Assembly: GCF_017163755.1 (NCBI RefSeq)
Contig: NZ_JAFIWC010000005.1
Coordinates: 1-64,000, forward strand
DNA from: Xanthomonas sp.
Lineage (GTDB): Bacteria > Pseudomonadota > Gammaproteobacteria > Xanthomonadales > Xanthomonadaceae
DNA: 64,000 bases
Reading direction: 5' to 3'
The notes under the pieces are model-generated. The model had not been told where the DNA came from. It saw nothing but the letters and a program-made list of their open reading frames with translations, and ran no database searches. Positions 1 to 64,000 of the stretch are shown here, in pieces. The position numbers and the translations under genes are program-made. Positions within the stretch are counted from its first letter, which is position 1, and each line of letters starts with the position of its first letter.

Positions 1-20
1 CGGTCCCCGGTCCCGACTGA
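1..20 (+). other. Window edge upstream of yhdP
   Basis: The 20 bases before the yhdP start hold two GGTCCC units, which resemble the short GGGACTC-type repeats seen elsewhere in the window. A TGA at 18-20 abuts the yhdP ATG. This could be the tail of an upstream gene, but too little is visible to say which. Confidence 0.3.
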
Positions 21-3000
21 ATGCCCACCCCCCTGCGCCGCCGCCTGCGACTGGCCCGTCGTGCCGCGTTCTACGTGGTGGCGATCGGGCTGGTGTGCGT
101 GGCGCTGCTGGTCGGTGCGCTGAGCCAGGCGTTGCCGCTGGTCGAGCGGCATCCGGACCGGGTCCAGGCCTGGCTCAGCGAACGCGCCGGGCGGCCGATC
201 CATTTCGACCGGGTGCAGACCGCGTGGACCCGGCGCGGGCCGTTGCTGCGCCTGGACGGGCTGCGCGTCGGCGCCGGCGACGGCGTGCGCGTCGGCCAGG
301 CCGAGGTGCTGGTGTCGATGTATGCCGGACTGTTGCCGGGGCGCTCGTTCACCGAGCTGCGCCTGCGCGGGCTGGCGCTGACCCTGCTGCGCAGCGCCGA
401 CGGCGTGTGGTCGGTGCGCGGACTGCCGGCGGCCGGGCACGGCGACCCGCTGGACGCGCTGCAGGGCCTGGGCGAGCTGCAGGTGATCGACGGCCGCCTG
501 GCGATCCATGCGCCGGAGCTGGGCCTGGACGCGCGGTTGCCGAAGATCGACCTGCGCCTGCGCGTGGACGGCGAGCGCCTGCGGGTCGGCGCGCAGGGCT
601 GGATCGATCCGCGGCAGCCGCCGCTGACCGCGGTGCTGGACATGGACCGCAAGCGTGGCGACGGCCAGGCCTACCTCGCCGCGCGCCCGGCCGAGCTGGC
701 CGGATGGGGCGGGCTGCTGCAGGCCGCCGGGGTGCGCGTCGAGTCGGGCAAGGGCGAGGTGGAGGCCTGGGTGCGCCTGCACGCGCACCGGGTCGACAGC
801 GTCACCGCCGAACTCGCGCTGCGCGAGCTGCGCCTGGCCGGGGCCGCGCTGGCCGACAGTCCGGCGCCGCCGCAGGTCCGCTTCACCACGCTGCAGGCCA
901 AGGCGCGCTGGCGCGCGATCGACGGCGGCTGGCGGCTGGACGCGCCGCAGCTGCGGATCGGCCAGCCGGGCCTGGCGCCGCAGCGGCTGGACGGCCTGAC
1001 CGTCGCCGGCGGCCGCCGCTACGCGCTGTTCGGCGAACACCTGGATGCCGCGCCGCTGATCGCAGTGGCCGCGCTCAGCGACCGGCTGTCGCCGCGCTTG
1101 CGCGCCTGGCTGTACCGCGCGCGCCCGCAGCTGCAGCTGACCGGGGTGGCGCTGACCGGCACCGCCGGCGGGCCGGTGTACGGCCGCGGCCGGCTGAGCG
1201 AGCTGGCGTTCGCGCCGGTCGGCCGCTCGCCGGGGGTCAGCGGCCTGCGCGGGCGCTTCGAAGGCGACGCGCAGGGCGGCGAATTGGTGCTGGATGCGGC
1301 CAGCGCGCTGCGCTTCGACTGGCCCACCGGCTTCGGCGTGGTCCACGAGGTGCACCTGGCCGGGCGCGTGGTCGGCTTCCGCGATGGCGACGACTGGCGC
1401 ATCGCGACCCCGGCGCTGCGCGTGCAGGGCAGCGACTATGGCCTGGACGTGCGCGGCGGGCTGCGCTTCCAGGGCGACGGCTCGCGCCCGTGGATCGACC
1501 TGGCCGCGGACCTGCAGGACGCGCCGGTGGTGGCGGCGAAGAAGTTCTGGGTGCATTCGAAGATGAGCAAGGTGGCCACCGACTGGCTGGACGCGGCGCT
1601 GCAGGGCGGCCGGGTGCGCGGCGGCCGCGCGCTGGTGTCCGGCGACCTGGACCAGTGGCCGTTCGTCGACCGCAACGGCCGCTTCGAGGCCACCGCGCGG
1701 CTGGACCAGGCCAAGGTGCGCTTCCAGCGCGAATGGCCGATGGTGGAACGGGTGGACGCGGACGTGGCGTTCATCGGCAACGGCGTCGAGATCCGCGGCC
1801 GCGGCGAACTGGGCGGGGTGCCGGTCGAGCGGCTGTCGGCGACGCTGCCGGATTTCAAGCAGGGGCAGCTGAGCGTGCTGGCCGGCAGCCGCGCCGACAC
1901 CGGCAAGCTGCTGGCGATGCTGCGGCAGAGCCCGCTGCGCAGCCGCTACGGCGACACCCTGGACGCGCTCAGCGCGTCCGGCCCGGCCGACGTCAGCTTC
2001 GATCTGCTGCAGCCGCTGCGCCGCGGCGTGGGCGTGCGCCACCTGCGCGGCAAGGTGGAGCTGCTCGGCGCGCACATCGCCGACAAGCGCTGGGACGTGG
2101 CCTTCGACGACATGCGCGGCAGCGCCGACTACCGCGATACCGGCTTCGACGCGCCGATGCTGTCGGTGCTGCACCTGGGCCAGCCCGGGGTGCTGGCGTT
2201 GCGCGTGGGCGACGGCGTCGGCGATCCGCGGCAGGCCTTCGAGGGCCAGCTGACCGCGTCGCTGGACGCCGACGCGCTGCTCGACCGCGCGCCGGAAATG
2301 ACCTGGCTCAAACCCTACGTGCAGGGCCGCTCGCGCTGGACCATCGGCGTCGGCGTGCCCAAGACCGCCACCGGCGGCATCCAGCCGCCGACCCGGCTGC
2401 AGCTGCGTTCGGACCTGGTCGGCACCGCGCTGCAGCTGCCGGCGCCGTTGGACAAGGCGCCGGCGGTGCCGCTGGCGACCTCGGTCAACGCCGCGCTGCC
2501 GGTGGGCAGCGGCCGCATCGACGTGGCCTTCGGCAAGCTGCTGGCGCTGGTCGCGCGCAGCCAGAACGGCAAGACCGGGGTCAAGGTGGTGATGGGCACC
2601 GACCGGGTCGCCGAGGAGCCGCCGCCGCTCGGGCTGGAGGTGAGCGGGCGCGCCGCCTCGCTGGATGCGATCGACTGGATCGGCCTGGCCAAGGGCGCCA
2701 CCGCCGACGATCCCGGCGATGCCGGCGGCGCCGATCTGCCCTTGAACCGGATCGACCTGATGGTGGACCGCCTGCTGCTGCTCGGCGGCGTCTTCGACCA
2801 CACCCGGCTGCGCCTGCAGCCGCAGGCCGGCGCGGTGGCGGTGCACCTGGACGGCCCGGCGCTGTCCGGCGAGCTCAGCGTGCCGAGCAAGGACGGCGGC
2901 GTGCTCGGCGGCAAGCTGGCGCGGGTGCACTGGCGCTCGGCGGCGCCGAAGCCGGCCGAGCCGGTGGTGGCCGCGCCGGAGCCGGCGCGGCAGGCCACCG

Positions 3001-3866
3001 ACGAGCTCGACCCGGCGGCGATTCCGGCGCTGGCGCTGGACATCGACGACCTGCGCTTCGGCGAGATGAACCTGGGCGCGGCGTCGCTGCGGACCCGCCC
3101 GCTGGGCGACGGCCTGCGCGTGGACCAGCTGCACCTGCGCTCGGACAGGCAGAAGATCGACATCAGCGGCGACTGGCGCGGCAAGGGCGCCACCGCGCGG
3201 ACCCAGCTCGCGGCGAACGTGGACAGCCAGGACCTGGGCGCGCTGATGCACAACCTGGCCTTCGGCGGCCAGCTACGCGGCGGCCAGGGCGAGCTGCAGC
3301 TGAGCGCCGGCTGGCCCGGCAGCCCGGCGGCGTTCCAGCTGGCGACGCTGCAAGGCGAACTCACCGTGGCCGCGCGCAACGGCCAGCTGCTGGAGCTGGA
3401 GCCGGGCGCCGGCCGCGTGCTCGGGCTGCTCAGCGTGGCGCAGCTGCCGCGCCGGCTGATGTTCGACTTCCGCGACTTCTTCTCCAAGGGCTTCGCCTTC
3501 AACCGCATCGACGGCCAGGTGCAGTTCGGCGGCGGCGTGGCGCGCGCCGAGGCGATGGTGATCGACGGGCCGGCGGCGGAGATCAAGGTGCGCGGCCGCG
3601 CCGACCTGCGCGCGCAGGAGTTCGACCAGACCATCGACGTCAATCCCAAGGCCGGCAACCTGCTGACCGTGGTCGGCGCGGTCGCCGGCGGCCCGGTCGG
3701 CGCGGCGGTCGGCGCGGCGGCCAATGCGGTGCTCGGCAAGCCGCTGGGCAGCATCGGCGCGCGCACCTACCGCGTCACCGGGCCGTGGAAGGAGCCCAAG
3801 GTGGAGGTGATCGAGCGCGACGCCGCGCGTGCGCCCAGCCCGCCGGCGGCGTCCGGAAGTCATTGA
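21..3866 (+). CDS. yhdP: YhdP family envelope protein (AsmA-like, DUF3971)
   Basis: The product is a 1281-residue protein, close to the roughly 1270 residues usual for YhdP/TIGR02099 proteins. A single N-terminal membrane anchor lies at about residues 15-37. A very long region of repeating beta-strand pattern follows, and a typical AsmA-like C-terminal part ends with a Gly/Ala-rich hydrophobic stretch at about 1210-1240. Family knowledge: YhdP, with TamB and YdbH, helps phospholipids cross the periplasm to the outer membrane. The ATG at 21 directly follows a TGA at 18-20, so it may be translationally coupled to an unseen upstream gene. tldD begins 73 bases after its stop, a neighbour order common in gammaproteobacteria. 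Identity is sure at family level; the transport role is inferred from the family. Confidence 0.9.
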
Positions 3867-3939
3867 TCGCATTGCCTTCGTTCGCATGGCCGCCGCCGCC
3901 GCGCTTGCGATCCGCGTCCCCATCCCCCATGTTGGCCCC

Positions 3940-5382
3940 ATGACCGAAAACGCCCTCAGCCTCGCCGAAACCCGCCTGTTGCTTCCCGCCGGCCTCGACG
4001 CCACCAGCCTGGAGCGCGCCTTCGGCACGCTGCTCGGTCCCGGCATCGACTTCGGCGACCTGTATTTCCAGCATTCGCGCCGCGAGAGCTGGAGCGTGGA
4101 GGACGGCATCGTCAAGGACGGCGCGCACTCCATCGAGCAGGGCGTGGGCGTGCGCGCGATCTCCGGCGAGAAGACCGGCTTCGCCTATTCCGACGACATC
4201 CACCGCGATGCGCTGCTGGCCGCGGCGCAGTCGGCGCGGGCGATTTCGCGCGACGGCGGCGAGCAGCCGGCGCAGTCGCTGCTGCGCGGCGGCGGCCGCG
4301 CGCTGTATCCGGCGCTGGACCCGGTCGACGGCATGGGCAACGACCTGAAGGTCGAACTGCTGCGGCGCCTGGACCAGTACCTGCGCGCCGCCGATCCGCG
4401 CGTGCAGCAGGTGATGGTCGGCCTGTCCGGCGGCGTGGACACGGTGCTGGTGGCGCGCAGCGACGGCGTGCTCGCCGCCGACGTGCGCCCGCTGGTGCGG
4501 CTGAACGTGCAGGTGATCGTGGAGCAGAACGGGCGCCGCGAATCCGGCTATGCCGGCGGCGGCGGCCGCTACGGCTACGAAGTGCTGTTCGCCGACGGCA
4601 GGCCCGAGGGCTTCGCCAAGGAGGCGCTGCGGCAGGCGCTGGTGAACCTGGAGGCGGTACCGGCGCCGGCCGGGGTGATGCCGGTGGTGCTGGGCGCGGG
4701 CTGGCCCGGCGTGCTGCTGCACGAGGCGGTCGGCCACGGCCTGGAAGGCGACTTCGCGCGCAAGGGCACCAGCGTCTACGCCGGCCGCGTCGGCCAGCGC
4801 GTGGCCTCGCCGGGGGTGACCATCGTCGACGACGGCACCCTGGCGGGGCGCCGCGGCTCGCTCAACGTCGACGACGAAGGCACGCCGAGCAACTGCACCA
4901 CCTTGATCGAGGACGGCGTGCTGGTCGGCTACATGCAGGACTCGCTGAACGCGCGGCTGATGGGCGTGGCGCCCACCGGCAACGGCCGCCGCGAATCGTT
5001 CGCGCACCTGCCGATGCCGCGCATGACCAACACCTACATGCTGGCCGGCCAGCACGATCCGCAGGAGATGATCCGCTCGGTGAAGAAGGGCCTGTACGCG
5101 GTCAATTTCGGCGGCGGCCAGGTCGACATCACCAGCGGCAAGTACGTGTTCTCGGCCACCGAGGCCTACCTGATCGAGGACGGCCGGGTCACCGCGCCGG
5201 TCAAGGGCGCCACGCTGATCGGCAACGGCCCGGAGACCATGCAGAAGGTGCGCATGATCGGCCACGACCTGGCGCTGGACGAAGGCGTGGGCGTATGCGG
5301 CAAGGACGGGCAGAGCGTGCCGGTCGGCGTCGGCCAGCCGTCGCTGCTGATCGACGGGCTGACCGTGGGCGGGACGGCCTAG
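3940..5382 (+). CDS. tldD: Metalloprotease TldD
   Basis: This is the 480-residue TldD subunit of the TldD/TldE (PmbA) zinc protease, which degrades unfolded peptides and takes part in maturing some modified peptides in other bacteria. The zinc motif HEAVGH is at residues 261-266, in the place known for TldD; the partner PmbA lacks it. The ATG at 3940 is chosen because the product then matches the family length of 481. An upstream start at 3829 would overlap the end of yhdP and add an unrelated Arg/Ala-rich leader. The partner gene pmbA lies about 950 bases downstream on the same strand, with yjgA on the opposite strand between them, as is common in proteobacteria. Confidence 0.95.
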
Positions 5383-5390
5383 GAGCCGGG

Positions 5391-5422
5391 AGTGGGGAAT
5401 CGGGATTCGGGATTCGGCAACG
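5391..5422. repeat. GGGATTC-type short tandem repeat
   Basis: Degenerate heptamers (GGGAATC, GGGATTC, GGGATTC) lie just after the tldD stop. The same family occurs near 1, 5590, 24870, 33405, 33530 and 59380. Confidence 0.6.
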
Positions 5423-5550
5423 CCAGGCGCGCGCCATGCGCGCGCAGTGGCGATAGCGGCCTGGCGGGCAGGGTCCTGCGGCGGCGCACCCGACACCGAG
5501 GCGGCACCGCGTTAGTGGCGGCCAGGCGCAGCAGCGGCCGGCGGCGCGGT

Positions 5551-6138
5551 TCAGTCGCGCTCGTCGGCCTCGTCGCCGTCCGCGTCTTCGAGTCCCGAGT
5601 CCCGAGCCCCGGGTCCCGCTCCCTCCAGCACCAGCTCGCGCAACTCCCGGAACAATTCCCGATAGGCGTGCGGCGGCTTGTTCTTCAGCCGCTCCTCCTT
5701 GGCGTTGCGGATCAGCTGGCGCAGCCGCTGGCGGTCGACGTCGGGGTATTCGGCCAGCAGTTCGGACAGCGCCGCGTCGCCGTCGGCGAGCAGCCGTTCG
5801 CGCCAGCCCTCGACCCGGTGCATCGCTGCCACCTCGCGGCGCGCGCCGTCGCTGTTGACGTCCATCGCCTCGCGGATCGCGTCCAGGGTCTCGTCGTCCT
5901 CGCGCCGCATCTGCTTGGCCAGGAACGCCAGCTGCCGCTTGTGCGCGATGTGCGAGGTGATGCGCTTGGCTTCGGCGATATGCGGCACCAGCGACTCGGG
6001 CACCGGCAGCTTGGCCAGCTGCGCCGGCGTCAGCGCCACCAGCTTCTCGCCCAGGGTCAGGATCTCCAGCGCCTCGCGGCGCTGCTGGCTGCGGCTGTCG
6101 CCGCGGAATTCACCGGTGTCTTCGTCGCGTCCGCGCAT
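5551..6138 (-). CDS. yjgA: YjgA/DarP family ribosome-associated protein (DUF615)
   Basis: This 195-residue, highly charged, helical protein belongs to the DUF615/YjgA family. In E. coli the protein (183 residues, also named DarP) binds late 50S assembly intermediates. The core, residues 10-170, holds the family pattern, including SRSQQRRE near the N-terminus, [16 protein letters not shown] in the middle and [11 protein letters not shown] towards the end. The C-terminal tail (about 172-195) is acidic and includes [11 protein letters not shown], encoded by a copy of the GAGTCCC/GGGACTC repeat that is otherwise intergenic here. The repeat therefore seems to have extended the reading frame. It is divergent from pmbA, with a 49-bp tandem hairpin repeat between the two starts. 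Confidence 0.92.
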
Positions 6139-6178
6139 GGTCGTACTACTCGATCAGTCTGAAACATCAAATTAGAAA

Positions 6179-6318
6179 GTCCGGCCATGGATGGCCGGGC
6201 TCCTGCGAAGGAATCGCACCATTCCAAGTCCGGCCATGGATGGCCGGGCTCTTGCGAAGGAATCGCACCATTCCAAGTCCGGCCATGGAGGGCCGGACTC
6301 CTGCGAAGGGACCCGCAT
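6179..6318. repeat. Three tandem copies of a 49-bp palindrome-containing repeat
   Basis: Units start at 6179, 6228 and 6277. Each begins GTCCGGCCATGG and continues to CACCATTCCAA; the third copy diverges after about 35 bases. The third copy holds a perfect inverted repeat GTCCGGCC...GGCCGGAC (6-base loop), and the first two hold the same with one or two mismatches. The array fills the gap between the divergent yjgA and pmbA genes. Translated copies of this element look like a protein N-terminus, so it can mislead start calls. Confidence 0.9.
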
Positions 6319-6333
6319 AACAAGGATAAAGCA

Positions 6334-7698
6334 TTGAACGCGATCACCTCCGACTTGCGCCGCGACGACAGCCTGGATCGCCTGGACCGGCTGTCCGAGA
6401 TCTCCCAACGGCTGCTGGCGCGCGCGCGCGAGCTCGGCGCCAGCCAGGCCGAGGTCAGCTGCAGCGAAGAGCGCGGGCTGGACATCAACGTGCGCCTGGG
6501 CGCGGTGGAGACGGTCGAGTCGACCCGCGACCGCGGTATCGGCGTGACCGTCTATTTCGGCCAGCGCAAGGGCAGCGCCAGCACCGCCGACCTGCACGAA
6601 TCCAGCCTGGAAGCGACCGTGGCCCAGGCCTGCGCGATCGCGCGCTACACCGAGGACGACGTGGCCTCCGGCCTGGCCGACGCGGCGCTGATGGCGCGGC
6701 AGATGCCGGAGCTGGACCGCTGGCATCCGTGGGCGCTGGACGCGGACGAGGCGATCGACCTGGCGCTGGCATGCGAGGCCGCCGGCCGCGACGCCGATCC
6801 GCGCGTGGCCAATTCCGACGGCGCGTCGGTGGGCAGCAGCGAGAGCCTGTCGGTCTACGCCAATTCGCACGGGTTCATCGGCCGCGAGCGCAGTACCCAC
6901 CATTCGATTGGTTGCGCGCTGATCGCCGGCCACGGCGACGGCATGCAGCGCGACAGCTGGTACAGCAGCGCCCTGGCGCGCGAGGACCTGGAAGCGCCGG
7001 CGGCGATCGGCCGCCACGCCGCCGAGCGCACCGTGGCCCGGCTGCAGCCGCGGTCGCTGGCCACCGGCGAACTGCCGGTGCTGTTCGCGCCGGAAATGGC
7101 GCGCTCGCTGATCGGCCACCTGCTCGGCGCGGTATCCGGCGGCGCGCTGTACCGCCGCGCCAGCTTCCTGCTCGACAGCGTCGGCACCCAGCTGTTCCCG
7201 GACTGGTTCGCCATCGACGAGAAGCCGCACCTGCGCCGCGGCCTGCGCTCGGCCACCTTCGACGGCGAGGGCGTGGCCACCCGCGAGGCGCCGCTGGTCA
7301 GCGCCGGCGTGCTGCAGCGCTATGTGCTCGGCAGCTACTCGGCACGCAAGCTGGGCCTGCAGACCACCGCCAACGCCGGCGGCGTGCACAACCTACAGGT
7401 GGCCGCCAACGCCGACGACCTGGCGTCGATCGCCGCCGGCATCCGCCGCGGGCTGCTGGTCACCGAGTTGATGGGGCAGGGCGTCAACAACGTCACCGGC
7501 GACTATTCGCGCGGCGCGGCCGGGTTCTGGATCGAGAACGGCGCCATCGCCTATCCGGTGGACGAGGTCACCATCGCCGGCAACCTGCGCGACATGTACC
7601 AGCGCATCGAGGCGGTCGGCCGCGACATCGACGTGCGCTCGCACGTGCACATCGGCTCGGTGCTGATCGGCAAGATGACCGTGGCCGGCAACGACTGA
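6334..7698 (+). CDS. pmbA: Metalloprotease PmbA (TldE)
   Basis: This is the 454-residue TldE/PmbA subunit, partner of TldD in the heteromeric protease; E. coli PmbA has 450 residues. It lacks the HExxxH motif, as PmbA proteins do. The start chosen is TTG at 6334, because AAGGA at 6322-6326 sits at good distance and the product then matches the family. Earlier in-frame starts (from 6187) would translate the 49-bp tandem repeats. It is divergent from yjgA and functionally paired with tldD at 3940. Confidence 0.92.
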   Translation: MNAITSDLRRDDSLDRLDRLSEISQRLLARARELGASQAEVSCSEERGLDINVRLGAVETVESTRDRGIGVTVYFGQRKGSASTADLHESSLEATVAQACAIARYTEDDVASGLADAALMARQMPELDRWHPWALDADEAIDLALACEAAGRDADPRVANSDGASVGSSESLSVYANSHGFIGRERSTHHSIGCALIAGHGDGMQRDSWYSSALAREDLEAPAAIGRHAAERTVARLQPRSLATGELPVLFAPEMARSLIGHLLGAVSGGALYRRASFLLDSVGTQLFPDWFAIDEKPHLRRGLRSATFDGEGVATREAPLVSAGVLQRYVLGSYSARKLGLQTTANAGGVHNLQVAANADDLASIAAGIRRGLLVTELMGQGVNNVTGDYSRGAAGFWIENGAIAYPVDEVTIAGNLRDMYQRIEAVGRDIDVRSHVHIGSVLIGKMTVAGND

Positions 7699-7742
7699 GC
7701 GGACTGCGCTGCTGGCGCGGATAGCGATCCGTGCGAGCTGGA

Positions 7743-7764
7743 GCCTCGGCCTGCCGGCCGAGGC
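7743..7764 (+). terminator. Candidate hairpin after pmbA
   Basis: GCCTCGGCC and GGCCGAGGC form a perfect 9-bp stem with a TGCC loop, 44 bases after the pmbA stop. There is no T-tract, so termination is uncertain. The rest of 7699-8024 shows no convincing coding sequence. Confidence 0.4.
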
Positions 7765-8024
7765 CATACGTCGGAAACACGGCGAGGCTGCCGGCGCCCT
7801 GGCCGGTGCAAACCGCCGCGTCGGCCCCGCCTGGCAAGGGCGCGCTCGGCATCTGCATGGGCAAGCGCGGGCGCCAGCGCGGCGGGCCGCCTGCGCCGCC
7901 CGGCCGCGAGCGAGCCCGGTAGCGGCGCGACCGGCGCATGCCTTCTCTTGACAGCGCGTCGCCTGGCGCCGAGAGTGGCGCGCCAGCGTCTTAACCATCT
8001 CACAACGAAGCAAGGGGAATACCG

Positions 8025-8402
8025 ATGAGCGAATTCGACAACGTGTCCGCGCCACCGCCGCCGCCGGCCGCCGCCGGCCCGCAGGAAGACCGCACGGTCG
8101 CCCTGATCACCCACCTGTCGGGCATCATCGCCGGCTTCATCGTGCCGCTGATCATCTGGCTGGTGAACAAGGACAACCCGGCCAAGTCGTTCCTCAACGA
8201 CCAGGCCAAGGAAGCGCTGAACTTCCAGATCACCGTCGCCATCGCCTACGTGATCTGCATCGTGCTCAGCGTCGTCATCATCGGCGGCTTCCTGATGCCG
8301 GTCGTGTGGGTGGTGAACCTGGTGTTCTGCATCCTGGCCGGGATCAAGGCCAACGAAGGCGTCGCCTACCGCTACCCGTTCGCGCTGCGCCTGATCAAGT
8401 AA
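8025..8402 (+). CDS. DUF4870 domain-containing membrane protein
   Basis: This small 125-residue inner-membrane protein has a Pro/Ala-rich cytoplasmic N-terminus (residues 8-20) and three hydrophobic segments at about 27-48, 66-88 and 90-112. The DUF4870/Tic20-like signature is present: THLSGII near 29, NPAKSFLNDQAKEALNFQ at about 50-67, and a C-terminal YPFALRLIK. The family's biochemical role is not known. The ribosome site AAGGGG lies about 9 bases before the ATG. It is followed by a strong intrinsic terminator, so it is probably a single-gene transcript. Confidence 0.88.
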   Translation: MSEFDNVSAPPPPPAAAGPQEDRTVALITHLSGIIAGFIVPLIIWLVNKDNPAKSFLNDQAKEALNFQITVAIAYVICIVLSVVIIGGFLMPVVWVVNLVFCILAGIKANEGVAYRYPFALRLIK

Positions 8403-8430
8403 GCGCGCAACGCCGGCAGGGGTTGGACGA

Positions 8431-8462
8431 GAAGGCCCGGCGTTCGCCGGGCCTTCTTTTTT
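8431..8462 (+). terminator. Intrinsic terminator after DUF4870 gene
   Basis: GAAGGCCCGGCG pairs with CGCCGGGCCTTC and is followed by six T residues (8457-8462). This is a textbook rho-independent terminator 28 bases after the stop. Confidence 0.93.
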
Positions 8463-8647
8463 GGAACGCCGTGGCCGACGCCGCCGGCACGTGTCCGAAG
8501 CCAGCCGTTTGGGGCGCGGCGGCGTCGAAATCCGGATCACGCCGGCCGTTTGCGGTCCGGCAGCCCACGATTCCACCGACTTCGCCGGTTCCCCCCGGCA
8601 CCGCTTCGCGACCTGCGGCGGACGCCGAAAGGACGCGCGCCGGCCGC

Positions 8648-9739
8648 TCAGTTCTGCGCGGGGGTGTTCTCGGCGAAGTACTCGTGGCTGTCGGCGTTCT
8701 TCACCGCGCGCGCCGGGTTGCTGCTGGCCAGGTTCTTCGCCGCGCTCTGGCCGTAGGCGTAGTCCGACGTGCCGGCGACCACGGTGAAGTGGCTCATCTC
8801 GTGGATCAGGGTGCCGGCCTTGGAGTCGGTGCCGGTCAACGGCGCGCTCCAGAACGCGTTGCACACGTAGATCTGGTACGGCTGGTTGGCGTAGACGTAG
8901 GCATAGGCGCTGTCGCTGCAGCCGCAATTGATGGTGACCTGCCCGTTGTTCTGGTCGATCGCCGCGTCGATGCTGACGAAGTTGGAGGTGGCGGTGCTGT
9001 AGCGGCTGGCGTTGTAGGCGCCGAACCAGGTGGTGTAGCGCGCGCCGGTGCTGCCGCCGTTGAGATAGGTCTTGGCGTTTTGCGAGTAGGTGCGCGCCGA
9101 GTTGACCGCGTTGCCGATGGTGCTGATCTGGCTGCTGCTGCACGAGGCGTAGTTGATGCCGTTGACCACCGCCTGCGGCCCGGCCATCAGATCGTTGCGC
9201 GTCGCGCGGCCGCGGCCGTCCAACCACAGCGTCAACGGGGCGCTGGTGACCGTCTGCGGCTGGCCGTCGGCGCGCAGCATCCTGTTGCCGTCGGAGAACG
9301 AGGCGTACTGCAGCGATGCGTTGAGGTTGATCGTGTAGTTGCCGCTGCGCGACAGGTCGTAGGCGCTGCCCAGGTCGATCTGCGCATGCCGCGCTTCGCC
9401 CGGCTGCAGGATCACGAAGTCTTCCGCGCGCGGCGCGGCGCGCTTGACCAGGCGTCCGACGTAGTCGACCACGCTGCCGTCGCGCTGGATCTCGAACAGG
9501 CTGGCGTCCAGCTCGCCCAGCGGCAGTTCCCACCTGGGCACGCGCGCGATGCGCTCGCCGGTGTTGCGCACGGTGACCGCTACCAGGCCGCGGTGCTGGC
9601 CATCGGCGTCGGCGATCGCGGTCAGTTCGACCTGCAGCGGGGTGGCCGGGCGCGTCAGTTGCGATTGCGCGGTGGCCGCCGAGATGCTGCCGACCAGGCT
9701 GAAGCCGATTGCCGCCGAGATCAGGGATGCGTGTTTCAT
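8648..9739 (-). CDS. Secreted M35 family zinc metallopeptidase (aspzincin)
   Basis: This 363-residue protein has a signal peptide ending near residue 24 (ATA-QSQ). The C-terminal catalytic domain has HEMSH at 313-317 and GTSDYAYG at 323-330, matching the aspzincin pattern HExxH plus GTxDxxYG, in which the Asp is the third zinc ligand. This points to the deuterolysin/peptidyl-Lys endopeptidase type (M35_2). The N-terminal half (about 30-170) is a beta-rich domain as in related bacterial secreted proteases. The ATG at 9739 has GGAGAG upstream; the earlier ATG at 9754 overlaps that site. It is divergent from the GH39 gene, and both products are exported hydrolases. The exact substrate cannot be told. 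Confidence 0.87.
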   Translation of the reverse strand: MKHASLISAAIGFSLVGSISAATAQSQLTRPATPLQVELTAIADADGQHRGLVAVTVRNTGERIARVPRWELPLGELDASLFEIQRDGSVVDYVGRLVKRAAPRAEDFVILQPGEARHAQIDLGSAYDLSRSGNYTINLNASLQYASFSDGNRMLRADGQPQTVTSAPLTLWLDGRGRATRNDLMAGPQAVVNGINYASCSSSQISTIGNAVNSARTYSQNAKTYLNGGSTGARYTTWFGAYNASRYSTATSNFVSIDAAIDQNNGQVTINCGCSDSAYAYVYANQPYQIYVCNAFWSAPLTGTDSKAGTLIHEMSHFTVVAGTSDYAYGQSAAKNLASSNPARAVKNADSHEYFAENTPAQN

Positions 9740-9993
9740 GCAGGCTCTCTCCATTCGAAAAGTGAGTGCCCATGCGAGGGCGTATGCAAACTAGCCCGGC
9801 GATCCGCGGGCATCCGGCGTTCGCGCGTTTGTCTGCGATTCCGTCCAGCGAAACGGGCGTTCGATCCCACAAACGGCAGCGCCGATTCGCCGCGGCGGAC
9901 GCGCGAATGGCGCGTTCGCAGGTGAGCTCCCGGTTTGCTGGTGCGCATGCCGGTGTTAGAGTCGAACGTTCGCGCCTTGGGAGAGGGGATGTC

Positions 9994-11547
9994 ATGGGAG
10001 TGCTACGCCTGTTGCTGGTCGCTGTACTGGGTTCGCTGGCGGCGGTTGCCGCGGCGCAGCCCGCGGCGCGCGAGATCGCGCTCGACGTGCAGGGGCCGAC
10101 CTCGCCGCGCGACCGCTTCTACGACCTGTCGGTGGGCGCGGACTATCCGGGCACGCTGAGCCGCGAAGACAGCCTGGCGCAGTTGCGCACGGCCCGCGAC
10201 GAGCTGGGCTTCCGCTACCTGCGCTTCCACGCGATCTTCCACGACGTGCTCGGCACCTATCGCGAGGTCGACGGGCGCCCGGTCTACGACTGGAGCGGGA
10301 TCGACCGGCTGTACGACCGCATGCTCGGCATGGGCATCCGCCCGTTCGTCGAACTCGGCTTCACCCCGGAGGCGATGAAGACCTCCGACCAGCGACTCTT
10401 CTACTGGAAGGGCAACACCTCGCATCCGCAGCTGGACAAGTGGACCGCGCTGGTGGACGCGTTCGTGCGCCACGTGCGCCAGCGCTATGGCGAGGAGGAG
10501 GTGCGCCGCTGGTACTTCGAGGTGTGGAACGAACCGAACCTGGCCGGTTTCTGGGAAGGCGCCGACCAGCCGGCGTATTTCGCGTTGTACGCCGCCACGG
10601 CGAAGGCGATCAAGCGCATCGACCCGCAGCTGCGGGTCGGCGGCCCGGCGACCGCGGGCGCGGCGTGGGTGCCGGAGTTCATCGCCCATGCGCATGCCAA
10701 CGGGACGCCGCTGGATTTCATCACCACCCACACCTATGGCGTGGACGGCGGCTTCCTGGACGAGAAGGGCGAGAGCGACACCAAGCTGTCGCCGGCGCCC
10801 GATGCGATCAGCGGCGACGTGCGCCGCGTGCGCCAGCAGATCCAGGCTTCGCCGATGCCGGGGCTGCCGCTGTACTTCACCGAGTGGAGCAGCAGCTACA
10901 CGCCGCGCGATCCGGTGCACGACGCCTACCTGAGCGCGGCCTACATCCTGAGCAAGCTCAAGGCGGTCGAAGGGCTGGTGCAGGGCATGAGCTACTGGAC
11001 CTACAGCGACCTGTTCGAGGAACCGGGTCCGCCGACCGCGCCGTTCCAGGGCGGTTTCGGCCTGCTCAATCCGCAGGGCGTCCGCAAGCCGGCGTACTTC
11101 GCCTACAAGTACCTCAACGCGCTGGGCCAGCGCCAGCTACGCAACGCCGATCCGCAGAGCTACGCCACCTACGACGGCGGCGTGCTGAAACTGCTGGCCT
11201 GGGAATTCGTCGCGCCGAACCAGGACAAGAGCAACCGCCCGTACTTCACCCAGGTGCTGCCGGCGGCGCCGGCCGCGCCGCTGCGCCTGCGCCTGCGCGG
11301 ACTGGCGCCGGGCGCCTACACGCTGGCGATCCGCCGCACCGGTTTCGACGCCAACGACGCGTACAGCGCCTACCTGCGCATGGGCGCGCCGCCGGCGCTG
11401 ACCGCCGAACAGCTGCGCCAGTTGCAGCACAGGACCGCCGATGCGCCGGAACTGCGTCAAGTGCGCGTCGGCAAGGACGGCAGCGCGCAGCTGGAGGTTG
11501 CGATGCGTGCCAACGACGTGGTGCTGGTCGAGCTGAGCCCGCGCTAG
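9994..11547 (+). CDS. Glycoside hydrolase family 39 (beta-xylosidase-like), secreted
   Basis: This 517-residue protein has a signal peptide (cleavage near AAA-Q, residue 21) and a GH39 TIM-barrel. The catalytic acid/base is Glu180 in WNEPN and the nucleophile Glu297 in FTEWSSS, the two signatures of clan GH-A family 39. A C-terminal beta-sandwich region follows at about 395-517. Characterised GH39 members act on xylosides or iduronides; for a plant-associated bacterium an action on plant wall or exopolysaccharide is plausible but not shown. The ATG at 9994 follows GAGAGGGG. The 254 bases to the divergent M35 gene hold both promoters. No partner genes for a full polysaccharide-utilisation locus are adjacent. 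Confidence 0.88.
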   Translation: MGVLRLLLVAVLGSLAAVAAAQPAAREIALDVQGPTSPRDRFYDLSVGADYPGTLSREDSLAQLRTARDELGFRYLRFHAIFHDVLGTYREVDGRPVYDWSGIDRLYDRMLGMGIRPFVELGFTPEAMKTSDQRLFYWKGNTSHPQLDKWTALVDAFVRHVRQRYGEEEVRRWYFEVWNEPNLAGFWEGADQPAYFALYAATAKAIKRIDPQLRVGGPATAGAAWVPEFIAHAHANGTPLDFITTHTYGVDGGFLDEKGESDTKLSPAPDAISGDVRRVRQQIQASPMPGLPLYFTEWSSSYTPRDPVHDAYLSAAYILSKLKAVEGLVQGMSYWTYSDLFEEPGPPTAPFQGGFGLLNPQGVRKPAYFAYKYLNALGQRQLRNADPQSYATYDGGVLKLLAWEFVAPNQDKSNRPYFTQVLPAAPAAPLRLRLRGLAPGAYTLAIRRTGFDANDAYSAYLRMGAPPALTAEQLRQLQHRTADAPELRQVRVGKDGSAQLEVAMRANDVVLVELSPR

Positions 11548-11563
11548 CGGGCGTTACGCCCGC
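11547..11563 (+). terminator. Weak hairpin at the end of the GH39 gene
   Basis: GCGGGCG TTA CGCCCGC forms a 7-bp stem directly at the stop codon, followed by TGTTTG. This is a possible weak terminator. The remaining bases to 11877 hold nothing I can support as coding. Confidence 0.35.
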
Positions 11564-11877
11564 CTGTTTGCGGGCGATCGCACCCGTGGAAAGGACCCTG
11601 GTTGTCCGCGCCGTCAGCCGCGACCGGCCTGGATCGCATGGTCACGGCTGATGCCGTGGCCGGCAATGCGGCGCCCGCTTCGATGTCCGTATTCAAGAAG
11701 CGCTAGTGGCTCGCTGCCGCGTCTGCGCCGCACGCCGGTCCGGCATCGACTGAACGTGCGCGAGGCGATCGCATGGCCTGTGCCGCACGGTCAGCGCATT
11801 CGGCAAGCCACGCCGTGGACGATGTCCCGCGTGCGCAAGCCGACGTTGCGCGATTGCCTTCAGCAAGACGCCGAGGC

Positions 11878-12756
11878 TCAGTGCGAGCGATCGACCGCCA
11901 TGCGCGCCAGCGCGGCCAGCGCATCGGCGCGGGTGCCGTAGGCGTCCAGGCTGTCGCGCATCTGCACCGCCAGCTCGGACAGCTTGGCCTTGGCGCCGTC
12001 CATGCCGAGCAGCGCCGGATAGGTGGACTTGGCCTGCGCCGCGTCCTTGCCGGCGGTCTTGCCGAGCTGCTCGGAACTGGCCTCGATGTCGAGGATGTCG
12101 TCGCGCACCTGGAACGCCAGGCCCAGCGCGGTGGCGAAGCGGTCCAGTTGCGCCAGCGCGCTGGGTTCCGCGCCGCCGCCGAGCGCGCCCAGGCGCACGC
12201 TGGCGCGGATCAGCGCGCCGGTCTTCAGCGCATGCATGTGCTGCAGCTCGGCCAGCGCCTGCACCGTGCCGGTGGCATCGATGTCCAGCGCCTGGCCGCC
12301 GCACATGCCGGTGGCGCCCGACGCCTGGGCCAGCGTCTGCAGCCAGCGCACGCGCAGCGCGGCGTCGGCGTCGGCGTTGGCCAGCAGTTCGAAGGCCAGC
12401 GTCTGCAGCGCGTCGCCGGCGAGGATCGCGGTGGCTTCGTCGAAGGCGATGTGCACCGTCGGTTGGCCGCGGCGCAGCGCGTCGTCGTCCATCGCCGGCA
12501 GGTCGTCGTGGACCAGCGAATAGGCGTGGATCAGTTCCACCGCCAGCGCCGGCGCATCCAGCAGCGACTCCTCGGCGGCGAACAGCGCGCCGCTGGCGTA
12601 GACCAGCAGCGGGCGCATGCGCTTGCCGCCGCCGAGCGCGGCGTGGCGCATCGCGCCGTGCAGGCGCTGCGGCGCGAGCGCCGGATCGGGCAGTGCGTGC
12701 TGCAGGCCGGCTTCCACGCGCGCCTGCCAGCGCGCCAACGCCGCCTCAGCCACCAT
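11878..12756 (-). CDS. ispA: Polyprenyl synthetase, probable (2E,6E)-farnesyl diphosphate synthase
   Basis: This 292-residue trans-isoprenyl diphosphate synthase has GGGKRMRP at 42-49, the first Asp-rich motif DDLPAMDD (84-91) and the second motif RDDILD (about 221-226). It condenses DMAPP/GPP with IPP to make farnesyl diphosphate for quinones, undecaprenyl phosphate and carotenoids. The length matches IspA (299 in E. coli). It is the last gene of tilS-xseB-ispA; its ATG lies within the last 11 bases of xseB, which suggests translational coupling. A dxs gene often follows ispA in other gammaproteobacteria but is not here. Confidence 0.93.
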
Positions 12757-13006
12757 GGAGCGGCGGATCGAAGGGCTCGGCGCTGTCGGGCTGTTCCGGG
12801 TCGGTGAGCAGGCGCACGCGCAGTTCGGCCTGTTCCAGCGCCTGCTGGCATTGCCGGTACAGGCCGATGCCGCGCTCGTAGGCGGTCAGCGACTGTTCCA
12901 GGCTCAGCTCGCCGGTTTCCATCTTCTCCACCAGCACTTCCAGCTCCTCGAGCGATTGCTCGAAGACGGCCACCGGGGAAACGTCGTTCGTGGGCTTCTT
13001 GGGCAT
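12746..13006 (-). CDS. xseB: Exodeoxyribonuclease VII small subunit
   Basis: This 86-residue XseB protein has the family motif FEQSLEELE at 15-23, followed by [16 protein letters not shown] and [12 protein letters not shown], forming the usual pair of helices. XseB binds XseA in the single-strand exonuclease VII complex. The tail (66-86) is acidic and variable. The ATG at 13006 is 31 bases after the tilS stop, and its end overlaps ispA by 11 bases. The large subunit gene xseA is not in this window. Confidence 0.95.
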
Positions 13007-13037
13007 CGCGGAAGTGTGCGCGGCGCGGACGGCAGGG

Positions 13038-14369
13038 TCAATGCGAGGCAGGTGAAGGCGCGCAGCGCAGCTGCGCGGCATGGCGCTGCAGCCAGGCATG
13101 CAGCGGCGCGGACAGCAGGCGGTCGCCGGCGGCGAGCAGTTCGTCGCCGCGCGACAGCAACGGCAGGCGGTCGCGCTGCCAAGGCGGCACCGCGGCCTGC
13201 TGCAGCGCGTGCTTGAGCAGGTGCGAGTGCTGGCGCCCGGGCAGCACGATGCGCTCGCCGCCACGGCGCAGGTGCACGCGCAGCGGCGCGTCGAAGGCCA
13301 GCGGCGCGGCGGCGAGCAGTTGCAGTTGCCGGCCGTCGGGCAGGCGCAGCGGCGCGCGCCCGTCCCAGGTGGCTTCCCATGCCGCGGGCAGCGGCGCGGG
13401 ATCGACGTGCGCGTACAGCGCCTCGCGCCAGCGGCGGATGCTGGCGCCATGCCAGGCGAAGCCGGCCTGTGCGTCGTGGCGCGCGGTCAGCAGTTCGCGC
13501 TCGACCGCGGCGACGCCGGCGGCGGGCAGCGGCGGCAGCGCCAGCTGCTCGATCCACAGCCGCAGCACCCGCGCGCGGCGCGCCGCCGGCAATGCGCACA
13601 GCGCCGCAACCGAAAGCTGCGCCGCATCGCCGCGCTGCGCCGACGCCAGCGCGCGGCGGTCCTCCTCGCCGAGCAGCTCGGCGCCGTCGGCGCACAGCTG
13701 CGCGCTGCGCGCGAGCGCGGCATCGGCGTGCGGCCAGCGCTGGCGCAGCAGCGGCAATACCTGCAGGCGCAGGAAATTGCGGTCGAAGCCGGGATCGGCG
13801 TTGCTCGGGTCTTCGATCCAGCGCAGCGCATGCCGCTGCGCATACGCGTGCAGGTCGCTGCGCGGCAGCGCCAGCAGCGGCCGCCACAGCATGCCGTGGG
13901 CGAAACCGCGCAGGCCGTGCATCGCCGCCAGACCGTCCGGGCCGGAGGCGCGCAGCGCGCGCAGCAGGAAGGTCTCGGCCTGGTCGTCGCGGTGTTGCGC
14001 CAGCGCCAGCCACTCGCCGGCGGCCAGCGCCTGGGCGAAGGCCGCGCGCCGGGCCTGTCGCGCCGCCGCCTCCAGGCCGTGGCCGCTGTCGCGCGGCACC
14101 TGCACGCGCAGCACCTGCAGCGGGACCGCCAGTGCCGCACAGACCGCGGCGCACTGCGCGGCCCAGGCGTCGGCGTCGGCGTGCAGGCCGTGGTGCACGT
14201 GCACCGCGCGCAGCCCGGCGCGGCGGTAGTGCGGCTGCTGCGCCAGGGCATGCAGCAACACGCTGGAATCCAGCCCGCCGCTGAAACCGACCAGCATCGC
14301 GGCCGGTGCCGGGTCGGGCAGGGCGGCGCTCACGGGGCAGGGCGGTGCGCTGGGGGAACGGGCGGTCAT
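13038..14369 (-). CDS. tilS: tRNA(Ile)-lysidine synthetase
   Basis: This 443-residue TilS has the N-type ATP-pyrophosphatase P-loop SGGLDSS at residues 30-36, then HHGLHADAD and [13 protein letters not shown], the TilS-specific catalytic segment. The TilS substrate-binding and C-terminal domains follow from about 220 and 370. It converts C34 of the CAU-anticodon isoleucine tRNA to lysidine, which is essential for AUA decoding. First gene of a tilS-xseB-ispA operon. The 344 bases upstream (14370-14713) show no gene. Confidence 0.95.
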
Positions 14370-14713
14370 CGCGTCACTTTAGAGGCTGGCGCCGGCTGGC
14401 GCGATTGGGGAATGCACCCTTGCCGCACCGCGGCCGGTGCGGGCACGCACGCGGCATGCAGGCCGATCGCGAGCGGGCGCGAGCGCTGCGCGTGGTGCGC
14501 GCGCGGCGTGTCGCATGCCGGGCGTGACCTGTCCCGGCGGTGGGACGGCGCACCACGCCGCGGCACGGTACCTGCGCCATGTCGCGGATGTGGGAGGAGC
14601 GCGGCGGCGTCCCGCGCCGAAGATCCATTGCCACCGCGACGTCGCGCAGGCGGCGGCGCGTGCCTGGTGTGCGTGCGCGACAGCCCTGCGCCTGTCGCGT
14701 TCCCGCGCGCCGG
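14370..14713. other. Intergenic region upstream of tilS
   Basis: This 344-bp GC-rich stretch lies between two minus-strand genes. It probably holds the tilS promoter and the 3' end of the phoA operon. No clear hairpin with T-tract, RNA gene or coding sequence was seen. Confidence 0.5.
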
Positions 14714-15274
14714 TCAGTGCGCCGGTTCGGGCACTTCGCGGTTGGCGCGGTCGATGAAGTACCAGCGCCCGCCCAGCATCGGGGTGTGTCCGTCGAGACC
14801 GGGCGTGCCGCGGCGGCAGCCGTCGCAGACCTGTGCCACGCCGTTCTCGAACGGCCAGGCGAAGTCGTGGACCGGCGCGATCACTTCGCGCAGTTGCTGG
14901 TCGTAGAAGCCGATGCGGCCATGGAAGATGCCGCGGGTCAGGCCTTCGACGAAATAGTCAGGACCGTTGTCCCAGAGGATCACCGGCAGACTGCTGCCGT
15001 CGGCACGCACGTAGTAGAACTGGTTCTCCACGGTCAGCACGGACAGGCCATCGGCGTCGAACTGCAGGCGCCGCACCGCCTGCGGCGACAGCGCCAGGCG
15101 CCCGTCGGCGCCGACGCTGCAGCCGGGCACGACGTCCCGGTCGGTGTTCGGATCGGCCAGCCGGCAGGCCTGGTCGGCCTGCGCCCAGGCGTACGGCGTC
15201 GCGGTCAGCGCCGCCAGCGCGAGCAGCCAGGGTGCGCCGCGCGCGACCGTGCGCCGATGCCGCGTGGTCCTCAT
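14714..15274 (-). CDS. Exported WG-repeat-like hypothetical protein coupled to phoA
   Basis: This 186-residue protein has an N-terminal signal sequence, with a hydrophobic core at about 14-28 and cleavage near AWA-Q. Residues 110-155 hold a GRIGFYDQQLREVIAP-type unit followed by FAWPFENGVAQVC, which resembles the WG repeat (G-x-x-G-[FY]-[ID]-x-x-G-x-x-V-I-x-P). CDGC gives a cysteine pair shortly after. The ATG overlaps the TGA of the upstream phosphatase gene (ATGA), so the two are co-translated. A 29-codon upstream extension in the same frame lies inside phoA and is rejected. Function is unknown; the coupling suggests a periplasmic partner of the phosphatase. Confidence 0.72.
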   Translation of the reverse strand: MRTTRHRRTVARGAPWLLALAALTATPYAWAQADQACRLADPNTDRDVVPGCSVGADGRLALSPQAVRRLQFDADGLSVLTVENQFYYVRADGSSLPVILWDNGPDYFVEGLTRGIFHGRIGFYDQQLREVIAPVHDFAWPFENGVAQVCDGCRRGTPGLDGHTPMLGGRWYFIDRANREVPEPAH

Positions 15275-16974
15275 TTCGCCGTGGCGGCGTCGGCCATGAA
15301 CGCGGCCGGCTTGGGCAGTTCCACCGGCACGCCGTCGCCGTTGCAGGTGCCCGCGCGGCACAGGCGCTCGCGCAGCGCCGGGGTCGCCTGCACGATCACG
15401 TGGTAGATCACGTTCTCTTCCAGGCTGCCGCGGAACGCGTCGCTGCCGGGACCGCGCGCCCAGATGCCGACGTCGTCGCCGCCATGGGTCTCGGACTTGG
15501 TCGGCACCAGCGCCTCCTGCATGAAGTCCGGGTGCTCGGTGTCCACATGGGTCAGGTCCGGGCGGCCCTTGGCCGGCTCGAAGGCGCTGGGCGCGTGCGG
15601 ATGGGTCTTGGCGCCGGCCGGCTGCTGGTTGCTGGCGCCGGTATGGCCCGGGCCGTTGGCGTAGCTCAGCGTGGTGTAGGGCTGGCCATTGCCGTCAAGC
15701 GCCAGTTCGCCGGTGTTGGCGTCCTCGCCGCTGGTGCCGCGCACCTTGCCCAGGATCGGGTTGCCGCGTTGCGGATAGCCGACGAAGTTCAGCGTGTGCG
15801 AATGGTCGGCGGTGACCACGATCAGCGTGTCCTCGGCCGAGGTGGCGTCCATCGCCGCCTTGACCGCCTCGGACAGGGCGATGGTCTCGTCCAGCGCGCG
15901 GAACGCGTTGCCGGCATGGTGGGCGTGGTCGATGCGGCCGCCCTCGACCATCAGCACGTAGCCGTCGCCGCTGCGCGACAGGCTGCGGATCGCGGTGCGG
16001 GTCATCTCGGCCAGGCTCGGATCGCCGTTGGCGCCCGGCTCGCGGTCGTGGTCGTACTGCATGTGGTCCGGTTCGAACAGGCCGAACAGCGCCGGCGCCT
16101 CCTGCGCCGCCTCCAGCTGGCCGCGATTCCACACGTAGGCGCCCTGCGGATGGCGCTGGCGCCATTCGCCGACCAGGTCGCGGCCGTCCAGGCGCAGGCC
16201 GACCTTGTCGTCGTATTCCGGGTCGCGCTGCTCGACGGTGGTGAACTGCGCGCGGCCGCCGGCCAGCATCACCTGCGGGCCGCGGCCGAAGCGCGCGCTC
16301 ACCAGCTGCTGGGCGATGTCGCGGCAGCCTTCGGCCACCGCCTTTTCCGGCAGGTCGGTGTCGCTTTCCCAGTTGCGGTCGGGCGAATGCGAATAGGTGG
16401 CCGCCGGCGTGGCGTGGGTCAGCCGGGTGGTGGTGACGATGCCGGTGGCCAGGCCGGCGCTGTCGGCCAGCTCCAGCCAGGTCAGCAGCTGCTTGCCGCG
16501 GCTGTCGGCGCAGGCGTCGCGCTTGCCGGCGCTGACCCCGATCGCGCCCATGTGGGTCTTCACCCCGGTGGTGATCGCGGTCATGGTGCCGGCCGAATCC
16601 GGGGTCTGCGAATCGGTGTTGTAGGTCTTGCTCAGCGCGGTCGCCGGGAACGCCTCCCACGACAGCTGGTTCTCCTCGCCAGGGGTGCCCTTGCGCTGGC
16701 CGTCGAGGATGCGCGCGGCGGCGACCGTGGTCAGGCTCATGCCGTCGCCGAGGAACAGGATCACGTTCTTGGCCTTGCCGCGCATCGCGCCGTTGCCGGC
16801 CGCCTTGGCCGCGCCGCTGCGGTACCACCAGTCAGGGGTCTCGCCCTGCGGATGGGTCACGGCGGGAACGTCGATGGCCACCGCCGCGGCGGCCGCCGGC
16901 TGGCGCGGCGCGCTGGCGCAGGCGGCCAGCAGCAGGGTGGAGGCGGCGGCGAAGGCAGGAACGAGATGGCGCAT
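15271..16974 (-). CDS. phoA: Alkaline phosphatase (PhoA family), predicted lipoprotein
   Basis: This 567-residue alkaline phosphatase has a lipobox LAAC at 16-19, so the mature protein is probably anchored to the outer membrane by Cys19. GDGMS (76-80) supplies the metal-binding Asp77, and the nucleophile is Ser127 in TPDSAGT. The zinc/magnesium ligands continue in EGGRIDHAHH, TADHSHT and SETHGGDD. It releases phosphate from phosphomonoesters in the periplasm. It is translationally coupled with the following WG-repeat gene. I looked for a PhoB box upstream (16975-17126) and did not see a convincing pair of CTGTCAT repeats. Confidence 0.93.
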   Translation of the reverse strand: MRHLVPAFAAASTLLLAACASAPRQPAAAAAVAIDVPAVTHPQGETPDWWYRSGAAKAAGNGAMRGKAKNVILFLGDGMSLTTVAAARILDGQRKGTPGEENQLSWEAFPATALSKTYNTDSQTPDSAGTMTAITTGVKTHMGAIGVSAGKRDACADSRGKQLLTWLELADSAGLATGIVTTTRLTHATPAATYSHSPDRNWESDTDLPEKAVAEGCRDIAQQLVSARFGRGPQVMLAGGRAQFTTVEQRDPEYDDKVGLRLDGRDLVGEWRQRHPQGAYVWNRGQLEAAQEAPALFGLFEPDHMQYDHDREPGANGDPSLAEMTRTAIRSLSRSGDGYVLMVEGGRIDHAHHAGNAFRALDETIALSEAVKAAMDATSAEDTLIVVTADHSHTLNFVGYPQRGNPILGKVRGTSGEDANTGELALDGNGQPYTTLSYANGPGHTGASNQQPAGAKTHPHAPSAFEPAKGRPDLTHVDTEHPDFMQEALVPTKSETHGGDDVGIWARGPGSDAFRGSLEENVIYHVIVQATPALRERLCRAGTCNGDGVPVELPKPAAFMADAATAK

Positions 16975-17126
16975 GCAGTTGGACGGCTCTTGAACGAAAA
17001 GACGCGAACATTATGCCGGCTGCGAAAAGGCACACCGATGACATCCCGCCTTTCCAGCCATGGCGTCGCCGCCGGCACCGCCCTGGGTTATGGTGACGGG
17101 CTTCGAGGTTTTTGCGGATAGCGTCC

Positions 17127-18467
17127 ATGAAACTGGTGTCGGCCTGGTTACGCATTCCGTTCTGGCAGCGCGTGGTGGCCGGCTTCGTGCTCGGTGCGCT
17201 GGCCGGCTGGGCGATGGGGCCGGCGGCGGAGACCTGGTTCGGTCCGCTGGGCGACCTGTACGTCACCCTGATCAAGATGATCGCGGTGCCGCTGGTGTTC
17301 TTCGCGGTGATCAACGCGATCTCCTCGCTGCACGGGCAGAAGTCAGTGGCGGCGCTGGGCGGGCGCACCTTCCTGTGGTTCATCGTCACCGCGACGCTGG
17401 CGGTGGCGATCGGCCTGGGCGTGGGCACGTTGCTGCAGCCGGGCGCCGGGCATTTCGGCCTGAGCGTGGATGCGGCGTGGAAGCCGCGCGACGTGCCCAG
17501 CCCGATCAAGGTGCTGCTGGACGTGGTGCCGTCCAACCCGTTCTACGCGCTGACCGGCATCGGCACCCGCACCAACGCCGCCGGCGAGACCGTGCTGGCG
17601 GCCGGGCGCGGCTCGATCCTGCCGGTGATCTTCTTCGCCGCGCTGCTGGGCTTTGCGATGGTCAAGCTCGGCGACCGCGTCGCCGAGGCGCGCAAGCTCA
17701 CCGGGCAGATGAGCGAGATCATGATCCAGGTCACCCGCTTCGTGCTGGAAGTGACCCCGATCGGCACCTTCGGCCTGATCGCCGCGCTGGTCGGCGCCTA
17801 CGGCTTCGAGAAGCTGCTGCCGCTGGGCAATTTCGTCTTCGCGCTGTACCTGGCCTGCGCGCTGCACATCGTGCTGGTCTACGGCAGCCTGCTGCTGGCG
17901 CACGGGCTCAATCCGCTGAAGTTCTTCCGCGGCGCCGCGCCGGGCATGCAGGTGGCGTTCGTCAGCTCGTCCAGCTTCGCGGCGATGCCGGTGGCGATGC
18001 GCTCGATCACCCACAACCTGGGCGTCAACAAGGACTACGCCGCGTTCGCGGTGCCGCTGGGCGCCAGCATCAAGATGGACGGGTGCGGCGCGATCTACCC
18101 GGCGCTGTGCGCGGTGTTCATCGCCCAGTACACCGGCGTGCCGCTGACCGCCGACCAGTATTTCGTGGTGCTGATCGCCTCGGTGCTGGGCAGCTTCGGC
18201 ACCGCCGGCGTGCCGGGCACCGCGGTGGTGATGGCCACGGTGGTGCTGAGCGCGGCCAACCTGCCGCTGGAGGTGATCGGCTACCTGTACGCGATCGACC
18301 GCGTGCTGGACATGATGCGCACGATGACCAACGTCACCGGGCAGATGCTGGTGCCGGTGCTGGTGGCGAAGGAGACCGGGCTGCTCGACCAGGCGGTCTA
18401 CGACGCAGCCCCGACCAACGTCGGCATCGAGGACCCGGCCGGCGACGGCGCGGACCGCCGCGCATGA
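17127..18467 (+). CDS. Dicarboxylate/amino-acid:cation symporter (DAACS family)
   Basis: This 446-residue integral membrane protein of the GltP/DctA family has about eight transmembrane segments with re-entrant hairpins. The Ser-rich motif SSSSFAAMP is at about 288-296. The cation/substrate motif NKDYAAFAVPLGASIKMDG and the MRTMTNVTGQ segment near the end are also clear. It imports C4-dicarboxylates, glutamate or related solutes with H+ or Na+; which solute cannot be told from sequence. The ATG at 17127 is chosen over TTG at 17112 because the protein then begins MKLVSAW in the usual way. Its stop overlaps the start of the GNAT gene (ATGA). Confidence 0.9.
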   Translation: MKLVSAWLRIPFWQRVVAGFVLGALAGWAMGPAAETWFGPLGDLYVTLIKMIAVPLVFFAVINAISSLHGQKSVAALGGRTFLWFIVTATLAVAIGLGVGTLLQPGAGHFGLSVDAAWKPRDVPSPIKVLLDVVPSNPFYALTGIGTRTNAAGETVLAAGRGSILPVIFFAALLGFAMVKLGDRVAEARKLTGQMSEIMIQVTRFVLEVTPIGTFGLIAALVGAYGFEKLLPLGNFVFALYLACALHIVLVYGSLLLAHGLNPLKFFRGAAPGMQVAFVSSSSFAAMPVAMRSITHNLGVNKDYAAFAVPLGASIKMDGCGAIYPALCAVFIAQYTGVPLTADQYFVVLIASVLGSFGTAGVPGTAVVMATVVLSAANLPLEVIGYLYAIDRVLDMMRTMTNVTGQMLVPVLVAKETGLLDQAVYDAAPTNVGIEDPAGDGADRRA

Positions 18468-18910
18468 GCGCCCAGGCCGGCCAAGAGCGCTATGCCGTGC
18501 AGGCCGAGGTGCCCCCGGTGGACGACTACCGGCGGCTGCGGGTCGCCGCCGGCCTGTCGCCCAAGTCGCAGGACGCGGCCGCGCGCGGCCTGCCGAACAG
18601 CTGTTTCGCGGTCACCGTGCGCCACCAGGGACGCGTCGTCGGCATGGGCCGCATCGTCGGCGACGGCGGCTGCTTCTTCCAGATCGTCGATATCGCCGTC
18701 GAACCGGCGCACCAGCGGCGCGGCCTGGGCCGGCGGATCATGGCCGCGCTGCGCGACTGGCTGGATACGCACGCGGCCGATGGCGCCTATGTATCGCTGC
18801 TCGCCGATGGCGAGGCGCGCCATCTGTACGCGCAGTTCGGCTTCGTCGAGACCGCGCCGGCGTCGGTCGGCATGGCCTGGGTGGCGCGGCGGGGAACGGC
18901 GGATGGCTGA
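18464..18910 (+). CDS. GNAT family N-acetyltransferase
   Basis: This 148-residue single-domain GNAT protein has the acetyl-CoA binding motif A pattern VEPAHQRRGLGRRIMAAL at about 79-96, preceded by the beta4 strand FFQIVDIAV. The C-terminal YAQFGFVETAP matches the beta6-beta7 region. The acceptor is unknown. The ATG overlaps the TGA of the upstream symporter gene, so the two are probably co-transcribed. The 573 bases that follow carry no gene but lead into the fap-like promoter region. Confidence 0.88.
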   Translation: MSAQAGQERYAVQAEVPPVDDYRRLRVAAGLSPKSQDAAARGLPNSCFAVTVRHQGRVVGMGRIVGDGGCFFQIVDIAVEPAHQRRGLGRRIMAALRDWLDTHAADGAYVSLLADGEARHLYAQFGFVETAPASVGMAWVARRGTADG

Positions 18911-19000
18911 GGCCGCTGGCGGCCAGTCCGGTCACGGCTCGCATGCGTCGCGTTGGTGATGCGCGCTGAAGCATTTCGGCCGACGTCCGCGTCGAAAAGG

Positions 19001-19084
19001 TGGGAGCGGCTTCATTCGCGACCGACGATGTACCGCCAGGGCCGGTCGCGGTTGACGGCCACAGGCCACCGATAGCCGCTCCCC
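19001..19084. repeat. Nested inverted-repeat element (Xanthomonas-type palindromic element)
   Basis: Outer arms GGGAGCGGCT (19002-19011) and AGCCGCTCCC (19074-19083) are perfect inverted repeats. Inner arms CGCGACCG (19017-19024) and CGGTCGCG (19043-19050) are also perfect. The half-element GTGGGAGCGGCT followed by GGTCGCG recurs at 63630-63675. It may form a large hairpin between the GNAT gene and the fap-like promoter. Confidence 0.7.
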
Positions 19085-19147
19085 CAGAATCGGTTGGATG
19101 AGGAAGGCCGCCTCGCTCCGGGGGGTGTAAACCTGTAAGCGGGCACG

Positions 19148-19165
19148 TGTTGCAGCGCTGCAACA
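19148..19165. promoter_or_regulatory. 18-bp perfect palindrome, candidate enhancer-binding site
   Basis: TGTTGCAGC/GCTGCAACA is a perfect palindrome centred about 285 bp upstream of the sigma-54 promoter at 19433. Perfect dyads at this distance are typical upstream activator sites for Fis-type HTH enhancer-binding proteins. Assignment to the regulator at 24950-26284 is an inference. Confidence 0.45.
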
Positions 19166-19432
19166 GGGGCCTTTCTGCCCGGGCGCTCGTCCGCATGCGT
19201 GCGCGGACGCCCTTGCTGCCGGTATCGCCAAGACCCTGATCTCGAGCCGGATCAACGACTTGGCGGAAGCGCCGCGCCAATGCCAGGCTCGGCGCACGGC
19301 GCGCGGCGGCGCCCACTAAGCCGGTTTCGCCGCCGCCAGCGCCCGGCCCGGCGGCCCGATGCCGTTACACAACCGCCACTGCCGAGCCTGCGCGAGAATC
19401 TCAAACGATTGATTTTTAAGTAGATATTGGCT

Positions 19433-19448
19433 TGGCACGGTAACTGCT
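19433..19448 (+). promoter_or_regulatory. Sigma-54 (RpoN) promoter of the fap-like operon
   Basis: TGGCACG-GTAA-CTGCT matches the -24/-12 consensus TGGCACG-N4-TTGCW with one mismatch. The invariant GG (19434-19435) and GC (19446-19447) are exactly 10 bases apart. Transcription would start near 19459, about 25 bases before the fapA ATG. Confidence 0.82.
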
Positions 19449-19483
19449 CCCAGCTCCGCACACACTTCAGCGGGGCAGGGAAC

Positions 19484-20011
19484 ATGGACACTGCAGCCAG
19501 GCATCGGGTTCTACGCGGCATCGGCGCCGCGGCGTGGCTGGCGCTGTTTCCGGCGCTGGCGCTGGCCTCCGGCGCGCGCCAGGGCGTCAAGGCGCAGCCC
19601 GGCGAGATCGTCGTGCTGCGCGATGTCTCTGCGCGTCCGGCCTATCGTCCCGCGCCGCCCGGCATGGCGCTGATCGCCGACCCCTCCCCCGAGCGCGAAC
19701 TGCAGCAGACCCTGGGCGGCGGCCTGGACGAGCTGTCCGATGGCGACTACGCGGCGATGGATGCCACCGCCGCCGCGCCCGGCCATGCCGGCGGCGCGAG
19801 CCGCGTCGAGCGCATCGCCGGCGGCGCGATCGAGGGCACGCTGGGCCGCGCCAGCGGCGCGGGCGGCAGCCTGTCCGGCGCCGCGCTGAGCCAGGGCATC
19901 GGCGTGCCGATGGGCGCGGTCGGCAGCGCCACGCGCGGCATCGGCGATCAGGTGCGCGGCGCGCTGGCGCAGTTCCCGCTGGCGCAGCCGGCCGCCGGCG
20001 CGGGCCGCTGA
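19484..20011 (+). CDS. fapA: FapA-like exported protein, first gene of fap-like operon
   Basis: This 175-residue protein has a signal peptide (hydrophobic 11-27, cleavage near ALA-S). The mature part is rich in Ala, Gly and Ser, with a Gly-rich amphipathic C-terminal half (about 105-165). In the Pseudomonas fap operon the first gene encodes FapA (about 150 residues), a periplasmic protein that affects fibre composition. Identity here rests on position and size more than on motifs, so the symbol is provisional. The ATG at 19484 follows GGGGCAGGG and lies about 25 bases below the predicted sigma-54 start. fapB starts one base after its stop. The alternative upstream start at 19427 would lie in the promoter. 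Confidence 0.68.
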   Translation: MDTAARHRVLRGIGAAAWLALFPALALASGARQGVKAQPGEIVVLRDVSARPAYRPAPPGMALIADPSPERELQQTLGGGLDELSDGDYAAMDATAAAPGHAGGASRVERIAGGAIEGTLGRASGAGGSLSGAALSQGIGVPMGAVGSATRGIGDQVRGALAQFPLAQPAAGAGR

Positions 20012-20012
20012 G

Positions 20013-20645
20013 ATGCGTCCCGCCTTCGCCGCCTGCAGCGCGTGGCTGCTTGCGCTGGCCAGCGCCGCGGCGCCGGCGCAGCAGCGCGACGACTACCGCG
20101 CGATGCTCGGCTACCTGGCCGACAGCCGCATCGACGGACGCAGCTTCGCCGGTGCGCAGGGCGCCATCGCCGCGAACCTGGCTGCCGGCGACCTCAACCT
20201 GCAGGCCAACCTGCGCAGCTTCGCCAGCGGCACGCAAGCGCTGGCCACGGTGCAGGCCGCGCAGGTCCATGGCGACGACCGCCACGACGGCCCGCTGCAT
20301 GCCAGCGCGCGGCTGGGCGGCGACGCGCTGCGCGGCGCCAGCGGACTGGCGTCGATCAATCAGGCCAGCGGCAGCGGCAACGCGGAACTCAATTCCGTCG
20401 CCGCGTCGCTGGCGCAACAGGGCATACGCGAAGCGAGCGACGAGGCCCTGGCCTCGAGCGCCGTGGTCGCGTCGGCAGGGGAGCGGAACGCCGGCGACGC
20501 CGTCGGCGGAACCGGAACCCGCAGCGTGGCGGTGGAAGCCACCGCGCTGCGCGGTTTCCAAGGCGTGCTGCAACTCAATCAGATCGCGGGCTCGGGCAAT
20601 GCGGCGGACAACCAATTCAGTCTTTCCGTGCAGGCCGGTCCGTGA
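20013..20645 (+). CDS. fapB: FapB-like amyloid nucleator (three imperfect repeats)
   Basis: This 210-residue protein has a signal peptide ending near APA-Q (residue 22). Three repeats follow the FapB/FapC amyloid pattern, in which a Gly is followed by N-x-A-x-G-x-x-N-x-x-x-N. Their cores are at about 51-68 (ANLAAGDLNLQAN), 111-130 (SINQASGSGNAELN) and 184-204 (LNQIAGSGNAADN). In Pseudomonas FapB is a minor fibre component thought to nucleate FapC. The mature protein has no Cys. It is the second gene of the operon; fapC follows after 45 bases with its own AGGAGAGGG ribosome site. Confidence is good from repeats, order and size. Confidence 0.78.
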   Translation: MRPAFAACSAWLLALASAAAPAQQRDDYRAMLGYLADSRIDGRSFAGAQGAIAANLAAGDLNLQANLRSFASGTQALATVQAAQVHGDDRHDGPLHASARLGGDALRGASGLASINQASGSGNAELNSVAASLAQQGIREASDEALASSAVVASAGERNAGDAVGGTGTRSVAVEATALRGFQGVLQLNQIAGSGNAADNQFSLSVQAGP

Positions 20646-20690
20646 GCAATCAAACCACCCGATAAGCACCACACACTAGGAGAGGGCGAC

Positions 20691-21917
20691 ATGAAAACCA
20701 ACGGAAAGTGGACGTTGCTGGCGATGGCGGTTTCCGCGCTGGCGGCCAGCACGGCCGCACAGGCCGGTGAACGCGATCACCAGCAGGGCGACCGTTCGCG
20801 GCACAACGTGGAGGTCAACCTGGAGAAGGACCTGCGGCTGAGTTCGGACATCGAATTCTCCGGCGATCCCAGCATCAGCGGCGACATCGATCTGGACTCG
20901 GCGGCGATCGCGATCATCGACAACCGCCAGTCGATCACCGCCAACGGCGCGCTCAACGACAAGCTGAGCAACGAGGCCTCGATCGCCGACGACGTGGGCA
21001 GCAACGCCGCCGGCAACCTCGGCTTCAACGCCGCCGCCGGCGACAACAACGCGCAGGACAACGCCGCGGCGCTGTCGGCGGCCGACGCCAGCTTCAGCTT
21101 CGGCATGGCCGACGCCGAGGTGTTCGTCAACCAGTACGGCGCCAACAACCAGACCATGAACCTCGGCGTCACCAACGCCGCCAGCCTGGGCGGCAACGCC
21201 TTCAGCGGGGCCTCGGGCAACATCGGCGTCAACGTCGCCTCGGGCAACAACAACGGGCAGAAGAACGCGCTGGCCGCCTCGGTGGCCACCACCGCGTACG
21301 CGCAGTCCAGCATCAGCTCCAACCAGGTGTCCACCGGCAACATGGTCAACAACGCGGGCATCGTGCAGGAGTACACCGAGACCACCGACGTGTCGCTGAG
21401 CGGCCCGGTCAGCGGCTGGACCGCGGCGCTGGGCTACGGCGTCTACGAGGGCTCCAGCTCGGGCAGCTACAGCGGCACCGGCAACGCGTACCAGAAGACC
21501 AATTTCTATCCGGACAACTGGACCGGCGACAGCCATCCGGCCGGCAATGCCACCGGGCACAGCGATTGGGACAACGAGACGCAGGGCGCGGTGATGAACC
21601 CGTACGCCGAAGGCGTCGGCGGCATCGCCTTCGACACCGACGAGGAAGGCAGCTACAGCGGCAGCGAGTCCGGGCAACTGGGCTTCCTCGAACTGGGCGT
21701 GGCCGACCTGTACGCGGAGCTGAGCGGCAGCGTCGCCACCACGCGCTACATCGTGGTCGATGCGACCAACACCGCCTCGCTGAGCGGCAGCGCCTTCGCC
21801 AACGCCTCCGGCAACATCGGCGTCAACGTCGCCGCCGGCACCGGCAACCTGCAGGCCAACAGCCTGGCCCTGGCCGTGGCGCAGCCGTCCACCGGCGGCG
21901 GTGGCGGCAGCGAGTAA
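20691..21917 (+). CDS. fapC: FapC-like major functional amyloid subunit
   Basis: This 408-residue protein has a clear signal peptide (cleavage AQA-G at 25/26). Three repeats carry the Fap amyloid core: GNLGFNAAAGDNNAQDN at 108-124, GNIGVNVASGNNNGQKN at 176-192 and GNIGVNVAAGTGNLQAN at 374-390. The last two are also alike in the residues before the core. Between repeats 2 and 3 lies a long low-complexity linker (about 200-355) rich in Gly, Ser, Tyr, Trp and Asp. Mature FapC is the main fibre protein of Pseudomonas biofilm amyloid (about 250-340 residues). No cysteine occurs, so the C-terminal CxxC known in Pseudomonas FapC is absent. The tail is GGGGGSE. A strong AGGAGAGGG ribosome site fits high expression. 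Confidence 0.85.
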   Translation: MKTNGKWTLLAMAVSALAASTAAQAGERDHQQGDRSRHNVEVNLEKDLRLSSDIEFSGDPSISGDIDLDSAAIAIIDNRQSITANGALNDKLSNEASIADDVGSNAAGNLGFNAAAGDNNAQDNAAALSAADASFSFGMADAEVFVNQYGANNQTMNLGVTNAASLGGNAFSGASGNIGVNVASGNNNGQKNALAASVATTAYAQSSISSNQVSTGNMVNNAGIVQEYTETTDVSLSGPVSGWTAALGYGVYEGSSSGSYSGTGNAYQKTNFYPDNWTGDSHPAGNATGHSDWDNETQGAVMNPYAEGVGGIAFDTDEEGSYSGSESGQLGFLELGVADLYAELSGSVATTRYIVVDATNTASLSGSAFANASGNIGVNVAAGTGNLQANSLALAVAQPSTGGGGGSE

Positions 21918-21994
21918 CGCGGCAACGGTTGCGCAGGCAACCGGCGTCAGTGCGACACCCGGTGCCCCTCCAAGCGCCGGCGTTCCCTGGACTC

Positions 21995-22020
21995 CTCGCC
22001 GCGCCCACCCGCGCGGCGAG
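21995..22020 (+). terminator. Perfect 10-bp hairpin between fapC and fapD (candidate attenuator)
   Basis: CTCGCCGCGC and GCGCGGCGAG form a perfect stem with a 6-base loop, followed by GGCTCCTTTCCC. It lies in the 131-bp gap between the fibre-subunit gene and the export genes. It could terminate part of the transcripts or protect the fapABC mRNA end. The T-tract is poor. Confidence 0.5.
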
Positions 22021-22048
22021 GGCTCCTTTCCCGAATTCGAGGTGACCG

Positions 22049-22741
22049 ATGCGCATCGCGTTGTTCCTGCTGTCGTGCTCGCTGGCCGCCGCGGCGCCGT
22101 CGCGCGCCGGCGAAGTCCGCTTCGGCGGCGTGCTGCCCGACGGCAGCACGTACGTACGCGAAGTGGAGAGCATGCAGGAAGGCCGCTTCCGCCACATCGT
22201 GCGCCAGCGCACCGACTACAGCTGCGGCGCCGCCGCGCTGGCCACGGTGCTGCGCTACGCCTACCGCCTGGACACCGACGAGAGCACGGTGATCGAAGGC
22301 ATGATGGGGGTCTCCGACCCGGAACTGGTGCGCCAGCGCGGATTCTCGCTGCTGGACATCAAACGCTACGTGGAATCGCTCGGGCTGCGCGGACGCGGCT
22401 ACCGCGTGGACGAAACCCGCCTGCAGTCGCTGCGCGTGCCCGGCCTGGTGCTGATGGACGTGCGCGGCTTCCGCCACTTCGTGGTGCTCAAGCAGGTGCA
22501 GGGCGACAGCGTCGAACTGGCCGATCCGATCCTGGGCAACCGCAGCATCGGCGTGGACGAGTTCCTGGCGTCGTGGCCCTCGCGCGCGGTGTTCGTGGTG
22601 ATCGGCAGCGACTTCGATCGCAACACCGTGCTGCTGCAGCCGGGCAGCAAGCCCAGCGCACGCGCGCTGTACGCGCGCCAGGGGCCGATCACCGACGCGG
22701 AGCTGGTCGATTTCGGCTTCACCCATGCCGATCTTTTCTGA
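22049..22741 (+). CDS. fapD: FapD-like C39 family cysteine peptidase
   Basis: This 230-residue protein has a signal peptide (about 1-20) and a C39 (bacteriocin-processing type) peptidase fold. The catalytic set is intact: Gln53 and Cys59 in QRTDYSCGAAAL, His143 in FRHFVVL and Asp159 in ADPILG. In the Pseudomonas fap operon FapD (about 225 residues) is the C39 peptidase required for FapC export. The ATG at 22049 is preceded by GAGGTG. It starts 131 bases after fapC, beyond a hairpin; fapE follows after 13 bases. Confidence 0.88.
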   Translation: MRIALFLLSCSLAAAAPSRAGEVRFGGVLPDGSTYVREVESMQEGRFRHIVRQRTDYSCGAAALATVLRYAYRLDTDESTVIEGMMGVSDPELVRQRGFSLLDIKRYVESLGLRGRGYRVDETRLQSLRVPGLVLMDVRGFRHFVVLKQVQGDSVELADPILGNRSIGVDEFLASWPSRAVFVVIGSDFDRNTVLLQPGSKPSARALYARQGPITDAELVDFGFTHADLF

Positions 22742-22754
22742 AAGGAGTCTTGCC

Positions 22755-23546
22755 ATGTCGCCCCTCTCTTGCACGCGCACGCCCCATCCGTGGCTGCTGC
22801 TGGCGCTGCTGTGCCCGTCGCTGGCCAGCGCCGCCGATGCGCCGGCCGCGCCCGGAACCGGGCTGAAGGAGATCCCCGACCCCGAGCTGAACCTGATGCG
22901 CGGGCGCTACACCGTCGGCGGCGACGCGGTGGCGTGGTTCGGGGTGTCGATGGTGTCGCAATGGCAGACCGGCAGCGGCCAGGTCCTGCACAGCGCGCTG
23001 ACCCTGGGCATGGACTTCTCCCGCGGCGGCGCCACGCCCCGGCTCAGTTTCAGCCCCAGCGTCAGCATCACCGCCGCCGACGCGCCGTTGCCGGGCGGCG
23101 CAGCGGGCGCGACGCGCAGCGTCGATGCCGCCGGGCTGCAGAACGTGTCCGGGCTGGTGCAGGGCGTGCAGATCGCCGGCGACGGCAACCGCGCCAGCAA
23201 CCACGCCCAGTTGCGCGTGCGCGACGGCGCGGCGCCGTCGGCGGATACGGGCGGCGCGGCCGCCAGCGTCGGCCAGCAACTCGGCGGCGCGCAGGCGCTG
23301 GCCAGCTACGACGGCGACGCGGCGCGCGTGCTGCTGCAGGTCGAGGGCCAGGGCGCGGTGCAGCAGTGGATCCGCAACGGCAGCGTCGGCCAGAGCGTGC
23401 AGCTCAGCGGCGACGGCCAGCAGGTCAGCAACCGCCTGCAGATCGACCTGGTCCGGCAGTCGCTGGGCGACACCGCACCGCTCACCCAGCACGTGGCGCA
23501 GGCGATCTCTTTCGCGCGCGGGCTGGGTACCGGAGTGGGGCGGTGA
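22755..23546 (+). CDS. fapE: FapE-like minor fibre/secreted protein
   Basis: This 263-residue protein has a signal peptide ending near ASA-AD (residue 27). Near the N-terminus it has ELNLMRGRYTVGGDAVAWFGVSM (about 44-66, shown here in outline only), a motif I associate with FapE-type proteins. The rest is beta-rich with alternating Gly/Gln/Asn units, such as QIAGDGNRASN, and a VQQWIRNGSVGQ segment near 205-216. In Pseudomonas FapE (about 230 residues) is a minor fibre-associated protein. The start at 22755 is chosen because AAAGGAGTC lies at 22741-22749; the earlier ATG at 22725 is inside fapD. Its TGA overlaps the GTG start of fapF. Confidence 0.72.
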   Translation: MSPLSCTRTPHPWLLLALLCPSLASAADAPAAPGTGLKEIPDPELNLMRGRYTVGGDAVAWFGVSMVSQWQTGSGQVLHSALTLGMDFSRGGATPRLSFSPSVSITAADAPLPGGAAGATRSVDAAGLQNVSGLVQGVQIAGDGNRASNHAQLRVRDGAAPSADTGGAAASVGQQLGGAQALASYDGDAARVLLQVEGQGAVQQWIRNGSVGQSVQLSGDGQQVSNRLQIDLVRQSLGDTAPLTQHVAQAISFARGLGTGVGR

Positions 23547-24865
23547 GGCAGCGGCACGGCGGGCTCCGCGCGCCTGCGCCGCCTTCGCAGCGGCCGCTGG
23601 CGCTGGCGCTGGCGTTGACGCTGTCCGCCGCCGCGATGCCGGCGCTGGCGCAGGAACAGGCCGCCGACGCCGCCGAGGTCCAGGCGCTGCTGGCCAGGCT
23701 GGAAACGCTCAAGGCCAGTTATGCGCAGGAAGTGCGGCGCCTGCGCGAACTGGACATGCAGGTGCAGGCGATGCAGGCACGCCTGAACGGCAAGGCCGGG
23801 GCGCTCGCGGCGCCGGCCGCGCCGGTCGCCGCCGCGCCACCGCCGCCGTCGGCAGACAGCTACGCCAGCAGCGCCGCCGAGGCGCAGGACGCGAAGGACG
23901 CCTCGCGGCGCAGCGTCGACGACGTCAAGCAGCAGCAGGCGGTGCTGTTCAACCAGAAGCTCACCCTCGAAAACAGCCTCACCTACGCGCGCTACGATCG
24001 CAAGCAGCTGAGCCTGAACGGCTTCCTGGCGCTGGATGCGATCTTTCTCGGCAACATCGCGATCGAGAACGTGGAATCCGATTCGCTGACCTACGACCTG
24101 GCCGCGCGCTGGGGCATCAGTCCGCGCCTGACGATGAGCCTGGACGTGCCCTACGTGGCGCGCAAGACCGTGTACCAGAAGGGCGGCGCGGGCGGGTCGG
24201 CGGCGGCCATCGCGCAGGAGCAGACCGACGGCAACGGCATCGGTGACGCGACGCTCGGCGCCAACTACCGCCTGTTCCAGGAGCGCGGCTGGCGCCCGGA
24301 GACGGTGGCCACGCTCGGCGTGACCGCGCCGACCGGGCGCGCGCCCTACGGCGTGGACTGGCGCGTGCTCGAGCGCGACGACGACCAGTTCATCCGCTTC
24401 GCGGTGCCCAGCCGCCAGCCCACCGGCAACGGCGTGTGGCAGGCCAACGTGGGCCTGTCGGCGGTGAAGACCGCCGATCCGGCGATCCTGTTCGCCAACG
24501 TCGGCTACATCCACTCCTTCGCGCGCAGCTTCGACGACCTGGACAGCAACCCGGACACGGTCAATCCCGGCGAAGTGCGCCTGGGCGGCGCGTTCTACTT
24601 CGGCGCCGGCGTCGCCTTCGCGTTCAACGAGCGCACCAGCCTGAGCCTGTCCTTCAGCGACAAACTCAACGCGCGCGCGTCCACCCGCTACCAGGGCGGG
24701 CAGTGGGTCAAGGTGATCGGCAGCGACGGCAATGCCGCCACGCTGAACCTCGGCGTCACCTACGCGCTGAACCAGCACGCCACGCTGGTGAGCATGCTCG
24801 GCATCGGCCTGACCCCGGATTCGCCGGACTTCAGCCTGGCGTTCAAGTTGCCCTACATGTTGTAG
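23543..24865 (+). CDS. fapF: FapF-like outer-membrane amyloid exporter
   Basis: This 440-residue protein begins with GTG overlapping the fapE stop (GTGA), with GGAGTGGGG upstream. Order of parts: a signal peptide with a long basic leader (cleavage near ALA-Q, residue 37), a coiled coil at 39-82, an Ala/Pro linker at 85-103, a short helical segment at 105-135, and a beta-barrel from about 138 that ends in FSLAFKLPYML. FapF of Pseudomonas is a trimeric 12-stranded barrel with an N-terminal coiled coil and a helical plug, and it secretes FapB, FapC and FapE. The match in layout and length (about 430) is strong. Last gene of the operon, convergent with the regulator gene. Confidence 0.88.
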   Translation: MRQRHGGLRAPAPPSQRPLALALALTLSAAAMPALAQEQAADAAEVQALLARLETLKASYAQEVRRLRELDMQVQAMQARLNGKAGALAAPAAPVAAAPPPPSADSYASSAAEAQDAKDASRRSVDDVKQQQAVLFNQKLTLENSLTYARYDRKQLSLNGFLALDAIFLGNIAIENVESDSLTYDLAARWGISPRLTMSLDVPYVARKTVYQKGGAGGSAAAIAQEQTDGNGIGDATLGANYRLFQERGWRPETVATLGVTAPTGRAPYGVDWRVLERDDDQFIRFAVPSRQPTGNGVWQANVGLSAVKTADPAILFANVGYIHSFARSFDDLDSNPDTVNPGEVRLGGAFYFGAGVAFAFNERTSLSLSFSDKLNARASTRYQGGQWVKVIGSDGNAATLNLGVTYALNQHATLVSMLGIGLTPDSPDFSLAFKLPYML

Positions 24866-24867
24866 GT

Positions 24868-24900
24868 CGGGGATTGGGGATTTCGGGATTGGGGATTCGG
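24868..24900. repeat. GGGATT-type short repeat between fapF and regulator
   Basis: Degenerate GGGGATT/CGGGATT units fill the short convergent gap after fapF. They belong to the dispersed GGGACTC/GGGATTC family. Confidence 0.55.
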
Positions 24901-24949
24901 TGTGGCATTGCCGGCGCTCTCTGCAAGCCCGGATCGGCGCGTCGTTTCC

Positions 24950-26284
24950 TTATTCCCTCATCTTCTCGAGGGCCACTCCATGACGGCGGCACATCCGGTA
25001 CACGGTGACCCGCGACAGCTGCATGCGCCGCGCGCAGGCGCTGACGTTGAAGGCGCTTTCGTGCAGGCAGCGCAGCAGCGCGTCGCGTTCGGCCTGCGCG
25101 CGCGCCGTGTCCAGCGGGGCGTGGCCGTCGCCGCTGGGCGCCGACAGTTCCAGTTCCACCGGGCTGATCAGTTCGTCTTCGGCCACCACCGCGGCGCGCT
25201 GCACCCGGTTGAGCAGTTCGCGCACGTTGCCGGGCCAGGCGAACGTGGCCATCGCCGCGCGCGCGGCATGGCTGAAGCCGCGCGCGCGGGTGGCGTGGCG
25301 GCTGCGGAAGGCCTGCAGGAAATGCTGCGCGAGCAGTTCGATGTCGCCACCGCGCTCGTGCAGCGGCGGCATGTGCAGGCGCAGCACGTTGAGCCGGTAG
25401 TACAGGTCGCTGCGGAAACGGCCATGCTCCACCGCCCGCTCCAGATCCACGTGGGTGGCGGCGATGATGCGCACGTCCACCTGCACCGGCTGGTGGCTGC
25501 CGACGCGTTCGATGGTGCCTTCCTGCAGCACGCGCAGCAGGTTGGTCTGCACGTCCAGCGGCAGGTCGCCGATCTCGTCGAGGAACACGCTGCCGCCGGC
25601 GGCGGACTCGAACAGGCCCAGGCGCCGCGCGCTGGCGCCGGTGAAGGCGCCGCGTTCGTGGCCGAACAGTTCCGACTGCACCAGGTTGGGCGGCAGCGCG
25701 CCGCAGTTGATCGCGGCGAACGGGCGCTGCCGGCGCGGCGACAGGTCGTGCAGCGCGTGCGCGGCGACCTCCTTGCCGGTTCCGGTCTGGCCGGTGATCA
25801 GCACCGGCAGGTCCACCGGCGCCAGCTTGCGCACGCTGGCACGGGTCGCGCACAGCGCCGGGCTCTGCCCGATCAGCGCGTCGATGCCGCCGTGCGCGCG
25901 GCATGCCTCGCCGCCCAGGCCGTCGAGCGTGCGCAGCACCCGCGGCAGGTCCAGCGGCATCGCGAAGGTGTCCACGCAGCTGCGCAGCAGGCGCTGCACC
26001 CGCGGCTCCCGGGTCGGCGTGCGCGCCGAGGTCATCGCCACCAGCGGCAGGTAACGGTGGTCGCCGAGCAGTTGTTCGACCTGGGCCAGGCCGTCGGTGG
26101 CGCCGTCGCGCAGGTCGACCATGCCCACGACCGTGTCGTCGCCGCGCAGGCCGATGCCGGCCGCGTCGCCCGGGGCCACCGCGCGCAGGCGCCAGCCCGC
26201 CGCGGCGAGCGCGTCGCGTTCGCTGCCGCCGGGGTGGCCGAACCAGATGATGCAGCGCTTGCAGAAATCGGGCATTGCCGCCAT
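24950..26284 (-). CDS. Sigma-54-dependent transcriptional activator (VpsR-like)
   Basis: This 444-residue enhancer-binding protein has an N-terminal receiver-like domain (about 8-125) resembling VpsR-type regulators. The AAA+ domain has Walker A GQTGTGKE (165-172), the sigma-54 contact loop GAFTGA (212-217), Walker B GSVFLDE (231-237) and WPGNVREL (350-357). A Fis-type HTH lies at about 413-435. The intact GAFTGA loop shows it can activate sigma-54 promoters. It is convergent with the fap-like operon, which has a clear sigma-54 promoter, so it is the obvious candidate activator; VpsR itself responds to cyclic di-GMP. The start is uncertain: ATG at 26284 or 26275; an in-frame upstream extension to 26452 is Arg/Pro-rich and unlikely. 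Confidence 0.88.
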   Translation of the reverse strand: MAAMPDFCKRCIIWFGHPGGSERDALAAAGWRLRAVAPGDAAGIGLRGDDTVVGMVDLRDGATDGLAQVEQLLGDHRYLPLVAMTSARTPTREPRVQRLLRSCVDTFAMPLDLPRVLRTLDGLGGEACRAHGGIDALIGQSPALCATRASVRKLAPVDLPVLITGQTGTGKEVAAHALHDLSPRRQRPFAAINCGALPPNLVQSELFGHERGAFTGASARRLGLFESAAGGSVFLDEIGDLPLDVQTNLLRVLQEGTIERVGSHQPVQVDVRIIAATHVDLERAVEHGRFRSDLYYRLNVLRLHMPPLHERGGDIELLAQHFLQAFRSRHATRARGFSHAARAAMATFAWPGNVRELLNRVQRAAVVAEDELISPVELELSAPSGDGHAPLDTARAQAERDALLRCLHESAFNVSACARRMQLSRVTVYRMCRRHGVALEKMRE

Positions 26285-26537
26285 GCGTAGTCCGCCATCG
26301 AGCGTCGGCGCCGGCGGGTGCGCAGGGAAATCGCAGCAAACGCCGGCCGTGCCGCCCCACGTCCGGACCGGAACCTCCGCAGGAGGCGGGCGGGGGCGCG
26401 GTCGCGGCCGGTGGCCGCGATCGGTGCGTCGCCTGCGGAGTGGTACTGGCAAGTAGAACGCCGGCCGCGCGCGGAAGCGGCCATCGGGCAGGGCGCCGTG
26501 GCAGACTCGCGCTTCCTTCCCGTGCCATGGAGCACCG

Positions 26538-27017
26538 ATGAGCGGCGTGCAACGCGAACTGACCTTCCGATTCCTGGCCGAACCCAGCGACGTGAACTAC
26601 GGCGGCAAGGTGCACGGCGGGGTGGTGATGAAATGGATCGACCAGGTCGGCTATGCCGCGGCGGTGGGCTGGAGCGGCCGCTACAGCGTGACGGTGGCCG
26701 TCGGCGGCATCCGTTTCGTCTCGCCGATCCGGATCAGCGACATGGTCACGGTGAGCGCCAAGCTGGTCTATACCGGCAGCACCAGCATGCATTTCGCCAT
26801 CGACGTGCGCGCGCGCGACCCGATGGGCGGCGATTCGCGGCTGTGCACGCATTGCATCATCGTGTTCGTGGCGCTGGACGGGGTCGAGGGCAAGCCGTCG
26901 CCGGTCCCGACCTGGCAGCCGGGCACGCCGGAAGACCGCCGCCTGGCCGAGTACGCGCTGAAGGTGATGGAGCTGAGCAAGGGGATCGAGGACACCATCT
27001 CCCACTACCAAGCCTGA
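26538..27017 (+). CDS. Acyl-CoA thioesterase (hotdog fold, YciA/BFIT type)
   Basis: This 159-residue single hotdog-domain protein has the family pattern NYGGKVHGGVVMKWIDQ at about 20-36, with the catalytic Asp in the last part. TVAVGGIRFVSPI and TGSTSMHFAIDV form the central strands. Such enzymes hydrolyse acyl-CoA esters and form hexamers. The ATG at 26538 overlaps no other gene, and the 253 bases upstream separate it from the divergent sigma-54 regulator. It shares a bidirectional terminator with the C40 peptidase gene. Confidence 0.88.
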   Translation: MSGVQRELTFRFLAEPSDVNYGGKVHGGVVMKWIDQVGYAAAVGWSGRYSVTVAVGGIRFVSPIRISDMVTVSAKLVYTGSTSMHFAIDVRARDPMGGDSRLCTHCIIVFVALDGVEGKPSPVPTWQPGTPEDRRLAEYALKVMELSKGIEDTISHYQA

Positions 27018-27030
27018 CTGACCCGGGCGC

Positions 27031-27063
27031 ACAAAAAAGGCCGCTGTTCCCAGCGGCCTTTCC
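27031..27063. terminator. Bidirectional terminator between thioesterase and C40 genes
   Basis: AAGGCCGCTG and CAGCGGCCTT form a 10-bp stem with a TTCC loop. Read on the minus strand it is followed by TTTTTTGT, so it is strongest for the C40 peptidase gene. On the plus strand only TTTCC follows. Confidence 0.88.
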
Positions 27064-27084
27064 GGTGCGGCTGTGTCGCGTCGC

Positions 27085-27894
27085 TTACATCGCGACCCGG
27101 CGCGCCTGCAGGAACTTCGCGCTCCAGTAGCCGCTGGTCAGCGTGTCCACGCGCACGTCCTTGCCGCGGCTCGGCGCGTGCAGGAAGCGGCCTTCGCCGA
27201 CGTACAGGCCGACGTGGTCGACGCGGCCCTTGCGGCCGAAGAACACCAGGTCGCCCGGCGCCAGCGCGTTGCGGTCCTTGATCAGTTCGGCATTGGCTTC
27301 GTGGGCCATCTCGCGCGACACGCGCGGCAGCTCGATGCCCAGCGCGGTGCGGAACACATAGCCGATCAGGCCGCTGCAGTCGAAACCGCCGTCCGGCGTG
27401 TCGCCGCCCCAGCGGTACGGGGTGCCCAGCAGGGTCATCGCGCGCTTGAGCACCGACTGCACCTTGTCGCCGCCCGGCACCACGCCTTCGCGCAGCGGCG
27501 GCTGGGACACGTCGTAGTTGGCGAGCAGGCGGCTGATGTCGCCGGCGAACATCGCCGAGCGGTCCATCAGCGGGATGGTGTCGTTGGCGGCCAGGTGCGG
27601 CAGCAGCGCGGCCAGGGTGGCGGTGGCCGCGGCGTCGGCCTTGCTGCGCGCCGCGTTCTGCGCCTGGGCGGCCGGCGCCGGCTTGGCGGCGGCCGTGGTG
27701 GCGGGCACGCCGGTCACCGGGGCGGCGACGGCGCCGATCTGTTCGGGGACCACCGCGGCGGCGGTGTCGGTGGGAGCGGACTGGGCCAGGGCCGGAAGGG
27801 CCGAGAAACAGAGCGAGGCGCTGCAGAAGAGGCGGAAGGCGGCCCGGCGGCGAGCGGCGGTCTTGCCTGGAGAGGTCTTGGCTTCAGTCGTCAC
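27085..27894 (-). CDS. Exported C40 family peptidase (NlpC/P60)
   Basis: This 269-residue protein has a signal peptide (about 20-37, ALA-Q), an Ala/Pro-rich spacer to about 100, and a C-terminal NlpC/P60 domain. The catalytic Cys173 is in DCSGLIGYVF, His227 in VDHVGLYVG and His239 in FLHAPS. Such enzymes cut D-glutamyl-meso-diaminopimelate bonds in peptidoglycan. A paralogue in the same orientation starts immediately upstream (28002-28538); the AT-rich gap between them (27895-28001) probably holds this gene's promoter. Confidence 0.9.
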   Translation of the reverse strand: MTTEAKTSPGKTAARRRAAFRLFCSASLCFSALPALAQSAPTDTAAAVVPEQIGAVAAPVTGVPATTAAAKPAPAAQAQNAARSKADAAATATLAALLPHLAANDTIPLMDRSAMFAGDISRLLANYDVSQPPLREGVVPGGDKVQSVLKRAMTLLGTPYRWGGDTPDGGFDCSGLIGYVFRTALGIELPRVSREMAHEANAELIKDRNALAPGDLVFFGRKGRVDHVGLYVGEGRFLHAPSRGKDVRVDTLTSGYWSAKFLQARRVAM

Positions 27895-28001
27895 GCTTCG
27901 ATCACAAAATCAAACGATGCGCGATGATGCCCTGTGCAGGGCAAGTGAAAGTTCAAATGGCGTTAATATTTCGTAATTATGAATGTGACGCGCACCACAG
28001 A
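27895..28001 (-). promoter_or_regulatory. AT-rich region between tandem C40 genes
   Basis: This 107-bp gap is notably richer in A and T than its surroundings (TTAATATTTCGTAATTATG) and has a GCCCTG/CAGGGC dyad at 27929-27942. It is the likely promoter region of the downstream C40 gene; I could not assign -35/-10 boxes with confidence. Confidence 0.4.
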
Positions 28002-28538
28002 TCACCGCAAAACCCGCTTCGCGCCTGAATAGTGGTCGCGCCAATACGGGCCATCCAGGTAGTCCAGGCGCACCGTTCCACCGCTGTTGGGCGCATGCAC
28101 GAAGCGGCCTTCGCCCACATAGATGCCGACGTGGCTGACGCTGCCGCCGCTGCCGAAGAACACCAGGTCGCCGGCGGCCAGGCGCTGCGGCTCGATCCGC
28201 GGGCCCTGCACCGCGGCCAGGTCGTGCGAGGTGCGCGGCAGCTTCAGGTCGAGCATGTCGCGGTAGACGTAGGCGACCAGCCCGCTGCAGTCGAAGCCGG
28301 ACTCGGGGGTGTTGCCGCCGTAGCGATAGGGCGTGCCGACCAGCCCGAGCGCGCGCATCAGCACCGCGTTGGCCGCGGCCGGGTCGGCCGGCGGCACCTG
28401 CGGCCAGCTGCGCATCGCCGGCGGCGGGCGCGAGGGGCGCACGTCCTGGCGGCCGCAGCCGGCCAGCGCGAGCGCGCACAGCAGCCCGGCGAGCGACGCC
28501 CGGCGCCATGCGTGCGGTGAAACTGGCTTGTTATGCAT
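28002..28538 (-). CDS. C40 family peptidase lipoprotein (NlpC/P60)
   Basis: This 178-residue predicted lipoprotein has the lipobox LAGC with Cys28. The NlpC/P60 domain has catalytic Cys84 in DCSGLVAYVY, His136 in VSHVGIYVG and His148 in FVHAPN. It is similar along its length to the neighbouring 269-residue protein (shared TPYR.GG.TP..GFDCSGL and GDLVFFG), so the pair looks like a tandem duplication with one copy membrane-anchored. It probably acts on peptidoglycan cross-bridge peptides, as E. coli NlpC or MepS does. Confidence 0.9.
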   Translation of the reverse strand: MHNKPVSPHAWRRASLAGLLCALALAGCGRQDVRPSRPPPAMRSWPQVPPADPAAANAVLMRALGLVGTPYRYGGNTPESGFDCSGLVAYVYRDMLDLKLPRTSHDLAAVQGPRIEPQRLAAGDLVFFGSGGSVSHVGIYVGEGRFVHAPNSGGTVRLDYLDGPYWRDHYSGAKRVLR

Positions 28539-28647
28539 GGAGCCGGGATAATGCGCGACCTTAGATGGCCGCCATCATGGCGGCGCTCCCGTCGGCCGAC
28601 AAGCCGTCCCTCCGTCTGCCCCCGGCAGCCATAGCGCAGAGTTGCAC

Positions 28648-29127
28648 ATGAAGATCGAAAAAGACCGCGTCGTCCGTTTCCACTACACCGTCTCGGAAGC
28701 CGGCCAGGCGCCGATCGAGACCTCCAAGGACCGCGATCCGCTGGCGATCCTGGTCGGCCACGGCAACATCATCCCGGGCCTGGAGCAGGCGATGATGGAC
28801 AAGGAAGGCGGCGAGAGCTTCGGCGTGGACGTGGCGGCCAGCGACGCCTACGGCGAATACCGCGAAGGCCTGACCCAGCGCGTGCCGAAGAAGCACTTCG
28901 GCGCGACCCGGCTGCAGCCGGGCATGCAGGTGGTGCTGCAGACCAACTTCGGCCCGCGCGCAGTGACCGTGCAGAAGGTCGGCATGAGCGTGGTGGACGT
29001 CGACCTGAACCACCCGATGGCCGGCAAGGACCTGCATTTCGACGTGGAGATCCTCGAGGTCCGCGAAGCCTCGGCCGAAGAGCTGGAGCACGGCCACGTG
29101 CACGGCGACGGCGGGCACCACCACTGA
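28648..29127 (+). CDS. slyD: FKBP-type peptidyl-prolyl isomerase SlyD
   Basis: This 159-residue protein has a split FKBP domain (residues 1-70 and 120-145) with an insert-in-flap domain at about 72-118, and a His-rich metal-binding tail (HGHVHGDGGHHH). NIIPGLEQAM near 40-49 and the IF-domain pattern VPKKHFG are typical of SlyD. It helps proline-limited folding and delivers nickel. The ATG at 28648 is preferred over TTG two codons earlier. It is divergent from the C40 lipoprotein gene. Confidence 0.93.
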   Translation: MKIEKDRVVRFHYTVSEAGQAPIETSKDRDPLAILVGHGNIIPGLEQAMMDKEGGESFGVDVAASDAYGEYREGLTQRVPKKHFGATRLQPGMQVVLQTNFGPRAVTVQKVGMSVVDVDLNHPMAGKDLHFDVEILEVREASAEELEHGHVHGDGGHHH

Positions 29128-29269
29128 GCGAGGCCGCGGCCGGCCACCTCGCAGACCGCGCTCGACGGGCGGCGATAGGGGCTTGCGGCCAGCCCGTATC
29201 GGCCAATCGGCGACGCGCGCACTGACGGCGGCTGCCGCGCCTCGGTCGCTGCCACCCAGCCATGCTGAG

Positions 29270-29325
29270 ACCTCTCCCACATCTGAGCCCCTCTCCCATC
29301 GGGAGAGGGGTTGGGGTGAGGGTAC
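29270..29325. repeat. REP-like palindrome (CCCCTCTCCC-ATC-GGGAGAGGGG)
   Basis: A perfect 10-bp stem (29288-29310) is followed by TTGGGGTGAGGGTA. The same element occurs at 53213-53250 and, in CTTCTCCC form, at 52978 and 53101. The remainder of the 29128-29530 gap shows no gene. Confidence 0.8.
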
Positions 29326-29530
29326 GTACGGCCACGGCGCAACCCAGGCCGTGCGCGTCCTGCACCACGCCGCGCCGCTGATCGGCACCGCTCGTTCGAC
29401 ACACCGGCCCCGCCGCCGCCGGCCGGCTTCGCGTCCGGCGCCTCGGGGCTCGACCTCGCCGCGCGCGCAGGCAGCGCCAGCGGTCTGCGGCAGTGGATAA
29501 TCGCCGGCTCCGTTAATCGGTAGCAGCGAC

Positions 29531-30778
29531 TTGGCGTCTTCCGTTCCCCTCCTGCAGCCCGTCGCGCCCGCCGAGCGCATCGCCACGCTGGACGTGCTGC
29601 GCGGCGCCTGCCTGCTCGGCATCGTGCTGATGAACATCGAGGCGCTGGCCGGCCCGCTCAACGCGGCGCTGACCGGGCTCGATCCCGCCTTGCGCGGCGC
29701 CGACCGCATCGCCGACGCGGCGGTCTACCTGCTGGTGCAGGGCAAGTTCTACACCTTGTTCTCGCTGCTGTTCGGGATGGGCTTTGCGGTGATGGCGCAG
29801 CGCGCCGAAGCGGCGCGGCGTCCGTTCACCGGCTTCTACCTGCGGCGCAGCGCGGGGCTGCTGCTGATCGGGCTGGCGCATGCGCTGCTGCTGTGGTCCG
29901 GCGACATCCTGTTGACCTACGCGCTGCTGGCGCTGGCGCTGCTCGCGTTCCGCGAGGCGCCCACGCGCTGGCTGCCGTGGCTGGGCATCGCCGCCTACCT
30001 GTGCGGCCCATTGCTGATGCTGCTGTTCGGCGCGGTCGGCTCGCTGGCGCAGCTGGACCCGCACGGCGCGGTGGCATGGCGGCAGGGCATGGCCGAGCAG
30101 GCGCAGCACGCCGCGCAGGAGATCGAACGGCAGCGCCAGGCGTTCGGGCACGGCAGCTACGCCGAGGCGACCGCGCAGCGCCTGCGCGATCTGGGGGCCA
30201 CGCTGCAGGGGCTGGTGTTCAACGCGCCGACGATCTTCGGCATGTTCCTGCTCGGCACCTGGTGCGTGCGCAGCGGCCTGGCCGCCGCGCCGGCGCGGCA
30301 TCGGCGGCTGCTGGCGGCGCTGCGCTGGGCGGTGTTGCCGCTGGGCGCGGCGCTGATGCTGCTGAGCTTCGCCCTGGAGCCCTGGATGGATCCGGCGCGG
30401 CTGGACCTGCGCCTGAGCGCGGCGTTCGCGCTGGGCGCGGTCGGCAGCGGCATGATGGCGTTGGGCTATGCGGCGTGGATCGTGCGTGCCGAGCACGCGC
30501 TGCGCTGGCTGGCGCCGGCCGGGCGCATGGCGTTGACCCACTACCTGTTGCAGTCGCTGCTGTGCACCACGCTGTTCTACGGCTACGGACTGGGCTATTT
30601 CGAACGCCTGCCGCGGGCCTGGCAGATCCCGTTCGGGTTCGCGCTGTTCGCCGTGCAGGTGGCGCTGTCGCCGCTGTGGCTGCGCCATTTCCGCTTCGGC
30701 CCGGTGGAGTGGCTGTGGCGGTCGGCGACCTATCTGCGCTGGCAACCGCTGCGCCGGCGCGCTGCGCAATCGCCCTAG
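29531..30778 (+). CDS. DUF418 domain-containing membrane protein (YeiB-like)
   Basis: This 415-residue integral membrane protein has about eight to nine transmembrane segments. The N-terminal RIATLDVLRGACLLGIVLMN (residues 15-34) and the DUF418 C-terminal block (GRMALTHYLLQS at about 329-340) identify the family. The molecular role is not established. The start is TTG at 29531, since no in-frame ATG precedes the conserved start of the domain and residues 1-14 look like a normal leader. The FAD oxidoreductase gene starts 10 bases after its stop, so they form an operon. Confidence 0.82.
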   Translation: MASSVPLLQPVAPAERIATLDVLRGACLLGIVLMNIEALAGPLNAALTGLDPALRGADRIADAAVYLLVQGKFYTLFSLLFGMGFAVMAQRAEAARRPFTGFYLRRSAGLLLIGLAHALLLWSGDILLTYALLALALLAFREAPTRWLPWLGIAAYLCGPLLMLLFGAVGSLAQLDPHGAVAWRQGMAEQAQHAAQEIERQRQAFGHGSYAEATAQRLRDLGATLQGLVFNAPTIFGMFLLGTWCVRSGLAAAPARHRRLLAALRWAVLPLGAALMLLSFALEPWMDPARLDLRLSAAFALGAVGSGMMALGYAAWIVRAEHALRWLAPAGRMALTHYLLQSLLCTTLFYGYGLGYFERLPRAWQIPFGFALFAVQVALSPLWLRHFRFGPVEWLWRSATYLRWQPLRRRAAQSP

Positions 30779-30787
30779 ACTGGCGCG

Positions 30788-32041
30788 GTGAACACCTCTC
30801 CCCAAGACGATGCGCTGATCATCGGCGGCGGCGCGATCGGGCTGGCCACCGCCTTGTCCCTGCTCGATGCCGGCCGCCAGGTGCGGGTGCTGGAAGCGGC
30901 GACGGTCGGCGGCGCCACCTCGCACGGCAACTGCGGCACCATCACCCCCAGCCACGCGCCGCCGCTGGCCGCGCCCGGCGTGCCCTGGCGCGCGCTGCGC
31001 TGGATGTTGCGGCCGGACGCGCCGCTGTACATCCGGCCGCGCCTGGACCCGGCGCTGTGGCGCTGGCTGCTGCGCTTCGGCGCGCGCTGCAACCGGCGCG
31101 ACTGGGCCGCCAGCGCGCAGGCGCGCGCGGCCCTGCTCAACGATTCGCGCACGCGGCTGGTCGACTGGATCGGGCGTTACCGGCTGCAGTGCGAGTTCGG
31201 CGAGGACGGCCTGGACTACGTGTTCGGCGACCCGCGCAACTTCGAGCGTTACGCGGACGAGTGCGCCGCGCTGGAACGGCTCGGCATCCGTACCCGGGTG
31301 ATCGACGGGCGCGAGTATCTGCGCCAGCAGCCGGCGTTCCGCGACGGCGTGGTCGGCGCGGTGCATTTCCCGGGCGACGCGCACCTGCGCCCGGACCGCT
31401 ATGCCGCCGAACTGGCGCGCGCGGTGCGCGAGCGCGGCGGGACGATCGAGGAGCGGTGCCGGGTGCTGGCGCTGGACCCGGGCGCCGACGGCGTGCGCGT
31501 GGACACCGAGCGCGGCCCGCGGCGCGGCCGCGAGGCGGTGCTGGCGATGGGGCCGTGGTCGCCGGCGCTCGCGCGCACGCTGGGATTGCGCCTGCCGATC
31601 CAGCCCGGCAAGGGCTATTCGATCACCTATACGCGGCCAACGCTGGCGCCGACGCGGCCGGTGGTGCTGAAGGATCCGCAGGTGTGCGTCACCACCTGGG
31701 GCAGCGGGTTCCGGCTCGGCAGCACGATGGAGTTCTCCGGCCACGACACGCGCTTGAACCAGACCCGGCTGGCCGCGCTGGAACGCGCCGCGCGGCGCTA
31801 CCTGCGCGAGCCGGCCGGCCCGCAGCTGCGCGAACGCTGGTACGGATGGCGGCCGATGACCTGGGACGATCTGCCCGCGCTGGGCCGTTCGCCGCGGCAT
31901 CCTCACGTATGGCTTGCGGCCGGCCATGGCATGCTCGGGATCAGCATGAGCTGTGCGACAGGACAACTGATGGCCGACCTGATCACCGGGCGAGCGCCCG
32001 CGATCGATCCAACCCCGTACCGCGTGGAGCGTTTCCAGTGA
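30788..32041 (+). CDS. FAD-dependent oxidoreductase (DadA/DAO type)
   Basis: This 417-residue flavoenzyme of the D-amino-acid dehydrogenase group has the FAD-binding motif GGGAIGLATALSL at about 13-25 and a C-terminal FAD contact GHGMLGISMSCATGQLMADL. It probably deaminates a D-amino acid or oxidises a related secondary amine; the substrate cannot be told. It starts with GTG at 30788 and ends overlapping the GTG start of the glutathione reductase gene (GTGA). It is shorter than E. coli DadA (432) but has the same layout. Confidence 0.85.
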   Translation: MNTSPQDDALIIGGGAIGLATALSLLDAGRQVRVLEAATVGGATSHGNCGTITPSHAPPLAAPGVPWRALRWMLRPDAPLYIRPRLDPALWRWLLRFGARCNRRDWAASAQARAALLNDSRTRLVDWIGRYRLQCEFGEDGLDYVFGDPRNFERYADECAALERLGIRTRVIDGREYLRQQPAFRDGVVGAVHFPGDAHLRPDRYAAELARAVRERGGTIEERCRVLALDPGADGVRVDTERGPRRGREAVLAMGPWSPALARTLGLRLPIQPGKGYSITYTRPTLAPTRPVVLKDPQVCVTTWGSGFRLGSTMEFSGHDTRLNQTRLAALERAARRYLREPAGPQLRERWYGWRPMTWDDLPALGRSPRHPHVWLAAGHGMLGISMSCATGQLMADLITGRAPAIDPTPYRVERFQ

Positions 32042-33402
32042 GCGCGGCGGCGTACGACTACGACCTGCTGGTGCTCGGCGGCGGTTCGGGCGGACTGGCG
32101 GCCGCGTTCCGCGCCGCCCACCACGGCGCGCGCGTGGCGATCCTCGAGCCGGGCGAACTCGGCGGCACCTGCGTCAACGTCGGCTGCGTGCCGAAGAAGG
32201 CGATGTGGCTGGCGGCGGACCTGGCCGGGCGCGTCAACCTGGCGCGCGATATCGGCTTCGACCTGCCCGAGCCACGGCTGGCGTGGGCCGAACTGGTCAC
32301 CCACCGGCAGGGCTACATCGCCAACATCCACGCCAGCTACCGCAAGCGCCTGGACAGCGACGGCATCGTGCTGATCCCGCGGCGCGGCCGGCTGCACGAT
32401 ACACATACGGTCGAATGCGACGACGGCGTGCGGGTCAGCGCCGCGCACATCGTCATCGCCACCGGCGCGCATCCGCTGCGGCCGCAGTTCGAAGGCGCCG
32501 AGCTGGGCCTGGTGTCGGACGATTTCTTCAACCTGTGTCAGGCGCCGCCGCGGGTGGCGATCGTCGGCGGCGGCTACATCGCGGTGGAGCTGGCCGGCGT
32601 GCTGCAGGCGCTTGGCAGCCGCGTGGAGGTGTTCGTGCAGGGCACGCGGCTGCTGGAGCGGTTCGATGCCGAACTGGCCACGCAGCTGGGCGAGAACCTG
32701 CGCCACCAGGGCGTGCGCATGCACTTCGGCTATCGCGTGCGCGCGCTGCGCCGCGCCGGGGGCGACGGCGAGCTGCAGCTGCACGATCGCGACGACAACC
32801 CCAGCGCCGGCTTCGACCAGGTGTTCTTCGCCGTCGGGCGCCGCCCGAACACCCGCGGCATCGGCCTGGAGGCGCTGGGCGTGGCGCTGGGCGAGAAGGG
32901 CGAGGTGCGGGTGGACGACTACCAGAACACCAGCGTGCCCGGCATCTACGCGATCGGCGACGTCGGCGGCAAGGTCGGGCTGACCCCGGTGGCGATCGCC
33001 GCCGGGCGGCGCCTGATGGACCGCCTGTTCGGCGGCCAGCCGCATGCGCGGCTGGACTACGACAACGTGCCCAGCGTGGTGTTCTCGCATCCGCCGCTGG
33101 GCCAGGTGGGGCTCAGCGAAGAGCAGGCGCGCGAACGCCACGGCGACGCGGTGCGCACCTACTGCAGCAACTTCCGCCCGATGCTGCACGCGCTGGCGGC
33201 ATCGCCGCAGCGCAGCCTGTTCAAGGTGATCTGCGTGGGCGAGGAGCAGCGCGTGGTCGGCTTCCACCTGCTCGGCGACGGCGCCGACGAGATCCTGCAG
33301 GGCTTCGCGGTGGCGCTGAAGCTGGGCGTGACCAAGCGGCAGCTGGAGGACACGGTGGCGATCCATCCGACGTCGGCGGAAGAGGTGGTGTTGATCCGTT
33401 GA
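32038..33402 (+). CDS. gor: Glutathione-disulfide reductase
   Basis: This 454-residue class-I pyridine nucleotide-disulfide oxidoreductase has FAD motif GGGSGGLA at 14-21, redox-active Cys45 and Cys50 in GGTCVNVGCVPKK, the NADPH-binding fold GGGYIAVELAG, and the C-terminal dimer interface with active-site IHPTSAEE. The E. coli enzyme has 450 residues. It keeps glutathione reduced using NADPH. The GTG start at 32038 overlaps the upstream stop, so it is the last gene of a DUF418-oxidoreductase-gor operon. A strong terminator follows. Confidence 0.93.
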   Translation: MSAAAYDYDLLVLGGGSGGLAAAFRAAHHGARVAILEPGELGGTCVNVGCVPKKAMWLAADLAGRVNLARDIGFDLPEPRLAWAELVTHRQGYIANIHASYRKRLDSDGIVLIPRRGRLHDTHTVECDDGVRVSAAHIVIATGAHPLRPQFEGAELGLVSDDFFNLCQAPPRVAIVGGGYIAVELAGVLQALGSRVEVFVQGTRLLERFDAELATQLGENLRHQGVRMHFGYRVRALRRAGGDGELQLHDRDDNPSAGFDQVFFAVGRRPNTRGIGLEALGVALGEKGEVRVDDYQNTSVPGIYAIGDVGGKVGLTPVAIAAGRRLMDRLFGGQPHARLDYDNVPSVVFSHPPLGQVGLSEEQARERHGDAVRTYCSNFRPMLHALAASPQRSLFKVICVGEEQRVVGFHLLGDGADEILQGFAVALKLGVTKRQLEDTVAIHPTSAEEVVLIR

Positions 33403-33404
33403 AG

Positions 33405-33433
33405 GACTCGGGACTCGGGACTCGGGACTCGGA
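33405..33433. repeat. GGGACTC tandem repeat after gor
   Basis: Four GGACTCG units lie between the gor stop and its terminator. An inverted cluster (GAGTCCCCGGTCCCGAGTCCC) follows at 33525-33545 on the other side of the terminator. Confidence 0.75.
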
Positions 33434-33434
33434 T

Positions 33435-33467
33435 AAAAAAAAGCCGCGCGATGCGCGGCTTTTTTTA
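33435..33467 (+). terminator. Intrinsic terminator after gor
   Basis: AGCCGCGC-GAT-GCGCGGCT with an A-tract before and a T-tract (33460-33466) after. It is symmetric and could work both ways. Confidence 0.93.
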
Positions 33468-33640
33468 TCCGGTAGCGCTGGGCCGCGCAATGGCGAATTC
33501 CTGGCGCAGGCTTTTGCCTCTCCGAGTCCCCGGTCCCGAGTCCCGGCCACTTCCTCCCGATGCGGTTGCGTGCCGCCTTAGAATGGCGGCATGGCTTGCT
33601 TCCCGTCTCCGTTTCGCCGCATCGCGCGGTTCGTGCCGCG

Positions 33641-34585
33641 ATGAGCGCACCCGATCGCTCGGCGGTATCCGCCGCGCTCGCGCCGGGCGCCTTGCGCCTG
33701 GACCTGGCCGGCGTGCTGCTCGCCGCCAGCGGCGCGATCGCGTTCTCCGGCAAGGCGATCATCGTCAAGCTCGGCTATCGCTACGGCGTCGACGCGGTGA
33801 CGCTGCTGGCGCTGCGCATGCTGGTGGCGCTGCCGTGCTTCCTGGCGATGGGCGTATGGGCCGCGCGGCGCGCGGCGCCGCTGCAGCGCGGCGAGCGCTG
33901 GCGGATCTTCGTGCTCGGCGTGCTGGGTTATTACCTGGCCAGCTATCTCGACTTCCTCGGCCTGGCCTACATCACCGCGACGCTGGAGCGGCTGATCCTG
34001 TACCTGACCCCGACCCTGGTGCTGCTGATCGGCATGGTCGCGTTCGGCCGCCGCCCACCGCGGCAGCAGTTGTGGGCGCTGGCGCTGAGCTACGTCGGCG
34101 TGCTGCTGGCGTTCGGCCACGACCTGCAGGTCGGCGGCGCGCGCACCGCCTGGGGCGGCCTGCTGGTGTTCGGCAGCGCGCTGGCCTACGCGCTGTACCT
34201 GGTCGGCAGCGGCCAGCTGGTGGCGCGGGTCGGCGCGGTGCGCCTGACCGCGTACGCGAGCAGCGTGGCCAGCGTGCTGTGCATCGGCCAGTTCCTGCTG
34301 CTGCGGCCGCTGCATGCGCTGGCATTGCCGCATGAGGTGTACTGGCTGTCGCTGCTCAACGGCACGCTGTGCACCGCGGTGCCGGTGCTGGCGGTGATGA
34401 TGGCGGTGCAGCGGATCGGCTCCGGACTGGCCGCGCAGATCGGCATGCTCGGCCCGGTGTCGACCATCGTGCTCAGCGTGTGCCTGCTCGGCGAAGCGAT
34501 GGGGCCGTGGCAGATCGCCGGTACCGTGCTGGTGCTGATCGGGGTACTGGCGGTGTCGCGGCCGCGCCGGACCGCTACGGCATGA
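33641..34585 (+). CDS. EamA/DMT family transporter
   Basis: This 314-residue protein has ten predicted transmembrane segments in two EamA repeats (about 18-150 and 165-305). The second repeat ends in PVSTIVLSVCLLGEAMGPWQIAGT, the usual signature. It probably exports or imports a small metabolite; the substrate is unknown. The ATG at 33641 is chosen over an upstream in-frame start at 33560 that gives an Arg-rich leader. Its TGA overlaps the ATG of the alkyltransferase-like gene. Confidence 0.87.
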   Translation: MSAPDRSAVSAALAPGALRLDLAGVLLAASGAIAFSGKAIIVKLGYRYGVDAVTLLALRMLVALPCFLAMGVWAARRAAPLQRGERWRIFVLGVLGYYLASYLDFLGLAYITATLERLILYLTPTLVLLIGMVAFGRRPPRQQLWALALSYVGVLLAFGHDLQVGGARTAWGGLLVFGSALAYALYLVGSGQLVARVGAVRLTAYASSVASVLCIGQFLLLRPLHALALPHEVYWLSLLNGTLCTAVPVLAVMMAVQRIGSGLAAQIGMLGPVSTIVLSVCLLGEAMGPWQIAGTVLVLIGVLAVSRPRRTATA

Positions 34586-34947
34586 GCGCGCCACGGCCGC
34601 CGGCGACCGAAGAAGAGGCCGCTGCCGCCGCGCGGCGCCGCATCCTGGACGCGATCCGCGCGATCCCGCACGGGCAGGTGCGCGGCTACGGCGAGGTCGC
34701 CGCGCTGGCCGGCCTGCCCGGGCGCGCGCGGCTGGTGGCGCGCCTGCTCAGCGGCAACGACGACGCGTCGCTGCCCTGGCACCGGGTGCTGCGCAGCGAC
34801 GGCCGCGTCGCCTTCCCGGAGGGCTCGCGCGGCTACCGCGAACAATGCCAGCGGCTGCGCGCCGAAGGCGTGGCGGTGCAGGGCGGCCGGGTGAAGCGCG
34901 GCAAACCGGCGCGCGACCTCGACGCCGCGTTATGGGGACCCGAATAG
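34582..34947 (+). CDS. Alkyltransferase-like protein (ATL, MGMT family without the acceptor Cys)
   Basis: This 121-residue protein is the DNA-binding domain of O6-alkylguanine alkyltransferases. IPHGQVRGYGEVAALAG (29-45) provides the helix-turn-helix and arginine finger. The active site PCHR of true MGMT is PWHR here, with Trp66 in place of the acceptor cysteine, so it cannot transfer the alkyl group to itself. ATL proteins (E. coli eAtl, yeast Atl1) bind O6-alkylguanine and pass it to nucleotide excision repair. It is translationally coupled to the upstream transporter gene (ATGA). Confidence 0.92.
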   Translation: MSAPRPPATEEEAAAAARRRILDAIRAIPHGQVRGYGEVAALAGLPGRARLVARLLSGNDDASLPWHRVLRSDGRVAFPEGSRGYREQCQRLRAEGVAVQGGRVKRGKPARDLDAALWGPE

Positions 34948-34986
34948 CGAGCGGCTATGATGGGCGCAGTTGCCACGGATCCGACC

Positions 34987-35649
34987 ATGTTTCCCAGACT
35001 CCCGCCCGTCACCAAAGCGCTGCTGATCGCCAACGTCATGTTGTTCCTGCTGCAGCAGCCGTTCCTGCTCGGCAACGAGACGTTCGCGCCGTTCATGCTG
35101 TGGCCGATCAGCGATTTCGACGCGTTCTCGCCGGGGCAGAACTTCCAGGTCTGGCAGCTGCTGAGCTACGGCTTCCTGCACGGCGGCTTCTCGCACCTGC
35201 TGTTCAACATGCTGGCGCTGTACATGTTCGGCGGCCCGCTGGAACAGACCTGGGGCAACAAGCGCTTCCTGACCTACTACCTGGTCTGCGTGGCCGGCGC
35301 CGGCCTGTGCCAGCTGCTGGTGGGCTGGTGGACGGTGTCCAACGGCGGCGAGCCGTACCCGACCCTGGGCGCATCCGGCGGCGTGTTCGGCCTGCTGCTG
35401 GCGTTCGGCATGCTGTTCCCGAACCAGCGGGTGATGCTGCTGTTCCCGCCGATCCCGATGAAGGCGCGCACCTTCGTGATCGTGTTCGGCGCGATCGAAC
35501 TGGTGATGGGATTCACCGGCTGGCAGCCGGGGGTGGCGCATTTCGCGCACCTGGGCGGCATGCTGTTCGGCTGGCTGCTGATCCGCTACTGGCGCGGCCA
35601 GCCGCCGTTCGGCAAGCCCAAGCCGCCGCGTCCGCGGATCGTGCGCTGA
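34987..35649 (+). CDS. Rhomboid family intramembrane serine protease
   Basis: This 220-residue protein has six transmembrane segments. HGGFSHLLFN (65-74) lies in TM2, catalytic Ser130 in GASGG and catalytic His188 in FAHLGG. Rhomboids cut membrane-anchored substrates within the lipid bilayer. A start at 34957 is possible and adds ten residues; 34987 is preferred because MFPRLPPVTKALL is the usual N-terminus and TATGAT at 34956-34961 could be a -10 box that would place the earlier ATG in the promoter. A second, larger rhomboid is at 46706. Confidence 0.9.
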   Translation: MFPRLPPVTKALLIANVMLFLLQQPFLLGNETFAPFMLWPISDFDAFSPGQNFQVWQLLSYGFLHGGFSHLLFNMLALYMFGGPLEQTWGNKRFLTYYLVCVAGAGLCQLLVGWWTVSNGGEPYPTLGASGGVFGLLLAFGMLFPNQRVMLLFPPIPMKARTFVIVFGAIELVMGFTGWQPGVAHFAHLGGMLFGWLLIRYWRGQPPFGKPKPPRPRIVR

Positions 35650-35828
35650 GGCGAATCCGGCGGCTCGCGCCGCCTGCGGATATCGCGGCGCCTGCAGGCG
35701 GCTCCCGCACCTTGCACGACACGTCGCTTGCCGCAATGCGTGAACTGCGAAATGGCTTCAGGCGCGGGATGACCCGGGCCCGGTTCCGGCCGTAGCGCGC
35801 AGCACGGTCGCTACGCTATGCCGCACAG

Positions 35829-35858
35829 CAGGACGGCGCGGTTGCCCGCGCCGTCCTG
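35829..35858 (-). terminator. Hairpin downstream of the first M13 gene
   Basis: AGGACGGCGCGG and CCGCGCCGTCCT form a perfect 12-bp stem with a 4-base loop, 31 bases after the stop of the minus-strand M13 gene. There is no T-tract. Confidence 0.55.
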
Positions 35859-35888
35859 TCTACCCGTTGCTTGGCCATCGCGCAGCGG

Positions 35889-37901
35889 TTACGGCCACAG
35901 ATGGATCTGTTCGGCCTGGCTGCGCACCATCGGCTGTCCGGCCTTGCAGGTGAAGGTGGCGGCGAAGCCGGGCAGGTTGGCCAGCGGCCCGTTGGCGCGC
36001 CAGCGGCCGGGCGCACGCACGTCGGCGGTCAGGCGCTGCACCGCTTCGTTCGGCGACAGCTGCTGCGCCCACAGTCCGGCCCAGGCCTTGTAGAAGGCCT
36101 GCTTGCCGGCGTCGGTCGCCGCCGGCTGGGCGGCGGCATAGGCCTGCCACGCCAGCTCGACGCTGCCGATGTCGGCCAGGTTCTCGTCCTGGGTCAGCTG
36201 GCCGTTGACCTTGGCCGCCTTCACCCCGGGGAAGTCGTAGGCGCCGTACTGCGCGGCCGCGCGCGTGCCGAGCACGGTCCAGGCGCTCTTGTCGGCCGGA
36301 GTCCACCAGCTGCGCAGCTGGCCCTGGGCGTCGACCAGGCTGCCCTTGCCGTCGATCGCGCCGGTCAGCTCGTGCGCGACCAGCGCGCCGTACGCGCCGT
36401 AGCGCACGGCGTCGTCGCCGCCGGCGGCGAACACCGGCGGCTGCAGCACCGCGGCGGTGACGATCAGGCGGTTCTGCGCGATGTCGTAGGTCAGCGCCGG
36501 CTGCTGCGGCAGCACGTCCCAGCGGCGGTCGGCGTTGCCCTTGCCGATGCGCTTCATCTCCTCGCGATGGCGCCAGGTGGAGGCGATCAGCATGTTGCCG
36601 CCGAAGCTGCCGCGGCCCATCGGCTGCACGCTGTAGTCCAGGTCGCGGCGCGGCGCGCCGATCTCGATCTTCAGCGCGTTGAGCTTGGCTTGCGCCTCGT
36701 TGCGCGCCGGCTCGCTCAGCCACGGGCTGCGCTTGATCGCCGCGACCTGCGCCTCGCGCACCTGGTCGGCGATCACCCCGGCCTGGCGGCGCGTGTCGGC
36801 GCTGAGGTAGCGGCCGACGTACTCGCGGCCGAGCATCGGGCCGGCGGCGACGTTGATCGCCTCGAGCACCTGCGCCCAGCGCGGCGCCGGCAGCGTGCGG
36901 CCTTCCAGCACGCGGCCGCGGAACTCGAAGCTGGCGTCGCGGAAGCTCTTGGACAGGTACGGCGCCATCGCATCGCCCACGCGCCAGCGCAGGTAGGCCT
37001 TCCACTGGTCCGGCTTGATGCTGGAGATCATGCCGTCGAGCTGCTTGAACATCTCCGGGTCGGCCATCGACACCAGGTCGTCGTTGACGCCCTGCGCTTT
37101 CAGGAACGCGTCCAGCTGCAGGTTGCGGTACTGCTTGGTCAGGTCCTTGGTGGAGATCGGCGCGTAGTTGTTGAACGGGTTGTTGATGCCGGCCAGCGAC
37201 TTGGAGCTGCGCGCCAGCGCGGTCTCGATCTGCAGCACCGACTGCGCGTCGGCCTCGAGCTTGGCCGCCGGGGTGCCGGTCAGGGTCAGGATCTGCTTGA
37301 CGTAGGCGCGGTAGCGGCCCATCAGCGCCACGGTATCGGCGTCGGTGCGGGTGTAGAAGGCCGGGTCGGGCATGCCCATGCCGCCCTGCATGAAGTAGCC
37401 GATGTGGCGGTCCAGCGCCTTGAGGTCGACGTCGGCGCCGAAGTTGAACGCCACCGGGATGCCGACCTGGTGCAGCGCGGCGATCGACGCCGGCACGTCC
37501 TTGGCCTTCTTGATCGCGTCGATGCGGCTGAGCAGCGGGGCGATCGGGTTGGACCCGTCCTTCTCCACCGCCGCCTCGTCCAGGCCGCTGGCCCAGAAAT
37601 CGCCCAGCGCCTTCTGCACGTCGTTCTGCGGCGTCTTCATCGACGCGTCGAGCAGGTCGCGCTGCTGTTGCTGCGCGCGCTCGGACAGCTGGCCCAGCGC
37701 GGTGACCGCGCCGCTCTGCGGCACCGGATTGCTCTTCAGCCAGTCGGCGTTGGCGTAATCGTAGAAGTCGGAGCAGGCGGTGCTGACCGCGGGCGCCTTG
37801 GCGGCGGCGCGCTTCTTCTTGGGCGCGGCATCGACGGATGCGGACAGCAGGGCGATCAGGCTGAAGCCGATGGCGAGGGCTAGCGGACGGGCGTTGGGCA
37901 T
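35889..37901 (-). CDS. M13 family metallopeptidase-like protein, probably inactive
   Basis: This 670-residue protein has a signal peptide (about 7-25, VDA-A) and the full M13 (neprilysin/PepO) architecture. The zinc motif HExxH reads HELTG at 510-514, so the second zinc-binding His is Gly. The third ligand region ENLADIGSVELAW is present. The histidine that stabilises the transition state (TDVHSPG in neprilysin, TDPHAPA in the paralogue next door) is replaced by Arg629 in TADVRAPG. The substrate-binding N-A-x-Y segment is also degraded (ALTYDIAQN). I infer a pseudopeptidase. It lies beside an intact paralogue at 38227-40341 in the same orientation. Confidence 0.9.
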   Translation of the reverse strand: MPNARPLALAIGFSLIALLSASVDAAPKKKRAAAKAPAVSTACSDFYDYANADWLKSNPVPQSGAVTALGQLSERAQQQQRDLLDASMKTPQNDVQKALGDFWASGLDEAAVEKDGSNPIAPLLSRIDAIKKAKDVPASIAALHQVGIPVAFNFGADVDLKALDRHIGYFMQGGMGMPDPAFYTRTDADTVALMGRYRAYVKQILTLTGTPAAKLEADAQSVLQIETALARSSKSLAGINNPFNNYAPISTKDLTKQYRNLQLDAFLKAQGVNDDLVSMADPEMFKQLDGMISSIKPDQWKAYLRWRVGDAMAPYLSKSFRDASFEFRGRVLEGRTLPAPRWAQVLEAINVAAGPMLGREYVGRYLSADTRRQAGVIADQVREAQVAAIKRSPWLSEPARNEAQAKLNALKIEIGAPRRDLDYSVQPMGRGSFGGNMLIASTWRHREEMKRIGKGNADRRWDVLPQQPALTYDIAQNRLIVTAAVLQPPVFAAGGDDAVRYGAYGALVAHELTGAIDGKGSLVDAQGQLRSWWTPADKSAWTVLGTRAAAQYGAYDFPGVKAAKVNGQLTQDENLADIGSVELAWQAYAAAQPAATDAGKQAFYKAWAGLWAQQLSPNEAVQRLTADVRAPGRWRANGPLANLPGFAATFTCKAGQPMVRSQAEQIHLWP

Positions 37902-38226
37902 CGGGAGCGAATCCGGAGAGGATTAAAGTCGGCGGAGTTTAACAAGCTGCGGGCCGCCGCTGTGCGGCCGCCACGGCGATTTGCCGGACGTGTCGCCGGT
38001 TAAAGGGTTCAGCTGGCCGCGGCGGCGGCCGCAGGGCAGTGCGGACAGGCTGCGATGTCCGCGGCGGCAAGACGCCAAGGAGCCGCGGCGGGTTCGACGG
38101 CATGCCGAGGCGCCGCAGCGGCGGTCGCCACCGCTGCGTCTGCCGCGCAATGGCCGGACGCGCGTGCCCAGCAAAGAAAAAGGCCCGGACGAGCCGGGCC
38201 TTTTCGCTAGCCGGTGACGATGCCGG
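37902..38226. other. Gap between the two M13 genes
   Basis: This 325-bp region holds the terminator of the upstream (38227-40341) gene at its right end and presumably the promoter of the 35889-37901 gene at its left end. No coding sequence or RNA gene is supported. Confidence 0.5.
38171..38204 (-). terminator. Intrinsic terminator of the intact M13 gene
   Basis: AAGGCCCGG-ACGAG-CCGGGCCTT; on the minus strand the stem is followed by TTTTTCTTTGC. It lies 22 bases after the stop. Confidence 0.9.
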
Positions 38227-40341
38227 TCACCAGATCACCACCTGCTTGTCGCCGGCGCGCACCATCGGCGAACCGGCCTTGCACTGGAACGCCGCGGCGA
38301 AGGTCGGCAGGTTGGACGGCGCGCCCATCGCGCGGAACTGCGCCGGGGCGTGCGGATCGGTGGTCAGGCGCACCATCGCGTTCTGCGGGGTGTACTTGGT
38401 GCGCCACACGGTGGCCCAGTTGACGAAGAAGTTCTGGTCGCGGGTTAGCCCGCCCACCTTCGGGTCTTCCTTGCCTTCGGTGGCCTTCTTCATCGCGTCG
38501 TAGGCGGTGGACAACCCGCCCAGGTCGGCGATGTTCTCGCCCAGGGTCAGCTTGCCGTTGACCGGCTTGCCGTCCACCTTGTACTCGTTGAACTGGTTGA
38601 TCAGCTTGCCGGTCAGGCCGGTGAAGTTCTTGGCGTCGGCCGGGGTCCACCAGTTCTCGAAGTTGCCGCTGGGCCCGAAGCGCGCGCCCTGGTCGTCGTA
38701 GCCATGGGTCATCTCGTGGCCGATCACCGCGCCGATGCCGCCGTAGTTGAACGCGTCGTCGGCGTTGGGATCGAAGAACGGCGGCTGCAGGATCGCGGCC
38801 GGGAACACGATCTCGTTCTGCAGCGGGTTGTAGTAGGCGTTGACCGTCTGCGGGGTCATGCCCCACTCGGTCTTGTCCACCGGCTTGCCGATCTTGCTCA
38901 TGTTGAACTTGTAGTTGAACGCGGTGGCGGCGCGCACGTTGTCCAGGTAGCTGTCGCGCTGCGTGGTCAGGCCGCTGTAGTCGCGCCACTTGTCCGGGTA
39001 GCCGATCTTCGGGGTGAAGGTCTCCCACTTGGCGATCGCCTTGGCCTTGGTCTCGTCGCTCATCCAGGTCAGGTTCTGGATGCGCGCCTTGAGCGCCTGG
39101 CGCAGGTTGTCCACCAGCTGCTCCATCTTGGCCTTGGCGTCGGGCGAGAACGCCACCTTGACGTACATCTGGCCCATCGCCTCGCCGGCGCCGTCCTCGA
39201 TGCTGCCGAGCACGCGCTTCCAGCGCGGCTTCATCTCGGCCTGGCCGTTGAGCTCCTTGCCGTAGAACGCGAAGTTCTCCTGCGCGAACGCATCGCTCAG
39301 GTACGGCGAGGCGCTGTCGACGGTGTGGAAGCGCAGGTAGGCGCGCCACACCGACGCGTCGGTGTCGCCCAGCGCCTTGCTCACTTCCTGGTGGAACGCC
39401 GGGATCGCCAGCGAGAACTTCTCCGGCACCGCCACGCCCTGCGATTCGAAGAACTTGGTCCAGGGGAAGTTCGGGGTCAGCTTGTCGGCCTCGGCCGGGG
39501 TGACCGGGTTGTAGAACAGCGACGCGTCGCGCGACATCTCCTCGCTGGACTTGGACACCTTGGCCAGGCGCGTCTCCAGCGCGATCACGTCCTGCGCCTG
39601 CTTGGCCGCATCGGCGGCCGGCACGCCGGCCAGCTCCAGCACCTTGGCCACGTGCGCCTGGTAGGCCTGCAGCTTGTCCTTCTTGTCCGCGTCGAAGTAG
39701 TAGCCGCGGTCCGGCAGGCCCAGGCCGGCCTGCATCGCGTAGGCCATGTTCATCGTCGAATTCTTGAAATCGGCCTCGGCGCCGAAGCCGAACAGGCTGT
39801 TCTCGCCCTTGGCCGCGCTCTGGCGCAGGTACTCGGCGACCGCCGCGGCGTCGTTCAGGCCGTCGATCGCGGCCAGGTCGGCCTTCAGCGGCTCGATGCC
39901 CTGCGCGTTGACCTTGGCTTCGTCCATGCCCGAGGCCCAGAAGTCGCCGACGATCTTGTCCACGCCCTGCGCGTTGCCCGCCGCGGCGGCCTGCTCGGCC
40001 AGCTGGTGCTGCACGGCGACCGAGCGCTCGTCCAGGATCGAGAACGCGCCCCAGCTGCTGCGGTCCTTCGGGATCTCGTTGGCGGCCAGCCACTTGCCGT
40101 TGACGTAGCCGGCGAAGTCGCTGCACGCGTCCTTGCTCGGGTCCAGGTCGTTCGGGCTGAACGCGTTGTAGGCCGGCAGCTTGCTTTCGTCGATCTTCAG
40201 CGTGGCGGGCGCCGCGGCCGGGGCGGCGGCCTCGGTCTTGGCGGGGGCCGCCGGTTCGGCGGCGTCAGGCTTGTTGCAGCCGCTCAGCACGGCGGTCACG
40301 GCCAGGGTCAACAGCAGCATCTGGGGATTACGGAAGGTCAC
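38227..40341 (-). CDS. M13 family metallopeptidase lipoprotein (PepO-like)
   Basis: This 704-residue predicted lipoprotein (lipobox LSGC, Cys22) is followed by an Ala/Pro/Glu-rich spacer and a complete M13 peptidase. The zinc site HEMTH is at 542-546, the third ligand in ENIADLGG, and TTDPHAPAQFR supplies the conserved His and Arg. NAYYNPLQNEIVFPAAILQPPFF (in outline) is the substrate-binding strand. The enzyme probably degrades oligopeptides at the cell envelope. It is the active counterpart of the neighbouring degenerate paralogue. Confidence 0.93.
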   Translation of the reverse strand: MTFRNPQMLLLTLAVTAVLSGCNKPDAAEPAAPAKTEAAAPAAAPATLKIDESKLPAYNAFSPNDLDPSKDACSDFAGYVNGKWLAANEIPKDRSSWGAFSILDERSVAVQHQLAEQAAAAGNAQGVDKIVGDFWASGMDEAKVNAQGIEPLKADLAAIDGLNDAAAVAEYLRQSAAKGENSLFGFGAEADFKNSTMNMAYAMQAGLGLPDRGYYFDADKKDKLQAYQAHVAKVLELAGVPAADAAKQAQDVIALETRLAKVSKSSEEMSRDASLFYNPVTPAEADKLTPNFPWTKFFESQGVAVPEKFSLAIPAFHQEVSKALGDTDASVWRAYLRFHTVDSASPYLSDAFAQENFAFYGKELNGQAEMKPRWKRVLGSIEDGAGEAMGQMYVKVAFSPDAKAKMEQLVDNLRQALKARIQNLTWMSDETKAKAIAKWETFTPKIGYPDKWRDYSGLTTQRDSYLDNVRAATAFNYKFNMSKIGKPVDKTEWGMTPQTVNAYYNPLQNEIVFPAAILQPPFFDPNADDAFNYGGIGAVIGHEMTHGYDDQGARFGPSGNFENWWTPADAKNFTGLTGKLINQFNEYKVDGKPVNGKLTLGENIADLGGLSTAYDAMKKATEGKEDPKVGGLTRDQNFFVNWATVWRTKYTPQNAMVRLTTDPHAPAQFRAMGAPSNLPTFAAAFQCKAGSPMVRAGDKQVVIW

Positions 40342-40525
40342 GATGGATGGGCTCCAAGCCTGCGTAGAAAAGCGGAATGGCCCGGGCGGGCCGTGGCGAG
40401 ACTCTACGCCGCTGCCGGCGGTTTCAGGGGTGTCGAAGGTAATGGCAGGCGCACGTGGCGGCCGTCGGCGCGGTCGCGGGGGCGGGGATTGCGGCCCGCG
40501 CCGGCGGAAATGCTATATACGCCGC

Positions 40526-42118
40526 ATGAAGCGAGCCCACTCCTGCGACGCGCTGATCGTCGGCGGCGGCCACAACGGCCTGGTCTGCGCCGCGTACCTG
40601 GCGCGCGCGGGCTGGGCGGTGACCGTGCTGGAGCGCCGCGGCGTGGTCGGCGGCGCCGCGGTGACCGAGGAATTCCACCCGGGCTTCCGCAACTCGGTGG
40701 CCTCGTATACGGTGTCGCTGCTGCAACCCAAGGTCATCGCCGACCTGGATCTGGCCGGTCATGGGCTGCGCGTCGTGCCGCGCCGCTGCAACAACTTCGT
40801 GCCGCTGCCGGACGACCGCTACCTGCTGGCCGGCGCCGGCATCACCGCCGAGCAGGTGGCCAAGTTCTCGCGACGCGACGCCGCGCGCCTGCCGGCCTAC
40901 GAGGCGCAGCTGGAGCGCATCGCCGACGTGCTGCGCGCGCTGGCCTTGCGGCCGCCGCCCAACGTCACCGACGGCGGCTGGCGCCAGGCGTTGCCGGAGC
41001 TGCTGCGCGCCGGCCGCCTCGGTCGCCGCCTGCACGCGCTCGGTCCCGCGCTGCGCCAGGAACTGCTGGACCTGTTCACGATCTCCGCCGCCGAATACCT
41101 GGAGCGCTGGTTCGAGAGCGAGCCGGTCAAGGCCCTGTTCGGTTTCGACGGCATCGTCGGCAACTACGCCAGCCCGTATACGCCGGGCTCGGCCTATGTG
41201 CTGTTGCACCATGTGTTCGGCGAGAGCAACGGGGTCAAGGGCGCGTGGGGGCACGCGCTCGGCGGCATGGGCGCGATCACCCAGGCGATGGCCAAGGCGG
41301 CGCGCGCGGCCGGCGCGCAGATCCGCACCGATGCGGGCGTGCGCGAGATCCTGGTCGAGGGCGGCCGCGCGGTCGGCGTGGTCACCGAGCACGGCGAACG
41401 GCTGTACGCGCGCCGCATCGTCGCCAACGTCAATCCGAAGCTGCTGTACGAACGCCTGCTCGACCCGGCGCACGTGCCCGAGGCCACGCGCCAGCGCATG
41501 GCGCACTGGCGCTGCGGATCGGGCACGTTCCGGATGAACGTGGCGCTGTCGCGGCTGCCGGATTTCCGCGCGCTGCCGGGGCAGGGCGACCATCTGACCG
41601 CCGGCATCATCCTGGCGCCCAGCCTGGACTACATGGACCGCGCGTATCGCGATGCGCGCGAATCGGGCTGGTCGCGCGAACCGATCGTCGAACTGCTGAT
41701 CCCCAGCACGCTGGACGATTCGCTGGCGCCGCCCGGCCAGCACGTGGCCAGCCTGTTCTGCCAGCACGTGGCGCCGCAACTGCCGGACGGGCGCAACTGG
41801 GACGACCACCGCGACACCGTCGCCGACCTCATGATCGCCACCGTCGAGCGCTACGCGCCGGGCTTCGCCGCCTCGGTGCTCGGGCGGCAGGCGCTGACCC
41901 CGCTGGACCTGGAGCGTACCTTCGGCCTGATCGGCGGGGACATCTTCCACGGCGCGCTGAGCCTCAACCAGCTGTTCAGCGCCCGTCCGATGCTCGGCCA
42001 GGCCGCGTACCGCGGCGCCATTCCCGGCCTGTACCTGTGCGGCTCGGGCACCCACCCCGGCGGCGGGGTGACCGGCGCGCCGGGGCATAATGCGGCGATG
42101 GCGTTGCTGGCGAGCTGA
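40526..42118 (+). CDS. Phytoene desaturase-like NAD(P)/FAD oxidoreductase
   Basis: This 530-residue protein has a dinucleotide-binding motif GGGHNGLVCAAYLARAG near the N-terminus (about 11-27), the GGAAVTEEFHPGFRNSVASY segment, and the C-terminal FAD contact YLCGSGTHPGGGVTGAPGHNAA. These place it in the CrtI/PYROXD2 group rather than the plain DAO group. Bacterial members may act on carotenoid-like or other isoprenoid substrates; no carotenoid or xanthomonadin genes are adjacent, so the substrate is open. The ATG at 40526 is divergent from the M13 gene with 184 bases between them. Confidence 0.85.
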   Translation: MKRAHSCDALIVGGGHNGLVCAAYLARAGWAVTVLERRGVVGGAAVTEEFHPGFRNSVASYTVSLLQPKVIADLDLAGHGLRVVPRRCNNFVPLPDDRYLLAGAGITAEQVAKFSRRDAARLPAYEAQLERIADVLRALALRPPPNVTDGGWRQALPELLRAGRLGRRLHALGPALRQELLDLFTISAAEYLERWFESEPVKALFGFDGIVGNYASPYTPGSAYVLLHHVFGESNGVKGAWGHALGGMGAITQAMAKAARAAGAQIRTDAGVREILVEGGRAVGVVTEHGERLYARRIVANVNPKLLYERLLDPAHVPEATRQRMAHWRCGSGTFRMNVALSRLPDFRALPGQGDHLTAGIILAPSLDYMDRAYRDARESGWSREPIVELLIPSTLDDSLAPPGQHVASLFCQHVAPQLPDGRNWDDHRDTVADLMIATVERYAPGFAASVLGRQALTPLDLERTFGLIGGDIFHGALSLNQLFSARPMLGQAAYRGAIPGLYLCGSGTHPGGGVTGAPGHNAAMALLAS

Positions 42119-42495
42119 CGCGCGATAGGGGCCTCGGCGTGTCTGGGCCTAGAAACGGCGTTCGACCGCGAGCGTCCTGCCGGCCGTCTGTCGCACGCGA
42201 CCAAAGGCCCGTACGACACTGCGGAGGCACGCAATGTCCGGGTGTAGTGCGTTCGTTTGACTGGCGGCGAAATCATGTGTCCGCGCACGAACTGCCACGC
42301 TCGCCCTGCAACAGCGGCCGCAGCAAGTAAAATGGCGGCCATCCAGGCTGCGCCCGGCTGCCCCCCTTTCATCGGGTGCGCAGGGCGCCGGCGGATTCCT
42401 CAACTCCATCGAGCGACAGATGACCAAGTATTCGGCGTTCAATTCGCCATCGCGCAGGGCTTCGGCAACGCGATGCGTGGCCCAGCGGCAAGCCC
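42119..42495. other. Gap upstream of apbC
   Basis: This 377-bp region is without a supported gene. An open frame at 42257-42499 overlaps the apbC start and has no family features. TAAAAT near 42326 could be a -10 box. In related genomes a divergent gene often lies here, but none is visible. Confidence 0.45.
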
Positions 42496-43347
42496 ATGAG
42501 TGACGTGCAGCGGGTCGCAGCGCGCGCGGTACAGGGCAGCCTCAGCCCGCATCCGCGCATCCGCAACGTCATCGCCGTCGGCTCCGGCAAGGGCGGGGTG
42601 GGCAAGTCGACCACCGCGGTCAATCTGGCCCTGGCGCTGCAGCGCCAGGGCGCGCGGGTCGGGGTGCTGGACGCGGACGTCTACGGTCCCAGCATCCCGG
42701 CGATGCTGGGGCTGAGCGGGCGTCCGGACAGCCCGGACAACAAGTCGATCGAGCCGATGCGCGCGTTCGGCATCGAGGCGATGTCGATCGGGCTGCTGGT
42801 GGACCAGGACACGCCGATGATCTGGCGCGGGCCGATGGCGACCTCGGCGCTGACCCAGCTGTTCACCGACACGCTGTGGGACGACCTGGACTACCTGCTG
42901 ATCGACCTGCCGCCGGGTACCGGCGACATCCAGCTGACCCTGGCGCAGAAGATCCCGGTGGCCGGCGCGGTGATCGTCACCACGCCGCAGGACATCGCCA
43001 CGCTGGACGCGAAGAAGGCGCTGAAGATGTTCGAGAAGGTCGAAGTGCCGGTGCTGGGCATCGTCGAGAACATGGCGCTGCATACCTGTTCGAACTGCGG
43101 TCAGGTCGAGCACCTGTTCGGCGAGGGCGGCGGGCAGCGCATGGCCCAGCAGTACGGCGTGCCGCTGCTCGGTTCGCTGCCGCTGCATATCGCCATCCGC
43201 GAGCAGGGCGATGCCGGTACCCCGATCGTGGCCGCCGCGCCGGACTCGGCCGCCGCGCACGCCTACCTGGCCACGGCGCTGCGCCTGGCCGAGGCGCTGG
43301 GCAAGCGGCCGCGCGCGGCGATCCCGATTTCCGCCTCGCTGCTGTGA
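42496..43347 (+). CDS. apbC: Iron-sulfur cluster carrier protein ApbC/Mrp
   Basis: This 283-residue Mrp/NBP35-type P-loop ATPase has the deviant Walker [10 protein letters not shown] at 31-39, the switch motif DLPPGTGD at about 137-144, and the cluster-binding CxxC, Cys198 and Cys201 (CSNC). It carries Fe-S clusters to apoproteins. E. coli Mrp (369) has an extra N-terminal DUF59 domain that is absent here, as is common in Xanthomonas-group proteins. The dcd gene follows after 127 bases, a conserved neighbour. Confidence 0.93.
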
Positions 43348-43474
43348 GCCGCGCCGCGGCCGCCGCAGGCCGCCGCGACCGGCTAGAATCGCCGTCCTTG
43401 GCGGCCGCGTCCTGCGCGCCGGCCGCCTCCCGGGCGGTCCGTCGTGGCCGCCGCCACAGGCATCAGGAATACGC

Positions 43475-44041
43475 ATGAGCATCAAGAGCGACCGCTGGAT
43501 CCGCCGCATGTCCGAGCAGCACAGCATGATCGAGCCCTACGAACCGGGCCAGGTGAAGCAGGTCAACGGCGAGCGCATCGTCAGCTACGGCACTTCCAGC
43601 TACGGCTACGACGTGCGCTGTTCGCGCGAGTTCAAGGTGTTCACCAACATCAACTCGACCATCGTCGACCCCAAGCACTTCGACAACGGCAGCTTCGTCG
43701 ACATCGAGTCTGACGTGTGCATCATCCCGCCCAACAGCTTCGCCCTGGCGCGCACCGTGGAGTACTTCCGCATCCCGCGCAGCACCCTGGTGGTGTGCCT
43801 GGGCAAGAGCACCTACGCGCGCTGCGGCATCATCGTCAACGTGACCCCGCTGGAGCCGGAGTGGGAGGGCCACGTGACCCTGGAATTCAGCAACACCACG
43901 CCGTTGCCGGCGCGCATTTACGCCAACGAGGGCGTGGCGCAGATGCTGTTCTTCGAGTCCGACGAGATCTGCGAGACCAGCTACAAGGACCGCGGCGGCA
44001 AGTACCAGGGCCAGACCGGCGTCACCCTGCCCAAGACCTGA
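43475..44041 (+). CDS. dcd: dCTP deaminase
   Basis: This 188-residue enzyme of the dUTPase/dCTP deaminase fold has SSYGYDVR at 41-48, [10 protein letters not shown] with the catalytic region around 110-120, and the tail [14 protein letters not shown]. It deaminates dCTP to dUTP on the way to dTMP. The length is close to the 193 of E. coli Dcd. The ATG at 43475 follows CAGGAAT. It is followed closely by the RDD gene (33 bases). Confidence 0.95.
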
Positions 44042-44074
44042 TCCCACCACCACCATCCCTCAAGGAGTGAGTCC

Positions 44075-44602
44075 ATGAACGAGCAGAATCCCTACCAAGT
44101 CCCGGAAGCGCCGCTGCAGCCGTTGCCGGCCGCCGGGCCGGCCGATGCGCAGTTGGCCGGGCGCGGCGAACGTTTCGCCGCCTCGCTGATCGACGGCGTG
44201 ATCTCGTTGCTGATCTTCCTGCCGCTGGCGTTCGCCACCGGCTACTTCAGCCGGATCATGGAGACCGCCCGAAGCGGCGAGGCGATGCCGTTCCTGGTCA
44301 CCGCCGGCTACGGCGGGCTGGCGTTCGTGGTGTTCATGGCGGTGCAGGCCTACCCGCTGGCCAAGACCGGGCAGACCTGGGGCAAGAAGCTGCTGTCGAT
44401 CCGCATCGTCGACCTGGACGGCGCGCAGCCGCCGCTGTGGCGCCTGATCGCGCTGCGCTACCTGCCGACCCAGGCGCTGGCGCTGGTGCCGATCGTCGGC
44501 AACTTCTATGCGATCGTCGATGCATTGTTCATCTTCCGCCAGGACAAGCGCTGCCTGCACGATCTGATCGCCGGCACCCAGGTGGTCAACGTACGCCGCT
44601 GA
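44075..44602 (+). CDS. RDD family membrane protein
   Basis: This 175-residue protein has a Pro-rich N-terminal tail (about 1-28) and an RDD domain of three to four transmembrane segments. The family landmarks are R-F-AASLIDG at about 33-41 and TWGKKLLSIRIVD at about 106-118. The C-terminal segment FRQDKRCLHDLIAGTQVV is also typical. Function is unknown; some RDD proteins move ions. A perfect AAGGAG precedes the ATG. It is convergent with the small DUF5668 gene. Confidence 0.88.
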   Translation: MNEQNPYQVPEAPLQPLPAAGPADAQLAGRGERFAASLIDGVISLLIFLPLAFATGYFSRIMETARSGEAMPFLVTAGYGGLAFVVFMAVQAYPLAKTGQTWGKKLLSIRIVDLDGAQPPLWRLIALRYLPTQALALVPIVGNFYAIVDALFIFRQDKRCLHDLIAGTQVVNVRR

Positions 44603-44638
44603 GCCGGGCCGCCGCCGACGCGGCGGCGCGCGGCGGTA

Positions 44639-44806
44639 CTACTTGCCGCGCCCGAACAGCATGCCGATGCCGACCGCGACCAGGATCGCAGGCCACCAGG
44701 TGGCGATCAGGCGGCCCAGGCTGAGGTTGGTCCAGCCAAGGTTGTTGGCCAGGAACACCAGGCCGATCACGATCAGCACGATGGCGGCGATCAGGTTGGA
44801 TTTCAT
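44639..44806 (-). CDS. Small DUF5668-type membrane protein
   Basis: This 55-residue protein consists of two hydrophobic helices (about 4-20 and 35-50) joined by NNLGWTNLSLGRLIATWWP. The NLGW...WP pattern and the GxxxLFGRGK end match the LiaF/DUF5668 transmembrane module. It is the last gene of a minus-strand operon with the HIT and dienelactone hydrolase genes (26-base gap). Its role is unknown. Confidence 0.8.
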   Translation of the reverse strand: MKSNLIAAIVLIVIGLVFLANNLGWTNLSLGRLIATWWPAILVAVGIGMLFGRGK

Positions 44807-44832
44807 CGAAGGCGCGTTCCGGAAAGGGACGC

Positions 44833-45240
44833 CTATCGTAGCCGTTGCCGCCACGCTTCGACACGGGCCGCCAGTGCGTCGGCCTCGTGCCGCTGCGCGG
44901 CGCCGCTGCCCCATACCGGCCCCGGCCATGCCGCGTCGCCCTCGTGGCGCCCGACCAGGTGCACGTGCAGCTGGCGCACGATGTTGCCCAGTGCGCCGAT
45001 ATTGAGTTTCTGCACTCCTGGCTCGGCCCGCAACAGCTGCGAGACCTGGTTGATCTCGGCCAGCAGCAGGCGTTGCTGGCCGCCGTCCAGGTCGATCCAC
45101 TCGCCGGCCGCCGCCACCCGCGGTACCAGCAGCAGCCATGGGAAGCGCGTGTCGTCCATCAGCCGCACCTGCGACAGCGGGCCGTCGGCGACGAACGCGC
45201 TGTCGGCCTGCAGCCGCGCATCGAGCATGAACTCGCTCAC
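44833..45240 (-). CDS. HIT domain protein
   Basis: This 135-residue histidine-triad family protein has the active-site segment QLHVHLVGRH at about 90-99, which matches the H-x-H-x-H-x-x pattern of the diadenosine tetraphosphate hydrolase-like branch, with the third His replaced or shifted (H-V-H-L-V-G-R-H). It probably hydrolyses a nucleotide conjugate. It starts 10 bases after the stop of the dienelactone hydrolase gene. Confidence 0.86.
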   Translation of the reverse strand: MSEFMLDARLQADSAFVADGPLSQVRLMDDTRFPWLLLVPRVAAAGEWIDLDGGQQRLLLAEINQVSQLLRAEPGVQKLNIGALGNIVRQLHVHLVGRHEGDAAWPGPVWGSGAAQRHEADALAARVEAWRQRLR

Positions 45241-45250
45241 CGGCCGCCGC

Positions 45251-45910
45251 TCACCGCAGGTGCTCGGCCAGGAACGCCAGGCTGCGCTCGCGCGCGCTGT
45301 TGGCGCTGTCCTCGTCGTAGGACGGGCCGCCGTCGCGGTTGAAGGCGTGGTCGGCCGGATAGACGAAGGTCTGCATCTGCGGCAGCTTTTCCCGGTGCTG
45401 CTGCACCGCCTCCGGCGGGATGCTCTTGTCCTGCGCGCCGAAGTGGAACATCACCGGCGCCTGCGGGGTCTCGTCGAGGAACTGGGTGTTGCGCGCGCCG
45501 TAGTAGCTGACCGACGGCAGGCCCAGCCGCAGCGCCGCCAGCAGCGCCACGCTGCCGCCCCAGCAATAGCCGACCGTGCCGACCTTGCCGGCCGGCGCCA
45601 GCATCGTGGCCGCGGCGCGCACGATGTCCACGGCCTTGTCGAAGCCGAGCTGGCCGACCAGGTCGCGGCCTTTCTGGAACCCTTCCGGGCCGTAGTCCAG
45701 CTGCACGTCCTTCTCCACCGGGTCGAAGAACGCAGGCGCCAGCACTTCGTAGCCTTCGGCGGCGTAGCGCTCGGCCACGTCGCGGATATGCGGATTGACG
45801 CCGAAGATCTCCTGGATGACCACCAGCCCGCCGCGCGGCGCGCCGTTCGGTGTGGCGTGCCAGGCCGAGACCTGGCCATGTTCGGTGTCCAGCGTAGTCC
45901 AGTGGGCCAT
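45251..45910 (-). CDS. Dienelactone hydrolase family protein
   Basis: This 219-residue alpha/beta hydrolase has the dienelactone hydrolase triad: Cys116 in GYCWGG, an Asp in FGAQDKSIP and His in ADHAFNRDG, with the partner Glu34 in IQEIFGVN. Such enzymes open lactone rings; many in this family have unknown substrates. The ATG at 45910 has GGAGCAG upstream. It is the first gene of an operon with the HIT and DUF5668 genes. Confidence 0.9.
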   Translation of the reverse strand: MAHWTTLDTEHGQVSAWHATPNGAPRGGLVVIQEIFGVNPHIRDVAERYAAEGYEVLAPAFFDPVEKDVQLDYGPEGFQKGRDLVGQLGFDKAVDIVRAAATMLAPAGKVGTVGYCWGGSVALLAALRLGLPSVSYYGARNTQFLDETPQAPVMFHFGAQDKSIPPEAVQQHREKLPQMQTFVYPADHAFNRDGGPSYDEDSANSARERSLAFLAEHLR

Positions 45911-46050
45911 CGTCTGCTCCTGTTGGCGGATTGGGCCGACATTATCGGCGCGGTGCGGGAAATGCGCGGTGAGCGCGGGGGACGCGGCCCGCCGCCGCTG
46001 GCCGGCCTCGGCCGGCGCAGCCCGATACCGGCCGGACGGGCCGCGGCGGA

Positions 46051-46557
46051 TCAGGCCTGCGGGTAGGCTACCGCGACCAGCGCGAAGGACTTGCGCCCGC
46101 CCGGCAGCTCGACCTCCAGTTCGTCGTCCAGGCGCTTCTTCAGCAGCGCGCGCGCCAGCGGCGAATCGATGCTGATCCAGCCGCGCACCGCGTCGGTCTC
46201 GTCCGGGCCGACGATGCGGTAGCGCACGATCTCGCCGCTGTCGGCGTCCTCCAGCTCGACCTGGGCGCCGAAGAACACCGCCTGCGGGTCCGACGGCGGC
46301 GCGTCGACCACGCGCAGCGCTTCCAGCCGCTTGCTCAGGTAGCGCACGCGGCGGTCGATCTCGCCCAACTGCTTCTTGCGGTAGGTGTACTCGGCGTTCT
46401 CCGAGCGGTCGCCCTCGGCCGCGGCCGCCGCCAACGCCTTGACCACCTCCGGGCGCCGCTGCCGCCACAGCTCGTCCAGCTCGCGCTTGAGCCGGGCGTG
46501 GCCTTCGGGCGTGATCAGGGCGGTGCTTTTCTCTGCGGGGGGACGCCAGCGGCTCAT
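46051..46557 (-). CDS. greB: Transcription elongation factor GreB
   Basis: This 168-residue Gre factor has an N-terminal coiled coil (about 12-85) with the acidic tip GDRSENAEY at about 47-55, which places Mg2+ in the RNA polymerase secondary channel, and a C-terminal FKBP-like domain ending [11 protein letters not shown]. The basic [20 protein letters not shown] pattern suits GreB rather than GreA. The ATG at 46557 gives MSRWRPP; an in-frame extension to 46782 runs into the promoter of the divergent rhomboid gene and is rejected. Confidence 0.92.
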
Positions 46558-46705
46558 CGGGACGGCATGCGGTCGGTTGCGGGAGCGGCCGATTCTAGCG
46601 TTCGCCGCGACCGCCGCCGTGCAGGCCGCCGCCGCCGCGCGCATCGCTTGCGCGGCCGTGGCCGATCGCCGAAGCTGCCGCGTTCCGACGACAAGGACGT
46701 TGCGC

Positions 46706-48163
46706 ATGCTGATCCTGCCCCTGCACCGGCCGCTGAGCCGCGAGAACTTCCCGTGGATCACCATGCTGCTGGTCGCCAGCAACGTGCTGGTGTTCTTCCT
46801 GTTCCAGTCCGGCGACGAACGCGCGCTGGCGCAGGCGCAGCGGTACTACCAGCGCGAGGAACTGGGCCGGTTCGAAGTGCCGGCGTACGCGCGCTATCTC
46901 GACCAGTCCGGCACGGCGACGCTGCGCAAGCAGTGGGCCGAACTGCCCGCGCGGCAGCGCGGCGAGTACGTGGCGATGCGTACGCTGAGCGATGTCGGCT
47001 TCGTCGCGGCGATGCGCGAAGGCCGCCTGTTCGACGATGCGGATCAGGCCCAGGGCTGGGCGCAGCGGCGGCCTGGCTACGACCGGCTGTTGCAGCGGGT
47101 GTTCACCCTGCGCCACGTCCTGCGCAGTTCCGAAGTCGACCCGTGGCGGATGCTGTCGGCGGCGTTCCTGCACGGCGGCGTGACGCACCTGCTCGGCAAC
47201 ATGCTGTTCCTGGTCGCGCTGGGGGTGTTGCTCGAGGGCGCGATCGGCGCATGGCGCTACCTGGGCGTGTACCTGCTCGGCGCGGTCGGCGCCAGCGCGG
47301 CCAGCCTGGCCTGGCGCTGGGGCGAGCCGGGCGGCGGGCTGGGCGCCTCCGGCGCGATCGCCGCGTTGATGGGCGCGTTCTGCGTGGTGTGGGGGCGCCA
47401 GCCGGTGCGCTTCTTCTACTGGTTCTGGGTGGTGTTCGACTACGTGAAAGCGCCGGCGATCGCGCTGTTGCCGCTGTGGCTGGGCTGGGAGGTGTTCAAC
47501 CTGCTGGCCAACGACGAGCAGGGCATCGGCTTCGACGCGCACGCCGGCGGACTGCTCAGCGGCGCGCTGCTCGGCGCGGTATTGGTGATGCTGCGCCAGG
47601 TGCGCGGCGATTTCATCGCCGACGCCGCCGTGGCGCCGCCCGGCGACGACCGCTGGCAGCGCGCGCAGACCCACCTTGGGCGGATGGAGAGCGCCCAGGC
47701 CGAGGCCTTGCTCGGCGAACTGGCGCATGAGCAGCCGCAGCGTTTCGACGTGGCGATGGCGCGCTACCGGCTCGCGCGCAACGCCGGGCAGGCGGCGACC
47801 GCGCTGCAGCGCGCGCTCGACGTGCTGCGTCTGGCGCCGGCCGATCCGGCCGAGGTGCGGGGGCAGGCCGCGCTCGCCGCCGAGCTGGTGCAGGCCGGCG
47901 CCACGGTGCCGGCGGATCTGCGCGCGTCGTTGATCGAGCGCTGGCCGTCGTTCGGGCTGGTGCGCGAAGCCGAAGCCCTGCTGCAGCGCAGCGAGGCGGT
48001 ACTGGCCGAAGCCGAACAGGCGCGGCTGTGGTTCCGGCTGGCGCTGGCGCATGGCGAACAGCATGCCGGCGCGCAGCAGCGGCGCCTGCTGGAACTGGTG
48101 TCGGCGCGGTTTCCGCGGCAGCCGCAGGCCGACAAGGCGCGGTTCCTGCTCGAACAGGGTTGA
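46706..48163 (+). CDS. Rhomboid family protease with C-terminal helical repeat domain
   Basis: This 485-residue protein has a rhomboid membrane domain (about 15-305) with [13 protein letters not shown], catalytic Ser in [12 protein letters not shown] and catalytic His in [10 protein letters not shown]. An insert of about 90 residues lies between TM1 and TM2. A soluble C-terminal part (about 310-485) has helical pairs with an alternating Ala/Leu pattern that look like TPR units. ACAAGGACG precedes the ATG. It is larger than the rhomboid at 34987, and the extra domain may select substrates. Confidence 0.87.
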
Positions 48164-48266
48164 GCCGCGCCGGACGGACGTCCATCGGCGCGGAAGAACC
48201 TGGACGGCGAAGCGGGACCGGCGGCGATCAGGGTACGCGTGCGCAGGCGCAGGCCGCGCGCCGGGC

Positions 48267-49553
48267 TCACGCCGGCGCCGTGCCCAGCGCCGCGCGTGCG
48301 GCCAGCAGGCGCCGGCGCTGCTCGTCGTCGTCGCAGCGCTGCAGCGCCTGGTCGAGCAGGGCGCGGGCGTCGTCGTCGCGGCCGAAGCGCTCGGCCAGCA
48401 GCAGCGCGGCCTCCAGCGCCCACTGCGTGGCGGCGGCGGCCTTCGGCCAGGCGCGCAGCATCGCCTGCAGCGCGTCGGCGGCCAGCTGATACTGGCTGGC
48501 CAGCCGCGCGCGTTGCACCAGCTGCTCGGCGTGCTCGGGCTGCAGCGGCACGAAGTCCGGATCCAGGTCCAGCGCCTCGCGCAGCAGCGCCGAGGCGCGC
48601 CGCTCCTGCCTTTCCTGCAGCAGCCGCGCGATGTAGTGCTGGGTATGCTCGCGCAGCGCCTCGCGCCGCGGCGTGCCGCGCAGCAGCCGCTGGTACAGCT
48701 CGTGCACCGCCAGCGACACCGCGCGCGAGCGGATCTCCGCGCGCAGCTGGTCCAGGGCGGTTTCGACATGGCCTTCGCGCACGTGGTGCTCGGCCTCGTC
48801 GAGCAGGCGCTGGTCCGGATCCACCCGGGTCAGGCGCGGATCGTTCAAGGCGTCCGGGGCGTAGCCCAGCGCCTCGTGGTACTGGTAGACCAGGTAGCCC
48901 ATCAGGTGGAACGCGGCGAACAGGCCCCACAGGGTGAAGGCCATGACCGCCAGTTCGGACGCCACCGGCGGCAGGAACCCGCCGACCCAGCGCGCGGCGG
49001 TGAGCGCACTGGTCTGGATCACGAACAGCAGGCCGAACGCGGCCAGGTACGGCCAGCCGATGCGCAGCGCCAAGCTGAGGGCGGTGGCGGGGTTGGCGGC
49101 ATGAAGCAGGCTGCCGTCGATCGCCAGCGAGATCACGCAGCCGGGCTGCAGGAACACCAGCACCAGCATCACCAGCAGCGCCGGCACCGGGCCGGCCAGC
49201 AACGCGGTGGCGATCACTGCGGCGGCGAACACGATCATCAGCGCCAGCAGCCGCAGCACGGTGCCGTCGCCGACGTCGAAGCTGTGCTCGGGCGCGGTCA
49301 TGTGGCCGTCGGCGGTATGCCGCAGGATCTGGAACGCGTATCGGTAGACGCCGATCCAGATCACGCCGCTGACGATCAGCCCGACCAGCCCGGGCAGCAG
49401 CATCGCCACCAGGCTGCACAGGGTCAGCGCCGCCAGCGAGTAGCCGGCCGGGCCGTGCAGCGGGTAGGCGACGATGGTGCGCAGCCGCTGCCAGAACGGC
49501 ACCGGCGCGGCGGCGGCAGGCGCCGGACGGCGCGCGCGATTGCGGTCTTCCAT
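48267..49553 (-). CDS. Membrane protein with C-terminal TPR-like region
   Basis: This 428-residue protein has five to six hydrophobic segments at about 38-60, 95-120, 120-145, 160-185 and 200-225 in the N-terminal half, resembling DUF4013-type proteins. The C-terminal half (about 240-420) is soluble and helical with TPR-like spacing. I do not recognise a specific function. It is convergent with the rhomboid-TPR gene, and their C-terminal halves share a similar style of repeat. The following minus-strand neighbour upstream is the YjgR-like ATPase. Confidence 0.75.
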   Translation of the reverse strand: MEDRNRARRPAPAAAAPVPFWQRLRTIVAYPLHGPAGYSLAALTLCSLVAMLLPGLVGLIVSGVIWIGVYRYAFQILRHTADGHMTAPEHSFDVGDGTVLRLLALMIVFAAAVIATALLAGPVPALLVMLVLVFLQPGCVISLAIDGSLLHAANPATALSLALRIGWPYLAAFGLLFVIQTSALTAARWVGGFLPPVASELAVMAFTLWGLFAAFHLMGYLVYQYHEALGYAPDALNDPRLTRVDPDQRLLDEAEHHVREGHVETALDQLRAEIRSRAVSLAVHELYQRLLRGTPRREALREHTQHYIARLLQERQERRASALLREALDLDPDFVPLQPEHAEQLVQRARLASQYQLAADALQAMLRAWPKAAAATQWALEAALLLAERFGRDDDARALLDQALQRCDDDEQRRRLLAARAALGTAPA

Positions 49554-49668
49554 GACGAGCCACTCCCCTTAGCGGCTTGAACTGGCGCCATTGTGCGGGC
49601 CGGCCGGGCCGCGCGCAAACCCGGCGGCGGCGCGTCCGGGACCGGACGCGCCGAGCCGAGCCGCGGGG

Positions 49669-51174
49669 TCAGCGCTTGCCGCCGAAGATGCTGCCGAAGA
49701 TGCCGCGCACGATCTGCTGGCCGATCTTGTTGCCCACCGTGCGCGAGGTCTGCTTGGCCATGGTCTCGAGCATGCCCTGGCGGCGCCGGGTGCCGAACAC
49801 CGCATCCTTGACCGCCTGGCCGAAACCGCCCGGCTGCGCGTCGTCCTGCTCGCGGCTGCGTGCCGGCGGCGCGGCGGCCTGCTCGCTGGCCTGTTCCACC
49901 CGCCGCGCCAGCATCTCCGCCGCCGAATCGCGGTCGACCGCGTTGTCGTAGCGGGTGCCGACCGCGCTGCCGGCGCGGACCTGCGCCCGCTCGGCGTCGA
50001 TGATCGCGCCCATCCGGCAGCGCGGCGGCGCGATCAGGGTCTGCTGCACCGGCATCGGCACGCCCTTGTCCTGCAGCGTCGAGACCAGCGCCTCGCCGGT
50101 GCCGAGCTGGGAGATGACCTTGGCCACGTCCAGCTTCGGATTGGCCACGAAGGTCTCCGCGGCGGTGCGCACCGCCTTCTGGTCGCGCGGGGTGTAGGCG
50201 CGCAGCGCGTGCTGCACGCGGTTGCCGAGCTGGCCGAGGATGTTGTCCGGCACGTCGTCGGGGAACTGCGAGCAGAAGTACACGCCCACGCCCTTGGAGC
50301 GGATCAGCCGCACCACCTGTTCGATGCGCTGCACCAGCGCCGGCGGCGCGTCGTCGAACAGCAGGTGCGCCTCGTCGAACACGAACACCAGCTTGGGCTT
50401 GTCCAGGTCGCCCACTTCGGGCAGCGTCTCGAACAGTTCCGACAGCAGCCACAGCAGGAAGGTCGAATACAGCCGCGGCTTGAGCACCAACTGGTTGGCG
50501 GCCAGGATGCCGATCACGCCGCGGCCGTCGTGGCCGACCCGCATGAGGTCGGCCAGTTCCAGCGCCGGTTCGCCGAAGAACGCCTCGCCGCCGTCCTGCG
50601 CCAGGCGCAGCAGCGAACGCTGGATCGCCGCCACGCTCTGCGCGCTGACCAGCCCGTATTCGGTGGAAATGTCCTTGCGCTCCTCGGCCACCAGGCCCAG
50701 CAGCGCGCGCAGGTCGTCCAGGTCCAGCAGCAGCAGGCCGCGGTCGTCGGCCAGCTTGAACACGATGTCGAGCACCCCGGCCTGAGTGTCGTTGAGCTCC
50801 AGGATCCGCGCCAGCAGGGTCGGGCCCATCTCGCTGACGGTGGTGCGCACCGGATGGCCGAGCTGGCCGTACAGGTCCCAGAACACCACCGGGTTGGCGG
50901 CCGGGGCGTAATCGGCCACCCCGATCTCGGCGGCGCGCTGGCGCAGCCGGTCGCTGCCGTCGCCGGGCACCGCCAGCCCGGCGACGTCGCCCTTCACGTC
51001 GGCCAGGAACACCGGCACGCCGATCCGCGAGAAGCCCTCGGCCAGGGTCATCAGCGTCACCGTCTTGCCGGTGCCGGTGGCGCCGGCGATCAGCCCGTGG
51101 CGGTTGCCAAGGCGCGGCTGCAGCACTACCGCGACGTCGTCGGTGAGGCCTTTGCCTAGCAGGATCGGGTCCAT
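49669..51174 (-). CDS. yjgR: HerA-like ATPase of the YjgR/DUF853 family
   Basis: This 501-residue protein has the same length as E. coli YjgR (500). Walker A is GATGTGKT (about 31-38), Walker B is LVFVFDEAHLL (about 265-275), and DUF853-specific blocks are MGPTLLARILELNDTQ and PRDQKAVRTAAETF. Family members resemble HerA/FtsK-type DNA translocases, but the role of YjgR is not established. The start chosen is ATG at 51174 (MDPILLGKGL); GTG at 51186 would add four residues. The C-terminus (about 430-501) is variable and Ala/Gln-rich before the Gly-rich end. Confidence 0.9.
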   Translation of the reverse strand: MDPILLGKGLTDDVAVVLQPRLGNRHGLIAGATGTGKTVTLMTLAEGFSRIGVPVFLADVKGDVAGLAVPGDGSDRLRQRAAEIGVADYAPAANPVVFWDLYGQLGHPVRTTVSEMGPTLLARILELNDTQAGVLDIVFKLADDRGLLLLDLDDLRALLGLVAEERKDISTEYGLVSAQSVAAIQRSLLRLAQDGGEAFFGEPALELADLMRVGHDGRGVIGILAANQLVLKPRLYSTFLLWLLSELFETLPEVGDLDKPKLVFVFDEAHLLFDDAPPALVQRIEQVVRLIRSKGVGVYFCSQFPDDVPDNILGQLGNRVQHALRAYTPRDQKAVRTAAETFVANPKLDVAKVISQLGTGEALVSTLQDKGVPMPVQQTLIAPPRCRMGAIIDAERAQVRAGSAVGTRYDNAVDRDSAAEMLARRVEQASEQAAAPPARSREQDDAQPGGFGQAVKDAVFGTRRRQGMLETMAKQTSRTVGNKIGQQIVRGIFGSIFGGKR

Positions 51175-51381
51175 GGGCGGTTCCACAGGGAAGGTCGGCG
51201 GATTCTAGGCGCTCGCGCGCCGCGCCGCTCGGCCGCGCCGCGCGAGGCGGCATTGGACCGGGCGCCGAGGGCGCCGCGGCCATGAACGGAAGCCTGCCGG
51301 CGCGGTGTCCGCGTTTGTCCGACCTTGCCGCGGTATGACAGCGGCGGCTACCCTGCGGCCTTTCCGCCGTCGTCCTCGATC

Positions 51382-52971
51382 ATGCCCCTTTCGTTCCGTT
51401 TGACCTGCGTGTGGCCCGCCGCGGCCGCCGTGGCGCTGTTGTCCTTCGTGCCCGATGCCCACGCCGCACGCGTCTCCGCCCGCGACCGGGCCGCGATCGA
51501 GGTGCTCGACCAGCGCATGGCCGCGGCCGAGAAGCGCTACAACGACGCCCTGGTGTTGGTGAACAACAGCGATCCGAAGGGCACGCAGGAGAGCGACGCG
51601 GCGCTGGAGGACATGGAGGACATCATCGATGCCTGCATCAAGCAGCGCGGCTGCGAAGTCGGCACCCAGCTGGCCGCGTACAAGCGCCTGCTCAAGGCCA
51701 GGGCCGACGCCCAGGGCGAGGCCGACGACGCCGGCGAGGACGAGGGCGAGCCGCTGCAAGCCGACCCCGACCACATCACCCCGCTCGCCGCCGACGTGCC
51801 GGAGGCCGCGCGCGCGGCGACGCTGCTCAACGACCAGCGCCACGCCTTCGACAAGATGGTCGAATACAACCCGGCGGTGCAGGCCGGCATCCGCCGCTGG
51901 CTCACCGACATGCGCCCGTCGCTGATGAACAGCTACGAGAACTACCAGAACCTGCGCGCGGTGATGTGGCCGGAATGGGAGAAGCGCGGGCTGCCCGAGG
52001 CGCTGCTGTTCGGCATCATGGCCAAGGAGTCCAACGGCCGCGTGCACGCCAATTCGCGCGCCGGCGCCGCCGGGCTGATGCAGTTCATGCCGGCCACCGG
52101 GCGCCGCTTCGGCCTGGGCCCGGACGGCACCGGCTTCGACACCCGCTACGACGCGCGCAGCGCCGCCGAGGCCAGCGCCGCCTACATGAACGAGCGCATG
52201 GCCCAGCTCAACCGCAACATCGAGCTGTCGCTGGCCGGCTACAACGGCGGCGAGGGCCGCGCCGCGCGCGTGTTCAACCAGATGCCCGGGCGCAGCTTCT
52301 GGGATGCGTCGGTGTACAACCAGTTCCCGGCCGAGACCAAGGACTACGTGCCGATGGTGATCGCCGCGGCGTGGATCTTCCTGCACCCGCAGCAGTACGG
52401 CGTGGCGTTCCCGAAGATCCACGCGCAGCCGGCGACGCTGCGACTGGCCAAGTCCACCACGATCTACGAACTGACCATCTGCCTGGGCAGCGACGGCACC
52501 CGCGACGGCTACATGCGTTCGCTGCGCAACCTCAACCCGCGCTACGAGCCCGACGGCTGGATCCCGGCCGGCGCGATGCTCAACGCCACCACCAAGATCG
52601 TCGGCCTGTACAGCCGCTATTGCGTCAACGGCCCGCGCGCCGACCTGGCGCGTGCGCTGATCACCGCCGACCTCAACGCGGCGATCCGCAGCCCCGAGCC
52701 CAGCTCCGCGCTCAGCGGCAGCGTCGCGGTGGGCGACCTGACCCCGGTGGCCGGCGTACCGACCACGGTGGCCACCGGCCGGCCGGAACCGGCCAAGCCC
52801 AAGCAGAAGCAGGTGCGCAGCTACCGGGTGAGCAAGGGCGACACCCTGGGCAGGATCGCGCAGCGCTACCAGTGCGAAATCAAGCAGCTGGCCAAGGCCA
52901 ACGGCCTGCGCGCGCCCGGTTACGCGTTGAAGCCGGGCCAGTCGCTGAAGATGGTCGGCTGCGACAAATAG
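51382..52971 (+). CDS. Lytic transglycosylase with LysM domain (MltD-like)
   Basis: This 529-residue exported protein has a signal peptide (about 8-28, AHA-A), a helical N-terminal region with an acidic stretch (109-125), and an SLT domain at about 200-340. The catalytic residue is Glu216 in IMAKESNGR, followed by AGAAGLMQFMPATGRRFGL and LAGYNGGEGRA. One LysM domain at about 482-527 (YRVSKGDTLGRIAQRY) binds glycan. It cuts peptidoglycan to 1,6-anhydro products. The layout matches MltD, though with a single LysM. The ATG at 51382 gives a proper signal peptide; the upstream ATG at 51325 does not. Confidence 0.9.
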   Translation: MPLSFRLTCVWPAAAAVALLSFVPDAHAARVSARDRAAIEVLDQRMAAAEKRYNDALVLVNNSDPKGTQESDAALEDMEDIIDACIKQRGCEVGTQLAAYKRLLKARADAQGEADDAGEDEGEPLQADPDHITPLAADVPEAARAATLLNDQRHAFDKMVEYNPAVQAGIRRWLTDMRPSLMNSYENYQNLRAVMWPEWEKRGLPEALLFGIMAKESNGRVHANSRAGAAGLMQFMPATGRRFGLGPDGTGFDTRYDARSAAEASAAYMNERMAQLNRNIELSLAGYNGGEGRAARVFNQMPGRSFWDASVYNQFPAETKDYVPMVIAAAWIFLHPQQYGVAFPKIHAQPATLRLAKSTTIYELTICLGSDGTRDGYMRSLRNLNPRYEPDGWIPAGAMLNATTKIVGLYSRYCVNGPRADLARALITADLNAAIRSPEPSSALSGSVAVGDLTPVAGVPTTVATGRPEPAKPKQKQVRSYRVSKGDTLGRIAQRYQCEIKQLAKANGLRAPGYALKPGQSLKMVGCDK

Positions 52972-52977
52972 GCCGTC

Positions 52978-53250
52978 CCTTCTCCCGCCGGGAGAAGGTG
53001 GCGCGCAGCGCCGGATGAGGGTGGGTCCACAAGCAGCAGCTGCGTAGAAGGGGCTTTCTGCCCTGCTATCAGGAGCGTCGCCCGCCTGGCTACCGCGCCG
53101 TACCCTCATCCGGCCTTCGGGCACCTTCTCCCGATGGGAGGGGGGACGTGTGGCGCACGCAACGCGCAGCGATGGTCCGGCCGCGCCGCGCATCAAAAAC
53201 GAAGCCATGATTCCCCCTCTCCGTCGGGAGAGGGGCAGGGGTGAGGGTAC
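52978..53250. repeat. Cluster of three REP-like palindromic elements
   Basis: Element 1 (52978-53028) begins CCTTCTCCC-GCC-GGGAGAAGG and runs to GATGAGGGTGGGT. Element 2 (53101-53144) is the inverse: ACCCTCATCCGG to CTTCTCCC-GAT-GGGAGGGGG. Element 3 (53213-53250) is CCCCTCTCC-GTC-GGGAGAGGGG followed by GTGAGGGTA. Elements 1 and 2 face each other across about 70 bases, as in a BIME. The first hairpin may also end the transglycosylase transcript. Confidence 0.82.
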
Positions 53251-53299
53251 GGCAGCACCGGAAGTGCAAGGCCGCCGGAGCGTGCGGTCTGTCGCCGCC

Positions 53300-53380
53300 A
53301 ACCGGGCCGGACCAGCGTTTCCGCCGCCAGCGCCGGATCGAGCGTCGCCACGCCTGGCTGCAGCACGATCACCGTGAAGC
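53300..53380 (-). pseudogene. Remnant of a duplicated psd 3' end
   Basis: Read on the minus strand, this stretch translates to TVIVLQPGVATLDPALAAET-VRPG. It aligns without gaps, apart from one residue, to [26 protein letters not shown] at residues 248-273 of the neighbouring psd product. It lies just downstream of psd in the same orientation and has no start or upstream part of the gene. It is best explained as what remains of a tandem copy of psd. Confidence 0.78.
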
Positions 53381-53433
53381 GGCCGTGCCGCAGGATAAGG
53401 ACGGCGCCTGTGCGTCTGTCACGCCGCCGCGCG

Positions 53434-54282
53434 TCAGCCCTGCAGTCGCCTGGCGAGCGCCTGGCCAAGCCGGACTGGCGTTTCCGCGGAGAGGCTGGCG
53501 TCGAGCTGCGCCACGCCCGGCGGCAGCAGCACGATGACGGTCGAGCCGTAGTTGAAGCGCGCCATCTCCGCGAACCGCTCCAGCACGATGCCCTTGCCGC
53601 GCCAGTCCCTGCGGCTGATGCGGTCGCCGTAGCGCGGGATCTCCACGCCGCCCCACACCGTTTCCACGCCGGACACCAGCAGCGCGCCGACCATCACCGA
53701 GGCCATCGGCCCGAATTCGGTGTCGAAGTGGCACACCAGCCGCTCGTTGCGCGCGAACAGACGCGGCACATGGCGCACCGCGTCCGGGCCGACGCTGAAC
53801 AGCCGGCCGGGCACGTGCACGGTCTCGCGCAGGGTGCCGCTCCACGGCATGTGCACGCGGTGGTAGTCGCGCGGCGACAGGTACACGGTGGCGTACAGCC
53901 CGTCGGCGAACGGCGCGGCGGCCGCGGCGTCGCCGAGCAGCTCGGCGGCGGTGAACGACTGGCCCTTGGCCTGGAAGATGCGCCCGTCCTCGATGCGGCC
54001 GAGCTGGCTGATGCGGCCGTCGGCCGGCATCAGCAGCGCCTGCGGATCGGGATCGGGCCGCCGCGCACCCGGCTTCAACGCGCGGGTGAAGAACGCGTTG
54101 AAGGTGGGATAGGCGCGCGGGTCCGGCTCGGCGGCCTCGTCCAGGTCCACGCCGAAGCGGCGCACCACGGTATCGATCAGCCACTGCTTCAGTCCCGGTC
54201 GCGACGAATACGCCAGCCGCCGCGCCAGCGACGACAGCAGCCGGTGCGGCAGCACGTAGGTCAGGCGCGTCACCAGGCTCAT
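53434..54282 (-). CDS. psd: Phosphatidylserine decarboxylase proenzyme
   Basis: This 282-residue proenzyme makes phosphatidylethanolamine at the inner membrane. The self-cleavage site is YGST at 245-248, where Ser247 becomes the pyruvoyl group. Other family landmarks are [15 protein letters not shown]-like at 61-75, PADGRI (86-91), YHRVHMP (140-146) and VPGRLFSVG (157-165). The ATG at 54282 overlaps the TGA of the Sco gene (ATGA), so the two are co-translated. An 80-bp decayed copy of its 3' end lies just downstream. Confidence 0.95.
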
Positions 54283-54932
54283 GGCGCGCTCGCCTTGGTC
54301 AATGCCTGCAGGTCGGCGGCGATCGCCGCCGGCTCGAACGGCGGGCGGATCAGCCCGGTCTGGCGGCCCTGCGGGTCGAGCACGGCGATCGCGGCCGAAT
54401 GGTCCATGCTGTAGTCGTTGGGGTTCTGCTCGAAATGCTTGCCGGGCACCTTCTGGAACACGAAGCCCAGCGCGGTGGCGAAGCGCTCCAGCTCCGGCAC
54501 GTCGGCGGTGGCGGCGATCGTGTCCTTGTGGAAGGCGTGGGCGTATTCGCCCAGCCGCGCCGGCGTGTCGCGCTGCGGATCGACCGACACGAACAGCACC
54601 CGTGGGCGCAGCGTGTCCGGGATCGACGCCCATTGCTTCTGCGCCCGGGCCAGGTCGGCCAGGGTGGTCGGGCACACGTCCGGGCAGGCGGTGAAGCCCA
54701 GGAACACCAGCGTCCAGTGGCCCTTCAGCTCGCCGGGGATCAGCGGCGTGCCGTCGGACTGGCGCAGCTGGAAGCCGGGCAGGGTGCGCGGCTGCGGGTA
54801 CATGCGCACCGCGCGCGTGTCCGGCCACGGCGACGCGCCGGCGCCGGGGCCGAAGTACTTCTGCGCCAGCAGCAGGCCCAGGCCGGCGGCCAGCGCGACG
54901 ATCAGGACGATGCCGAAATTGCGGTTGAACAT
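54279..54932 (-). CDS. SCO1/SenC family copper protein
   Basis: This 217-residue membrane-anchored thioredoxin-fold protein has an N-terminal helix at about 6-24, the copper-binding CPDVC (Cys83 and Cys87) and the third ligand His178 in YSMDHSA. Sco proteins deliver copper to the CuA site of cytochrome c oxidase or reduce it. The ATG at 54932 follows an AGGTGACAGGCTCC ribosome region. First gene of a sco-psd pair. No cytochrome oxidase genes are in the window. Confidence 0.92.
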
Positions 54933-55146
54933 GGAGCCTGTCACCTCGTGCAAAGCGGGTTGCGCCGCCACGCCGGAGCGGGCGCGGATGGCGCGCAGTG
55001 TATGTCGATACGCCGCCCGGCGAAGACGCGGCGCCGCGTGGCGCCGGGCTCCGGGGCCGCCACGCCGCGCGCTGCCCCTCAGCCGGGACGCCGCCCGTCG
55101 CTGCAGTTTCCCCTGCAACGAACGCTCATGATAGCGGCCGGCCCTC

Positions 55147-55152
55147 TATAAT
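55147..55152 (+). promoter_or_regulatory. Candidate -10 box for prmB-aroC operon
   Basis: A perfect TATAAT lies 29 bases before the prmB ATG. A matching -35 box at 17-base spacing is poor (GCTCAT), so this is only a candidate. Confidence 0.5.
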
Positions 55153-55180
55153 CGTGGGCCGAATCGCCTTGCCTGTTGCC

Positions 55181-56107
55181 ATGACTGCCGCCGCGGCCGC
55201 CGAACTCCACACGATCATCGACCTGATCCGCTACGGCACCAGCCGTTTCAATGCCGCCGGCCTGAGCTTCGGCCACAGCTACGACAACGCCCTGGACGAG
55301 GCCACCCAGCTGGTGCTGCACGCGCTGCACCTGCCGCACGACCTGGGCCCGGCCTACGGCGCGGCGCGCGTGACCACGCCGGAGAAGGCGCAGGTGCTGG
55401 CGCTGTTCGAGCGCCGCATCGCCGAGCGCATCCCCGCCGCCTACCTGACCGGCGAGGCCTGGTTCGCCGGGCTGAGCTTCAAGAGCGACGCGCGCGCGCT
55501 GGTGCCGCGCTCGCCGATCGCCGAGCTGATCGAGGCCGGCTTCGAGCCCTGGCTGGCCGGCTGCGAAGTGAACCGCGCGCTGGACCTGTGCACCGGCTCG
55601 GGCTGCATCGCCATCGCGATGGGCCACTACAACCCGAACTGGCAGGTGGACGCGGTCGACATCAGCGACGACGCGCTGGCCCTGGCCGCCGAGAACAAGG
55701 CGCGGCTGCTCGCCGACAACGTCGAGCTGGTCAAGTCCGACCTGTTCGCCGGGCTGGCCGGCCGTAGCTACGAACTGATCGTGACCAACCCGCCGTACGT
55801 CACCCACGCCGAGACCGACGCGCTGCCGCCCGAGTACGCGCACGAACCGGAACTGGGCCTGCGCGCCGGCTTTGATGGCCTGGACCTGGCGCTGAAGATC
55901 CTGCGCGACGCGCCGGACCACCTGAGCGAGGACGGCCTGCTGATCTGCGAGGTCGGCGAATCCGAGCGCGCGCTGGTGCAACTGCTGCCGGAAGTGGACT
56001 TCGCCTGGGTCGAGTTCAAGGTCGGGCAGATGGGCATCTTCGCCGTGGAGCGCAGCGAGCTGCTCGCGCACCGCGCGCGCATCGCCGAGCTGGCCGCGCA
56101 GCGATGA
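55181..56107 (+). CDS. prmB: 50S ribosomal protein L3 N(5)-glutamine methyltransferase
   Basis: This 308-residue class-I methyltransferase has the SAM-binding segment [14 protein letters not shown] at about 135-148 and the catalytic NPPYV at about 205-209. It belongs to PrmB rather than PrmC: the N-terminus [23 protein letters not shown] and the association with aroC are typical of PrmB. It methylates a glutamine of ribosomal protein L3. The stop overlaps the aroC start (ATGA). Confidence 0.94.
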
Positions 56108-57207
56108 GCTCCAACAGCTTCGGCAAGCTGCTGTCGGTGACCACGTTCGGCGAGTCGCACGGCCCGGCGATCGGCTGCGTGATCGACGGCTGCCCGCCGG
56201 GGCTGGAGATCGACGCGAGTGAATTCGCCCACGACCTGCAGCGCCGCGCCACCGGCAAGAGCCGCCACACCTCGGCGCGGCGCGAGGCCGACGAGGTCGA
56301 GATCCTGTCCGGCGTGTACGAAGGCCGCACCACCGGCACCCCGATCGCGTTGCTGATCCGCAACACCGACCAGCGCAGCAAGGACTACACCGACATCGCC
56401 CGCCAGTTCCGTCCCGGGCATGCCGACTACACCTACTGGCAGAAGTACGGCATCCGCGACCCGCGCGGCGGCGGCCGCTCGTCCGCGCGCGAGACCACGA
56501 TGCGCGTGGCCGCCGGCGTGATCGCCAAGAAGTGGCTGGCGCAGCGCCATGGCGTGCGCGTGCGCGGCTACCTGGCCCAGCTCGGGCCGGTGCTGCCGCA
56601 GGGCTTCGCCTGGGAGGCGGTGGAGGACAACGCGTTCTTCTGGCCGCACGCGGCGCAGGTGCCGGAGCTGGAAAGCTACATGGACGCGCTGCGCAAGTCC
56701 GGCGATTCGATCGGCGCGCGGGTCACCGTGGTCGCCGACGGCGTGCCCCCCGGCTGGGGCGAGCCGATCTACGGCAAGCTCGACGGCGAACTGGCCGCGG
56801 CGCTGATGAGCATCAACGCGGTCAAGGGCGTGGAGATCGGCGACGGCTTCGCCGCGGTGACCCAGAAGGGCACCGAGCACCGCGACCTGATCGCGCCCGG
56901 CGGCTTCCAGTCCAACCATGCCGGCGGCGTGCTCGGCGGCATCGCCACCGGCCAGCCGGTCGTCGCCTCGCTGGCGTTCAAGCCCACCTCCAGCCTGCGC
57001 CTGCCGGGCGCCACCGTCGACGTGGACGGGCAGGCGGTGGACGTGATCACCACCGGCCGCCACGATCCGTGCGTGGGCATTCGCGCCACCCCGATCGCCG
57101 AGGCGATGGTGGCGCTGGTGCTGATGGACCAGGCGCTGCGCCACCGCGCGCAGTGCGGCGACGTCGGTGATGTCGCCCCGCGCATCCCCGGCGGTGGCGA
57201 TGGCTGA
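56104..57207 (+). CDS. aroC: Chorismate synthase
   Basis: This 367-residue FMN-dependent enzyme forms chorismate from EPSP. Signatures are [15 protein letters not shown] (15-29), the [14 protein letters not shown] block near 101-114 and [10 protein letters not shown] at about 122-131. RIP-type end residues [18 protein letters not shown] are near 316-333. Length and motifs match the E. coli enzyme (361). It overlaps prmB by four bases at its start and the hydroxyacid dehydrogenase gene at its end. Confidence 0.97.
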
Positions 57208-58252
57208 GCCGCGGCCACGGGTGTGGGTCAGCCAGCCGCTGTTCGACGACGTCGTCGAACGGCTCGGCGAGCACTTCGCGCTGGCCACCACCGCGGAGGT
57301 GACCCGCTATTCGCAGCAGGACCTGGCCGCCGCGCTGGCGCCGCTGGACGGCGCGCTGGTGACCCTCAACGAGAGCATCGGCGCGGCGGAGGTCGCCGGC
57401 GCGCCGATGCTGCGCGCGATCGCCAACGTCGGCGTGGGCTACAACAACCTGGACCTGGACGCGCTCAGCGCGGCCGGCATCGTCGCCAGCAACACCCCCG
57501 ACGTGCTCACCGAGACCACCGCCGACCTCGGCTTCGCGCTGACGATGGCCGCGGCGCGGCGCATCACCGAGTCCGAGCGCTGGCTGCGCGAGGGCCAGTG
57601 GCGGCAGTGGTCGTTCCAGGCCATGCTCGGCGTGGACCTGCACGGCAGCACCCTGGGCATCCTCGGCATGGGCCGCATCGGCCAGGCCATCGCGCGGCGC
57701 GCGGCCGGGTTCTCGATGCGCGTGCTGTACCACAACCGCAGCCGCGTGCCGGCCGAGGTGGAGCGCGCGCACCGGGCCAAATACGTCGGTTTCGACGAGC
57801 TGCTGGCGCGCGCCGACCATCTGCTGCTGGTGCTGCCCTACACCGCGCAGTCGCATCACCTGCTCGACGCCGCGGCGCTGGCGAAGATGAAGCCGACCGC
57901 CACCGTGGTGAACATCGCGCGCGGCGGCCTGATCGACGAACTGGCGCTGGCCGACGCGCTGGCCAACGGCCGCCTGGCCGCCGCCGGCCTGGACGTGTAC
58001 GAGGGCGAGCCGGCGGTGCGCCCGGAGCTGCTGGCGCTGCGCAACGTGGTGCTGACCCCGCATATCGGCAGCGCCAGCGAGGCCACCCGCCGGGCGATGG
58101 TGTCGCTGGCAGTGGACAACCTGCTCGCCGCGCTGGGCGTCGGCGCCGATGCCGGGCGCCCGCCGAACGCGCTGAACCTGGAGGCGATCGCCGCTGCGGC
58201 GCCACATGGGCGCCGCGGCGCCGAGCGCGCCACCGCGGGCAAAAAACGCTAG
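57200..58252 (+). CDS. D-isomer-specific 2-hydroxyacid dehydrogenase (glyoxylate/hydroxypyruvate reductase-like)
   Basis: This 350-residue enzyme has the NAD(P)-binding loop [12 protein letters not shown] at about 152-163 and catalytic Arg in [10 protein letters not shown], Glu in DVYEGEP, and His in LTPHIGSAS. It reduces a 2-keto acid such as glyoxylate or hydroxypyruvate; the exact substrate is not determined by sequence. The ATG at 57200 lies within the last eight bases of aroC. The last 20 residues are a basic tail. Confidence 0.9.
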
Positions 58253-58352
58253 GGAACCCCCGGCGGGCTGGTGCGCGCTCGGGCGGTTCCCCGAATCCAG
58301 CTTGCGGTGCGGCTGTCCTTCCTCCTCATTCCTACCCGATCGAAAAACTCCC

Positions 58353-59375
58353 ATGAGCAACGAAACCCGTCGTTTCAACATCGCCATCGTCGGTGCCACC
58401 GGCGCCGTCGGCGAAACCATGCTGAACATCCTGGCCGAGCGCAATTTCCCGGTCGCCACCCTGTACCCGCTGGCCTCCGAGCGTTCGGCCGGCGGCGAAG
58501 TGCAGTTCAACGGGCAGAAGGTCACCGTGCTCGACCTGGCCACGTTCGACCCGACCGGCGTGGACATCGCGCTGTTCTCCGCCGGTGGCGGCATCTCCAA
58601 GGAGTACGCGCCGAAGTTCGCCGCCGCCGGCGCGGTGGTGATCGACAACTCCTCGGCGTTCCGCTACGACGACGACGTGCCGCTGGTGGTGTCGGAAGTG
58701 AATCCGGAACAGGTCGCCAACCGCCCGCGCGGCATCATCGCCAACCCCAACTGCTCGACCATGCAGATGCTGGTGGCGCTGGCGCCGCTGCACCGCGAAT
58801 TCGGCATCGAGCGCATCAACGTCGCCACCTACCAGTCGGTGTCCGGTGGCGGCCGCTCGGCGCTGGAGGAGCTGGGCAAGCAGACCGGGCAGCTGCTGAA
58901 CTTCCAGCAGATCGACCCGCAGCGCTTCCCGGTGCAGATCGCGTTCAACCTGATCCCGCACATCGACGAGTTCCTCGACAACGGCTTCACCAAGGAGGAG
59001 ATGAAGCTGGTCTGGGAGACGCGCAAGATCCTCGGCGACGACAGCATCATGGTCAATCCCACCGCGGTGCGCGTGCCGGTGTTCTACGGCCATTCCGAGG
59101 CGGTGGCGATCGAGACCCGCAAGAAGGTGACCGTGGCGCAGGCGCGCGCGCTGCTGGAAGCGGCGCCGGGCGTGGAAGTGGTCGACGAGCACAAGGCCGG
59201 CGGCTATCCGACGCCGGTGACCCACGCCTCGGGCAACGACGCGGTGTACGTGGGCCGCATCCGCGAGGACATCTCGCATCCGCGCGGGCTGAACCTGTGG
59301 ATCGTCTCGGACAACATCCGCAAGGGCGCCGCGCTCAATGCGGTGCAGCTGGCCGAGCTGGTGGCACGGGAATAG
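58353..59375 (+). CDS. asd: Aspartate-semialdehyde dehydrogenase
   Basis: This 340-residue enzyme has the NADP-binding GATGAVGETM (14-23), catalytic Cys134 in NPNCST and the SGGGRSALEEL segment. It makes aspartate semialdehyde for lysine, diaminopimelate, threonine and methionine. The ATG at 58353 follows 100 bases after the hydroxyacid dehydrogenase gene. The order asd-fimV-truA-trpF is conserved in many gammaproteobacteria and supports all four calls. A repeat-rich 290-bp gap follows. Confidence 0.97.
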   Translation: MSNETRRFNIAIVGATGAVGETMLNILAERNFPVATLYPLASERSAGGEVQFNGQKVTVLDLATFDPTGVDIALFSAGGGISKEYAPKFAAAGAVVIDNSSAFRYDDDVPLVVSEVNPEQVANRPRGIIANPNCSTMQMLVALAPLHREFGIERINVATYQSVSGGGRSALEELGKQTGQLLNFQQIDPQRFPVQIAFNLIPHIDEFLDNGFTKEEMKLVWETRKILGDDSIMVNPTAVRVPVFYGHSEAVAIETRKKVTVAQARALLEAAPGVEVVDEHKAGGYPTPVTHASGNDAVYVGRIREDISHPRGLNLWIVSDNIRKGAALNAVQLAELVARE

Positions 59376-59456
59376 GGACGGGACTCGGGACTCGGGACTC
59401 GGGACCTCGGGACCTCGGGACCTCGGGAATCGGGAATCGGGAATCGGGAATCGGCG
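59376..59456. repeat. GGGACTC/GGGACCTC/GGGAATC tandem array
   Basis: Three GGGACTC units, three GGGACCTC units and four GGGAATC units follow each other directly after asd. The change of unit along the array suggests slippage and local homogenisation. Confidence 0.88.
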
Positions 59457-59470
59457 CGGCTTGGCATCGC

Positions 59471-59635
59471 CACGTCAAAGCGCGCGCATATCTCGCCCTT
59501 CGCCTTTGCTCTTCCGAGTCCCCAGTCCCAGTCCCGGCCTCACGCATCGCACGTCAAAAGCGCGCGCATATCTCGCCCTTCGCTTTTGCCCTTCCGGGTC
59601 CCGAGTCCCCAGTCCCCAGTCCCGGCTTCATATAT
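59471..59635. repeat. Direct duplication of an approximately 80-bp segment upstream of fimV
   Basis: ACGTCAAAGCGCGCGCATAT at 59472 and ACGTCAAAAGCGCGCGCAT at 59551 begin two near-identical copies. Each continues through CTCGCCCTTCGC and ends in GAGTCCC-type repeats. The array lies in the fimV promoter and leader region. Confidence 0.85.
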
Positions 59636-59668
59636 ATTGCACGCCATGAAACCTTGGGCAATGGCGTG

Positions 59669-61612
59669 ATGCGCCTACAACCACGCTTGTTCCATCGCCG
59701 CCGCCATGGCGCTGGCGGTCTTTCCATCGCCGCCGCTGCCGGCCGCGCCTGGCGCGTGGCATGCGCGGTGCTGTTGCTGGCCTGCAGCCAGGCGGCGCTG
59801 GCGCTGGGCCTGGGCGACCTGCGCGTGCTGTCCAAGCCCGGGCAACCGTTCCTCGCCGAGATCCCGGTGATCTCCAACGAGCCGGGCGAACTGGAGAACG
59901 CGCGCGTGGCGCTGGCCTCGCCGGCGACTTTCGCCCGGGTCGGGCTGGAGCGCCCGCAGGGCCTGGTCGGCGACCTGCAGTTCCAGTTCGCGCAGGACAG
60001 CCGCGGCCGCGCGGTGATCCGCGTGACCAGCCAGCAGCCGGTGCAGGTGCCGTCGCTGAGCTTCCTGATCGAAGTCGACTGGGGCCAGGGGCGCCTGATC
60101 CGCGAATACTCCGCGCTGGTCGACGCGCCCAACACCGCCGCGGCGATCGCCGAGCCGGCGATCGATGCGCCTGCCGCCGCCGCCTCCAACGCCATCGCTC
60201 CGGCGGCACCGATCCCGGCACCGGCCGAGGAGCGCCCGGCGCCGGTAGCGATGCCCGCGCCGGCGACGCCTGCACCGCGACCGGCGCCCATCGCGCCCAC
60301 GCCGGCGCCGGCCGCCGGCGACACGCTGGCGCCGGTGCAGCGCGGCCAGACCCTGTCGCACATCGCCGCGCAGCTGGCGCGCGGCAGCGGGCAGAGCCTG
60401 GACCAGACCATGGTCGCGCTGCTGCGCGCCAACCCGGACGCGTTCATTCGCGGCAACCTCAACCTGCTCAAGCAGGGCGCGGTGCTGCGCACGCCGCAGC
60501 AGGACGCGCTGGCGCAGATCGACGCCGCCGAAGCGGCCGCGATCGTGCGCGAACAGACCGCGCAGTGGCGCCAGGCGCGCGCGCCGGTACCGCAACCGGC
60601 ACAGGCGCAGACCGCAGCAGCGGACGCCGGCGCCGCACCGCCGCGTGCGGCGGCAGCGCCCAGCGGCGGCGCCCGGCTGGAGATCGCCCCGGCGGTGGCC
60701 GCCGACGGACGCAATGCAGGAACCAAGTCCGGCACCGGTGCCGGCGACGAGGGAGACATGGTGGCGAATCAACAACTGCAGCAGACCCGCGAAGACCTGG
60801 CGGCGCGCGATGCCGAGGTCCAGGAGCTGCGCGCGCGGGTCGAGGAACTGGAAAAACTCAAGGCCCAGCAGCAGCAACTGATCGCGCTGAAGGACAGCGA
60901 CCTGGCCGCGGCGCAGAAGCGCCTGGCGCAGACCCAGGCGCCTGCGCCGGCGCCGGCCGGCGAATCCGGCGGCTGGCCGTTGTGGCTGTGGGGCGGGCTG
61001 GCGCTGCTGCTGCTCGGCATTGGCGCCTGGCTGCTGTCGCGCCGGCGCAAGCCCTCGCCGCTGCCGCCGCTGTCGCGCGGCGGCTACGACACCGCGGCGC
61101 TGGCCGCGGCGGTGCCGGTTACCGCGCATCGCGACGTCGACGCGCCCGACCTGCCGTCGCTGGACGAGCGCGAGGACAGCGTGCACGACCGCGAAGACGC
61201 CTACGAAGACGAAGCCAGCTACGAGCAGGCGCGCGATGCCGACCGCTTCCAGGCGCATCTGGACCCGCACACCGCGCCGGCGCCCGCCTTCGACGAGGAA
61301 GCCGACGAGCCGTGGCGCCAGCCCGCGCTGATCGATCCGCCGCCGCCCGAACCGGCGCCTCCGGCACCGGCCACGCTGCCGCCCGCATGGCAGGAGCCGG
61401 CGTGGCATCCGGCCGACGCATCGGACGTGGACGCCGCCGACGCGCCCGCGGCACCGGCGCCCAGCGCCGGCCGCGAACGCCTGGAGCTGGCGGTGGCCTA
61501 CATGGACCTGGGCGACAACGAGACCGCGCGGACCCTGCTGACCGAAGTGGCGACCGGCGGCGATCCGGCCGCACGGGCCGAGGCGCTGCAGTTGCTGGCC
61601 CGCCTGGGTTGA
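59669..61612 (+). CDS. fimV: FimV family pilus assembly/polarity protein
   Basis: This 647-residue inner-membrane protein has a long basic leader and signal anchor (about 28-47) followed by the FimV N-terminal signature [21 protein letters not shown] LysM-like segment ([17 protein letters not shown]) lies at about 223-285, a coiled coil at about 368-425, a transmembrane helix at about 436-457, an acidic Pro-rich cytoplasmic region, and a C-terminal FimV/TPR domain (about 605-645, [15 protein letters not shown]). FimV organises type IV pili and polar chemoreceptors. It is shorter than Pseudomonas FimV (over 900). The ATG at 59669 is chosen since earlier in-frame sequence is repeat DNA. Confidence 0.9.
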
Positions 61613-61937
61613 CCGCGGCGCGGGGCCGGGCGCCGGCCTTTCGTGCCGGCGTCCGCCGCGCGCCAGCGCGGCCATCGCCGCTGAAGCGCGACGCCGGCGC
61701 CGGCACGCACCGGCGGCGATGGCGAGCATCGGCCCGGTGGCGCTGCGCTTGGCGGCGCCGCTCCCGCACGACCGCCTCACCCTGACCGTGTCAGGGTCGC
61801 CGCCGTCGGCCCGCGTCGGTGGCGATGGCGTCCGCGGTGCCTGCAGCCCGCGCGCCGCCGCCGGGCGTGCGCGGTGCCGTTCTTCGAGGCATGGCCGGTC
61901 GAGCCGTCCATGCGCGTACTTTCAGGGTAGGTCGACT

Positions 61938-62711
61938 ATGCGTTATGCACTTGGCGTGGAATACGACGGCAGCGACTTCCAGGGCTGGCAGCAGCTCGGC
62001 GAGTCCGGCGGACCGAGCGTGCAGGCGGCGCTGCAGGCGGCGCTGTCGTCGGTGGCCGACGCGCCGATCGGCGTGGTCTGCGCCGGGCGCACCGACGCCG
62101 GGGTGCATGGCGAGTGCCAGGTCGTGCACTTCGACAGCGCCGCGCCGCGTGCGCCGCGTGGCTGGATGCTCGGCGCCACCGCGCGGCTGCCGGCGTCGGT
62201 ATGCGTGCGCTGGTGCGTGCCGGTGGCCGACGATTTCCATGCCCGCTTCTCCGCCCGCGCGCGGCGCTACCGCTACCGGCTGCTCAACCGCCAGGTGCGC
62301 CCGGCGCTGTACCGGCAGACGCTGAGCTGGGAGCGGCGGCCGCTGCAGGCCGAGACGATGCACGCCGCGGCGCAGGCGCTGCTGGGCGAGCAGGACTTCA
62401 GCGCCTTTCGCAGCATCCAGTGCCAGGCGCTGCACGCGCGCCGCGAACTGCAGGCGATCTCGGTGACCCGGCTGGGCGAGGTGGTCGAGGTCCAGGTGCA
62501 GGCCAATGCATTCCTTCATCACATGGTGCGCAATATCGTAGGCTCCCTAATCATGGTGGGGACCGGCGAAAAACCCGTCTCCTGGATCGGCGAGCTGCTC
62601 GCCGGGCGCGACCGCACCGTCGCCGGCCCGACCGCGCCGCCCCAGGGGCTGGTGTTCGTCGGCCCGCTCTACCCCGACAACTGGCAGCTGCCTGCCGAGG
62701 TCACTCAATGA
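61938..62711 (+). CDS. truA: tRNA pseudouridine(38-40) synthase
   Basis: This 257-residue enzyme has the catalytic Asp53 in [11 protein letters not shown], then RRYRYRL (about 112-118) and [13 protein letters not shown] (about 193-205), all typical of TruA. It modifies U38-U40 of the anticodon arm. The ATG at 61938 lies 325 bases after fimV; that gap shows no gene. Its TGA overlaps the ATG of trpF. Confidence 0.96.
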
Positions 62712-63370
62712 ATCGAACCCTGTATCGCACCCGGATCAAGTTCTGTGGCATGACCCGCGCCGGCGACATCCGCCTGGCCGGGGAGCTGGGGGTGGATTCG
62801 ATCGGGTTCGTGTTCGCCCACGGCAGCTCGCGCCGGGTGGCGCCGGCCGAGGCGCGCGCGATGCGCCAGGCGGCCGCGCCGATGGTGGACGTGGTCGCGC
62901 TGTTCCGCGACAACCCCAAGGACGAAGTGCGCGAAGTGCTTCGCACCGTGCGCCCGACCGTGCTGCAGTTCCATGGCGAAGAGGACGACGGCTTCTGCCG
63001 CAGCTTCAACCTGCCGTACCTGAAGGCGGTGCCGATGGGCGGCGGCGAGATCAACGCGCGCACCTTGCAGCTGCAGTATCCGAATGCGGCCGGCTTCCTG
63101 TTCGACAGCCACGCGCCGGGCGAGAGCGGCGGCTCCGGCAGGACCTTCGACTGGACCCGGCTGCCGACCGGCCTGCACCGGCCGTTCCTGCTCGCCGGCG
63201 GCATCACCTCCGACAACGTGTTCGACGCGATCGTCGCGACGCTGCCGTGGGGCGTGGACGTCTCCAGCGGCATCGAGAGCGAGCCGGGGGTCAAGGACGG
63301 GCACAAGATGCGCAAGTTCGTCGAGGAAGTGCGCCGCGCCGATTGCCACGAGCTCGCCAACGGCTGCTGA
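62708..63370 (+). CDS. trpF: Phosphoribosylanthranilate isomerase
   Basis: This 220-residue TIM-barrel enzyme has [12 protein letters not shown] (10-21), with the catalytic Cys13, QFHGEED (about 89-95), [10 protein letters not shown] (about 161-170) and the phosphate site [14 protein letters not shown] (about 182-195), where Asp182 would be the second catalytic residue. It performs the third step from chorismate to tryptophan. It is coupled to truA by an ATGA overlap. Confidence 0.96.
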
Positions 63371-63931
63371 GCCCTCGCTGCCGGCGCCCGCGCCGCGCTC
63401 GTTCTTCGCTTCACGTCGCGCGGTCGCTGCGTTCGCCTTGGATGGTCGCGCCGCTGATTCGTGATGCATCCCGGTGCTAGCGGGTTGCTCGATGTTGCCA
63501 GCAGCCAACCAGGGCGTGCAGAACGTGCCCATGCATTGGGTTGATCCACACGGCCGTGCGATCGCGTTGCGCGGTCGGAATGCGCAACGCGTCGCAATCG
63601 CCGTCCCTGCAGAACTTGAGATGTCTACCGTGGGAGCGGCTCCGGTGGCCTCGGGCCATCGGTCGCGACGCGTTGCCGACAACGCCATCGGCGCGGGTGG
63701 CCGCGAGCCGGCTCGTGATCGCTTCCGCGTGCATGTGTTTACGCTGAGAATCCTCGTGTGCCGCTGCAGCCGCTGCCCGTGGCGAGCGCAGCAGCGATGC
63801 ATCTGTCGACGCCGGTACCACGACTGCGGAGCCATTTCGGGTCCGAAACCAGTCATGCCTGGCACTGGCCGGCGCCTTTTCGTGCCGCCGCGGTCCGTGC
63901 GGCGCCAGTGCGCATGGATCGCGCGATCAGC
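63371..63931. other. Intergenic region after trpF
   Basis: This 561-bp stretch is without a supported gene. GTGGGAGCGGCT at 63630-63641 followed by GGTCGCG is a half-copy of the inverted-repeat element at 19001. An open frame at 63541-63747 starts with TTG and has an unlikely composition. Confidence 0.5.
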
Positions 63932-64000
63932 TCAGCTGCCCGCGCAGCCATGCGGCCAGCGCGGCGATGCGGCCGTCGTCGTGGCGATCGGCGGGCGCGC
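63932..64000 (-). CDS. 3' end of a minus-strand gene (possibly LysR-type regulator)
   Basis: The last 22 codons (ending DDGRIAALAAWLRGQLS and TGA at 63932-63934) have a plausible protein composition and codon bias. The AAWLR-x-x-L style resembles the C-terminal helix of LysR-type regulators. In Xanthomonas-group genomes a LysR gene often lies between trpF and trpB, which fits. Only the tail is in the window, so the family is a guess. Confidence 0.4.
   Translation of the reverse strand, partial: ARPPIATTTAASPRWPHGCAGS

Follow-up and report, generated by a model that had tools for sequence, protein, structure and literature searches.

The closest described systems are the Fap functional amyloids of Pseudomonas, for which published work reports the formation of fibres, secretion by FapF, a requirement for the catalytic activity of FapD, regulation through RpoN and BrfA, and c-di-GMP sensing (PMC9207406, PMC13101488, PMC5557850). 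In P. fluorescens PF07, brfA is a gene of 1,326 bp lying in reverse directly downstream of fapF; the -24/-12 fap promoter was mapped by 5'-RACE, and fap expression was lower in the rpoN and brfA mutants (PMC9207406). The PF07 BrfA is described as a c-di-GMP sensor and fap activator (PMC13101488). Fap systems of Rhodanobacter and Stenotrophomonas, both Xanthomonadales, were reported in 2013 (PMC3792158). Because Fap in this order has already been in print since then, the operon described here is one more host for a known biofilm amyloid system and not a new kind; the rarity outside Pseudomonas claimed in the preliminary description of this DNA is contradicted by that publication and by the best 80 of 94 related loci.

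The window, i.e., the whole analysed stretch of 64,000 nucleotides from Xanthomonas sp. (contig NZ_JAFIWC010000005.1), is judged from its sequence to contain at 19484-24865 an intact and complete fapABCDEF functional amyloid operon. The genes are as follows.

19484-20011, + strand: fapA, putative chaperone/accessory protein, 175 aa, ATG at 19484 (NF058617, 2.2e-7, 31.3 bits)
20013-20645, + strand: fapB, 210 aa, minor amyloid subunit with three loose repeats (NF058557, 1.6e-21)
20691-21917, + strand: fapC, 408 aa, major amyloid subunit with three exact repeats and without CxxC (NF058558, 2.4e-56)
22049-22741, + strand: fapD, C39 cysteine peptidase, 230 aa, Q53/C59/H143/D159 (NF058616, 3.1e-75; PF03412, 1.9e-18)
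22755-23546, + strand: fapE, fibre-associated protein, 263 aa (NF058559, 1.8e-27)
23543-24865, + strand: fapF, outer-membrane fibre-subunit transporter, 440 aa (NF058560, 2.3e-112)

Family models, relatives of solved structure and the order of the genes all support the reading as a complete Fap system, as do 80 similar loci (the best 80 of 94). These 80, referred to as the named loci, are titled mostly Stenotrophomonas, Luteimonas, Lysobacter and Pseudoxanthomonas and were classed as Lysobacterales despite the titles Bacillus subtilis (L080) and Gammaproteobacteria MAG (L141); L088 is titled [Pseudomonas] hibiscicola, and L080 and L088 were tallied as Stenotrophomonas. The order and sizes of the six consecutive plus-strand genes given by the preliminary description were confirmed, all six frames being open, and the profile search it proposed assigned every product to its own NCBIfam Fap model (E 2.2e-7 to 2.3e-112). 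The curated equivalog cut-off was reached by none of the six, the nearest being FapC with 191.8 bits against 195 for NF058558; that of the FapA model NF058617 is 110 bits. The fapE gene may start at ATG 22725 (273 aa) or at 22755 (263 aa). FapD and FapF were matched by the FilB and FilC models too, as would be the case in a FapD/FapF-type (Fil-like) secretion locus. However, the Fap models score far above the Fil models for both proteins, and FapA, FapB, FapC and FapE are present in the window, whereas loci L042-L044 gave matches to FapD and FapF only. A Fil-type system was ruled out by these much higher scores and by the presence of the other four proteins, and its probability is regarded as negligible.

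The individual proteins agree with the Fap assignment in most respects. The repeat G-x-N-x-A-x-G-x-x-N-x-x-x-N had been ascribed to both subunits; it occurs exactly three times in FapC and not at all in FapB, which has three copies of the looser form ..N..[ASG]G..N...N. FapC matches the solved FapC fibrils 9nqd (1.6e-13) and 9u4u (2.8e-13) in sequence. Its predicted model is of low confidence (mean pLDDT 58.2), and the best PDB fold matches of this model are the two FapC fibrils, at an E-value of 3.9e-3 and weak TM-scores of at most 0.19. A CxxC motif in FapC has been described as conserved in a review (PMC6173800). No CxxC was found in any of the 79 FapC sequences from the window and the best 80 of 94 loci, the window's own included. 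It is present in 12/12 sampled loci of the family of genome G220, which we take to be Pseudomonadaceae, and in 2/8 others. Given its absence from all 79, CxxC was not counted among the defining features of Fap. The catalytic residues noted earlier in FapD are all in place, and the protein matches the double-glycine protease 6mpz by sequence (5.6e-8) and double-glycine proteases by its predicted fold, with pLDDT below 50 at residues 49-55 beside the active-site Gln. For the structure alignments, 39 of 79 FapD and 39 of 79 FapC were taken in. The C-terminal barrel ascribed to FapF was borne out by a sequence match to solved FapF 5o65 (2.4e-80, residues 123-439); its family model NF058560 aligned over residues 25-439, and residues 34-148 gave weak coiled-coil family matches.

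A new lead concerns the target of FapD, which published Fap papers call unknown. Rouse et al. stated that Fap proteins are without canonical C39 sequences and weighed FapF as a target too; among the Fap proteins of Pseudomonas UK4, FapE alone yielded no peptides from the N-terminal ~70 residues (PMC5557850). The consensus of C39 leaders is L/I/V at -12, E at -8, L/M at -7, a hydrophobic residue at -4 and G at -2, of which LahT150 reads -12, -7 and -4 (PMC6363468). FapE of the window and of its relatives agrees with this consensus, in a motif placed after the signal peptide and in the register of C39-protease leaders:

22872-22907, + strand: C39-leader-like motif of FapE, residues 40-51, IPDPELNLMRGR; predicted FapD recognition site with cleavage after R51

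The motif was present in 80/80 complete FapE sequences of the window and the named loci (best 80 of 94; L142, a truncated sequence, was left aside) and in 43/44 other FapE, the single miss being L159 with R at -1. This second set was obtained from 48 sequences by removing L160, L162, L164 and L165, which belong to the same family as the window, L162 being the window itself. Among other open reading frames the search pattern occurred in only 1 of 8,906. A close form of the motif was found in 76/78 FapE and, in the same set, in 0/78 FapA, 0/74 FapB, 0/79 FapC, 0/79 FapD and 0/74 FapF. E at -8, where it was not imposed by the pattern, was present in 77/78, 30/30 and 7/13 sequences of three FapE sets, the last being the most distant; for one set of 33 matches, the 30 with loci were read. 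When the remaining proteins of L042-L044, L175 and L220 were searched for leader-like motifs with a different pattern, L043 and L044 each gave a single unconvincing match and the others gave none; this pattern also failed to pick up the FapE motif known in L220. A GG stretch of FapA (ERELQQTLGG) was dropped as a leader candidate, its pattern occurring in 1/78 FapA only. G, A or S at -1 was not found at any of the 123 motif sites (121 tabulated, plus L138 and L152), which have R/K there as set by the pattern (R in the window).

This last residue would also fit a signal by which FapE docks on, or is targeted to, the coiled coil of FapF, with FapD cutting FapF or another protein instead; as an alternative, it has been proposed that FapF is cleaved close to GG motifs that precede its barrel, and FapE has been suggested to carry a sequence that may target it to FapF for secretion (PMC5557850). 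Such a role is conceivable and rather doubtful, as the motif keeps the C39-protease spacing of -12, -8, -7, -4 and -2, its close form is confined to FapE among the Fap proteins of the same set, and the UK4 mass spectrometry points to FapE (PMC5557850). On balance, we lean towards cleavage of FapE by FapD at the leader-like motif, with the R51 bond as the predicted site. We hypothesize, with the same modest confidence, that FapE is a leader-bearing substrate of FapD and that its conserved motif, [LIV]xxxE[LM]xx[ML]RG[RK][YF], represents a double-glycine leader relocated from cytoplasm to periplasm with its last residue altered. Its removal would start amyloid export through FapF, and this rule would be common to Fap from Pseudomonas to Stenotrophomonas. 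The motif thereby points to a single bond, and to a small number of residues, that could be probed in any Fap system.

The features of the control region and the regulator gene are as follows.

19148-19165, no strand assigned: candidate upstream enhancer for the regulator, a perfect 18-bp palindrome TGTTGCA-N4-TGCAACA
19363-19369, no strand assigned: candidate enhancer half-site CGTTACA, at -121 from fapA
19433-19447, + strand: sigma-54 (-24/-12) promoter, TGGCACGGTAACTGC, 51 bp upstream of the fapA ATG
24950-26275, - strand: probable brfA orthologue, 1,326 bp, convergent with fapF; sigma-54 activator with a VpsR-like N-terminus

Position 19433, which had been taken as the start of the unit, is not a gene start and instead represents the first base of the promoter; at the other end, the unit runs on to 26275 with the convergent regulator gene. 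By comparing the upstream regions of fapA, a sigma-54 site (score at least 12.5, with weights made for the present analysis) was found 22-56 bp upstream in 77 of 78 regions used out of 81 (window and best 80 of 94 loci), against 106 of 1,497 random control stretches. Outside the named loci, such a site occurred in 14/20 stretches and an enhancer-type word in 10/20, with uncurated start codons in both counts. Many relatives have a counterpart of the half-site, TGTAACA/G, at about -116 to -121 from fapA. The word TGTAACA occurred upstream of fapA in 64/77 regions and in 0/730 control stretches, although it was chosen from the same sequences and many of the loci are close kin; 77 of the 81 upstream regions (window and best 80 of 94 loci) were used. 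It is absent from the window's own region upstream of fapA. L208, L211 and L216 have TGTATCA-N4-TGCAACA. The control sites are well kept among the named loci (best 80 of 94) and patchier beyond, and the palindrome and half-site may serve as enhancers.

The product of the minus-strand gene resembles an orthologue of BrfA, the c-di-GMP-sensing fap activator of P. fluorescens, because family, place and length agree. It contains a sigma-54 activation domain (PF00158, 1.1e-69) and a Fis-type helix-turn-helix (PF02954, 8.3e-5), and the VpsR family PF20161 scored 22 bits, just under the cut-off of 23.7. Its best PDB matches were ZraR and FleQ; VpsR ranked lower, yet aligned over residues 23-375. A BrfA-like gene lies 9-520 bp from fap in 79/80 named loci (best 80 of 94), the match in L103 being partial (51% over 287 residues), and 25-1,582 bp away in all 20 further loci holding both FapB and FapC. 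In 16/80 named loci (best 80 of 94), S. maltophilia and alike, brfA sits before fapA. From this linkage, the c-di-GMP switch known in P. fluorescens would seem to have belonged to Fap for a long time, and the reading of a Fap locus under BrfA-type control is considered very probable. The idea of an unreported fap regulator was dropped, BrfA being already published (PMC9207406, PMC13101488).

FapF was found in none of 19 other same-genus genomes, a search of 26 stretches from 19 genomes of the genus showed no fap remnants, and the relative G013 has a clean empty site with ~106 bp in place of window 18892-26494. These observations would be expected if the operon had been gained recently by horizontal transfer in a single species. 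Such a gain is nevertheless unlikely, since the neighbours are those of Stenotrophomonas, with an SDF transporter gene upstream in 27/80 and NlpC/P60 downstream in 28/80 named loci (best 80 of 94), and the full order SDF-fap-brfA-thioesterase-NlpC is found in Pseudoxanthomonas L127. Moreover, fap has a GC content of 71.3%, matching the 71.5% of the window. A FapD+FapF+BrfA tree was built from 71 out of 81 rows (window and best 80 of 94 loci). It unites the window and all 40 rows counted as Stenotrophomonas in a single clade (support 0.994), the window's partner inside that clade being weakly supported (0.72). Stenotrophomonas is a sister genus, so a clade with the window is expected. Old inheritance with losses is likelier because of the shared neighbours and the tree placement. 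The earlier label of a Xanthomonas-type genome fits the two sigma-54 genes of the genome and the Stenotrophomonas affinity of the nearest Fap relatives; the sole Xanthomonas-titled locus, L118, lies outside the clade and is not the nearest relative. The same lack of FapF in the 19 sampled genomes might suggest genes that are silent or decaying here, without amyloid function. This is quite improbable, as the six frames and the regulator are open and the catalytic residues, promoter and FapE motif are intact.

The proposed working builds on what is established here, i.e., genes, families, promoter geometry, regulator linkage and motif conservation, and we infer by analogy that it would hold in the window organism as in Pseudomonas. 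At high c-di-GMP, the BrfA orthologue (24950-26275) would bind the palindromic sites upstream of fapA and set the sigma-54 form of RNA polymerase going at the 19433 promoter. All six Fap products would enter the periplasm by Sec, where FapD, as a periplasmic C39 peptidase, would recognise the FapE motif and remove the N-terminal stretch after R51. This trimming would license FapE, FapB and FapC for secretion by way of the FapF barrel. FapB and FapC would then assemble into the surface amyloid, to which FapE would contribute a minor share.

Compared with known systems, the locus has the gene content and gene order of Fap in Pseudomonas UK4, PAO1 and PF07, with all six genes, and likewise the repeats in the subunits, the C39 peptidase, the barrel of FapF and the sigma-54 promoter; with PF07 it also shares the convergent brfA; it differs in that its FapC is without CxxC and all six products fall under the equivalog cut-offs. 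The regulator resembles the PF07 BrfA in its 1,326-bp gene, sigma-54 activation domain, Fis-type helix-turn-helix and reverse position beside fapF, and it has a VpsR-like N-terminus; the likeness was drawn from family, place and length, and BerB, VpsR and FleQ are kinds related to BrfA. FapD has the fold and catalytic residues of the C39 double-glycine leader proteases LahT150, PCAT1 and ComA, and the FapE motif lies in the register of their leaders. On the other hand, FapD is a stand-alone, presumably periplasmic enzyme, and the motif ends with R/K at -1 and R at -3, whereas GG, GA or GS is the canonical ending of a C39 leader. Finally, the locus has in common with Fap of Stenotrophomonas, Rhodanobacter and other Lysobacterales the gene set, the regulator, the absence of CxxC and a FapF 60-80% identical, and with many Stenotrophomonas Fap loci its genomic neighbours, while its unit is distinguished by flanking thioesterase and acetyltransferase genes.

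All six fap reading frames are open at the sizes proposed in the preliminary description (175, 210, 408, 230, 263 and 440 residues) and occupy 19484-24865. Its start at 19433 has to be revised, because this base is the first T of a sigma-54 promoter and not a gene start. With this promoter and a convergent regulator gene, the unit consists of promoter, fapABCDEF and regulator, at about 19148-26275, with the following features:

-336 from fapA: perfect palindrome TGTTGCAGCGCTGCAACA
-121 from fapA: CGTTACA half-site
19433 (first base): sigma-54 promoter TGGCACGGTAACTGC, 51 bp before the fapA ATG
24950-26275, convergent with fapF: regulator gene, sigma-54 activation domain (1.1e-69)
FapE residues 40-51: C39-leader-like motif IPDPELNLMRGR

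In an HMM search with Fap profiles, each product matched its own NCBIfam model, with 31.3 bits vs a curated cut-off of 110 for FapA, 76.8 vs 190 for FapB, 191.8 vs 195 for FapC, 252.3 vs 330 for FapD, 96.1 vs 250 for FapE, and 375.9 vs 700 for FapF. The six products are thus clear Fap relatives, none of them (0/6) within equivalog limits. Pfam detected just the FapD C39 domain and the barrel family for FapF. At the sequence level, FapF matched the solved FapF 5o65 (2.4e-80), FapC matched two fibril structures of FapC (1.6e-13 and 2.8e-13), and FapD matched the double-glycine protease 6mpz (5.6e-8). The FapD catalytic residues had been named correctly (Gln53, Cys59, His143 and Asp159), and the nearest structures to its predicted fold (pLDDT 72.8, <50 at residues 49-55) are C39 peptidase domains, leader-bound 6mpz among them. 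Three exact G-x-N-x-A-x-G-x-x-N-x-x-x-N repeats had been ascribed to each of FapB and FapC; they hold for FapC, and FapB has no exact copy and three looser ones. The structure model of FapC was too weak for judging its fold. CxxC is absent from FapC in 79/79 of the window's set (window included), whereas it is present in 12/12 loci from the family of genome G220 and in 2/8 others. This family was taken as Pseudomonadaceae because PrrF RNA scored over its cut-off in G220 and 31/119 genomes of the family passed the FapE cut-off.

The regulator also has a Fis-type helix-turn-helix, and its VpsR-like N-terminus scored slightly below the cut-off. Its top PDB matches are ZraR and FleQ; VpsR ranks lower, aligned over residues 23-375. 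The window's genome has two sigma-54 genes. A 2018 review stated that no regulatory proteins are encoded in the fap operon and named its control as future work (PMC6173800). BrfA has been described as the fap regulator in Pseudomonas; in P. fluorescens PF07, brfA (1,326 bp) stands in reverse orientation directly downstream of fapF, the -24/-12 promoter of fapA was mapped by 5'-RACE, and fap genes were reduced in rpoN and brfA mutants (PMC9207406). BrfA was further reported to sense c-di-GMP (PMC13101488), and the fap control circuit is therefore not new. Of the named loci (best 80 of 94), 79 have a BrfA-like gene at a distance of 9-520 bp from fap, convergent after fapF in 63 and before fapA in 16; in the sole exception the contig stops 349 bp past fapF. 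These proteins share 51-66% identity with the window regulator. A BrfA-like gene was also found at 25-1,582 bp in 20/20 further loci with both FapB and FapC (12 from the G220 family and 8 others). In S. maltophilia-type loci (L077-L079, L084 and similar; 16 of the best 80 of 94), brfA is divergent and stands before fapA. SDF and NlpC neighbours had no match in the stretches of L077-L079 and L084, and the fap unit seems to have moved in these loci.

Using our own weights, a sigma-54 site scoring at least 12.5 was found in 77/78 regions upstream of fapA vs 106/1,497 random stretches, and a stricter pattern in 68/78 vs 10/1,503. The word TGTAACA occurred in 64/77 upstream regions vs 0/730 control stretches, although it was selected from the same sequences as counted and many loci are closely related. 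Among the matches listed, it often belongs to an imperfect palindrome of 18 bp near -210, and a second half-site stands near -118. TGTAACA itself is absent from the window's fapA upstream region, which holds the palindrome at -336 and the CGTTACA half-site. TGTAACA-type words and palindromes are candidate BrfA sites. Control sites are patchier outside the named loci: in the further 20, with start codons uncurated, a sigma-54 site of at least 12.5 was found in 14 at varied distances and an enhancer-type word upstream in 10. TGTATCA-N4-TGCAACA occurs in three of these loci (L208, L211, L216).

Xanthomonadales Fap is already in print, since a 2013 survey lists Rhodanobacter and Stenotrophomonas among the carriers (PMC3792158). 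Of 60 genomes, the window's genome plus 59 relatives, 7 matched the FapF model. Besides the window's genome, these were three carriers of full fap loci (with an additional FapD/FapF-only locus in one of the three), two genomes whose loci are of the FapD/FapF-only kind, and a last one whose match was short and weak. In the 19 further genomes of the same genus the FapF model had no match, and none of them has a close relative of the window regulator (best 44-48% identity). The unit is flanked upstream by SDF transporter and acetyltransferase genes and downstream by thioesterase and NlpC/P60 genes. The thioesterase next to the regulator is present at 87-96% identity in 19/19 same-genus genomes. 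In genome G013 the same neighbours are about 106 bp apart vs 7.6 kb in the window, and a search of 26 stretches of the 19 genomes gave no fap remnants. One same-genus genome has about 4.5 kb of other DNA at the fap address (L071, G001:C1:397001-406000), so the content of this spot varies; by eye, an ORF in this DNA resembles a TonB-dependent receptor. Yet in Stenotrophomonas loci fap stands between the same SDF and NlpC/P60 neighbours as in the window (among the best 80 of 94 loci, the SDF gene in 27 and the NlpC/P60 gene in 28), and a Pseudoxanthomonas locus (L127) has the full neighbour order including the thioesterase. In a FastTree tree of FapD, FapF and BrfA (71 rows, midpoint root), the window and all 40 rows counted as Stenotrophomonas, and nothing else, form a clade with support 0.994; a locus titled Xanthomonas sp. 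(L118) falls outside it. It is simpler to read fap as an old inheritance that the other sampled species have lost.

Under the title Bacillus subtilis SK7B5, one contig (L080, JAHREJ010000021.1) has a fap locus resembling those of Stenotrophomonas (FapF 79%), flanked by SDF and NlpC genes; this is probably a case of contamination or mislabelling. Two adjacent minus-strand NlpC/P60 genes of the window (27085-27894 and 28002-28538) have a common stretch with about 73% DNA identity, probably an old duplication. Two M13 family metallopeptidase genes are likewise adjacent on the minus strand (35889-37901 and 38227-40341).

FapC secretion was reported to require the FapD catalytic Cys; the same paper called the FapD target unclear, named FapE as the most likely substrate, described canonical C39 sequences as absent from Fap proteins, and found FapE alone without peptides from its first ~70 residues (PMC5557850). 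The FapE motif, a predicted site of FapD recognition and cleavage, reads I(-12), E(-8), L(-7), M(-4), G(-2), R(-1) in C39 leader register. It was searched as [LVIM]x4[LMIV]xx[MLIV]RG[RK] with Y or F as the next residue, which fixes -12, -7, -4 to -1 and +1 and leaves -8 and -10 free. Among complete FapE proteins, the motif is present in 80/80 from the window and the named loci (best 80 of 94; 78 plus L138 and L152, with the incomplete L142 left out). It is also present in 30/30 from the G220 family and in 13/14 others, where L159 alone lacks it, with a polar residue in position -4. Outside FapE it occurred in 1/8,906 stop-to-stop ORFs of at least 90 aa from the 80 loci (best of 94), after the FapE of L138 and L152 were removed (3/8,908 before), and window-wide it is restricted to FapE (1/332 ORFs). 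At the free positions, -8 is E in 77/78 (window and named loci), 30/30 (G220 family) and 7/13 (others), and -10 is D in 77/78, 30/30 and 9/13, respectively. No earlier description of the motif was found in the literature, in a coverage that omits most subscription papers.

FapD, FapE and FapF homologues are also consecutive at 4229-7144 of a 10.7-kb stretch (L220, G321:C6:533874-544560), within which FapB, FapC and BrfA had no match. FapE of this locus (L158) retains the RGR motif, and another FapE (L172) is encoded in the same genome. FapD-E-F may perhaps function as a module of its own, with no need of amyloid subunits. On a 6.5-kb Acidithiobacillus plasmid (L174, NZ_CP118750.1), a C39 gene of FapD type is split into two pieces and lies beside hypothetical genes.

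The ComA consensus is Leu(-12)-x3-Glu(-8)-Leu(-7), and the hydrophobic groove of LahT150 holds residues -4, -7 and -12 (PMC6363468). Canonical C39 leaders have G, A or S at -1, whereas the FapE motif has R or K; thus, should the motif prove to be a leader, it would be a variant one.
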